NCBI GenBank assembly: GCA_016931415.1
Contig: JAFGEW010000103.1
Location: 1 to 38,716, forward strand
Reading direction: 5' to 3'
DNA from: Verrucomicrobiota bacterium
GTDB lineage: Bacteria; Auribacterota; JABMQX01; JAFGEW01
Length of the DNA: 38,716 nucleotides
The notes under the pieces are model-generated. The model had not been told where the DNA came from. It was given only the letters and a program-made list of their open reading frames with translations, and searched no databases. How positions within the stretch are numbered: the first letter of the stretch is position 1; the number at the start of each line of letters is the position of its first letter. The translations under genes and the position numbers were made by a program. Shown here piece by piece: positions 1 through 38,716 of this stretch.

Positions 1-2
1 CC

Positions 3-101
3 TTCTCCTGCCCCCCCCCCCGCACGCCCGAGAAGATCGAGCAGCTCGCCGACGACGTTCTCGCCATCTTCCAGGACTCCCCCGACTGCGCGGCGCCCTG
101 A
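3..101 (+). CDS. 3' end of a truncated gene
   Basis: An open frame enters from the left edge and stops at TGA 99-101. The last 24 or so residues (PEKIEQLADDVLAIFQDSPD...) look like a real amphipathic C-terminal helix followed by a short tail. The family cannot be named from this little sequence. A run of about eleven C bases at 10-21 lies inside the frame, so a homopolymer length error could mean that the frame upstream of it is wrong. The hairpin island that follows fits a gene end here. Confidence 0.4.
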   Translation, partial: FSCPPPRTPEKIEQLADDVLAIFQDSPDCAAP

Positions 102-431
102 AAGGGCGTGATACGAATAGCCCCGGGTGAAACCCGGGGGACAGCGTCCCAGCCAGAAAACACCCGGCCTCGTAGGGGTCGAACGACGCCGGCACCTCAC
201 CTATCCGTCCGGCCCCTCCGGGGCCTATGATGTCGTTTGTGTGTTGTCACGGTTCCGTAGGTTCCACCTACGGCTACCCATGTTGAGCCCCTACGGGGCA
301 GCGCCGAGCATTTCCCTTGCCTTGGTCAAGGATGTGAGCTATCCTGCTTACACACCAAGGCTGGTGCGCAGACTGCTGACGGCCGACCGGAACGCCCGAA
401 CGCAAGGACGTCAAACGAGGGAGAGAGAGTC
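102..431. repeat. Hairpin island (four palindromes), no gene
   Basis: No convincing gene lies here. Four perfect short-loop hairpins follow one another: 121-139 (CCCCGGG/CCCGGGG), 211-225 (GGCCCC/GGGGCC), 255-273 (CCGTAGG/CCTACGG) and 287-299 (GCCCC/GGGGC). The last two, with their CTACCCATGTTG spacer, match the layout of the island at 19936-19979, where the spacer reads CTGCCAACGCTG. I read this as a member of a dispersed intergenic repeat family. It has no T-tract that would make it a classical terminator. Confidence 0.7.
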
Positions 432-944
432 ATGGTGCCCCCAGAATCGGCTCAGCAAAAGCGGCAATGCCCTCAATGCAAGGAATGCATCGCCAAGCAT
501 GCCCGTAAGTGCCCTCATTGTCAGACAGATCAATGGCCGGTTGGCAGAACAGCTGTTTTGCCCACTGTTTTCGTCCTTCTCTTCACCGTGAGCGTCGGTT
601 TTTTGGCTGCGGGATGCTGCAACTCAGTCTCTGAGAAAACACCGGAACAGGCGAAGAAGTGGCAAGAAGAGGAAACGAAGCAGCCCGAACGAGAGCAGCT
701 GATCGACCAGCTCGTCGCCCGTGGAGTGTTTCGGGAAGTGGAATTCAGGACTCAGGGGGCGACAGTCTGGGTAGACTCGGCTTTCTATCTCCTGGATTTT
801 CAGGAGAAGAGCACCTTCTGCTCCGTGGTCTACGCCTACATCGCCACCCAGGCCCGCGACCAGTACGTAACGGTTAGGTTGAAAGACATCACGTCCGGCA
901 AGACAGTGGGCGAACACAGCACGTTCGGACTGAAGATGAGATGA
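432..944 (+). CDS. Zinc-ribbon, single-pass membrane hypothetical protein
   Basis: This is a 170-residue protein of unknown function. Two Cys-x2-Cys knuckles at residues 13-16 and 27-30 form a short N-terminal zinc ribbon of the kind seen in many small bacterial membrane proteins. One hydrophobic segment follows at about residues 40-62, ending in Gly-Cys-Cys. A charged linker rich in Glu and Lys leads to a mixed alpha/beta C-terminal domain (about 90-170) that I do not recognise. The start at 432 has a purine-rich GAGGGAGAGAG upstream. The next gene begins 44 nt after the stop, so the two are probably co-transcribed. An alternative reading as a lipoprotein is unlikely because the hydrophobic stretch is not N-terminal. 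Confidence 0.7.
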   Translation: MVPPESAQQKRQCPQCKECIAKHARKCPHCQTDQWPVGRTAVLPTVFVLLFTVSVGFLAAGCCNSVSEKTPEQAKKWQEEETKQPEREQLIDQLVARGVFREVEFRTQGATVWVDSAFYLLDFQEKSTFCSVVYAYIATQARDQYVTVRLKDITSGKTVGEHSTFGLKMR

Positions 945-988
945 GTCAAGACGGAAGGCGTTGATGCGGGAGCGAAGGAGGGCAGACG

Positions 989-2173
989 ATGACCACGAGA
1001 ATCGCATTGACCGCTGGGATCCTCCTCATTGCTTGTCAGGGCGCGTTCTCGCTTGTTGTTCGCATCGACGCCGATACTGAGCTGTATGCCGCCCAAGTGC
1101 CTGTGATAGGCACCGTGAAGCTCGGAGAGGTGGTTACCGTTCTCGAGGAGAACGGGAGCTGGTGCAGAGTACGCTTCAGGACGCCCTCCGGGGAGTTCTC
1201 CGAAGGGCAAGCAGAAGTGGATGCCTTCGCAAGGAAGGACGACCAGATTGGACGGGCTCGACGAAGCACGCTGGTCTACGCCTTGTCACGGCCGGTCCTG
1301 GCCACGATGTCAGGCGGAAGCAAGCTCGACTTGATAGGTCTGACGAGCGACGGCTATCGCGTTCGCTTCATGGATCCCCAAGGACGGCAACTGACGGGGA
1401 TCGTCCGTGCATCGGCCATCCCCGACAGTGACGACGTGAAAGCGTGGCGACAAGAACTTGCGAAGCCAGCGGAGGTGAAGGCGCAGGTCGAATCGCCAGT
1501 TGCTTTGAGGGTGGGGAAGGGCGAGCTGCGCGTGAGGTTCCAGTTCTTACGGCTGTATATCCCGGTGGATATCCCCAGGGGCAACGACGCCCTCATTAGC
1601 TACTATCGCAAGACGCTGTGCGGGTACTCGGGCTTCCTCTTCGTGGGATACCGGGAGTCTCCGCAGGAACCGTACAAGAAGCCGACCGAGGGTTTCTTCC
1701 GGGTCAACGGCAGAGCAGAAATGCTCAGGTGCGCATCGAGCAACGGAAGCGTGGTGCACGTCCTCGGACTAGATGACGACGATGGTGTGAGAGTCGAGGC
1801 CTTGGCCCCCGGCAGAGCGAACCTGCTGCTCTCACTAGCCGGACAGACGGTGATGGTTCCTCTGGAGGTTGTCCAGATTCCCATACGGACCGGGGACTTC
1901 ATGATCGGGGAACAGACAGGCCGGGCGGCACACACCAAGCAGGACGTGATCAAGATACTGGGGCTTCCTGACGAACGCCAGGAGACGCTGGTCCAGTGGC
2001 CCGATTCAGCCTTCTTCGTGGGTCAGTTCTTCAGCCCCCCGGCTGGAGCAACCTGGCGGGTTCAGCGTTGGAGATACCGCAGATACCCCGGCGCCGAGAT
2101 CGTGTTCGTGGGGAACAGTGCCGCCTACTACGCGCGGTCGGCTCAGGCTCTTGATGTGGCCGACACCCCGTAG
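989..2173 (+). CDS. Secreted SH3-like hypothetical protein
   Basis: This is a 394-residue protein with an N-terminal signal peptide (about residues 1-21: Arg near the start, then a hydrophobic core). Residues about 25-75 and 85-145 look like two bacterial SH3-like folds (variable strand followed by VRF-type strands), which often bind cell-wall or peptide ligands. The middle has beta-rich Ig-like character. The end (about 310-365) contains a 'TKQDVIKILGLPDER' stretch resembling SmpA/OmlA-like lipoprotein domains. The start at 989 has a good ribosome site (GAAGGAGGGC). An envelope role is inferred from the export signal and from the neighbouring membrane protein gene; the substrate is unknown. 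Confidence 0.65.
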   Translation: MTTRIALTAGILLIACQGAFSLVVRIDADTELYAAQVPVIGTVKLGEVVTVLEENGSWCRVRFRTPSGEFSEGQAEVDAFARKDDQIGRARRSTLVYALSRPVLATMSGGSKLDLIGLTSDGYRVRFMDPQGRQLTGIVRASAIPDSDDVKAWRQELAKPAEVKAQVESPVALRVGKGELRVRFQFLRLYIPVDIPRGNDALISYYRKTLCGYSGFLFVGYRESPQEPYKKPTEGFFRVNGRAEMLRCASSNGSVVHVLGLDDDDGVRVEALAPGRANLLLSLAGQTVMVPLEVVQIPIRTGDFMIGEQTGRAAHTKQDVIKILGLPDERQETLVQWPDSAFFVGQFFSPPAGATWRVQRWRYRRYPGAEIVFVGNSAAYYARSAQALDVADTP

Positions 2174-2234
2174 CGGCATATGGTGGCGAAGCTACAATGC
2201 CAGAACAACGAAGCGAGATTTCTGCTCGCCCCCG

Positions 2235-3692
2235 CTACTCCCTTGCGCCTCTCGCGTCGGCCACGCTGGTTGTTCTTGTCTTGAGGCCCGGGATGTAGCC
2301 GTATCGGGGTGGCTGGGCGTCGACGACGGTGTCGCGGATGACGTCGCGGGTCTTCTCGGTGACGTCGTTGGCCATGCGCCAGCGGAAGTCGTTGAGGCGC
2401 GGCGCGTGCATGAACGTGTAGTAGGCGCCGTCCATGGCGGTCTCGGTGGACGTGACGCACGTCTCGTAGATGCGGTAGTAGTCGTCCTGGCCGGCCGGGC
2501 GGTGGGGGTGGCCTGCGTACAGGTAGCGCCATTCCTTCCAATAGGGGTCGCTCAGGTCCTCGGCCCGGTTGTTGTTCCACTGGTTGGGGAAGCAGTGGGC
2601 GGCGATCTCGTGGATGGCCGTGTGCCGCGCGGCGACGGTGAACGGCACCTGCGTCTTCTGGTCGCCGTTGACGGCGGCGGTTGACTCGGCAATGCTGCGT
2701 GTGAAGACGAACGCCATCGGAATCCTCTTGCCCTCGTATTCGAGCAGGCAGACAACGCCCATCGTGCGGCCCAGCGCGGGGCGCTTCTTGGACCAGCGCT
2801 GCACACCGATCATATAGACCGTGTCGGGCCGCGACGGGTCGAGGTTGACGTAGCCATTGTCGATCAGCCACCGCGCGAGGATCGAGTTGCCCTCGTTGAA
2901 CGCCTTGGCGTCCGTCTCGTCGCGGAACTGCTTGGGGACGAGGTCGGCCAGGTTCTCGCGGTTGAACTTGAGCTTCTTGTCGAACACGGCGCCGGCGGGG
3001 ATGACGTTCTTCGTATTGCCCGTCTCCGGGCTGTCGCAGACGACGACCTCGAGCCCGCACTGGCCGAAAGCGTCTATGAACTTCTGGTCCACGACCGGCT
3101 TGCACGAGATCTCGAGCGTCTCGCCCCGGCGCTCGACGCGCTTGCGGAACGAGCCTTCCAGCCAGTCGATCTCGACGTAGAGCTTCTGCATCCCGACGCG
3201 CACCGGCACGCTGGTCATCGAGACGGCGTCACGCGTCGGCACGTGATGCCAGACGCGCAGCTCGATCAGGCCCGTGCCCAGTGAGCCGAACGGCGCGCCG
3301 CCCTCGCCGCGCGCGTCGAACTCGTTGCGCTTGTCCGATTCGCTCATTCCCCCGATGAGCTTCCAGCGCATCGTGCTGCCGTCGTTGTCGAAATCCTCGG
3401 CCCGCGTAAGACCATACGTGTCGCGCCAGAGGCTGGGCGAGTCGTAGTAGGCGAAGGCCCGCGCGCCGCCACTGGGCACGACCTCGATCCGCACGATGTC
3501 ATCGTCCCTGATCTGACGCGCGATCGGGTCGGCCGACTGTGCCAGCACGTCGGCGACGAAGACCGGCTTGGTCTTGATGATAGCCGGGGGATCTGTCCCG
3601 TTGTCCTGGCCCCAAGCTGGTGCATTCAGCAGGGCCAGCGCCATGAACGCGGCCGCCAGAAGGGCTGGCCGTGCGAAATGTCGGTGCCTCAT
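2235..3692 (-). CDS. Secreted hypothetical protein with HEx3H motif
   Basis: This is a 485-residue protein with a clear Sec signal peptide (about 1-28, ending APAWG before QDN). I do not recognise the family. The sequence has beta-rich regions in the first half and a helical segment near residues 355-370 with His361-Glu362-x3-His366. That HEx3H spacing resembles the metal site of M49 peptidases (HExxGH) rather than the usual HExxH, so a metal-dependent enzyme is possible but unproven. Four cysteines are scattered and no lipobox is visible. The start is supported by AGGATGGAG just upstream on the minus strand. The gene is convergent with the SH3-like gene and divergent from wrbA. Confidence 0.65.
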   Translation of the reverse strand: MRHRHFARPALLAAAFMALALLNAPAWGQDNGTDPPAIIKTKPVFVADVLAQSADPIARQIRDDDIVRIEVVPSGGARAFAYYDSPSLWRDTYGLTRAEDFDNDGSTMRWKLIGGMSESDKRNEFDARGEGGAPFGSLGTGLIELRVWHHVPTRDAVSMTSVPVRVGMQKLYVEIDWLEGSFRKRVERRGETLEISCKPVVDQKFIDAFGQCGLEVVVCDSPETGNTKNVIPAGAVFDKKLKFNRENLADLVPKQFRDETDAKAFNEGNSILARWLIDNGYVNLDPSRPDTVYMIGVQRWSKKRPALGRTMGVVCLLEYEGKRIPMAFVFTRSIAESTAAVNGDQKTQVPFTVAARHTAIHEIAAHCFPNQWNNNRAEDLSDPYWKEWRYLYAGHPHRPAGQDDYYRIYETCVTSTETAMDGAYYTFMHAPRLNDFRWRMANDVTEKTRDVIRDTVVDAQPPRYGYIPGLKTRTTSVADARGARE

Positions 3693-3737
3693 TGCTCCAT
3701 CCTGCGTGGTTCGCAGGAGGCACCGGACTCAGCCAAG

Positions 3738-3805
3738 CTCGTCTAAGACGAGGCCATCGTCTCTGACGATACCTCGTTTCGGACGAGGCCTCGTCTCCGA
3801 CGAGG
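3738..3805. repeat. Tandem array of four 3-nt-loop hairpins
   Basis: Four hairpins stand in a row with a period of about 17-18 bp: CTCGTC-TAA-GACGAG (3738-3752), ATCGTC-TCT-GACGAT (3756-3770), CCTCGTT-TCG-GACGAGG (3772-3788, one G-T pair) and CCTCGTC-TCC-GACGAGG (3789-3805). Each has a 6-7 bp stem and a 3-nt loop. Stem sequences differ between units, but pairing is preserved in each. The array lies in the 5' region of the minus-strand gene. Confidence 0.8.
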
Positions 3806-4089
3806 CGTTCGCCCTATGTCAAGACACTCTCTTCTCTCGGCGGCTAAGAGAACAAGTCACGTGCCATGGAGTGGGCAAGTGCCAGAAAGCGGCTCAAGCG
3901 ATAGTTGACCGTGTAAGCGTATCCAGCACGCCTGGCGCTGGATAGGTTGTGACCCGGACGGGGTATTCAGCCGCTGATTCCGATCCCGCACGTGCGCGCA
4001 ACCGGCGTGCGATTCTTGATTCTGAGAACGGGAGCGAAATGGCGGTTCTAGTGGTTGAGAAGAACGAGCGATTTCGGAACCAGGGACTC

Positions 4090-4153
4090 ACCACAGATGC
4101 CACACAGACTATCGCACTGCCCTTCTCCGTGCTCTCCGTGGTCTCCGTGGTGA
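4090..4153 (-). repeat. Single copy of the CCACGGAG-type repeat, reverse orientation
   Basis: Read on the minus strand this stretch begins CACCACGGAGACCACGGAG, continues with AGCACGGAGAAGG, and ends in a CATCTGTGGTGAG segment. The same 9-10 nt heptad-like pattern occurs in many copies at 37930-38330. It ends just before the wrbA ribosome binding site. Confidence 0.65.
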
Positions 4154-4179
4154 ATGAGCTCTCAAAGGGAGGTGTCGCA

Positions 4180-4800
4180 ATGAAGGTCCAGATCATCTTC
4201 TACAGCATGTACGGCCACATCTATCGGATGGCGGAGGCTGTGGCCGAAGGAGCGCGCGAGGTGCCGGGGGCCGAGGTGCAGTTGTATCAGGTGCCGGAAC
4301 TCGTGCCAGACGAAGCCCTCAAGAAGAGCGGCGCGGCCAAGGCGCGCGAGGCGTTCAAACACATACCCATCGCCACGGTGGCCCAGCTTCCCGAAGCCGA
4401 CGCGCTGATCTTCGGCACGCCGACGCGCTTCGGCATGATGGCGGCCCAGATGCGCAACTTCCTGGACCAGACCGGCAAGCTCTGGACGGCGAGTTCACTC
4501 GTGGGCAAGGTGAGCAGCGTCTTCGCCTCCACGGCCACGCAGCACGGCGGACAGGAGACGACGATCACGAGTTTCCATGCCACGCTCCTGCACCTGGGCA
4601 TGATCGTCGTCGGCGTCCCGTATAGCGAGACGCGGCTGATGGAGATGGGCGAGGTCAGCGGCGGCACGCCGTACGGGGCCACGACGCTGGCCGGCCCGGA
4701 CGGCTCGCGGATGCCGAGCGGCAACGAGCTGGCCATCGCCCGCTTCCAGGGCCGCCACGTTGCCCAGATCGCGCGCGACCTGCTCGCGGGCCGCGCGTAG
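4180..4800 (+). CDS. wrbA: NAD(P)H:quinone oxidoreductase, WrbA type
   Basis: This 206-residue flavodoxin-fold protein is expected to bind FMN and reduce quinones by two electrons from NAD(P)H in the cytoplasm. Family signs are the phosphate-binding loop YSMYGH (about 8-13), the FGTPTRFG segment with [12 protein letters not shown] after it, the [12 protein letters not shown] loop, and the C-terminal helix ending in ARDLLAGRA. Length is normal for WrbA. The start at 4180 is chosen because AAAGGGAGGTG precedes it and the protein begins exactly at the first flavodoxin strand. The frame is open upstream to 3949, but that extension is repeat sequence. The gene appears monocistronic, followed at once by a hairpin repeat island. 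Confidence 0.92.
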
Positions 4801-4909
4801 CGCCGGCGTCACGCCGGCTGTCTCGGCGGCATCTTGCCGCCGCATGGATACTCGCTGAGGCCGGGACGCCCTCAGGGCAGCCGGCAAGATGCCGGGCCGG
4901 ACCGCGCCC

Positions 4910-5224
4910 CAGATCGGCTGGTAGCAGTCGTCAGGAAGCGCCTGGAAGCTCCGTCAGGAGCATCTGGCAGTAGCCACGGGCGATAGCCCGTGGAGCGGCG
5001 TATCACGCACGGAAGTCCAGATCGGTGGGCCGCAGTCGTCAGGTAGCGCCTGGAAGCTCCGTGAGGAGCGTTTGTCAGTAGCCACGGGCGAGAGTCCGTG
5101 GACCGGCGTATCACGCACGGAAGCCCAGATCCGCCGGTAGCAGTCGTCAGGTAGAGGCTGAAAGCTCCGTCAGGAGCGCTTGGCAGTAGCCACGGGCGAT
5201 AGCCCGTGGACCGGCGTATCACGC
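4910..5224. repeat. 108-bp tandem repeat, about three copies
   Basis: Copies start at 4910, 5018 and 5126, exactly 108 bp apart, each opening with CAGATC. Each carries a GCTCC-GTCA-GGAGC hairpin and a CCACGGGC-GATA-GCCCGTGG hairpin (in the third copy at 5190-5209), joined by GTAGCAGTCGTCAGG and CGGCGTATCACGC segments. The middle copy has compensating and non-compensating changes in the second hairpin. Confidence 0.85.
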
Positions 5225-5505
5225 GACGTTCCGAGCCCCTTGAGGGGCGATTGAGGTCCATAACCTCGACGAGGAATCTCAATCGCCCCTCAAGGGGCTC
5301 GGGGCGTTCCTCGTTGCGTTCCGCCCCACGGGTTCGCACCCGTGGCTACTCCCAGCTGCCCCGCCAAGGCGGGGCTCGTCCGCGCCGTTGGACACGCACC
5401 GCGTCGTGCTTGCCAGCCGCCCCGCCAAGGCGGGGCGCGTCCTCCTCCGTACGTCACACCGATCGGGTGAAGGCCTTCTCGACGAGGAAGGCCCGTTATC
5501 CGAAA
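5126..5505 (+). repeat. Dispersed hairpin element, copy 1
   Basis: The element includes perfect 25-bp inverted arms at 5231-5255 and 5278-5302 enclosing a 22-nt centre, CCACGGGT/ACCCGTGG (5326-5345), and two GCCCCGCC-AA-GGCGGGGC hairpins (5358-5375 and 5419-5436). It matches the reverse complement of 34844-35170 along its length. The main difference is an extra block of about 60 bp here that contains the second GCCCCGCC hairpin. Confidence 0.85.
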
Positions 5506-5582
5506 AACCGGGTCGCGCGGCGGATATTGTGTCCAACGCGCCAGAGTGATACGATGAACGGGTGTTACCCGGGACGAGGGCC

Positions 5583-6080
5583 ATGGATCCGGCACGCTCG
5601 GTCGAAGACATACATGTCCGCAAGGCGAATCGAAAGGACTTCGACTTTGTCCTCGCCTTGTCGGTCGAGACGATGCAGGACGAGCTGAGCCCGTACGAGC
5701 GCGAGCACACCGCGCCGCACAAGCTCGTGAGCGTCATGGCGCGCAACCTGCGCGCGCTCATGGCGTCGTCGGGAATGCTGACACTTGTCGCGGAAACCGA
5801 CGACGGGCGCCCCGCCGGTTTCGTCATGGTGGGTCGCAGCTCGAGCGTGTTCACCGACCAGCAGCAGGCGTTCGTCTACGACCTTGCCGTGGCGTCCGCG
5901 TTTCGCCGCCGCGGGATCGGCCGGTTGCTCATGGAGCACGCCGAGGAGCACGCCCGCCGTCTGAAGATGGGCCACATCGCCCTCATGGTGGACATGGGCA
6001 ACGCGCCGGCCCGCGCCCTCTACGCCCGGCTCGGCTTCACCGACGCCAAGGCCCTCATGCGCAAACAACTGGCCGAGTAG
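5583..6080 (+). CDS. GNAT-family N-acetyltransferase
   Basis: This 165-residue protein of the Gcn5-related N-acetyltransferase fold transfers an acetyl group from acetyl-CoA to an unknown amine. The central acetyl-CoA site is visible as FVYDLAVASAFRRRGIG (R-x-x-G-x-G at the pyrophosphate loop), followed by the helix RLLMEHAEEHARR and the typical ending NAPARALYARLGFTDAKALM. The start ATG at 5583 is favoured over GTG 5562 because ACGAGGG sits just upstream of it. The gene stands alone between a repeat island and glgA. A protein or small-molecule substrate cannot be told from sequence. Confidence 0.85.
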   Translation: MDPARSVEDIHVRKANRKDFDFVLALSVETMQDELSPYEREHTAPHKLVSVMARNLRALMASSGMLTLVAETDDGRPAGFVMVGRSSSVFTDQQQAFVYDLAVASAFRRRGIGRLLMEHAEEHARRLKMGHIALMVDMGNAPARALYARLGFTDAKALMRKQLAE

Positions 6081-6163
6081 CGGGAGGCGGGAACCAGCGC
6101 CGCAGCAAAAGTGTTGGAACGCGCGGGGGCGGCATGAAACCTGCATACGCGCGCGTTCCGTTG

Positions 6164-6193
6164 TTGCACTGACGCGTCGGCCTGTGTTATACG
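6164..6193 (+). promoter_or_regulatory. Possible sigma-70-type promoter upstream of glgA
   Basis: TTGCAC (6164-6169) and TATACG (6188-6193) are separated by 18 bp in the only gap before glgA. The match is partial. If it is used, transcription would start near 6200, only about 12 nt before the GTG start at 6212, which would favour the later ATG at 6284. Confidence 0.3.
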
Positions 6194-6211
6194 TCTGGAG
6201 GGGCAAGGATA

Positions 6212-7795
6212 GTGGTTTGGAGCGCGGGTATCGTGGCACAAGCGGCGGCAAAGAGACCCACTTCAAGCATTCGGCAGACTCGGATGAGGAAGAACCCCAC
6301 CAAGGCATCGCGTCGGCTTCGCATCGTGATGGCCGCCAGCGAGGGCGTACCGTTCTCCAAGACGGGCGGCCTGGCCGACGTCGTCGGCTCGCTGCCCGCG
6401 GCGATTGCGCGACTCGGTCATGATGTGAGCGTCTTTCTCCCGTACTACGCCGCGACGCGTCAATCGGGCGTCAAGGTCAAGGAGACCGGCGTGACGGTCA
6501 CCGTGCCGATGCGCGGCGTGCCGGTCGAGGCGACCGTCCTCGAGCACCACATCCAAGGCCGCGGCCATGCCCGCGTCTACTTCATCCGCAACGACGACTA
6601 CTACGACCGCGAGGGCCTGTACCAGGACGCCGACGGCGACTACACCGACAACGCCGAGCGGTTCATGTTCTACTCGCGCGCCGTCCTGGCCGCCATCGAG
6701 GCGCTCAAGCTCCAGCCCGACATCATCCATTGCCATGACTGGCAGACGGCGCTGATCCCGGCGCTCGCACGGGGCAGCAGCAACGGCTCGCCCATCGTGC
6801 AGGCCGCCACGGTGTTCACGATCCACAACCTGGCGTTCCAGGGGGTGTTCTGGCACCTGGACATGGAGATGACCGGGCTGCCGTGGTCGACGTTCACCCC
6901 CGCGGGCATCGAGTACTACGGCAAGATCAACATGCTCAAAGCCGGCATTGTCTACGCCGACGTGATCAACACCGTCAGCCGCCGCTACAGCAAGGAGATC
7001 CAGACCGAGGAGTTCGGCTGCGGGCTTGACGGCGTGCTGCGCGCGCGCAAGAGCGACGTCTTCGGCATACTCAACGGCGTTGATTACGACCACTGGGACC
7101 CCGCGACCGATCCGTTCATCGCCGCCCCATACGGCCCCGGCACGATGGCGGGCAAGAAGCGCTGCCGTCAGGATCTTCTGGCGCAGTACGGCCTCAAGGT
7201 GCCGGACAAGGTGCCCGTGCTCGGCATGGTGGGCCGTCTGACCGAGCAGAAGGGTCTCGACATCCTCGCCGAGGCGTTGAGCGACATCATCAATCTCGAG
7301 ACGTGCTTCGTGCTGCTCGGCGGCACGGGCGCGCCCGAATACCACGAGAAGATCGAGAAGCTCGCCCGGCGTCATCCCGGCCGGGTCGGCGTGCGCTTCG
7401 GCTTCGACAACGCGCTCGCGCACAAGATCGAGGCCGGCAGCGACCTGTTCCTCATGCCATCGCGTTTCGAGCCGTGCGGCCTCAACCAGATGTACAGCCT
7501 GCGCTACGGCACCGTGCCCATCGTGCGCGCCACCGGCGGCCTCGACGACACGATCACTGAGTTCGACCCGCTCAGCGGCGCGGGCAACGGCTTCAAGTTC
7601 ACCACGTACTCGGCCAAAGCGTTGCTGGCCTGCGTGCGCAAGGCCGTCCGGATCTTCGGCGACAAGCGCGCCTGGACGCGCCTCGTGGCCAACGGCATGC
7701 AGTGCGACTTCTCGTGGGCCGCTTCGGCCCGCAAGTACGTCGAGCTGTACAATTCCGCGCTCAAGCGGCACGCCGGACGCCTCCCCGCACGTTAA
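6212..7795 (+). CDS. glgA: Glycogen synthase (ADP-glucose type)
   Basis: This GT5 enzyme extends alpha-1,4-glucan chains using ADP-glucose in the cytoplasm. The GT-B fold signs are the N-terminal PFSKTGGLADVVGSLP (the KTGGL loop contacts ADP-glucose), IHCHDWQTAL, FTIHNLAFQG, and the C-terminal GMVGRLTEQKG and PSRFEPCGLNQMYSLRYGT with ATGGLDDTI. The length (527, or 503 from ATG 6284) is normal with a short extension. GTG 6212 has an ideal GGAGGGG 8 nt upstream. ATG 6284 lacks a ribosome site but sits closer to the conserved first strand, so the start is uncertain. It heads a block with the GalT-like and GH57 genes, which supports storage-glucan metabolism. Confidence 0.93.
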   Translation: MVWSAGIVAQAAAKRPTSSIRQTRMRKNPTKASRRLRIVMAASEGVPFSKTGGLADVVGSLPAAIARLGHDVSVFLPYYAATRQSGVKVKETGVTVTVPMRGVPVEATVLEHHIQGRGHARVYFIRNDDYYDREGLYQDADGDYTDNAERFMFYSRAVLAAIEALKLQPDIIHCHDWQTALIPALARGSSNGSPIVQAATVFTIHNLAFQGVFWHLDMEMTGLPWSTFTPAGIEYYGKINMLKAGIVYADVINTVSRRYSKEIQTEEFGCGLDGVLRARKSDVFGILNGVDYDHWDPATDPFIAAPYGPGTMAGKKRCRQDLLAQYGLKVPDKVPVLGMVGRLTEQKGLDILAEALSDIINLETCFVLLGGTGAPEYHEKIEKLARRHPGRVGVRFGFDNALAHKIEAGSDLFLMPSRFEPCGLNQMYSLRYGTVPIVRATGGLDDTITEFDPLSGAGNGFKFTTYSAKALLACVRKAVRIFGDKRAWTRLVANGMQCDFSWAASARKYVELYNSALKRHAGRLPAR

Positions 7796-7987
7796 GAGAA
7801 GTGGAGCACGTCTCCGCAGGCGGGCAACTTGATTCATCACGCCACCCAGGCCGGGCAAGCGTCGTCGTCATCGCTAACCTGACCGCCGGAGTCGCGATCC
7901 CCGTTCCCGCTTGCCGATGCGGCGTGCTTTTTGCTACGAGTGACAAGACGGACTTCGGACAGCAGCACCACCGGGAGACATCTGCCC

Positions 7988-9010
7988 ATGCCTGAGCTGA
8001 GAAAGGACCCCATCGTCAATCGATGGGTCATCATAGCCACCGAGCGCGCCAAGCGCCCGACGGACTTCGCCACGCCCGACAACGGCCAGCAGTCGGCCAA
8101 GGGTTGCCCGTTCTGCCCGGGCAACGAGACGAAGACCCCGCCCGAGATCTACGCCGTGCGCAGAGACTCGACCCGCCCCGATACCGAAGGGTGGAGCGTG
8201 CGCGTGGTGCCGAACAAGTTCCCCGCGCTCCGGATCGAGGGCGACATGGAGAAGTTCGGCGTCGGCATCTACGACCGCATGAACGGCATCGGCGCCCACG
8301 AGGTCATCATCGAGACGACCGACCACTTCGAGAAGATCGAGATGCAGAGCGTCGATGCGCTCTACAACGTCTTCAACACCTACAAGCTGCGGCTCGCCGA
8401 CCTCAAGCAGGACGAGCGATTTCGCTACATCCTGCTTTTCAAGAACGAGGGCACCACGGCCGGCGCGTCGCTCGCGCATCCGCACTCGCAGCTCATCGCC
8501 ACGCCGGTGACGCCCAAACGCATCCGCGAGGAGCTCGTCGGCGCGCAGGCCTACTTCGAGTACAAGGATCGCTGCATCTTCTGCGACATCATCCGCGAGG
8601 AGCAGCGCCAGAAGGACCGGATCGTCTACGAGAACAACAGCTTCATCTCGTTCTGCCCGTTCGCCTCGAGGTTCCCGTTCGAGATCTGGACGCTGCCCAA
8701 GCGCCACCATCCCGACTTCGACTCGATGGAGCGCGACGAGGTGTTCGCGTTCGCCGATGCGATGAAGGTCACGCTCGGCAAGCTGAGCAAAGCGCTCACC
8801 GGGCCGCACTACAACTACATGCTGCACACCGGCCCCGTACGCTGGCGGCGGCGCGGCTATTGGGCCACGCTCGAGCACGACTTCCACTGGCACATCGAGA
8901 TCATCCCGAAGCTCACCAACACGGCCGGCTTCGAGTGGGGCACCGGCTTCTACATCAATCCGACGATCCCCGAGGAGGCGGCCAAGTTCCTCCAGGAGAC
9001 TCACGTGTGA
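7988..9010 (+). CDS. GalT-superfamily nucleotidyltransferase, ADP-glucose phosphorylase-like
   Basis: This is a 340-residue HIT-fold protein of the galactose-1-phosphate uridylyltransferase superfamily. A Cys40-x2-Cys43 zinc site, the active-site His164-Pro-His166-Ser-Gln motif (nucleotidyl-histidine intermediate), a second CIFC pair and a C-terminal HWHIEIIP segment are visible. Several blocks (ELRKDP.xNRWVI near the start, FKN.G..AGASL.H.HSQ, PFEIW..PK.H, YNYM.HT.P and FEWGTGFYINP.IPE) closely resemble, from memory, the Arabidopsis At5g18200 protein, shown to be an ADP-glucose phosphorylase. Many tools will label it galT. Start ATG 7988 follows GGGAG. The stop overlaps the next gene's start by 4 nt. 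Its place after glgA favours an ADP-glucose role over galactose use. Confidence 0.88.
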   Translation: MPELRKDPIVNRWVIIATERAKRPTDFATPDNGQQSAKGCPFCPGNETKTPPEIYAVRRDSTRPDTEGWSVRVVPNKFPALRIEGDMEKFGVGIYDRMNGIGAHEVIIETTDHFEKIEMQSVDALYNVFNTYKLRLADLKQDERFRYILLFKNEGTTAGASLAHPHSQLIATPVTPKRIREELVGAQAYFEYKDRCIFCDIIREEQRQKDRIVYENNSFISFCPFASRFPFEIWTLPKRHHPDFDSMERDEVFAFADAMKVTLGKLSKALTGPHYNYMLHTGPVRWRRRGYWATLEHDFHWHIEIIPKLTNTAGFEWGTGFYINPTIPEEAAKFLQETHV

Positions 9011-11310
9011 GGCCGCTCACCGTCGCGTTCCTCTGGCACATGCACCAGCCGGTCTACAAAGACCCGGCGACCTCTGCATATGCCATGCCGTGGGTGCGCC
9101 TCCACGCCTGCAAGAGCTACTTCGATATGGTCGACGTGCTCGACGAGTTCCCCGGCGTGCGCCTCACGTTCAACCTCGTGCCCTCGCTGCTCGTGCAGCT
9201 CGAGGACTACGCCGCCGGCACGGCGAAGGACTCGTTCCTGACGCACTTCCTCAAGCCGGCCGACAGCCTCACCGAGCCCGAGCGCCGCTTCCTGCTCCAG
9301 AACTTCTTCATGGTCAACTGGAACAGGGTCATCCGCCGCCACGGCCGGTACTGGCAACTGCTCTACAAGCGCGGCACCAACTACACGCCGCGCACCGGCC
9401 TCAACGAGATCAAGTTCAGGACCGAGGACTTCCGCGACCTCCAGGTCTGGCACAACCTCGCCTGGTTCGGTTTCCGCGCCCGGCGCAAGTACCCGGAGAT
9501 CAACGAGCTGATCGCCAAGGGCCACGGCTTTACCGAGGACGACAAACAGACCATCTACCGGCTCCAGACCGAACTGGCCGCCGGAATCATCCCGGCGTAC
9601 CGCGCCGCCCGGCAGCGCGGCCAGATCGAGATCACCACGTCGCCCTTCTACCACCCGATCATGCCGCTGGTGATCTCGACGGAGAACGCGTCCCGCTCCA
9701 GCACCGATTGCCACCCGCCCGCCGAGCGCTTCGCGCATCCGGAGGACATCGAGGTGCAGCTCGATCGCGCGCTCAAGCTCCACGAGTCGCTCTTCGGCGT
9801 TCGGCCCGCCGGGTTGTGGCCGCCCGAGGGCGCCGTTTGCCCCGAGATGGTGCCGCTGGTGAACCGCGCCGGCTTCAAGTGGATGCTCAGCGATGAGGAA
9901 GTGCTCGAGGCATCGATTCCGCCCGAGGAGGCCCGCCATCGCAGCCGCGCGCTCTACAAGCCCTACGCGGTCACCCACGAGGGCGAGACGGTCAACATGC
10001 TTTTCCGCGACCGCGAGCTCGCCGACGCGTTCGGCTTCCATTACCAGGACATGCGCGCCGGCGACGCGGTGAACCATTTCTTCGGCCAGCTCCGCTCGAT
10101 CCGCGAGGGCTGCGACGCCGCGGGCGCCGACTACCCGAATCCGCCCGTCGTGCCCGTGTTCCTCGACGGCGAGAACCCGTGGGAAGCCTACACGAACGAC
10201 GGGGGTGACTTCCTCGTCGAGTTCTACCGGCGGCTCGCCGCGGAGCCCGACCTGCGTACCACGACGATCAGCGGCTACCTCGACGAGTTTCCGCCGAAGG
10301 ACACGCTCAAGACCCTTCACCCCGGCTCGTGGATTCAACACACGTTCCGCGTCTGGATCGGCCATCCCGAGAAGAACGAGGCGTGGGAGAAGCTCGGCCG
10401 CGCCCGCAGCGCCGTCGAGCGCACCGCCGCCAACGGCGCGGGCCTGCGCGGGCCCAAGAAGGCGCGCGAGGTCAACCTCGACCTCGCTTGGCAGTCGATC
10501 TACGCCGCCGAGGGCAGCGACTGGTTCTGGTGGTACGGCGACGACTTCACGAGCGACAACGATGCCGAGTTCGACAACCTCTTCCGCAAACATCTCATGG
10601 GCGCCTACCGTTTCGCCGGCGTCGAGGCGCCCCGCGAGCTCAGCGAGCCGATCAAGCGGTTCCAGACCGTCTCGGTCTCCAAGCCGCCGACACGCTTTAT
10701 CTCCCCCGTTATCGACGGGCGTCGCTCGAACTTCTACGAGTGGGAGGGCGCCGGCATCTACGAGGCGCGCCGCCCCAGCGGCGCCATGCACCAGCGGGAG
10801 GCCTTCATCGAGCGCATCAGCTACGGCTTCGATCTCGAGACGCTCTACCTCCGGATCGCCTACCGGAACCCGGCCGAACTCGGCGTATGCATCGACGAAA
10901 AATACCGCAAGCAGTACGTCATCGACGTCGATCTGCGCGCCACAATGGCGCACAGCGTCCGGTTCGTCGTCGATCTCGACGAAGTGTGGCGCGAAAGCGA
11001 CTACCCCAAGATCCCGCGGGACGACATGATTACGTACCGCCTCCTGCGACAGCGCGCCGACAGCGCCGAGTTCGACCCGATCGCCATTGGCGACAGCCTG
11101 CGCACCGAGGAGGTGACCGAGCTTGCCGTGCCGTTCGACCGGCTCGGCTTCGAGCCCGGTGACGCCGTCGAGCTGGCGGTGACCATGTTCCCGCTCGGCC
11201 CGGGCGGAGAGCCGCCGAGCGCTATGCCTGTCGAGCGCTGCCCCAAGAAGGGCAACATCCACTTCACCGTGCCCGACGAGCAATTTGAGCTGGACAACTG
11301 GGTCGTTTAG
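9007..11310 (+). CDS. GH57 family glycoside hydrolase (alpha-amylase/transferase type)
   Basis: This 767-residue retaining alpha-glucan-acting enzyme is probably cytoplasmic because it has no signal peptide. The GH57 (beta/alpha)7 barrel begins at once with LWHMHQP (His11, His13). The nucleophile is expected at Glu274 in GLWPPEGAV and the acid/base at Asp387 in FLDGENPWEAY. The WFWWYGDDFTSDN region and a C-terminal beta-rich domain (about 560-767) follow. The start is GTG 9007, overlapping the stop of the upstream gene as GTGA, so translation is likely coupled. Substrate is probably glycogen-like glucan. Amylase, branching or transferase activity cannot be separated by eye. Confidence 0.9.
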   Translation: MRPLTVAFLWHMHQPVYKDPATSAYAMPWVRLHACKSYFDMVDVLDEFPGVRLTFNLVPSLLVQLEDYAAGTAKDSFLTHFLKPADSLTEPERRFLLQNFFMVNWNRVIRRHGRYWQLLYKRGTNYTPRTGLNEIKFRTEDFRDLQVWHNLAWFGFRARRKYPEINELIAKGHGFTEDDKQTIYRLQTELAAGIIPAYRAARQRGQIEITTSPFYHPIMPLVISTENASRSSTDCHPPAERFAHPEDIEVQLDRALKLHESLFGVRPAGLWPPEGAVCPEMVPLVNRAGFKWMLSDEEVLEASIPPEEARHRSRALYKPYAVTHEGETVNMLFRDRELADAFGFHYQDMRAGDAVNHFFGQLRSIREGCDAAGADYPNPPVVPVFLDGENPWEAYTNDGGDFLVEFYRRLAAEPDLRTTTISGYLDEFPPKDTLKTLHPGSWIQHTFRVWIGHPEKNEAWEKLGRARSAVERTAANGAGLRGPKKAREVNLDLAWQSIYAAEGSDWFWWYGDDFTSDNDAEFDNLFRKHLMGAYRFAGVEAPRELSEPIKRFQTVSVSKPPTRFISPVIDGRRSNFYEWEGAGIYEARRPSGAMHQREAFIERISYGFDLETLYLRIAYRNPAELGVCIDEKYRKQYVIDVDLRATMAHSVRFVVDLDEVWRESDYPKIPRDDMITYRLLRQRADSAEFDPIAIGDSLRTEEVTELAVPFDRLGFEPGDAVELAVTMFPLGPGGEPPSAMPVERCPKKGNIHFTVPDEQFELDNWVV

Positions 11311-11433
11311 GGCTACACGGCTCAAGCTCGCGTGAGGTGCAAGTGAACGCCTCAGGCAGGATCGACTGAACGAGCTGGATTGCCTGTCAGCCCTGCTGAA
11401 TCAGGTGGAGCGCAAGCGGATAACGGACATCGA

Positions 11434-11940
11434 ATGAGCGACAGCGACCAGGTCCAGGATCACCTCAACAAAGCCGAGGGATACCTCATGCTCGGCATGC
11501 ATGAGGACGCGCTGCACGAAGCGACCCAGGCCGCCGAGGCCGACGGCGCCTCGTACGCCGCGCGCCTCATGCAGGGCGTTGCGCTCATTGCCCTCGAACG
11601 CCACGCCGATGCCGGCGAGCCGCTCGCCCAAGCCGCCGCCATCGAGCCCGACCGCCCCGACGCCTACATCCACCTCGCCTACGTGCACCGCCGCACCGTA
11701 TCGCTCGACAAGGCGATCGAGACCATCAGCAAAGCCGTCGAGCTCCAGCCCGACATGCCGCTCGCCAACTACAACCTCGCCTGCTACTACGCGCTCAACG
11801 ACAACGCCGACGAGGCGCTCCGCTACCTGAGCCGTGCCGTCAACATCGCCCCCCAGTACCGCGAAGCCGCCCGCCAGGACGAAGACTTCGATTCCCTCCA
11901 CACCAACGACCGCTTCCGCCGCCTCGTCGAGATGGAGTAG
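11434..11940 (+). CDS. Tetratricopeptide-repeat protein
   Basis: This 168-residue all-helical protein has about four TPR-like helix pairs (roughly residues 8-40, 41-75, 76-108 and 109-145), with typical Ala/Gly/Tyr positions such as AYIHLAYVHRR, KAIETISKAVELQPDMPLANYNLACYY and DEALRYLSRAVNIAP. The family provides protein-binding scaffolds, and no catalytic residues are present. There is no signal peptide, so it is likely cytoplasmic. It ends with the common TPR tail DFDSLHTNDRFRRL. ATG 11434 is chosen over an upstream TTG; its ribosome site is weak. It lies 123 nt after the GH57 gene and may be co-transcribed, perhaps organising the glucan enzymes (inference). Confidence 0.85.
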   Translation: MSDSDQVQDHLNKAEGYLMLGMHEDALHEATQAAEADGASYAARLMQGVALIALERHADAGEPLAQAAAIEPDRPDAYIHLAYVHRRTVSLDKAIETISKAVELQPDMPLANYNLACYYALNDNADEALRYLSRAVNIAPQYREAARQDEDFDSLHTNDRFRRLVEME

Positions 11941-12105
11941 GGGCGGCCCGATTCCACGGCCCAAGTTCGGTTTCCTCTTGCGCCGGACAGGCGCGCCGGA
12001 TACGTTCGCCGACCACGCAGAGGAGCGGGCGTCGAAGTGCTCGATGCCGGTCAGCATCCCTGGTACCAGACATTTTGAGGCCTATGCCGGGCAGGAGGGA
12101 AGGGA

Positions 12106-13893
12106 GTGTTCAGCACGGGTGACGACGACACGGCACGGGTTGATGTGCCCACGTTTCCTGGACAGCGCTACGAGGTCGAAGTCCCGGACACACTGGACTT
12201 ATCCGAGCGAGCCGCGCTCGCCATCAACGCGATGACCCGCGTGGTGGCTCCGGAGCGGGATTACGAATTGTATTTCGTGGCGGAGTTCGCGGAGGACCCG
12301 CCCAAGCTCTACCACGAGTGGTCCGGGATCTTCAACACGACCAAGTTCCTCGAAGCGCTCCCCTTGGTGCGCACCATGAGCGGCAGCGACTTCAACGTCG
12401 CCGTCGACGCCAAGATGATGGAGAGCTACCTGCGCGGCACGAGGTCCGACGGCCTGTACTATCGGCCGGTTGAAGACCGCCTCTGGTCGTTCTACTCGTC
12501 CGACTGGACCACGGACGAAGTGGTCCAGACGAACCGCCAGCCATACGGCTTCCCCTACGGTGAAGGCCGGATGATGATGGCGATGTGCATGTGGTATCAG
12601 CACGACGGCGATCCGCGCTGGAAGCAACTGATCGAAGCCAAGATCAAGCGGCTCTTCGAGCTGGGCTACAAGAAGGACGACGCCCTGTACTTCGACCGCT
12701 TCTTCCTGCCCGGTCAGGGCATCTCGACACAGCCCCCGATGGGCTTCGACTCCTGGGTGCCCTACGGTCCGATCACCTACTATCAGCTCACGGGATATGA
12801 GCCGGCCCTCGACTTCGCCCGGCAACAGGTCAACCGCTTCCGGCGCACCTGGTTCCGCGAGGACGGCCGGTTCCTCCACGGCCACTTCCATATGGCCGCC
12901 GCAGCCTTGATCGAAATGCTCGAGTACGCGCTGACCGTCGGCGATCAGGAAGTGATCGACCTCGTCAAGGCCGGCTACGAGTACGCCAAGGAGATGGGCG
13001 TGCCGCTCGTCGGCTTCTTCCCTGAGTGGATGCGCAAGAGCTTCCCCACGTGCGAGAGCTGCGGCGTCGCGGATATGGTCTTTCTGGCCCTCAGGCTGAC
13101 GCGAGCGGGCCTCGGCGACCATTGGGAAGACGCCGACCGGTGGGTGCGCAACAACTTCGTCGAGAGCCAGATGACGCGGACCGATTGGGTCGATCCGCAG
13201 AAGATCTACGGATTCCTCAATGATGAAGCCAAGGAGCGCATCGCCCGCCAGAAGACGATGATCGATCAAAAGCGTCTCTGTGCCGACGAGACGGATGCGG
13301 TGGAGCGATGTGTCGGCTCATGGGCCGGCTGGGCGTTGGCCAACGATTGGGTGAACCCCGGCAGAGCCGGCATCATGCAGTGCTGCACCGGCAACGCCGC
13401 GAGGACCCTATACTACATATGGGACGCCATCGTGACGGCGGAGGGCGCCGGCGCCCGCATCAACTTCCTGCTCAACCGTGCCTCGGCGTGGCTCGACGTG
13501 GACAGCCACCTGCCCTACGAGGGCAAGGTCATCATCAGGAACAAGACGGCCAAGAAACTGTCGGTCCGCATCCCGGAAGAAACGCCACGCGAGTGTGTCA
13601 CCTGCGACGTCAACGGCATGAAGCGGGGGACGGCCTGGTCGGGCGCCTACCTCGAGGTCGGCGGGCTGAAGCCGGGCGACGTGATCACCATCCAGTTCCC
13701 ATTGATCGAAAAGACCGTCTTCCGGGTCATGGGCGACGTGCCGTACAAGGTGACGCTGCAAGGCAACACGGTCGTGGACATCGACCCCAGAGGGACGGTA
13801 TGCCCGCTGTATCAGCGCGACCACTATAAGCAGCACAGAGCGCCGATGAAGAAGACCACACGGTTCGTGCCGAGGGAGACAATCGCTCGCTAG
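12106..13893 (+). CDS. GH127-superfamily-like protein, paralogue A (leaderless)
   Basis: This 595-residue protein is the first of four tandem paralogues. It shows the DUF1680/GH127 hallmark: Glu317-x-Cys319 in CESCGVADM and Cys426-Cys427 in QCCTGNAARTLYYIW. These match the Zn ligands Glu338, Cys340, Cys417 and Cys418 of beta-L-arabinofuranosidase HypBA1, whose Cys417 is the nucleophile. An (alpha/alpha)6-type helical domain spans about 20-460 and a beta-rich C-terminal domain about 460-595 (SHLPYEGKVIIRNKTAKKLSVRIPE). Start GTG 12106 is preceded by AGGAGGG at 7 nt. There is no signal peptide, so it is predicted cytoplasmic. The true sugar substrate is unknown; retention of all four ligands suggests it is active. 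Confidence 0.85.
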   Translation: MFSTGDDDTARVDVPTFPGQRYEVEVPDTLDLSERAALAINAMTRVVAPERDYELYFVAEFAEDPPKLYHEWSGIFNTTKFLEALPLVRTMSGSDFNVAVDAKMMESYLRGTRSDGLYYRPVEDRLWSFYSSDWTTDEVVQTNRQPYGFPYGEGRMMMAMCMWYQHDGDPRWKQLIEAKIKRLFELGYKKDDALYFDRFFLPGQGISTQPPMGFDSWVPYGPITYYQLTGYEPALDFARQQVNRFRRTWFREDGRFLHGHFHMAAAALIEMLEYALTVGDQEVIDLVKAGYEYAKEMGVPLVGFFPEWMRKSFPTCESCGVADMVFLALRLTRAGLGDHWEDADRWVRNNFVESQMTRTDWVDPQKIYGFLNDEAKERIARQKTMIDQKRLCADETDAVERCVGSWAGWALANDWVNPGRAGIMQCCTGNAARTLYYIWDAIVTAEGAGARINFLLNRASAWLDVDSHLPYEGKVIIRNKTAKKLSVRIPEETPRECVTCDVNGMKRGTAWSGAYLEVGGLKPGDVITIQFPLIEKTVFRVMGDVPYKVTLQGNTVVDIDPRGTVCPLYQRDHYKQHRAPMKKTTRFVPRETIAR

Positions 13894-13962
13894 GTGGGCG
13901 CTGGCGTGTGGCACGAGGCCCCGCCTGGTTCAAGAGCAGTTTCGTACGGATGGATTGACGGG

Positions 13963-14040
13963 ATGATACCTGCCTCCCTCTTTCGATCGTGGGCTGTCGC
14001 GCTCGCAGCAGCGGCCACGGTCGTTCTGTGCTTGGGCTAG
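13963..14040 (+). other. Detached signal-peptide remnant of paralogue B
   Basis: A 25-codon frame starting at ATG 13963 encodes a hydrophobic leader (RSWAVALAAAATVVLCLG) and stops at TAG 14038. It aligns with the working signal peptide of paralogue C (RSWVIALVAATILCMRYG). From the shared CTGTGC to the shared AACAAC block, B is exactly one base shorter than C. Restoring a T in the TA-GGG (C has TATGG) removes the stop and joins the leader in frame with paralogue B. Confidence 0.75.
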
Positions 14041-14096
14041 GGAAGCAGACTGCGGACCCGAAGACCGGACCCGCGCAAGGAGGAACGCTGAACAAC

Positions 14097-15869
14097 ATGG
14101 CCGGCAAAAACGACAAGGTCGATCTGCTTTCTTTCCCTGGAGAGCGCTACGAGGTCGAAGTCCCGGACACGCTGGACTTGACCGAAAGAGCCGCCCTCGC
14201 CATCAACGCGATGACGCGGGTGGTCGTCCCAGAGAAAGACTACGAGATGTGCTTCATCACGGAGTTCAGGGACGATCCGCCCAAGCTCTACCTGGAGTGG
14301 GACGGCATCTTCAACACGGGCAAGTTCCTCGAAGCGCTTCCCTTGATGCGCGTGATGACCGGCAGCGACTTCAACGCCGAGGTTGATGCCAAGATCATGG
14401 AGAGCTACCTACACGGTGCCGGACCGGATGGCCTGTTCTATTGCCAGGTTGAGAACCGGCCATGGTCCTACTACGCCGAGTGGAACGCCGCCGAAGAGAT
14501 CAGCAGCATCCGCGGGCCGTACGGCTTCTTCTTCGGCGAGGGCCGGCTGATTCTGGCGATGTGCATGTGGTATGAACACGACCACGATCCGCGCTGGAAG
14601 CCGCTTATCGAGAAGAAAATCGACCGGCTGCTCGCGATGGGCTACAAGCAGGACGACACCATCGCGTTCTCCCGGCTCTTCGAGCCCGGGAAGAACGTCA
14701 TGGAAGCGCCGGAATCCAACTGGGACAACTGGGTGCCCTACGGCGTCACGAAGTACCACCAGCTCACCGGGTATGAGCCGGCCGGCGAGTTTGCCCGGCT
14801 TCAGGTGAACTACCTCCGGAAGCACTGGTTCACCGAAGACGGCCGTTTCCGGGTATGGCACTTGCACTTGACCCTGGCTGCCCTGACCGAGATTCTCGAA
14901 TACGCAATTGCCACGAACGATCAGGAGCTTATCGAGCTTGCGAGAAACGGCTACGAGTTCGGCAAGGCGCTCGGCGAACCCCTCATCGGCTTCTTCCCGG
15001 AAGTGCGGCGGAAGAGCTTCCCAACGTGCGAGAGCTGCGGCGTCGGGGACATGATCTACCTGGCGATCCGGCTCACGGAAATCGGCGCGGGCGATTACTG
15101 GGAAGACGCCGACCGGTACATCCGCAATCACTTCGTCGAGAGCCAACTGACGAGAATGGACTGGGTTGACCCGCATCAGCTCGCGGCACTTCAGAGCGAC
15201 GAGTGGAAGGAGGCCGCATCCCGCCGGAAGACGATGATTGCGGAGGGGCAGCTCTACGGAGTCGAGGAGGATGCGCTGGAACGCAGCCTTGGTTCATGGG
15301 CCGGATGGACATTCGCCAACGATGCGGGAAACCCCAACAGACCCGGCATCATGCAGTGCTGCACGGCGAACGCGGCGCGAAGCCTCTACTACGCCTGGAA
15401 CGCCATCGTGACGCCGGAAGAAGACGGCGTCCGAGTCAACCTGCTGCTCAATCGCGCCTCTCCGTGGCTCGACGTGGACAGCCACCTCCCTTACGAGGGG
15501 AAGGTCGTCCTTAGAAACAAGACGGCGAAGAACGTATCGGTCCGCATTCCGGAAGGAATCCCGCAGAAGCACGTCACCTGCAATGTCAACGGCAAAACGC
15601 AAGAGACAGTTTGGGCCGGCGGCTATCTCGCCGTGGGCGGACTGAAGAAGGGCGACGTGGTTACGATCGAGTTCCCGATAGAGGAACGGAGCCTTTTCAG
15701 AGTCATCGGCGACGTCCCGTACAAGCTGGCCTTGAAGGGCAACACGGTTGTGGACATCAACCCGGAAGGGACGCTGTATCCGCTTTACCAGCGGGATCAT
15801 TACAGAACCGGCAAGGCCCCGATGAAGAGAGTCACCCGGTTTGTCTTTGCGAAGACAAGCCGGCAGTAG
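14097..15869 (+). CDS. GH127-superfamily-like protein, paralogue B (leader lost by frameshift)
   Basis: This is a 590-residue protein, highly similar to paralogues A, C and D throughout. The metal/nucleophile set is intact: Glu312-x-Cys314 and Cys421-Cys422 (QCCTANAARSLYYAW). ATG 14097 begins the conserved part. A good AAGGAGG at 14077-14083 is better spaced for CTG 14088, which aligns with the ATG of the MNN segment in paralogue C, so the original initiation codon may have changed. The frame also stays open upstream to GTG 13989, but the residues before 14080 are an out-of-frame reading of the old leader. As it stands the product would be cytoplasmic. If the one-base deletion is a sequencing error, it would be an exported protein starting at 13963. 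Confidence 0.82.
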   Translation: MAGKNDKVDLLSFPGERYEVEVPDTLDLTERAALAINAMTRVVVPEKDYEMCFITEFRDDPPKLYLEWDGIFNTGKFLEALPLMRVMTGSDFNAEVDAKIMESYLHGAGPDGLFYCQVENRPWSYYAEWNAAEEISSIRGPYGFFFGEGRLILAMCMWYEHDHDPRWKPLIEKKIDRLLAMGYKQDDTIAFSRLFEPGKNVMEAPESNWDNWVPYGVTKYHQLTGYEPAGEFARLQVNYLRKHWFTEDGRFRVWHLHLTLAALTEILEYAIATNDQELIELARNGYEFGKALGEPLIGFFPEVRRKSFPTCESCGVGDMIYLAIRLTEIGAGDYWEDADRYIRNHFVESQLTRMDWVDPHQLAALQSDEWKEAASRRKTMIAEGQLYGVEEDALERSLGSWAGWTFANDAGNPNRPGIMQCCTANAARSLYYAWNAIVTPEEDGVRVNLLLNRASPWLDVDSHLPYEGKVVLRNKTAKNVSVRIPEGIPQKHVTCNVNGKTQETVWAGGYLAVGGLKKGDVVTIEFPIEERSLFRVIGDVPYKLALKGNTVVDINPEGTLYPLYQRDHYRTGKAPMKRVTRFVFAKTSRQ

Positions 15870-15931
15870 GTTCCAGTCGGCATACAGCAAGGGGGCGGCC
15901 AGCGTCCGGCTGCAATGGGAAGGGTGTGGCG

Positions 15932-17842
15932 ATGAAAGATGCGGTCATCATACGGTCATGGGTAATCGCGCTTGTGGCGGCGACTATTCTGTGCATGCGC
16001 TATGGCGACGCGTCTGCGGGATCGGAAGCGGAGGCTGAGCAAGGAGAGACCATGAACAACACAGGCAATGACATGGTGCGGGTTGACACGCCGTCCTATC
16101 CGGGCGAACGGTACGAGGCGGAAGTCCCCGACACGCTGGATTTGGCTGAGCGGGCTGCTCTGGCCATTAATGCACTGACGAGAGTAGTGGACCCCGAAGG
16201 GGGCTACGAGTTGTACTTCGTCGCGGAGTTCGCCGAGGATCCGCCCAAGCTCTACCGCGAGTGGTGCGGCATCTTCAACACGGGAAAGTTTCTCGAAGCC
16301 TTGCCCCTGATGCGCATGATGAGCGGCAGCGACTTCAACCTCGATGTCGACGTCGGGATCATGGAGAGCTACCTGCGCGATGCCGGCAGCGATGGGCTGT
16401 ATTACGCGCCTGTCAAGGACCGGCCATGGGCCTTTTACATCGAGCAGGGGACCGAGCAGGTGCCCTTCACGCGAGACGTGTTCGGTTTCATCTTCGGCGA
16501 AGGCCGGCTCATCATGGCGATGTGCGTGTGGTACCAACACGACCATGATCCCCGGTGGAAACGGCTCATCGAGAAGAAAATCGACCGGCTCCTGGAGTTG
16601 GGATACAAACGTGACGGTGCGATCAGGTTCACCAGGTATTTCGTCCCGGGCCAGGTCACGACGGAGAAACCGGCATTCGAGCTCGACGGCTGGCTGCCCT
16701 ACGGCGCAATCACGTATTACCAGCTCACAGGCTACAAGCCGGCCCTTGAGCTTGCCCGCGCCCAGGTGAACTTCCTGCGGACGTGGTTCGAGAAGGACGG
16801 GCGGTGGCGCCAAGGCCATTTCCATCTCACGTGCGCCGCGCTGATCGACATGCTCGAATACGCAATTGCGGTAGGCGACAAGCAGCTCATCGAGCTTGTG
16901 AAGAACGGCTACGAGTACGGCAAGGCGGTCGGCGAGCCCCTCGTCGGCTTCTTCCCCGAAGACGCCGGCAAGGGCTTCCCGACCTGCGAGAGCTGCGCGG
17001 TGGCCGATATGATCTTCCTGGCGATCCGCCTCACCGAGATCGGCGCGGGCGACTACTGGGAAGATGTCGACCGGTACGTCCGCAATCAATTCGTCGAGAA
17101 CCAGATGACGCGTACGGATTGGGCTGATCCGCAGCAGATCATGGCGCGCCAGACCGATGAGGCCAGGAAACGCATCGCCGGCCAGATCGCGATGGCCAAG
17201 AAGATGCCCGGTATCGCCGACGAGCGTGACGTCATGGAGCGATGCCTCGGCGCATGGTCGGGGTGGGGGCCCGCCAACGATTGGGTTGGCTCCGAACGCG
17301 CCGGCATCATGCAGTGCTGTACCGGCAACGCTTCGACATTCCTCTACTACGCGTGGAATGCCATCGTAACTCCAGACGGGGACGGCGCCCGCGTTAACCT
17401 CCTGTTGAACCGGGCTTCACCGTGGCTCGATGTGGACAGCTACCTGCCCTACGAAGGCAAGGTCGTCATGAAGAACAAGACGGCGAAGAAGATCTCGGTG
17501 CGTATTCCAGAATGGACCGGTCGAGCACAGATCGCCTGTGACGTGAACGGCCACAATCGGGAGTTCACTTGGTCCGGAAACTATATCGGAGTTGACAACC
17601 TGAAGCGCGGTGATGTGGTCACAGTCCGGTTCCCGATGGTCGAGATAGCGGTGTTCCACGTCATCGGGAACGTCTATTACAAGTTGACCATCAAGGGCAA
17701 CACCGTCGTGGATATGGACCCGCCGGGACAGAGCTATCCCCTGTACCAGCGAGACCACTACAAAGCTGATAAGGCCCCTATGAAGAAGACGACGCGGTTC
17801 GTGTCGAAAGACAGGATCGTGCGACGGGCGCTGGAGCAGTAG
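15932..17842 (+). CDS. GH127-superfamily-like protein, paralogue C (exported)
   Basis: This is a 636-residue paralogue with an N-terminal Sec signal peptide: KD...R, the hydrophobic core WVIALVAATILCM, and a cleavage site after DASA (AxA type, about residue 29). The metal/nucleophile residues Glu353-x-Cys355 and Cys462-Cys463 are present. ATG 15932 follows GGAAGGG. An internal ATG at 16052 also has AAGGAGAG upstream and could give a leaderless form, equal to the starts of A and D. The helical domain is followed by the shared C-terminal beta domain ending in YPLYQRDHY and RFVSKDRIV. It lies 62 nt after paralogue B. The exported location suggests action on external or periplasmic glycans, possibly arabinose-containing ones (inference). 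Confidence 0.85.
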   Translation: MKDAVIIRSWVIALVAATILCMRYGDASAGSEAEAEQGETMNNTGNDMVRVDTPSYPGERYEAEVPDTLDLAERAALAINALTRVVDPEGGYELYFVAEFAEDPPKLYREWCGIFNTGKFLEALPLMRMMSGSDFNLDVDVGIMESYLRDAGSDGLYYAPVKDRPWAFYIEQGTEQVPFTRDVFGFIFGEGRLIMAMCVWYQHDHDPRWKRLIEKKIDRLLELGYKRDGAIRFTRYFVPGQVTTEKPAFELDGWLPYGAITYYQLTGYKPALELARAQVNFLRTWFEKDGRWRQGHFHLTCAALIDMLEYAIAVGDKQLIELVKNGYEYGKAVGEPLVGFFPEDAGKGFPTCESCAVADMIFLAIRLTEIGAGDYWEDVDRYVRNQFVENQMTRTDWADPQQIMARQTDEARKRIAGQIAMAKKMPGIADERDVMERCLGAWSGWGPANDWVGSERAGIMQCCTGNASTFLYYAWNAIVTPDGDGARVNLLLNRASPWLDVDSYLPYEGKVVMKNKTAKKISVRIPEWTGRAQIACDVNGHNREFTWSGNYIGVDNLKRGDVVTVRFPMVEIAVFHVIGNVYYKLTIKGNTVVDMDPPGQSYPLYQRDHYKADKAPMKKTTRFVSKDRIVRRALEQ

Positions 17843-17917
17843 GATCACACGGAAGTATCAGGAAGCGCGGGAGGGCGAGGACGTCGCCTGATCTTGAGGG
17901 TCCTGGAGAGTAGTGCA

Positions 17918-19777
17918 ATGAACGGCCCCGGCGACAGAACCGCCAGGATCAGTGTCCCTGCGTACGCGGGCGAGCGCTACGAGGCGGAGGTCCCAGACAC
18001 GCTCGACCTGGTCGAGCGAGCAGTTCTGGCCATCAACGCCATGACCAGGGTGGGGGACGCGGACCGCGACGGCGAGCTGTTCTTCATGACGGAGTTCGCG
18101 GAAGACCCTCCGAAGCTGTACCACGAGTGGAGCGGAATCTTCAATACGACGAAGTTCCTCGAATCGCTGCCGCTCATGCGCATCATGAGCGGCAGCGACT
18201 ACAACCTCGATGTCGACGCCAAGCTCATGGGCAGCTACCTCCGCGGCGCTGGGAAGGATGGCCTGTACTACCGGCCGGTCGAACACCGGCCATGGTCCTT
18301 CTGCTCGATGCAGGGGCACGAGGCGGTCAAAACGACCCGCGATCCATACTGCTTCATCTTCGGCGAAGGCCGGCTGATCATGGCGATGTGCATGTGGTAC
18401 CGGCGCGACCGCAACGAGCTCTGGAGGACGCTGATCGAGGCGAAAATTCAGAGACTGCTTCAGATGGGCTATCGAAAGGGCGACGCCATCTGCTTCGACC
18501 GGATCATCGTGCCGGGACACGTTATCGCGAAAGAGCCCCCGGTTGGCGCGGTAAGCCTTGATTCCTGGGTGCCCTATGGCGTGATGGAGTACTACCGACT
18601 CACGGGGTACGAACCGGCGCTCGATCTTGCGCGCCGGCAGGTGAACCATCTCCGGAGTTGGTTCGGCACAAACGGGCGCTTTCTCGAATACCATTTCCAC
18701 CTGAGCACGGCCGCGCTCATCGACATTCTCGAGTACGCGGTCACCGTGAATGACAGGGCTCTCGTCGAGCTTGTGGGAAACGCCTACGCCTTCGCAAAGG
18801 AGATCGGCGAGCCCCTTGTCGGGTTCTTTCCCGAAGTGGTCAGAAAGAGCTACCCGGCATGCGAGAGCTGCGACGTGGCTGACATGGTATTCCTGGCCTT
18901 GCGGCTCACCGAGGCCGGTCAAGGCGACTACTGGGAAGACGTGGATCGGTGGGTGCGCAACCAATTCATCGAAAACCAGATGACGAGGACCGACTGGGTC
19001 GACTACGAAAAGATCATGGCCCTCCAGACTGACGAAGCCAAGGATCGAATCGCGCGCCAGATCGAGACGGCGAGGAAGATGCCCGGTATCGCCGACGATC
19101 GGGACGTGATGGAGCGGTGCCTCGGATCATGGTCCGGATGGGCAGTGGCGAACGAGTGGGTCAGCCCCCAGCAGGCTGGCATACAGCAGTGCTGCACCGG
19201 CAACGCCGCGAGGACCCTCTACTACATATGGGACAGCGTAGTGACGGCAGACGCCTCAGACACCTGGGTCAACCTTTTGCTCAATCGCGCGTCTCCCTGG
19301 CTCGATGTGGACAGCCATCTCCCCTACGAGGGGAAGGTCGTCATCAAGAACAAGACGGCGAAGAAGCTGTCTGTTCGTATTCCCGAAGGGACGCCGCGCG
19401 AGCAGGTCGCCTGCGACGTGAACGCCGAGAGGCGAAAGACCGCTTGGTCGGGGAACTACGTCGAAATCGGCGGACTGAAGAAGGGCGACCTCGTTACAGT
19501 CGAGTTCCCGCTACTCGAGAGATCCCTCTTCAGGGTCATCGGCGACCTTCCGTACAGGCTGACGCTGAAGGGCAACACGGTCGTGGGAATAGACCCTGAA
19601 GGAAGGATCTGTCCTCTCTACCAAAGAGACCACTACAAGGCCAATAAGGCGCCCATGAAGAAGATGACCCGGTTCGTCTCGGAAGAGATTATTCGGAGAC
19701 CGAAGAGCCACTGGCCCGGCTTTCGTCCTGGGAATCGGGATGGTGACAAGCTGCCCTCCAGCAAACCGCAACGATGA
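17918..19777 (+). CDS. GH127-superfamily-like protein, paralogue D (leaderless)
   Basis: This 619-residue fourth paralogue has Glu316-x-Cys318 (ACESCDVADM) and Cys425-Cys426 (QQCCTGNAARTLYYIW) intact. The Glu in the FFPE segment about ten residues before the first Cys pair is conserved in all four copies and is a candidate acid/base. ATG 17918 has GGAG at 9 nt spacing and no signal peptide. It carries about 20 extra residues at the C-terminus (RRPKSHWPGFRPGN...) that the other three lack, probably readthrough into formerly intergenic sequence. It is convergent with the phosphoesterase pair across a hairpin-rich gap. Confidence 0.85.
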   Translation: MNGPGDRTARISVPAYAGERYEAEVPDTLDLVERAVLAINAMTRVGDADRDGELFFMTEFAEDPPKLYHEWSGIFNTTKFLESLPLMRIMSGSDYNLDVDAKLMGSYLRGAGKDGLYYRPVEHRPWSFCSMQGHEAVKTTRDPYCFIFGEGRLIMAMCMWYRRDRNELWRTLIEAKIQRLLQMGYRKGDAICFDRIIVPGHVIAKEPPVGAVSLDSWVPYGVMEYYRLTGYEPALDLARRQVNHLRSWFGTNGRFLEYHFHLSTAALIDILEYAVTVNDRALVELVGNAYAFAKEIGEPLVGFFPEVVRKSYPACESCDVADMVFLALRLTEAGQGDYWEDVDRWVRNQFIENQMTRTDWVDYEKIMALQTDEAKDRIARQIETARKMPGIADDRDVMERCLGSWSGWAVANEWVSPQQAGIQQCCTGNAARTLYYIWDSVVTADASDTWVNLLLNRASPWLDVDSHLPYEGKVVIKNKTAKKLSVRIPEGTPREQVACDVNAERRKTAWSGNYVEIGGLKKGDLVTVEFPLLERSLFRVIGDLPYRLTLKGNTVVGIDPEGRICPLYQRDHYKANKAPMKKMTRFVSEEIIRRPKSHWPGFRPGNRDGDKLPSSKPQR

Positions 19778-20000
19778 GGAGCTGTCCTGAAGGGACAGAA
19801 CGTGGACAGCCGCAGGCGGTGTCCGCGCAGCCTACGGAACGTAGATACCGATCGAAACGACCGGCCCTCGGCAAGCACGCGACCCCGCAAGGGTCGCGTG
19901 GTCGCCGAGGACCGGGGGTCGCTTGTGGCCTATCGGTGGGTTTGACCCACGGCTGCCAACGCTGTGCCCGTGCGGGGCATGCGCCGCGGACCGCCTCTGC
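19778..20000. repeat. Hairpin island in convergent gap
   Basis: The island contains a two-tier hairpin at 19866-19910 (outer CCTCGGC/GCCGAGG, inner CGCGACCC/GGGTCGCG), then GTGGG-TTTGA-CCCAC (19936-19950) and TGCCC-GTGCG-GGGCA (19965-19979). The last two plus their spacer match the island at 255-299. It may end transcription from both sides, but no T-tract is present. Confidence 0.7.
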
Positions 20001-21548
20001 TCACTTCACCCGGATGATCCGTCGTCCCGCATACGTCTGCCCGAACATATCGGTGGTGGTCACTTCGATCGTGTGTGTGCCGGGGGTGGGGCCGGCCGGT
20101 AGGTGCGCCTGCCACAAGTGCGGGCAATCGCCGCCGACCTGATCGAGGGCTTCGGCGGCGGGGTCGAGTCGGTTGGCCTTCTGTCGCATATCGATCCATG
20201 GCCCCTTGTCGATGCGCATCTTCACCAAGGACCTTGACGAGCCGGCGAAGACGTTGACGAGCACTTCGGTATCCGCCGCTTCGCTGGCCGCGATCTCCTC
20301 GGGTGCGTAGACGTTCATCTGGTAATCGGCCGGACGGCGCGCCGCCTTGAAGCGGACCGAGTACGCGTTGTCATCGAACGTGATGAGTGACCAGCCGTTC
20401 GGCGTACCGTCAGCCATTGTCGCGTGGGGGATGCCCAGCTCGTCGGTGGCGCCGTACCACCAGTAACCGCACACCGCGCCGAAGTTGATGTGGTGGTGCG
20501 AGTCCGCGGTGGGCCAGCCATCTTCCCCTTCGAGGAAGGCATGTTCCTGGATGTGCGTGTGCGCTGAGAACGAGACCACACGCGAGTGCTTCGCCAGATT
20601 CCGGTACAGCGCTGCGCGCTCCTCATCACGGATCTGGACGATGGGGACGTGCATCGCCAGGACGACGAGCCGGTCGTCTTCCACCAGCGCCAAGTCATTG
20701 CGAATGAACTGGAGCTGCCGCTCACCGAGACCCGGGCGCCACGGCTCCGGCCAGTCGTCCGCTTTCCCTGTCCAATAGATGGTGTCGAGCACGAGGAAAT
20801 GCACCGGACCGTAATCGAACGAGTAGTACACCGGGCCGTAGATGCTCTCGAACGCCTCGTCGGACAGCGTGTCCGCGCTTACATCCTGGTTCGTATCGTG
20901 GTTGCCGATCACGCCATAGAACGGCAGGCCGATCTGGGCAATCACCTCGTTGACCGGCCCCATGAGCTCCAGCTCGTTGTCAACGATATCACCAAGCAAC
21001 AACCCGAAAACCGCAGCGCTGTCCGCGCCCGCCCCTTCCTGGAAGCCGATCACTTCCTCGACGACGTCGTGGGCAAGGTACCCCACCTGCTGGAGAGTCT
21101 CGGTCTGCGTGTCGCCAAACACGATGATACGGAAGCTATCCGGTTCCTCGCGCTTCACGAGCGGGAAGTCGATCGACTCGGGGAGCGGCCCCGTCGGCTC
21201 GACGCCCGGATACTTGAGGCGTGGCGACCCAGCCGGCTTGTGGATGTAGAAGAACCGCGGCAGGTTGACCTCGTTGACCGGCGTCATCCACCCGCGCGGC
21301 TTGATCACGAAGATGATCGCGTCGTCCCCGATGGGCAACGAGTAGGTGCCGGCCGCATCGGTCAGGGCGATCTCGCGGCCGTTCGAGACCCGCATCGAGG
21401 CGAGGCCTTTTTCGCCGTCGTCACGCACGCCGTTGCCGTTCGCATCGTGATAGACGATGCCTCTGACCGGCTGAGGCTGGTCCGCATGCGGAACGGTCCC
21501 GCACCCGGAGGCCACGAGGAGAAAGAGAACTGGGACGACGAGGCGCAT
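20001..21548 (-). CDS. Exported calcineurin-like phosphoesterase, copy 2
   Basis: This is a 515-residue predicted lipoprotein or exported protein: a short N-terminus, a hydrophobic core, then VASGC at about residue 17. An SdrD/Cna-B-like beta domain (about 30-75, with DANGNGVRDDGE) comes first. The metallophosphoesterase core follows (FGDTQ, GDIVDN, GNHDTN, MHVPI, SAHTH, in the usual order for a two-metal site), then a C-terminal beta domain (about 395-515) of the kind found with MetallophosN/MetallophosC enzymes. ATG 21548 is chosen because AGGAGA lies 8 nt upstream. It begins 25 nt after the stop of its paralogue, so the pair is one operon. The phosphorylated substrate is unknown. Confidence 0.85.
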   Translation of the reverse strand: MRLVVPVLFLLVASGCGTVPHADQPQPVRGIVYHDANGNGVRDDGEKGLASMRVSNGREIALTDAAGTYSLPIGDDAIIFVIKPRGWMTPVNEVNLPRFFYIHKPAGSPRLKYPGVEPTGPLPESIDFPLVKREEPDSFRIIVFGDTQTETLQQVGYLAHDVVEEVIGFQEGAGADSAAVFGLLLGDIVDNELELMGPVNEVIAQIGLPFYGVIGNHDTNQDVSADTLSDEAFESIYGPVYYSFDYGPVHFLVLDTIYWTGKADDWPEPWRPGLGERQLQFIRNDLALVEDDRLVVLAMHVPIVQIRDEERAALYRNLAKHSRVVSFSAHTHIQEHAFLEGEDGWPTADSHHHINFGAVCGYWWYGATDELGIPHATMADGTPNGWSLITFDDNAYSVRFKAARRPADYQMNVYAPEEIAASEAADTEVLVNVFAGSSRSLVKMRIDKGPWIDMRQKANRLDPAAEALDQVGGDCPHLWQAHLPAGPTPGTHTIEVTTTDMFGQTYAGRRIIRVK

Positions 21549-21573
21549 GTGTTCTTCTCCTGTCTGCGCCGGC

Positions 21574-23127
21574 TTACTCCGCTTTGGTGCTCTCACCCTC
21601 TACCACCCGGATGATGCGCCGCCCCGTATACGTCTGCCCGAACATGTCAGTGGTGGTCACTTCGATCGTGTGTGTGCCGGGCGTGAGCCCGGTGGGGAGA
21701 TTGGCCTGCCACATATGGTTGCAGTGGTTGCCGCCGTACCCCAGCGCCTTCATGTAAGGATCGCCGGTCGTGACCATCGTCATCTTGGACCACGCCCCCT
21801 TGCCGACGCGCATCTGGACGGCAGAACGTTCAGAACCTGCGAAGACGTTGGCAAGCACGTCGGTGGTCGGCGCGTCTGCAACCGATACCTCCTCGGGTGT
21901 ATGGATGTTCATCTGGTGGTCGGCCGGGCGGCGCGCGGCCTTGAAGCGGATCGAGTACGCGGTGCCGTCGAACGTCACGAGCATCCAGCCGTTCGGTGTG
22001 CCGTCGCCCATGGTCGCGTGCGGAATGCCGAGCTCGTCTTTGTCGCCATGCCACCAGTAGCCGCACGCGGCGCCGACGTTGACGTGGTGATGCGGCGTCG
22101 CACCAGGCCACCCGTTGTCCGTGCTAACGAACACGTGCTGCTGGGTGTGCGTGTGTCCCGAGAATGAGATGCAGTGCAGGTGCCCGGCCATCAGCGCATA
22201 GAGCTCGCCGCGCTCATCGAGTTCGAGTATCGGGATGTGCATGCTGAGCACGACGAGCTGGTCCTTGGGCACGAGCGCAAGGTCGTTCTTGACGAACTCG
22301 AGCTGCCGCTCGCCGAGCCCGCCATGATAGTCGCCGCGGTCCTCCTCCTGATTCCAGTGCCACATCACGCTGTCGAGGTGGATGAAGTGCACCGGGCCGT
22401 AGTCGAACGAGTAGTACGCCGGCCCGTAGAGGCGTTCCCACGTCTCGTCCGACAACTCATCGTCCTTGACGTCCTGGTTCGTGTCGTGGTTGCCGAGCAC
22501 GTTGTAGAACGGCACGCCGATCTGCGCCACCGCCCCGTCGAGCGCTGCGGCGATCTCGAGGCGGTCGTAGAGCAGGTCGCCGAGCGAGATCCCGAACACG
22601 GCGGGTGCTGAGACCGTGTTCTGGTGGCCGATCACCTCCTCGATCACGTCGTGCTCGAGGTAGTTCACGTCATCGAGCGACCGTGTCTGTGTGTCGCCGA
22701 ACACGATGATGCTGAACGCATCCGGCTCGTCATGCTTCACGAGCGGGAAGTCCACCGACACCGGGAGCGGCCCGGTCGGCTCGACGCCGGCATACTCGAG
22801 CTTCGGCGATCCCGCCGGCTTGTGGATGGAGTAGAAACGCGGGAGGTTGAGACCGTCGACCGGCGTCATCCATCCGCGCGGCTTGATCACAAAGAGAATC
22901 GTATCGTCGCTGACAGGGAGCGCGTAGGCGCCGTCCTCGCCGGTGAGCACGATCTCGCGCCCATTCGACACCCGCACCCCGGCGATCCCCGCCTCACCGT
23001 CGTCACGCACGCCGTTCCCGTTCGCGTCTTCGAACACCACACCTTTGGCTGTGGTCGCCTCTGCTCCGGACGCGGCATTGCACCAGATCACCCACACGCT
23101 GAGAAACACCACACAGAGCGCTCGCAT
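21574..23127 (-). CDS. Exported calcineurin-like phosphoesterase, copy 1
   Basis: This 517-residue paralogue of the downstream gene has the same three-part plan: a Cna-B-like domain with DANGNGVRDDGEAG, a metal-dependent phosphoesterase core (FGDTQ, GDLLYD, GNHDTN, MHIPI, SGHTH), and a C-terminal beta domain ending in TTDMFGQTYTGRRIIRV. A cleavable signal peptide (MRALCVVFLSVWVIWCNAAS, then GAEA) is seen instead of a lipobox. ATG 23127 has AAAGGGA upstream. In both copies the first metal motif reads GDTQ, with Gln where many relatives have His. Identity between copies is high over the whole length, pointing to tandem duplication with one copy changed to a lipoprotein. Confidence 0.87.
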   Translation of the reverse strand: MRALCVVFLSVWVIWCNAASGAEATTAKGVVFEDANGNGVRDDGEAGIAGVRVSNGREIVLTGEDGAYALPVSDDTILFVIKPRGWMTPVDGLNLPRFYSIHKPAGSPKLEYAGVEPTGPLPVSVDFPLVKHDEPDAFSIIVFGDTQTRSLDDVNYLEHDVIEEVIGHQNTVSAPAVFGISLGDLLYDRLEIAAALDGAVAQIGVPFYNVLGNHDTNQDVKDDELSDETWERLYGPAYYSFDYGPVHFIHLDSVMWHWNQEEDRGDYHGGLGERQLEFVKNDLALVPKDQLVVLSMHIPILELDERGELYALMAGHLHCISFSGHTHTQQHVFVSTDNGWPGATPHHHVNVGAACGYWWHGDKDELGIPHATMGDGTPNGWMLVTFDGTAYSIRFKAARRPADHQMNIHTPEEVSVADAPTTDVLANVFAGSERSAVQMRVGKGAWSKMTMVTTGDPYMKALGYGGNHCNHMWQANLPTGLTPGTHTIEVTTTDMFGQTYTGRRIIRVVEGESTKAE

Positions 23128-23288
23128 TGCTGTCCCTTTCTGGCTGTTCGCGCGCATCGTACGCCCCGGCCCCGGTGCGCGCAAGCCTCTTGCAGCCCGC
23201 TCTGGAACCGTCTACCATGCGCTCAGGCTCGCCGATGACTGGGGCCGAACGAACCTAAGACGCGACGATTGACGGAGCGATCAGCGCG

Positions 23289-23671
23289 ATGGGCAAGAGC
23301 GCCGATAGCTGGAGGCAACGTGCGGAATACGACCTGGAGACCGCCCGCGCCATGCTCGATGCCGGACGCTCCCTCTACGTGCTCTTCTGCTGCCAGCACG
23401 CGATCGAAAAAGCACTCAAGGCGCTCATCGTCGAGCGCACCGGCGAGCTGCCGCCGCGTATCCACAATCTGCCGCGTCTGGCCGACGCAGCCGGTCTGGA
23501 GTTGAACGGGGAGGGGAGGATCTGTACGCCACCTTGTCTGCTTTCTACATCCAAACGAGGTATCCTGAGGAGATCGGTGCGCTTGGCGCGGAGATCACCC
23601 GGGAGAGGGCGAAGACCACGTTGGAGAAAACCGAGGAGTCGGTTCGATGGCTGTTCTCAATGCTGAAGTAG
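23289..23671 (+). pseudogene. HEPN-domain protein, frameshifted
   Basis: Residues 1-76 encode a HEPN domain (SWRQRAEYDLETARAMLDAG, CCQHAIEKALKALIVERTGELPPRIHNLPRLA). The frame then breaks in a G/A run near 23505-23520 (GGGGAGGGGAGG). Moving by one base restores a natural ending (DLYATLSAFYIQTRYPEEIG through EESVRWLFSMLK) that stops at TAG 23669-23671. The total would be about 127 residues, normal for HEPN. HEPN proteins of this kind are RNase toxins or partners of nucleotidyltransferase antitoxins. The break is either a real loss of function or an assembly error. Confidence 0.8.
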
Positions 23672-23970
23672 AACGCCGTGCGGTCGCCGCGGTCGGCGTC
23701 TTGCGACGCGAGGCTGCCGTGCGCGCAGCCTTCGTCTTCGGTTCGCAGGTCAACGGCCACGTCGATGTCTGGAGCGACATTGACTTGGCCGCCTTCGTCG
23801 AGGGCGCGGAGTCCTGGGATATCTGGCGCCGGACGCGTGCGATTGTGACGGTCCAGAAGGAAATCGGCTTCGACATCGAGCCGCACCTCTTCCCCGCCGC
23901 CTCGCTGGACGACGCCGAGCCGGGCAGCTTCGCGGCGGATGTGCTCCGTCATGGGATTCGCATCGCCTGA
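23647..23970 (+). CDS. MNT-type minimal nucleotidyltransferase
   Basis: This 107-residue protein has the minimal nucleotidyltransferase motif: FVFGSQVNGHVDVWSDIDLAAFV, with the Gly-Ser loop and Asp-x-Asp metal ligands, and a third acidic strand at about GFDIEPHLF. In HEPN-MNT toxin-antitoxin modules such proteins neutralise the HEPN toxin, in studied cases by AMP transfer. ATG 23647 overlaps the repaired HEPN end by 25 nt, the usual coupled arrangement. The frame is intact, so antitoxin may be kept while the toxin is broken. Confidence 0.85.
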   Translation: MAVLNAEVERRAVAAVGVLRREAAVRAAFVFGSQVNGHVDVWSDIDLAAFVEGAESWDIWRRTRAIVTVQKEIGFDIEPHLFPAASLDDAEPGSFAADVLRHGIRIA

Positions 23971-24012
23971 TCGCGGTGCCCGCTCGCCGCGGCACGACAA
24001 GGATCACGCGCC

Positions 24013-25203
24013 ATGAGACATCGAAGTCCAGGACGGACTGCGCGTGGCGGAGTGTCCTGGCTTCCTGCGCTGATGGCAGCGTTCGGCTGCCTGGCCGTGG
24101 CCGGCCCTTCGTCGGCCGCCGAGTGCCCGCAGTTCGAGTCGGGCGAACGGGTCGGCACCGTGGCGCATGGCGCCATCAAGGAAGCGTCCGGCATCGTGGC
24201 GAGCCGCCATAACCTTAACGTCCTGTGGGTGCACAATGACTCGGGCGACTCGGCCCGCGTCCTCGCCATGAACACGCAGGGCACCCACCTCGGCATCTAC
24301 ACGATCACCGGCGCCGGCGCGGTGGACTGGGAAGACATCGCGATCGGGCCCGGCCCCGCTGCCGGCTCCGGCCCTGCCGGCTCCGGCCCTGCCGGCAACT
24401 ACCTCTACCTAGGCGACATCGGCGACAACAACGCCGTTCGCACCGGCGGCGTGTGCGTCTACCGCGTGCCCGAGCCTGCCGTCGACGCCCATCAGGATCC
24501 CGTCAGTGTTGCCGTCACCGGCGCGGTCGCGATCACGCTGCGCTATCCCGACGGGCCCCGCGACGCCGAGACGCTCATGGTTGACCCTGCCAACGGCGAC
24601 ATCTACATCGTCTCCAAGCGCGAGGCGAAGTCGCGCGTCTACCGCGACGCCAAGTCGCGCGTCTACCGCGACGCCAAGTCGCGCGTCTACCGTGCTGCCT
24701 ACCCGCAGACGAGCGGCATGACGATGGAGCTTGTCGCTGAGCTGCCGTGGGGCGGCGCAACCGGCGGCGAGATCTCGCCGCGCCGCACCGAGCTCATCAT
24801 CCGCGGCTACCTCAAAGCCTCCCTCTGGCGCATTCCCGACGAGGGCACCGTGGCCGATGCGTTCGACGAGGCGCCGTGCGGCGTGCCGGTCGCCCTCGAG
24901 CCGCAGGGCGAGGCGGTCGCCTTCGACGCGTTCGGCTTCGGCTACTTCACCCTCAGCGAAGGCGCGCGCCGCCCGATCTACTACTTCGCACGCGTCGCCG
25001 ACGCGCCCAGCCTCGCGATCTCGTACATCCCGCCGGACACGTACCGCCTCACGTGGCCCGAGCCCGGCTTCTTCAACCTCGAGTTCGACACCTCGTCGGC
25101 CTTCGACGACCCCAACGTCGTCGACGTCACCGGCCTGACCCAGTACGACTACACCACCACCGAACGCCGCGGCGTCTTCCGGCTGGTGCGAACCGGATAC
25201 TGA
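24013..25203 (+). CDS. Secreted beta-propeller-like hypothetical protein
   Basis: This 396-residue protein has a signal peptide (about 1-36, ending PSSA before AE). The mature part has repeating strands with ASGIVASR, VLWVHNDSGDSARVLAM, DWEDIAIGPG, YLGDIGDNNA and DAETLMVDPANGDIYIVSKR, which resemble propeller blades of secreted phytase- or esterase-like proteins; the function is not established. Two in-frame tandem expansions are present. A 15-bp repeat gives AGSGP AGSGP near residues 117-127, and a 24-bp repeat gives AKSRVYRD three times at about residues 205-228. They interrupt otherwise ordinary loops. The start has only a weak ribosome site. Confidence 0.65.
   Translation: MRHRSPGRTARGGVSWLPALMAAFGCLAVAGPSSAAECPQFESGERVGTVAHGAIKEASGIVASRHNLNVLWVHNDSGDSARVLAMNTQGTHLGIYTITGAGAVDWEDIAIGPGPAAGSGPAGSGPAGNYLYLGDIGDNNAVRTGGVCVYRVPEPAVDAHQDPVSVAVTGAVAITLRYPDGPRDAETLMVDPANGDIYIVSKREAKSRVYRDAKSRVYRDAKSRVYRAAYPQTSGMTMELVAELPWGGATGGEISPRRTELIIRGYLKASLWRIPDEGTVADAFDEAPCGVPVALEPQGEAVAFDAFGFGYFTLSEGARRPIYYFARVADAPSLAISYIPPDTYRLTWPEPGFFNLEFDTSSAFDDPNVVDVTGLTQYDYTTTERRGVFRLVRTGY
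24625..24696 (+). repeat. 24-bp in-frame coding repeat, three copies
   Basis: Three nearly identical 24-bp units start at 24625, 24649 and 24673, each encoding AKSRVYR plus one residue. Units two and three are identical up to the final codons. This looks like a recent slippage expansion. Confidence 0.9.
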
Positions 25204-25296
25204 CGCCCGCACGATCAACCGCTTGACACTCGCCCCGCCGCCCGCCTATACGAGAAGCGCGTCCGCACGTCAGTGACCTTGGGGTATCGGCCCGGC

Positions 25297-27444
25297 ATGA
25301 ACACGATCAACTTTCTGTTCGGCATACACAACCACCAGCCTGTCGGCAACTTCGACGGGGTGTTCCGGCAGGCGTACGAGGAGTGCTACGCGCCGCTGCT
25401 CGAGCGGCTCGAGCGGCACCCGTCCATACGATGCGCGCTCCATCATTCGGGGCCCCTGATCGAGTGGATCGAGTCGAACGAACCGGCCTACATTGACAGG
25501 CTCGGCGAGCTCGTCGAGCGCGGGCAGGTCGAGATTATGTCGGGCGGCTTCTACGAGCCGATCCTGACGGTGATCCCGCGCGACGACGCCCTCGGCCAGA
25601 TCGCCATGATGAACGACTGGGTCGAGGCGCGCTTCGGGCACAGGCCACGAGGTCTGTGGTGCGCCGAGCGGATCTGGGAACCGCAGCTTGCCGGCCTGCT
25701 CGCCGAGGCGGGCATAGACTACACGGTCATTGACGAGTCGCACTTCACATACTCGGGCCTCACGGCGCGCGACATGTTCGGCTACTATGTCACGGAGGAC
25801 AACGGCGCCATCGTGCGCGTCTTCCCGATCGACAAGACGCTGCGCTACTCGATCCCCTTCAAGATGCCCGAGGTGACCATTGACTACCTGCGCGGCGTCG
25901 CTGACGAGTCGGAGACGAAGGCGGTCACCCTCGGCGACGATGGCGAGAAGTTCGGCGTCTGGCCCGGCACGCACAAGTGGGTCTACACCGACGGCTACCT
26001 CGACAACCTGTTCGGCGCACTCGAAGCGAACGCCGACTGGATCAAGATGCCCACTTTCGGCGAGTACATTGACGACGTGGCGCCGATGGGCCGCGTCTAC
26101 CTCCCCACCGCTTCGTACGAAGAGATGATGGAGTGGTCGCTGCCCGTCGAGTCGCAGCAAGGCTACGAGCGCTTCATCGCGCGACTCAAGGCCGACGGAC
26201 TCTACGACGGGAACAAACCGTACATCCGCGGCGGGTTCTGGCGCAACTTCATGGCGCGCTACTCCGAGAGCAACCTGATGAACAAGAAGATGCTCCGCGT
26301 CAGTCGTAAGGTAGCGGAGGCGCAAGCCGCCGGCACGGTGGTTGCTGACGGTGAGGCGCTGCGCGATCTGTACCGCAGCCAGTGCAATTGCCCATACTGG
26401 CACGGCCTGTTCGGCGGTCTTTACCTCAACTACCTGCGCCACGCCGTCTACGAGCGCATGCTGAGCGCCGAGAGCATGGTCGAAGCCAAGGCGATCGAGG
26501 ACGGCACGCTCTTCAACGTCGAGCTGAGCGACCACGATGCCGATGGCGTGGACGAGGTCATCGTCGAGAACCCGGTCATCAACGCGATCGTCTCGCCCCA
26601 CTATGGCGGCGCGATCCTCGAGCTGGACTACCGCCCCAAGAAGTTCAACCTGACCAACGTCCTCACGCGCCGCATCGAAGCGTACCACGCCAAAATTGTC
26701 GCCGGCATCAAGCCCGAGACCAGCGACGGACAGCCCAAGTCGGCGCACGACATTGTCAAGGTCAAGGAACAGGGCCTCGAAGCCTACCTCGTTAACGACC
26801 CCTACGACCGGCGTCTCTTCCTCGACCACTTCCTCGGCCGCGACGTGACGCTCGACGATTTCGCCCGCGCCGACTATGACGAGGATGGCGACTTCGTCGC
26901 CCAGCCGTACGAGTGCCTGGCCGCCGAGCAGAGCGGCGAGACGATCAACGTGCAGCTCGCGCGCACGGCCGTCGTCCGCTCCGGCGAGGAATGGATCCCG
27001 GTCCGCATCGAGAAGGAGTACGCCTTCGGACGAGGCGGCGCGTTCACGCTCACATACACGATCACCAACCTCGGCGACCGCAAGATCGAAGTCTGGTTCG
27101 CGTCCGAGGGCAACATCGGCTTGCTCGCCGGTTACGCCGATGACCGCCGTTACGTCGTGCCCGGTGTAAAGCTTGAGGACTCACGTCCCGTCAGCCGCGG
27201 CGAGCTCGACGGGGTAGGCGAGGTGCGGCTGGAAGACGACTGGAGCGGCGTGCGCCTCGCGTTCAACCTCGAGCCCGCGTGCGGCTTCTGGCGGTTGCCC
27301 ATCGAGACCGTCTCGCAATCCGAAGACGGCTTCGAGCGCAACTACCAAGCCTCCTCGCTCCTCTTCCACTGGAAGCTCGACCTCGACCCCGGTGCACCCG
27401 AGCGCGTCACCGTCAGGACCAACGCGAGCCATGCGAGCGGGTGA
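25297..27444 (+). CDS. GH57 4-alpha-glucanotransferase/alpha-amylase type
   Basis: This 715-residue cytoplasmic enzyme is expected to cut and transfer alpha-1,4-glucan segments. It opens with FGIHNHQPVGNF (His11, His13). It has Glu124 in GLWCAERIWEP, the position of the nucleophile (Glu123) in the Thermococcus litoralis enzyme, and GDDGEKFG with Asp214/Asp215 at the acid/base position (Asp214 in T. litoralis). The middle (about 300-390) and the C-terminal beta-sandwich (about 410-715) match the DUF1925/DUF1926 layout of that subfamily, so transferase activity is the better guess. ATG 25297 is used because the catalytic barrel starts at once, though its ribosome site is weak. It is distinct from the GH57 at 9007 in subfamily and C-terminal architecture. 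Confidence 0.9.
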   Translation: MNTINFLFGIHNHQPVGNFDGVFRQAYEECYAPLLERLERHPSIRCALHHSGPLIEWIESNEPAYIDRLGELVERGQVEIMSGGFYEPILTVIPRDDALGQIAMMNDWVEARFGHRPRGLWCAERIWEPQLAGLLAEAGIDYTVIDESHFTYSGLTARDMFGYYVTEDNGAIVRVFPIDKTLRYSIPFKMPEVTIDYLRGVADESETKAVTLGDDGEKFGVWPGTHKWVYTDGYLDNLFGALEANADWIKMPTFGEYIDDVAPMGRVYLPTASYEEMMEWSLPVESQQGYERFIARLKADGLYDGNKPYIRGGFWRNFMARYSESNLMNKKMLRVSRKVAEAQAAGTVVADGEALRDLYRSQCNCPYWHGLFGGLYLNYLRHAVYERMLSAESMVEAKAIEDGTLFNVELSDHDADGVDEVIVENPVINAIVSPHYGGAILELDYRPKKFNLTNVLTRRIEAYHAKIVAGIKPETSDGQPKSAHDIVKVKEQGLEAYLVNDPYDRRLFLDHFLGRDVTLDDFARADYDEDGDFVAQPYECLAAEQSGETINVQLARTAVVRSGEEWIPVRIEKEYAFGRGGAFTLTYTITNLGDRKIEVWFASEGNIGLLAGYADDRRYVVPGVKLEDSRPVSRGELDGVGEVRLEDDWSGVRLAFNLEPACGFWRLPIETVSQSEDGFERNYQASSLLFHWKLDLDPGAPERVTVRTNASHASG

Positions 27445-27715
27445 TGCTCGGGAATGTCTCCCGCAGCGTGGAGGTGGATGAGGTGCGCGCCGACAGGATC
27501 AACAGGATTCCTCAGAGCTTCCTGTGTCCTCCTGATTCGCTTGACTCGACCTGGAACTTCTTCTATATCAACATGTTGCACGCTCACGGAACCGGGGCAA
27601 CTGCAGAGCTCGTTTCAGAAGTGAATTATCAGGCGGTTTGACCGTCCTATACAGGTGAGACAGCAAGAGAATGCCTGGGCTTACGCCAGGGCGACAGAAG
27701 GAAGGAGACGGTGTC
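27445..27715. repeat. Intergenic region with ATCCTGT-type repeats
   Basis: No gene is supported. GACAGGATCAACAGGATTC (27492-27510) and CTTCCTGTGTCCTCCTGATTC (27519-27539) form an imperfect inverted pair of the GACAGGAT repeat family also found at 35863-35932 and 38018-38278. The ribosome site of the next gene is AAGGAG at 27702-27707. Confidence 0.6.
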
Positions 27716-28072
27716 ATGAGAACGCTCGCATCACTGATGGCCACGATGATGGTCGCCACCCTGCTCGGCTGCACGCCTCGAGAGGAAGGCGCGGCCGGTG
27801 GTGCTGTGATGGGCGCGCTGCTCGGCGCTGTCGTGGGCAACCAGACGGGTGACTCCCGCGAAGGCGCCGCCATCGGTGCGGTGGCCGGTACAATCGTCGG
27901 CTACCACATCGGCAAGGCCCAGGAGGGCAGCCAGAGTCGCGTGGTGGCCGACCGGCTGTCGGTTGACTGCCCGTATTGCAGCTATAACATGGGACTGCCG
28001 TCGAGCGCGGGCCCTGGCGACATCATCGAGTGCCCGAACTGCCACAACGAGTTTGTGCTGCGGGCCCACTGA
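27716..28072 (+). CDS. Glycine-zipper lipoprotein with C-terminal zinc ribbon
   Basis: This 118-residue protein starts with a lipoprotein signal (MATMMVATLLGC, lipobox LLGC). It continues with a glycine-zipper membrane segment (GGAVMGALLGAVVGNQTGDSREGAAIGAVAGTIVGYHIG) and ends in a four-cysteine ribbon (CPYC ... CPNC). Glycine-zipper lipoproteins are common in outer membranes. A zinc ribbon is usually a cytoplasmic fold, so the combination is odd. ATG 27716 has AAGGAG about 8 nt upstream. It is followed by a strong hairpin terminator and is probably a single-gene unit. Confidence 0.75.
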   Translation: MRTLASLMATMMVATLLGCTPREEGAAGGAVMGALLGAVVGNQTGDSREGAAIGAVAGTIVGYHIGKAQEGSQSRVVADRLSVDCPYCSYNMGLPSSAGPGDIIECPNCHNEFVLRAH

Positions 28073-28106
28073 GGCCTGTAGGCTTACTGAACCTGCCGGT
28101 TCTGCG

Positions 28107-28137
28107 TGCGGGCCTGGATCGAGCATCCAGGCCCGCA
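28107..28137 (+). terminator. Hairpin terminator, shared GCGGGCCTGGAT stem
   Basis: A perfect 13-bp stem (TGCGGGCCTGGAT / ATCCAGGCCCGCA) encloses the 5-nt loop CGAGC, 35 nt after the stop of the lipoprotein gene. The T-tract after it is weak (AACGTTTCC). The same stem core recurs at 33574-33604. Confidence 0.7.
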
Positions 28138-28754
28138 ACGTTTCCTGCGGCCAACGTCGCCGGACGCCTGGCGTATCCGCCCGCTATCTCCTCGACTTGC
28201 CGCACGAAATCCATCGGCGACTATTTTCGGACGCCCTGGTACTGCCGGGGGAGCAGGGCTTAGCCGCCTCGTCTTGGAGCGCCCACATCATCTGGACGCT
28301 ATTGCAACGCGCAAAATGGCTCGTTGACAGGCGTTCAACTCGCGGATACGAGATAACATAGACGTTCGGGCTAGCAGAACACGACTCGATGGGCCGTGTT
28401 CTTTTGGAGGACGGCAGCATAAGCTACTGGCGCAGCCCCAAGTTCCGGAACAGGGACAGGCTCGTTCTGGCCTAAGAGTTGGTCGGGCCGGCGACCGCGA
28501 CGATCGAGGTCGCCGCCTTCATGGCGGCCACTCCGGCAGCCAACGGGACGGCGGGCTTCTTCATCGAGAAGAGCACGGACAGGAACACCACTCTCTGCGG
28601 ACCACAAACATCGTCGTTCCACCAACGATGCCTCCGTCTCGACCCTCGACTGAACCGACGCGGCACAAACGAAGAGGTACATCGTGGAGTCCACGGACGG
28701 CGAACAGCGCAGCAACATTCGGAAACATGCAACCGGAGTCTAGAGGAGTCAGGT
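28138..28754. other. Non-coding stretch before the mannosidase
   Basis: No gene is supported. A terminator-like hairpin lies at 28376-28402 (AGAACACG/CGTGTTCT). A 28-codon frame starting at 28389 (ATG to TAA) and a hydrophobic minus-strand frame at 28472-28564 are too short and isolated to call. The frame of the mannosidase stays open upstream to 28479, but composition there is unlike the gene. Confidence 0.5.
28376..28405 (+). terminator. Possible intrinsic terminator
   Basis: An 8-bp stem AGAACACG/CGTGTTCT (28376-28383 and 28395-28402) with an 11-nt loop is followed by TTT. The long loop and the absence of a recognised upstream gene make this weak. Confidence 0.35.
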
Positions 28755-31550
28755 ATGGCCAAGTCGTCGCGTAGCAAGCCAACGGCGCGCGCGAAAACCG
28801 CGCGTGCGGCGCACGGGAAGACCGCGCGTGCGGCGCGCGAGGCAAGTGCTCACCGCGAGGTGACCGCGCATTACATCGCCAATTCGCACTGGGATCGCGA
28901 GTGGTATGAACCGTTCCAGCATTACCGCTTCCGTCTAGTCGACGTCATGGATGGAGCGATGGATCTGCTCGAGAAGGATCCCGAGTACCGCTGCTGGCAC
29001 ATGGACGGTCAGAGCATCCTGATCGAAGACTACCTGGAGATCTGCCCCGAAGGCCGCGAACGCCTCCAAGCGTTGTTTGACAGCGGTCGTCTTCTCGCGG
29101 GGCCTTGGTACGTCATGCCCGACGAGTTCATCCCATGCGGCGAATCGCTCGTGCGCAACCTGCTTCGTGGCCACCAGGTGGCGGGCGAGTACACGGACCC
29201 GATGAAGGTCGGATTCGTCTGCGATATTTTCGGCCACAACTCGCAGTTCCCGCAGATCCTCAACGGCTTCGGCATCGACACAGCCGTCGTGTGGCGCGGC
29301 ACCGAGTTCGACGGCGACAGAGGCCTCTTCCGCTGGCAGGCTTCCGACGGCAGCGAGGTGCTCACCTACAACTTCCTGGCGCATGGCTACGGCCACGTGC
29401 TCGGCTACGTGCGCATCCCCTCGCGGATGCCCGACGGGAGCATGGATCTGGCGAAGGCCCTTGAGGGCCTGCACAAACTCACCGATTTCGAGGCCGGACG
29501 CGTCCCCGGCAACGCGGTCATGTTGTTTGACGGCGGCGATCACGTGACCGTCGTGCCCGAGGCGAGCAAGCTGTTCGCCCTGGCGCGCAAGGATGGGATG
29601 CGCGTGCTTCACAGCAGCCTGCCCGAGTTCTTCGAAGCGGTGCGCGAGCAGAAACTCAAGCTGGCCGTCTGCCGCGGCGAGCTGCGCTATGCGCCCGCGG
29701 CCGGGAACGGCAGCCGGGCCGTGCTCTACGGCGTTCTGAGCAGCCGCATGTACTTGAAGCAGGCCAACGCGCGATGCGAGAACCGGCTGCTGCACTGGGC
29801 CGAGCCGTTCGGCGCTCTCGCCTCCTGGCTCGGCGACAAGACCCGTCCCGGATTCCTCCGCGAAGCGTGGAAGTTCCTGCTCATGAACCAACCGCATGAC
29901 AGCATGTGCGGCTGCAGCCTGGACCAGGTCCACAGGGACATGATGTACCGGTTCGACCAGTGTCGGGGTATCGCAGACCGCGCCACGCACCTGAGCCTCC
30001 GCGCCGTCGCGGACCGCACGCGGCTGCCGCAGATCGAGGGCGACGAGGACAGCATCGTCACGGTGTTCAACCCGACGAGCGAGCCGATCGACGGCATCGT
30101 CGATCTGCCGCTGTACTTCCAGCGCGAGACCCCGTTCCGCTTTGTCGAAGGCACGGGCTACGAGCCGATCATCGGCTTCCGCCTCTACGATACAGCCGGC
30201 AGCGAGCTCGCCTATCAGCGTCTCGACGTGAAGAAGGCGGCGGCGCTCTCCCGATGGGACCCGGTCGTTGGCTTCACGGGCCACAAGCGTGAACGCGTGC
30301 GCATCGCGGCCAAGCTCAGTCTTCCGCCGCAGGGCTGGACCACCCTTGTCTGCAAGCCGGTGCACGGCATGGTCCGCTCGACCGGCACCCAACTCGTCAA
30401 CGACCACACGATGGAGAACGACTCCCTCCGCGTGCGCATCAACGGCAACGGCACGATCGACCTCACCGATCGCAAGGCCGACCGGACCTACCGGAATCTC
30501 ATGACGTTCGAGGAACAGACTGACGTCGGTGACGGTTGGTACCATCGCGCCGCGGTCAATGAAGAGGTCTTCACCAGTGCGGGCGCATCCGCCGATATCG
30601 CGCTGATTCACGACGGCTTCGCGCTGACGACGTTCCGCGTGCGCGTCGTCATGAACGTGCCGCAGCGTTTCCTTCTTGACCAGGAGGTGTTGCGCCGCAG
30701 CGACACGCTCGTGCCGCTGGAGATCACAAGTTGGCTCACGCTGCGCGCCGGCTCGCCCTATTTGGAGGTCCGCACCGAAGTCAATAACACGGTTCGTGAC
30801 CACCGCCTGCGGGTGATGTTCCCGAGCGGCCTCCACGCCAAAACGTACTTCGCCGACAGCCCATACGACGTCGTCGAGCGCCCGATCGCTCTGTCGCCGG
30901 ACTCGCACCTGAAGGGTGAGCCGGAGTCGGAGACCAAGCCGCAGTACAGCTTCACAGCCGTCAATGACGGCAAACTCGGCTTGGCGGTCATCTCGACCGG
31001 TCAGCCGGAATCGGCCGTGCGCGACATGCCCGAGCGGCCTATCGCATTGACGCTCTTTCGCGGCTTCCCGCATACGGTCGGGGAGTCGGATGGCGACGTG
31101 GACTGCCAGATGCTCGGGCCGACGCGCCACGTCTACTGGATCTACCCGCATTCCGGTCCAGTGCAGGCGTCCGCGTTGCTGCGACTCGGCCAGCGTCTCG
31201 CTGCGGGCATCGAGTGCGTCTACACGGATGCCCGGCGTCTGAAGCGGCTGCACGACGAGCCCACGCTGCCTGCAACCGGTTCCTGGCTCACGTTCGGATC
31301 GGGTGCACTCGTCATGACGGCGTGCAAGCGATCCGAGGACGGCACGGCGCTCATCGTCCGGGCGTTCAACCCGACGGACAAGAGCATCGAGCAGAAGCTC
31401 GAGTCGATGTTCAAGATCAAGACCGCAAGCTATGCCGACCTGCTCGAGCAACCTACAGACGCCTTGCCCGTTCGCGGCAAGAGCGTAACGATCACCGCGG
31501 GACCGCGCAAGATCGTGACGGTCCGGCTCGAACTGCAACCGACATCATGA
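28755..31550 (+). CDS. GH38 alpha-mannosidase
   Basis: This 931-residue retaining, zinc-dependent alpha-mannosidase shows zinc ligands His45 and Asp47 in IANSHWDREWYEPF. The nucleophile is Asp157 in GFVCDIFGHNSQFPQIL, and His381 is in the NQPHDSMCGCS motif. The catalytic domain (about 38-340) is followed by the middle helical domain and the long C-terminal beta domains (about 420-931), so length is normal for bacterial GH38. The first 37 residues are a basic Ala/Lys/Arg tail with an eight-residue duplication (KTARAAHG, KTARAARE). There is no signal peptide. GAGGAG precedes ATG 28755. The stop overlaps an ATG (ATGA) that reads into the next gene, suggesting coupling. Confidence 0.93.
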   Translation: MAKSSRSKPTARAKTARAAHGKTARAAREASAHREVTAHYIANSHWDREWYEPFQHYRFRLVDVMDGAMDLLEKDPEYRCWHMDGQSILIEDYLEICPEGRERLQALFDSGRLLAGPWYVMPDEFIPCGESLVRNLLRGHQVAGEYTDPMKVGFVCDIFGHNSQFPQILNGFGIDTAVVWRGTEFDGDRGLFRWQASDGSEVLTYNFLAHGYGHVLGYVRIPSRMPDGSMDLAKALEGLHKLTDFEAGRVPGNAVMLFDGGDHVTVVPEASKLFALARKDGMRVLHSSLPEFFEAVREQKLKLAVCRGELRYAPAAGNGSRAVLYGVLSSRMYLKQANARCENRLLHWAEPFGALASWLGDKTRPGFLREAWKFLLMNQPHDSMCGCSLDQVHRDMMYRFDQCRGIADRATHLSLRAVADRTRLPQIEGDEDSIVTVFNPTSEPIDGIVDLPLYFQRETPFRFVEGTGYEPIIGFRLYDTAGSELAYQRLDVKKAAALSRWDPVVGFTGHKRERVRIAAKLSLPPQGWTTLVCKPVHGMVRSTGTQLVNDHTMENDSLRVRINGNGTIDLTDRKADRTYRNLMTFEEQTDVGDGWYHRAAVNEEVFTSAGASADIALIHDGFALTTFRVRVVMNVPQRFLLDQEVLRRSDTLVPLEITSWLTLRAGSPYLEVRTEVNNTVRDHRLRVMFPSGLHAKTYFADSPYDVVERPIALSPDSHLKGEPESETKPQYSFTAVNDGKLGLAVISTGQPESAVRDMPERPIALTLFRGFPHTVGESDGDVDCQMLGPTRHVYWIYPHSGPVQASALLRLGQRLAAGIECVYTDARRLKRLHDEPTLPATGSWLTFGSGALVMTACKRSEDGTALIVRAFNPTDKSIEQKLESMFKIKTASYADLLEQPTDALPVRGKSVTITAGPRKIVTVRLELQPTS
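28794..28841 (+). repeat. 24-bp in-frame duplication at the mannosidase N-terminus
   Basis: Two 24-bp units (28794-28817 and 28818-28841) encode KTARAAHG and KTARAARE. They lengthen the basic N-terminal tail before the catalytic domain. Confidence 0.8.
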
Positions 31551-31567
31551 GAGGAAAGGAGTCCAGC

Positions 31568-33547
31568 ATGAGAACACGTCTTGCGCAATGTCTCCGCTGG
31601 TACGTGTCCTGGCTCGTCGCCGTCGCGGCAATGCTCGCGTGCGCGTCTGCCAGTTGGGCCGCAGCCCATCAGTACATCGAGCAGACGACGCTCTTGCTCG
31701 TGTACCAGCACTACATCAACAACGAAGAGACGAAGGCGGACGGTACGCACCCACGGCACAGCTTCACCGACGCCGAGGTCGAGATGTTCAAGACGCAGCC
31801 GACGATTGTCAGCGAGTTCCTCTGGCGGGCGTCGCACTTCCGCCTCCACGTCAAGTACGTCGGCGCGCTGGTGATCACCGACACGTTGACCGAGGCCGAC
31901 ATTGACGAGGAGTGGATCAGCGCCAAGCGGATACACAAGGACCTGACCGATAACGGCTACGACGACGACAGCTTCAACCTTATCATGGTCGTGTGGCCCT
32001 TGGAGGCCACGGAGAAGTACGGCACATGGGCCGGCGGCCTCCCGGGCGCAACCAAGGGCGACGTGTATCTGCCCAAGACGCGCCTCGACGTGAGCATGTA
32101 TGGGCCGGGACGCGACATCTCGGAAGCGCACTGGACCATTCTGCATGAGCACCAGCACGTCCTGGACGACTGGTTCGGCGGCGCGAGCGGCCTGGGGTGG
32201 GGCGAGCAGGAGTATCGCAACCCGGATGCCGGCGCTTGGGCGATGCCATGGCCCGTCGACAACGGCGGGACGGAGTGCTTCCTGGCCACCTACGAAGTCT
32301 CTGCCCGGAACTGGAAGGACTGGCTCATCCTGGGCAAAGAAGGCGATACGAGCGGCACGCAGAAGGTGCTCCCCGATAACGATGGGGACGGCCTGCCCGA
32401 CAGCGATCCAGACAACTGCGGCATTTCGCTCACGGAGGCCACGTTTAAAACCGATCCCACCAAGGCCGATACGGACGGCGACGGCGTGAGCGACAAGGAC
32501 GAAGCGATCGGCGACTACACCGGCAGCTTGAACGGCACAGCCGTCGACACAGACGGCGACGGCCTCCTGGATGGGGCCGATTGGTGCCCGCGCTACCCCA
32601 GCATCAACACGCTGCCGCGCAAGATGCCCAAGATCGACGGAACGATCAACGGCGACGAGTACGCCCTGTTCTCCACGTTCCGCCGGGATGAAGGCCTCTC
32701 CGGCGTCCTCTATGCTGCGTGGAACGATGGCGTGCTCTTCCTCGCTGCCTCCATCACCGACGGCAACGTCGTCACCGGCAACGCCAGGCCCGAGGACAAC
32801 GACGGCGTCCAGTGGCTGCTCGACATCGATGGCGACGGCTGGGATAAGACCAAGGACCTCGGCATGCTCAACTACATGGTCTGGGTCACCCAGGACAAGG
32901 ACGGCAAAGCGGTCGTCTCTCTCCGCGAGCGGCTGAATGATGATGGCCAGCCGCTGTCGAACGCCGGCATCGTGGCCGCCTTCAAGCGCCGTGACGACGG
33001 CTACGACGTCGAGGTGGCGGTCCCGGAACGCGCCCTGGTCGGCGCCACGTTCAAGCACGGCCGGGGCTTCCGCATGGCACAGCACGTTCTGGACGCCGAT
33101 GGCGCCGGTCGTGCGGAGTGGTGCGATACCACGCTGCCCAACGTGAATTTCAACTATCCGATGTACGCTCCCTACCTGCGGTGGGTCGGACTGGATGGAG
33201 GCCCCGAGGCCCAGAAGGCCCTGGCCGGCACAAGGCCGCCCATGCCGAGTCCGGCGACGTTCGCCGTCGCCCCGCATCGCGTCGGCGATAGCATCGTCAT
33301 GAAGGCGACGCCGGGCAGCGGCCCCAACGGCCCGATCGAGTACTGCTTCGTCGAGTGCACGGGAGAGCAAGGGCGCCGCGTGCGCGGGTGGTCCACCGAC
33401 CCCAATTTCGAGGTGAAAGGCGTTGGCCCCGGCGAGTACTGCTACGTCGTCTACATGCGCAACGCCCTCGGCGCCATGACACAGAGCGGACCGGCGATCG
33501 TCCCGGAACAGCGCTCCTCAGACCGTCGCCGGCGGTCGCACGACTGA
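31568..33547 (+). CDS. Secreted HExxH metalloprotein with TSP3 and CBM9-like domains
   Basis: This 659-residue exported protein has a signal peptide (core WLVAVAAMLACASASWA, cleaved near residue 34). Residues about 35-250 carry ILHEHQHVLDDWF with His193-Glu194-x2-His197, a zincin site, and Glu236 in GGTE as a possible third ligand. Calcium-binding thrombospondin type 3-like loops follow at about 270-345 (DNDGDGLPDSD, DTDGDGVSDKD, DTDGDGLLDGAD). Then comes a CBM9/DOMON-like beta-sandwich at about 354-545 (KIDGTINGDEY, DNDGVQWLLDIDGDG) and a short Ig-like end. ATG 31568 has AAAGGAG upstream; ATG 31547 overlaps the mannosidase stop as ATGA and is the alternative. A surface protease or glycan-binding enzyme acting with the mannosidase is inferred. 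Confidence 0.82.
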   Translation: MRTRLAQCLRWYVSWLVAVAAMLACASASWAAAHQYIEQTTLLLVYQHYINNEETKADGTHPRHSFTDAEVEMFKTQPTIVSEFLWRASHFRLHVKYVGALVITDTLTEADIDEEWISAKRIHKDLTDNGYDDDSFNLIMVVWPLEATEKYGTWAGGLPGATKGDVYLPKTRLDVSMYGPGRDISEAHWTILHEHQHVLDDWFGGASGLGWGEQEYRNPDAGAWAMPWPVDNGGTECFLATYEVSARNWKDWLILGKEGDTSGTQKVLPDNDGDGLPDSDPDNCGISLTEATFKTDPTKADTDGDGVSDKDEAIGDYTGSLNGTAVDTDGDGLLDGADWCPRYPSINTLPRKMPKIDGTINGDEYALFSTFRRDEGLSGVLYAAWNDGVLFLAASITDGNVVTGNARPEDNDGVQWLLDIDGDGWDKTKDLGMLNYMVWVTQDKDGKAVVSLRERLNDDGQPLSNAGIVAAFKRRDDGYDVEVAVPERALVGATFKHGRGFRMAQHVLDADGAGRAEWCDTTLPNVNFNYPMYAPYLRWVGLDGGPEAQKALAGTRPPMPSPATFAVAPHRVGDSIVMKATPGSGPNGPIEYCFVECTGEQGRRVRGWSTDPNFEVKGVGPGEYCYVVYMRNALGAMTQSGPAIVPEQRSSDRRRRSHD

Positions 33548-33573
33548 CAAGAGCACCTTCAGTCAGACAGCTT

Positions 33574-33604
33574 GCGGGCCTGGATGCGTGTCATCCAGGC
33601 CCGC
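33574..33604 (+). terminator. Hairpin terminator, second GCGGGCCTGGAT stem
   Basis: A 13-bp stem GCGGGCCTGGATG/CATCCAGGCCCGC with a 5-nt loop (CGTGT), 27 nt after the stop of the metalloprotein gene, is followed by GTTGCTTTGCTC. It shares a 12-bp stem core with 28107-28137, although the flanks and loop differ. Confidence 0.75.
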
Positions 33605-33661
33605 GTTGCTTTGCTCGATTCGTGCGTTGAACTGACTCCAGCGATGAACTAGCATCGCCGT

Positions 33662-34699
33662 ATGGGCAAAACGGCTTTCTCAAAGGCTCTCGTAGCCGCC
33701 GCTTTGTTTGGCACCGCCACGCCTTTCTCCAAGACCCTTCTCGACAGCCTCCAAGAGAATCTGCTGGCCGGACTCCTCTACCTGGGAGCAGCTATCCTCC
33801 TTCTGCCTCGCGTCGTCTTCCTCATCCGAAAGGGGAGCGTGTTCTTTCCGCGCGACGCCGCGAACAGGCGGCGCCTCGTCGGGGCGATCTTTTTCGGCGG
33901 CATGGTCGGACCGGTCCTTCTCCTCGTCGGCCTGAAACAGGCGATGGCGGCATCGGTCTCGATGTGGCTCAACCTGGAGACGGTCGCTACGTCGATCCTG
34001 GCCTACCTGATCTTCCGCGAGCACATCGGCGGCTGGACCTGGCTGGGCAACCTGGGCGTTCTGGCGGCCGGGCTGCTGCTGAGCGCGACGGCCGGCGGAT
34101 GGGCGGGGTGGATCGGGATCGCCTGCGTGGGCGGCGCCGCCGTCGCGTGGGGCCTCGACAACAACTTCACCGCCACCATCGACGGCATTACGCCGGAGAT
34201 GAGCACGTTCTGGAAAGGAGCCTTCGCCGGTACCGCCAACCTCGCCCTCGGCCTGGCGCTCCAGCCGACGGCGCCCGCGCTGAACTGGCTGGCAGCGCTC
34301 GTGCTCGGCGGCTTCGCCTATGGCCTCAGCATCGTCCTCTACATCAGCTCGGCGCAGGTCATTGGCGCCACCCGCTCCCAGATGGTCTTCGCCTCCGCCC
34401 CGTTCTTCGGCGTGCTGCTGTCCGTGACCTGGCTCGGGGAGCGCCTGCGCGTGGCTCAACTGGCCGCCGCAGGCATCCTTCTGGCCTCGTTGGGACTCAT
34501 GTTCTTGGGCCGGCATCCCCACGAACATGTGCACGAGCTCCACACGCACGAGCACAGCCACCGGCACGATGATGCTCATCACGACCACCTCCATGAGGGA
34601 TTGCCCGCCGGCGCCAAGCACAGCCACGTCCACACGCACGAACGCGTTGTGCACAACCACCCCCATTGGCCCGACCTTCACCACAGGCATGTCCACTAG
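33662..34699 (+). CDS. EamA/DMT-family transporter with His-rich tail
   Basis: This 345-residue inner-membrane protein has about ten hydrophobic segments in two EamA halves (about 8-140 and 145-280), ending each half in the usual short helix pairs (LNLETVATSILAYLIFREHIG; TRSQMVFASAPFFGVLLSVTWLGERL). These families move small metabolites out of or into the cell. The last 60 or so residues are exceptional: roughly two dozen histidines in HxH patterns with Asp and Glu (HEHVHELHTHEHSHRHDD...), which would bind Ni, Zn, Co or Cu ions. Metal export or sensing is therefore plausible. The ribosome site is weak. A terminator precedes it and a repeat island follows. Confidence 0.88.
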   Translation: MGKTAFSKALVAAALFGTATPFSKTLLDSLQENLLAGLLYLGAAILLLPRVVFLIRKGSVFFPRDAANRRRLVGAIFFGGMVGPVLLLVGLKQAMAASVSMWLNLETVATSILAYLIFREHIGGWTWLGNLGVLAAGLLLSATAGGWAGWIGIACVGGAAVAWGLDNNFTATIDGITPEMSTFWKGAFAGTANLALGLALQPTAPALNWLAALVLGGFAYGLSIVLYISSAQVIGATRSQMVFASAPFFGVLLSVTWLGERLRVAQLAAAGILLASLGLMFLGRHPHEHVHELHTHEHSHRHDDAHHDHLHEGLPAGAKHSHVHTHERVVHNHPHWPDLHHRHVH

Positions 34700-34763
34700 C
34701 GGAATGGTCCTGACCTCTGATTCCGAAGGATCCCACCGTGAGCCTTGCGCCCACACGTGTCCT

Positions 34764-34811
34764 CGCGCGCCCACGCGCGTCCCCGCGCGCTTACGCGCGT
34801 CCCCGCGCGCG
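34764..34811. repeat. CGCGCG core repeated every 10 bp
   Basis: Five CGCGCG cores start at 34764, 34774, 34784, 34794 and 34804, exactly 10 bp apart, separated by CCCA, TCCC, CTTA and TCCC. Such alternating purine-pyrimidine cores can adopt Z-DNA, and any two can pair with each other. Confidence 0.85.
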
Positions 34812-34843
34812 TTGGTGAGACATCCTCCTCTCTCCGCCCACAT

Positions 34844-35170
34844 TCTCGGATAAGGGGCTTTTCTCCTCGAGGAAGCCCTTCACCCGATGGGTGTGACGCA
34901 CGGAGGAGGACGAGCCCCGCCTTGGCGGGGCGGCTGGGAGTAGCCACGGGTGCGAACCCGTGGGGCGGAACGCAACGAGCAACGCCCCGAGCCCCTTGAG
35001 GGGCGATTGAGATTCCTCGTCGAGGGTTTGGACCTGAATCGGCCCTCAAGGGGCTCGGTACGTCGCGTCATACGCCGGTCCACGGGCTATCGCCCGTAGC
35101 TACTGCCAAACGCTCCTGACGGAGCTTCCAGGCTCTACCTGACGACTGCTACCCGCCGATCTGGGTCCGG
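34844..35170 (-). repeat. Dispersed hairpin element, copy 2 (inverted)
   Basis: This is the reverse complement of 5126-5505 with only scattered differences, minus one block of about 60 bp. It keeps the GGCGGGGC/GCCCCGCC, CCACGGGT/ACCCGTGG, 25-bp arm (34987-35011 with 35034-35057) and GCTCC/GGAGC hairpins. Some arm positions are mismatched here, unlike the perfect arms in copy 1. Confidence 0.85.
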
Positions 35171-35250
35171 AAAAACCTTGCCCCTCGGCGGCGTATGCCG
35201 GTACCCTTTCCTGCGGTCATGGGGCAATACAGGTGGAAAGGAGCTGACAA

Positions 35251-35814
35251 ATGGTCATCGTCTATGTGCTGATCGCCGTCGTCGTCGTCATCCTTATCGC
35301 CATGGCGTCGATGTACAACGGGCTGAAGATCCTCCGCAACCGCGTCGAGAACGCCTGGTCGCAGATCGACGTCCAGCTCAAGCGACGCTACGACCTGATC
35401 CCCAACCTGGTCGAGACGGTCAAAGGCTACGCCGCGCACGAGAAGGACACCCTCGAGCGCGTCATCCAGGCCCGCAACATGGCCATCTCCGCCAAGGGCG
35501 TCAAGGAACAGGGCGAGGCCGAGAACATGCTCACCGGCGCACTCAAGTCGATCTTCGCGCTGGCCGAGAGCTACCCGAACCTCAAGGCGAACGAGAACTT
35601 CATGATGCTCCAGGAAGAACTCGCCGGCACCGAGGGCAAGATCGCTTTCGCCCGCCAGTTCCACAACGACTGCGTCATGAAGTACCAGACCAAGAAGGAG
35701 CTGTTCCCGACCAATATCGTCGCCGGCATGTTCAGCTTCCCCAACAAAGAGTACTTCGAGATCGAAGCCCCGGCCGAACGCCAGGCACCGAAGGTGTCGT
35801 TTACGGGCGCTTAG
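35251..35814 (+). CDS. lemA: LemA family protein
   Basis: This 187-residue membrane-anchored protein has one N-terminal transmembrane helix (VIVYVLIAVVVVILIAMASMY). The conserved LemA helical bundle follows: YNGLKILRNRVENAWSQIDVQLKRRYDLIPNLVETVKGYAAHEKDTLE, then a Glu/Leu-rich helix (LAESYPNLKANENFMMLQEELAGTEGKIAFARQFHND) and the short ending FPNKEYFEIEAPAERQAPKVSF. Length is standard. Its biochemical role is not settled; LemA is often found next to HtpX-type proteases, as here. ATG 35251 has AAAGGAG upstream. Confidence 0.93.
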   Translation: MVIVYVLIAVVVVILIAMASMYNGLKILRNRVENAWSQIDVQLKRRYDLIPNLVETVKGYAAHEKDTLERVIQARNMAISAKGVKEQGEAENMLTGALKSIFALAESYPNLKANENFMMLQEELAGTEGKIAFARQFHNDCVMKYQTKKELFPTNIVAGMFSFPNKEYFEIEAPAERQAPKVSFTGA

Positions 35815-35862
35815 GACGAGCGCCCACACGGGAACGTGGCACGCGAGGAGAAGGATTCCTTC

Positions 35863-35932
35863 GACAGGATCAACACGATTAGCTGGATCTCCCGGGCTCT
35901 TCCTGATCACGCCGATCCTGTTGATCCTGTCC
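35863..35932. repeat. GACAGGATCAACA inverted repeat
   Basis: GACAGGATCAACACGATT (35863-35880) is followed after about 33 nt by GATCCTGTTGATCCTGTCC (35914-35932), giving a 13-bp-plus inverted pairing. It belongs to the ATCCTGT-type repeat family of 27492-27539 and 38018-38278, and sits between lemA and htpX. Confidence 0.7.
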
Positions 35933-35983
35933 AGATGTCCTCGCTCTGTTCCAGTCCGTCAACGCGGCATGGAATAGGACACC

Positions 35984-36940
35984 ATGTACGAACAGATTTC
36001 GAGCAACAAGCGGAAGTCGTTCTTCGTCTGCTTTGTGTTCCTGGTGCTGATCGGGTTCCTGGGGTGGGTGTTTACCCAGGTGACCGGCATCGGGTGGTAC
36101 TGGGGCGTCGGGATCGCCACGCTTGTCGCTCTGGCCATGGCGTGGACGAGCTACTACTGGAGCGACAAGATCGTGCTCCAGATGAGCAAGGCGCGGCCCA
36201 TCGAGCCGGACAGGTACCCGAAGCACGCGTTCCTCAGGAACGAGGTCGAGGGGCTGGCGCTCGCCGCAGGCTTCACCAAGCCGCCGAAGTGCTACATCAT
36301 CAACGACAGCGCCCCGAACGCCTTCGCCACGGGCCGCAACCCCGAGCACGGCGTTGTCTGCGTCACGACCGGCCTGCTCGATAAGCTCGACCGGTACGAA
36401 CTCCAAGGCGTGCTGGCACATGAGATGTCGCACATAAAGAACTACGATATCCTGCTCCAGACGATCGTGGTGGTCATGGTCGGCGTAGTTGCCCTGCTCA
36501 GCGATGCGATTTTCCGGATCACCTTGTACAGCGGCGGCCGCGCCGGCCAGCAACGGCGCTCCAGCAGCCGGGACAGGGGAGGGAACCAAGCGCAGATCAT
36601 CCTGCTCGTTGTCGGCTTGGTCCTGGCCATCCTGACGCCTATCATTGCTCAGATGCTGCGGTTCTGGGTTTCGCGCAAGCGCGAGTTCCTGGCCGACGCC
36701 GATGGCGCCCTGCTGACGCGCTACCCGGAGGGGCTGGCGCGCGCCCTGCAGAAGATCTCTGGCGATCGCGAGCCGCTCGAGGTCGCCAACAAGGCCACGG
36801 CGCACATGTACATCATTGATCCGATGGCAGCGCGCGGACAGCGCGTAGTGAGCGGCCTGTTCTCGACGCACCCGCCGGTCCAGGCGCGGATCGCCGCCCT
36901 GCGGTCAATGGGCAACATCGCGCAACAACCTGATGAATAG
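35984..36940 (+). CDS. htpX: HtpX-like M48 membrane zinc metalloprotease
   Basis: This 318-residue inner-membrane protease is expected to cut damaged membrane proteins. Two N-terminal membrane helices (about 12-32 and 38-58) precede the zinc motif His146-Glu147-x2-His150 (LAHEMSHIKNYD). Two more helices follow (about 158-185 and 205-230), then the third ligand Glu234 in RKREFLADADGA and the closing FSTHPPVQARIAAL. The cytoplasmic loop has an extra Arg/Ser-rich stretch (GRAGQQRRSSSRDRGGNQ). Length is slightly above E. coli HtpX. The ribosome site before ATG 35984 is poor, and a repeat separates it from lemA, so it may have its own expression signals. Confidence 0.92.
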   Translation: MYEQISSNKRKSFFVCFVFLVLIGFLGWVFTQVTGIGWYWGVGIATLVALAMAWTSYYWSDKIVLQMSKARPIEPDRYPKHAFLRNEVEGLALAAGFTKPPKCYIINDSAPNAFATGRNPEHGVVCVTTGLLDKLDRYELQGVLAHEMSHIKNYDILLQTIVVVMVGVVALLSDAIFRITLYSGGRAGQQRRSSSRDRGGNQAQIILLVVGLVLAILTPIIAQMLRFWVSRKREFLADADGALLTRYPEGLARALQKISGDREPLEVANKATAHMYIIDPMAARGQRVVSGLFSTHPPVQARIAALRSMGNIAQQPDE

Positions 36941-36952
36941 AGAGTTAGGCCT

Positions 36953-37552
36953 ATGAAGAGAATCTGTCACATGATGTGCCGCTCAAGTATTACTTTATGT
37001 GCCGTTGCGGCGATATTGTCTCTCAGCGTAACGCTGGCCGTGTGGTTCGGGTCCTCCATGGCGTCCGAAGAAGCCACGACGGCCGCCATTTCGGTGGGCC
37101 GGATGGTCTTTTGCCGTTCCATCGAGGAACGCGAGCCGAAGGATGCTGCCGAGACGTTTCCGACTGACGTGGGGCGAATCTACTGCTTCACGGCGATCCT
37201 CAACGCCGGGCCCGAGGAGACGCACGTCGTCCACAAGTGGTACCGCGGCGAGGAGCTGATGGCCGAGGTGAAGCTGAAGGCCCAGGGCGAGTATTGGCGC
37301 ACGTGGAGCGTCAAGGGCATCATGGCGGAATGGACCGGCCGGTGGCGCGTGGACGTGGTTTCGGCTGCGGGCGATGTGCTGAAATCCGCGTCGTTTGTCG
37401 TTGGCGAAGCCGAACCGGTTGAGGACGCCGACAGCGAGGCAGACGGAACGGACGGCCAGAGCCAAGATGAGCCGCCGAATGACGGCGAGGACCACGGCGA
37501 CCCCGAGGGCGGTGGACCCGATGAAGGCTCGGGGGAGGATGCTGGTTGCTGA
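36953..37552 (+). CDS. DUF2914 domain membrane-anchored protein
   Basis: This 199-residue protein has an N-terminal hydrophobic segment (about 12-35: SITLCAVAAILSLSVTLAVWFGSS), a signal anchor or signal peptide. A beta-rich DUF2914-like domain follows at about 45-150, seen in the run VGRIYCFTAI, VVHKWYRGEELM, YWRTWSVKGI, GRWRVDVV and LKSASFVVG. The last 45 residues are an acidic, Asp/Glu/Gly/Pro-rich tail ending in Gly-Cys. The domain's role is unknown. It starts 12 nt after htpX stops, so the two are probably co-transcribed; GAGAG upstream is a modest ribosome site. Confidence 0.78.
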   Translation: MKRICHMMCRSSITLCAVAAILSLSVTLAVWFGSSMASEEATTAAISVGRMVFCRSIEEREPKDAAETFPTDVGRIYCFTAILNAGPEETHVVHKWYRGEELMAEVKLKAQGEYWRTWSVKGIMAEWTGRWRVDVVSAAGDVLKSASFVVGEAEPVEDADSEADGTDGQSQDEPPNDGEDHGDPEGGGPDEGSGEDAGC

Positions 37553-37705
37553 TTGGCTGAGTTTCTTCTGGCTCCCCTCAACGTCTGATAAGATATATTA
37601 TATAAACTAGCGACTGCGTAGGCCCCTTTGTGCCTTCACCACGCCTCGCCAGCCCTCCCCTCCAGCCTCCTTTTCAAGCAGCCTCACCGCGCGGGTTCCA
37701 GGTGC

Positions 37706-37781
37706 GTGCGCGGCGCGGCGCCGCGTGCGCAGCGGGGCGCTGCGTGCGCGGCGGCGCGCCGCGTCCGTGGCGCGGTACCGC
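37706..37781. repeat. 19-bp tandem hairpin array
   Basis: Three clear 19-bp units begin at 37706, 37725 and 37744: GTGC followed by a 6-bp stem, a 3-nt loop and the matching stem (GCGGCG-CGG-CGCCGC, GCAGCG-GGG-CGCTGC, GCGGCG-GCG-CGCCGC). A fourth unit at 37763 is decayed (GTCC, with GTGGCG/TACCGC partly paired by wobble). In unit 2 the changes on both sides of the stem match each other. Confidence 0.85.
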
Positions 37782-37957
37782 GTGTGCAGGAGCTCCGGCG
37801 GCGGCTCCACGGGGCCACATGCTGACTGGCTGCCGAGCGAGCGCACGCGAGCCGATCGGCTACGGCCCCTACCCGGTGTCGGCCTCATGTGTCGCTTGAG
37901 CAGGGCGCGGAGTTCGGCTTCTTCGCAGCAAGGAGTCACCACGGGGAGCACGGAGGG

Positions 37958-38300
37958 GACGGAGAGGATTAACCACGGGGGACACGGGGACAAGCAGAGC
38001 GAGGAGGGAGGAAAATGGACAGGATCAACTGGATCGCCCTGATCCTGTGAATCCTGTGAATCCTGTCAGAAGAAGGAGCTAACCACGGAGAGCACGGAGG
38101 GCACGGGGGCGGAGAGGATTAACCACGGGGGACACGGGGAACACGGGAAGGGCACGGGAACGGAGAGGACTAACCACGGGGGGCACGGGGGCGAGTAGAA
38201 CGAGGAAGGAGGAAAATGGACAGGATCAACAGGATCAACTGGATCGCCCTGATCCTGTGAATCCTGTAAATCCTGTCGGAAGAAGGAGCTAACCACGGGG
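37958..38300. repeat. Two direct copies of a composite repeat
   Basis: Copies at 37958-38090 and 38161-38300 share the same order: GGAGAGGA(T/C)TAACCACGG, a GAGGA(A/G)GGAGGAAAATGGA block, an inverted pair GACAGGATCAAC.../ATCCTGTGAATCCTGT, and AGAAGGAGCTAACCACGG. Copy 2 has one more AGGATCAAC unit. The CCACGG and ATCCTGT families are thus joined in one larger unit. Confidence 0.85.
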
Positions 38301-38331
38301 GGCACGGGGAACACGGGGACGGAGCCCGGAC

Positions 38332-38403
38332 GGCGGGCCGGGGGCGGCCCGCCCTACATCGAATTGCTTCGGCCCGGCGCGGACCACGGGCGGGACGCCC
38401 GTG
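38332..38403. repeat. Pair of GC palindromes
   Basis: GGCGGGCCG-GGGG-CGGCCCGCC (38332-38353) and CACGGGCG-GGA-CGCCCGTG (38385-38403), each followed by CTAC, are perfect hairpins. The second again has an 8-bp stem and a 3-nt loop. They resemble the islands at 121-299 and 5190-5345 in style. Confidence 0.8.
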
Positions 38404-38716
38404 CTACGTGACGCGGGTCGAGCGAGTTCGCCGAAGCGTGGCGGGGCTGACACGAATCCCCTATCCGATGATCCGCGGTTGCAGTCTGCACGGTGCGTGC
38501 GCGAGTCGGTCAGCCGGTTGGGTCGGGCGGAGGATTGCGGATCAGTGCGCTGACTTTGCTGCGGTTGCAGTGCAGTGTATCTTGGACTTCTGACACACGT
38601 GTTCGACGATGATCGCGAATGTAGGGCGCGCGCCCCTGCGCCCGCCGCGATACGCCAACAACGCGATCAGTGAGCACATACCCTCGACGACCAGTACATG
38701 CTCGGTGCACGCGGCG

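Follow-up and report, generated by a model that had tools for sequence, protein, structure and literature searches.

Four tandem genes in a 38,716-nucleotide window, the whole stretch of DNA that was analyzed, encode proteins that, judged by their sequences, are divergent members of clan GH-P and form a third clade beside its two families, GH127 and GH146, which share a zinc-bound cysteine nucleophile (PMC10850190). We consider it probable that all four are retaining exo-glycosidases that employ such a nucleophile in a pocket unlike that of GH127. This reading builds on a predicted fold class, a sequence motif, phylogeny and the mode of selection, from which we infer zinc binding, the role of the nucleophile, the acid/base, localization and substrate.

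The genes are complete plus-strand open reading frames lying head to tail, as expected from the original prediction of four long proteins of 590–636 residues. Copy 1, a predicted GH-P-like zinc-cysteine glycosidase, occupies 12106–13893 (595 aa, with a GTG start and AGGAGG upstream); copy 2 occupies 14097–15869 (590 aa from the ATG at 14097, or 626 aa from a GTG at 13989); copy 3, 16052–17842 (596 aa from the ATG at 16052, which has AAGGAG just 5' of it, or 636 aa from an ATG at 15932); and copy 4, 17918–19777 (619 aa from the ATG at 17918, or 627 aa from a TTG at 17894). The copies are 59–66% identical in pairs, a divergence too large for an assembly artifact. With dN/dS values of 0.21–0.34 between copies (NG86) and a third-position GC of 0.80–0.87, all four look like genuine proteins maintained by purifying selection; dN/dS rules out pseudogenes for the coding regions, the sole broken part being the signal-peptide stretch of copy 2. 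Are the four specific to their lineage, a question raised with the original prediction? In our tree they group together with support of 100/100, so that by phylogeny they are a lineage-specific tandem expansion that diverged under purifying selection. Such duplication and divergence suggests that their substrates are related yet not identical.

Structure prediction places these proteins in the expected fold class. The model of copy 3 (pLDDT 86.4, pTM 0.91), to which copies 1, 2 and 4 are ~63–65% identical, is predicted to have the (alpha/alpha)6 barrel with GH127/146 topology, and the 21 PDB structures that match it best are without exception GH127/GH146 beta-L-arabinofuranosidases. These include Ara127N of Geobacillus stearothermophilus (4qjy, E 3.5e-18), HypBA1 of Bifidobacterium longum (3wrg, 2.4e-15) and the GH146 enzyme BT0349/BtGH146 (5opj), which gives the highest TMq, 0.59; the TM-scores are moderate, at 0.50–0.59. 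By sequence, a phmmer search of the PDB with a single copy returned chance-level matches only (best 0.025), and the family profile found 4qjy at 2.8e-7 and HypBA1 at about 1.3e-6 among PDB sequences (hmmsearch). Profile-profile comparison of the family with canonical GH127 gave E values of 2.2e-18 to about 1e-27.

The putative zinc-cysteine site is intact throughout. Each copy carries a Glu-x-Cys motif whose Glu is followed by a Cys-Cys pair at a distance of exactly 109 residues, just as had been noted: Glu317 (13054–13056), Cys319 (13060–13062) and Cys426-Cys427 (13381–13386) in copy 1; Glu312 (15030–15032), Cys314 (15036–15038) and Cys421-Cys422 (15357–15362) in copy 2; Glu313 (16988–16990), Cys315 (16994–16996) and Cys422-Cys423 (17315–17320) in copy 3; and Glu316 (18863–18865), Cys318 (18869–18871) and Cys425-Cys426 (19190–19195) in copy 4. 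The hmmsearch alignment sets Cys-Cys on Cys417-Cys418 of HypBA1, and in an alignment of 40 sequences HypBA1 E338, C340, C417 and C418 mark columns that are conserved throughout except for one Glu-to-His (L016), which also has the one Tyr in the otherwise conserved H270 column. The proposed match to the GH127 zinc ligands and cysteine nucleophile, the first Cys of the pair, is thus supported at the level of alignment. The motifs are spaced about 30 residues further apart than in HypBA1, as was predicted (109 versus 79, E338 to C417). Among the canonical GH127/GH146 genes collected, the spacing is 68–90, a range that leaves out a few rows that matched an upstream E-x-C, and in GH146 it is 81 (E723-C804, PMC10850190).

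The identity of the acid/base residue is less clear-cut. In the superfamily, a Zn(Cys)3-Glu site, a Cys nucleophile and a Glu acid/base have been described, and mutation showed each of them to be essential in a GH146 enzyme (PMC8106489, PMC10850190). The general acid/base is E322 in HypBA1 and E694 in the GH146 enzyme Bll3HypBA1. The Glu of FFPE is indeed conserved in all four copies, as claimed (Glu307, 13024–13026; Glu302, 15000–15002; Glu303, 16958–16960; Glu306, 18833–18835), and FFPE-type Glu occurs in most relatives. It lies between a GHAVR-type hairpin and Glu-x-Cys, in the loop that holds E322 in HypBA1 and that is shorter in the four copies. Its proposed role in catalysis stays that of a candidate in the right loop, with a putative equivalence to Glu322: profile-profile and joint alignments give no column-for-column match, and the residue is absent from five relatives (L009, L015, L016, L017 and L018), all of which keep the Cys-Cys pair. 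Another candidate, Glu396, was set aside; it is invariant in the first 11 sequences but is Gln or Asp in the wider set (L059, L065). From the alignment, E303, E313, C315, C422 and C423 of copy 3 would converge on one site.

The surrounding sugar pocket appears to differ from that of GH127. In the alignment, the four copies have G/C, D and L/M where HypBA1 has His142, His194 and Arg273, and the substrate of HypBA1 therefore cannot be carried over. A local hmmsearch alignment did place a family His on His194, but seems to be shifted there by one helical hairpin: both the profile-profile and the joint alignments set H256 (16817–16819 in copy 3) on His270, a residue shared with GH127.

We propose the following mechanism, in copy 3 numbering. 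The protein is predicted to fold as an (alpha/alpha)6 barrel with beta-sandwich-type domains after it, and one zinc ion would be held by Glu313, Cys315, Cys422 and Cys423. Activated by this zinc, Cys422 would act as nucleophile on the anomeric carbon of the non-reducing terminal sugar, yielding a thioglycosyl intermediate. Glu303 of FFPE is the most likely candidate for a nearby acid that would first donate a proton to the leaving group and afterwards activate water, such that the enzyme would act as a retaining exo-glycosidase. The substrate would most likely be a furanoside or another small sugar that terminates an imported oligosaccharide, perhaps different from those of the arabinose-removing enzymes.

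Where does this group stand within the clan? The original prediction of a possible distinct subfamily was right but understated. Against the GH127 catalytic domain model PF07944, copies 1, 2 and 4 are unmatched and copy 3 scores 15.7–16.1 bits versus a gathering score of 24.9; elsewhere in the genome, three genes exceed this cut-off, at 143–342 bits. Pfam and NCBIfam leave the catalytic part of all four unclassified, and the GH127-type middle domain PF20736 lies just above its cut-off in copy 3. The new group, GH127 and GH146 form three separate groups with SH-aLRT values of 100/98/99 in what is a quick tree with long branches, the copies falling outside both the GH127 and the GH146 clades. 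The third clade is ~17% identical to GH127 and ~15% to GH146, compared with 20% between GH127 and GH146, and the four copies are 11–18% identical to five GH146-type proteins, one of which, L020, matches 5opj and is thereby confirmed as a GH146 member. Besides the four copies, the clade has members from Poribacteria, Caldilineaceae, a planctomycete and a Hydrogenedentota MAG.

Could the four nonetheless be ordinary beta-L-arabinofuranosidases of HypBA1-like specificity, diverged in sequence alone, with no functional meaning to the separate clade? The fold and zinc-cysteine center are identical in kind, two Caldilineaceae relatives adjoin a GH51-type alpha-L-arabinofuranosidase and sugar ABC transporters, and the characterized GH127/GH146 enzymes in the published tree of PMC10850190 are beta-L-arabinofuranosidases, except for the aceric acid hydrolase BT1003. 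The pocket argument is not strict, as GH146, like the four copies, lacks those pocket residues and cleaves beta-L-Araf. We nevertheless judge this explanation unlikely, given the loss of the HypBA1 pocket residues, a distance from the clade to GH127 and GH146 that exceeds the one between them, and a sulfatase beside the nearest relatives of the four copies (L057/L058); moreover, GH127 already holds 3,6-anhydro-D-galactosidases, whose substrates extend the family beyond arabinose (PMC5698469). The latter enzymes, DagA1-3 of Zobellia, can be likened to the four copies by description, as several paralogues of one superfamily in one genome cluster, but they sit in a carrageenan locus with sulfatases (PMC5698469). 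Copy 3 also resembles the GH127 enzyme BT1003 weakly (NCBIfam NF049879, 1.3e-7, 30 bits), with the best stretch in its C-terminal beta domain and a score far under that model's cut-off of 950 bits. That the proteins are instead non-glycosidases, keeping the site for binding or structure or catalyzing a non-hydrolytic reaction on a scaffold whose fold class includes GlcNAc/cellobiose 2-epimerases, is very improbable: the imperfect conservation of the acid/base Glu across the wider clade, the unclassified catalytic part and the matches to 2-epimerases would fit, but those matches are weaker by many orders of magnitude than the ones to GH127/GH146, and the nucleophile-equivalent Cys, all zinc ligands and the FFPE Glu are kept in all four copies under purifying selection.

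Beyond the reading of the four as GH-P glycosidases, we advance a broader proposal tentatively, rating it a little short of an even bet: that the clade is a third GH-P family, made up of zinc-dependent cysteine glycosidases that act on a substrate class of their own beyond beta-L-arabinofuranosides, patchy over unrelated phyla and multi-copy in most carrier genomes, in which L015, L017 and L018 work without the usual acid/base Glu. If true, a third GH-P branch that pairs this chemistry with a different pocket would reveal the reach of an unusual mechanism and would offer new sugar specificities. Its several natural paralogues would be material for mapping substrate determinants, and the members without the expected acid/base residue would provide a direct test of how essential that residue is.

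Where would these enzymes act? On reading the sequences, we saw no in-frame signal peptide in copies 1, 2 and 4 or in the short form of copy 3, for which cytoplasmic action is thus proposed; export is possible for the long form of copy 3, whose N-terminus, read directly from the sequence, is signal-peptide-like (MKDAVIIRSWVIALVAATILCMRYGDASA, 15932–16018, plus strand). A mostly cytoplasmic localization is the best reading. Before copy 2, local DNA alignment uncovered a plus-strand signal-peptide coding remnant at 13964–14041 (MIPASLFRSWAVALAAAATVVLCLG, followed by TAG) that is not in frame with copy 2 and whose DNA is homologous to the copy 3 signal-peptide region (score 84; shuffled maximum 42).

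The neighborhood includes the glycogen genes that had been noted: a GT5 glycogen/starch synthase (6212–7795, plus strand), a GalT-like gene (7931–9010), a GH57 protein of 769 aa (9001–11310, plus strand) and a GH57 amylase/glucanotransferase (25273–27444). A tandem pair of calcineurin-like phosphoesterases (MetallophosN/MetallophosC), which share 59% identity, lies at 20001–23184 on the minus strand. As stated earlier for transporters and regulators, we recognized no sugar transporter, regulator or substrate-specific neighbor beside the four genes; Caldilineaceae relatives do adjoin ABC sugar transporters, a GH51-type protein or a sulfatase. A scan of genome contigs with one copy found no relatives, and a search with the four-copy profile found seven loci. 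Four near-equal copies had been called unusual, a view that needs tempering where the clade occurs: Poribacteria and Caldilineaceae genomes have 3–6 strong matches each, so that several copies per genome are usual and the present four are less odd than claimed.

The four head-to-tail genes on the forward strand (copy 1, 12106–13893; copy 2, 14097–15869; copy 3, 16052–17842; copy 4, 17918–19777) are best seen as a third branch of zinc-cysteine glycosidases, known from sequence and predicted fold. They are 59–66% identical to one another, and a search across the source genome (a 4.06 Mb MAG, 98.9% complete and 4.5% contaminated, in which the window is one entire contig of 38,716 bp) found no fifth copy. 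The original prediction of four tandem GH127-like genes was real and well described, and its motif and spacing counts are correct: all four copies carry Glu-x-Cys, with Cys-Cys exactly 109 residues beyond that Glu in each. This spacing is 68–90 residues in the canonical genes compared and, from published residue numbers, 79 in HypBA1, the GH127 beta-L-arabinofuranosidase of Bifidobacterium longum. Pairwise dN/dS values of 0.21–0.34 and a third-position GC of 0.80–0.87 show that the copies are real proteins under selection.

What type of fold do these proteins have? Of the four, copy 3 was modelled, by AlphaFold2 with ten relatives; the other three copies are ~63–65% identical to it. With the copy 3 model (pLDDT 86.4, pTM 0.91), the best 21 matches in the PDB are all GH127 or GH146 enzymes, and 2-epimerases and other (alpha/alpha)6 enzymes rank far behind. 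By itself, the sequence profile reaches the GH127 enzyme Ara127N (4qjy) with an E-value of 2.8e-7 and HypBA1 with about 1.3e-6; when profiles are compared with each other, E-values against canonical GH127 run from 2.2e-18 to about 1e-27. None of the four copies reaches the cut-off of PF07944, the Pfam family of the GH127 catalytic domain, which three other genes in the same genome clearly pass. The new clade (the copies and their relatives), GH127 and GH146 separate in the tree with SH-aLRT values of 100, 98 and 99, respectively; mean identity of the new clade is 17% to GH127 and 15% to GH146, with 20% between those two families. L020, one of the sequences taken as GH146, matches BtGH146 (5opj) in a PDB check. 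The tree was quickly built, its branches are long and the underlying alignment is difficult, so the exact branching order is unsure; what is robust is the separation into three groups.

In HypBA1, the zinc ligands are (Cys)3-Glu, with Cys417 as nucleophile and Glu322 as acid/base (PMC8106489), and mutation of each equivalent residue abolished activity in a GH146 enzyme (PMC10850190). When 23 new-clade, 11 GH127 and 5 GH146-type sequences were aligned together with the locus L009, the columns of HypBA1 Glu338, Cys340, Cys417 and Cys418, as well as that of His270, were unchanged in every sequence bar two substitutions in L016: His for Glu338 and Tyr for His270. From this strong conservation, we infer that copies 1–4 would work as zinc-cysteine glycosidases. 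L016 (7740–10442), the sequence whose zinc Glu is His, also carries a long insertion (about 200 residues) in its C-terminal part. A Hydrogenedentota paralogue at L060 (1495–3585), without Glu-x-Cys or Cys-Cys, is possibly an inactive or changed member. The new clade has other residues in place of the GH127 sugar-site residues His142, His194 and Arg273; GH146 likewise differs at these positions (PMC10850190), so their loss alone does not change the sugar. Given that loss, carrying HypBA1 specificity over to the new clade would be unsafe.

The Glu of the FFPE motif, found in all four copies and most relatives, is flanked by the two helical hairpins that also enclose Glu322. The loop preceding Glu-x-Cys is very variable in length: 10 residues in the window copies, 17 in Poribacteria, 16 in HypBA1 and 29 in the GH146 enzyme Bll3HypBA1. 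The FFPE Glu is a good candidate acid/base, not an established residue, because it occupies a different alignment column from Glu322 and five relatives (L009, L015, L016, L017 and L018) lack it.

The new clade is rare and patchy. Relatives occur in Poribacteria, Caldilineaceae, one Planctomycetia MAG and one Hydrogenedentota MAG; sampling found the clade in 3 of 59 genomes of the Poribacteria phylum (all three already among the first-found relatives), 2 of 60 of the Caldilineaceae class (one already so) and 2 of 44 of the window's phylum, namely the window's own genome and one other with a single remote relative. Where present it is often multi-copy: Poribacteria and Caldilineaceae genomes give 3–6 strong matches each. 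Copies 1–4 form one clade (support 100/100) adjoined by the Caldilineaceae pair L057/L058, and therefore are a lineage-specific tandem expansion within an expansion-prone clade. In one Poribacteria genome, the tandem relatives L059 and L064 (G104:C26:166436-170026) each have one TAA within the match.

Reading the sequences of copies 1 and 4 revealed no signal peptide. An ATG at 15932 gives copy 3 a long form with a signal-peptide-like start, and its inner ATG at 16052 is immediately preceded by a strong ribosome-binding site, AAGGAG. Copy 2 retains the DNA of this signal stretch (alignment score 84 versus a shuffled maximum of 42) in broken form (13964–14097), out of frame and ending in a stop, with CTG at the position of the inner ATG. 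The simplest reading is that the ancestor was exported and that the signal was later lost or broken in some copies.

The window's setting is unspecific sugar metabolism: GT5, GalT-like, GH57, TPR, two tandem phosphoesterases, a second GH57, GH38 and a CBM9 protein. The calcineurin-like phosphoesterases (20001–23184, reverse strand), directly beside the four copies, are themselves paralogues with 59% identity, and two long ORFs (24013–25203, forward; 2235–3692, reverse) have no Pfam match. The relatives' settings are more telling. L015 and L017 are preceded by ABC sugar transporters and followed by a GH51-type protein, a sulfatase and ABC permeases adjoin the closest relative of the window copies at locus L068, and dehydrogenase or enolase-superfamily genes occur in L070 and L074; the neighbours of L016, L018 and L019 are unrelated. 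For HypBA1, import is followed by cleavage inside the cell (PMC8106489), a model that fits the first of these groups. Relatives in a genome of Poribacteria (L014) and in one of Caldilineaceae (L075) have PhyH-type dioxygenases nearby (L014, 9942–11735; L075, 4668–5966).
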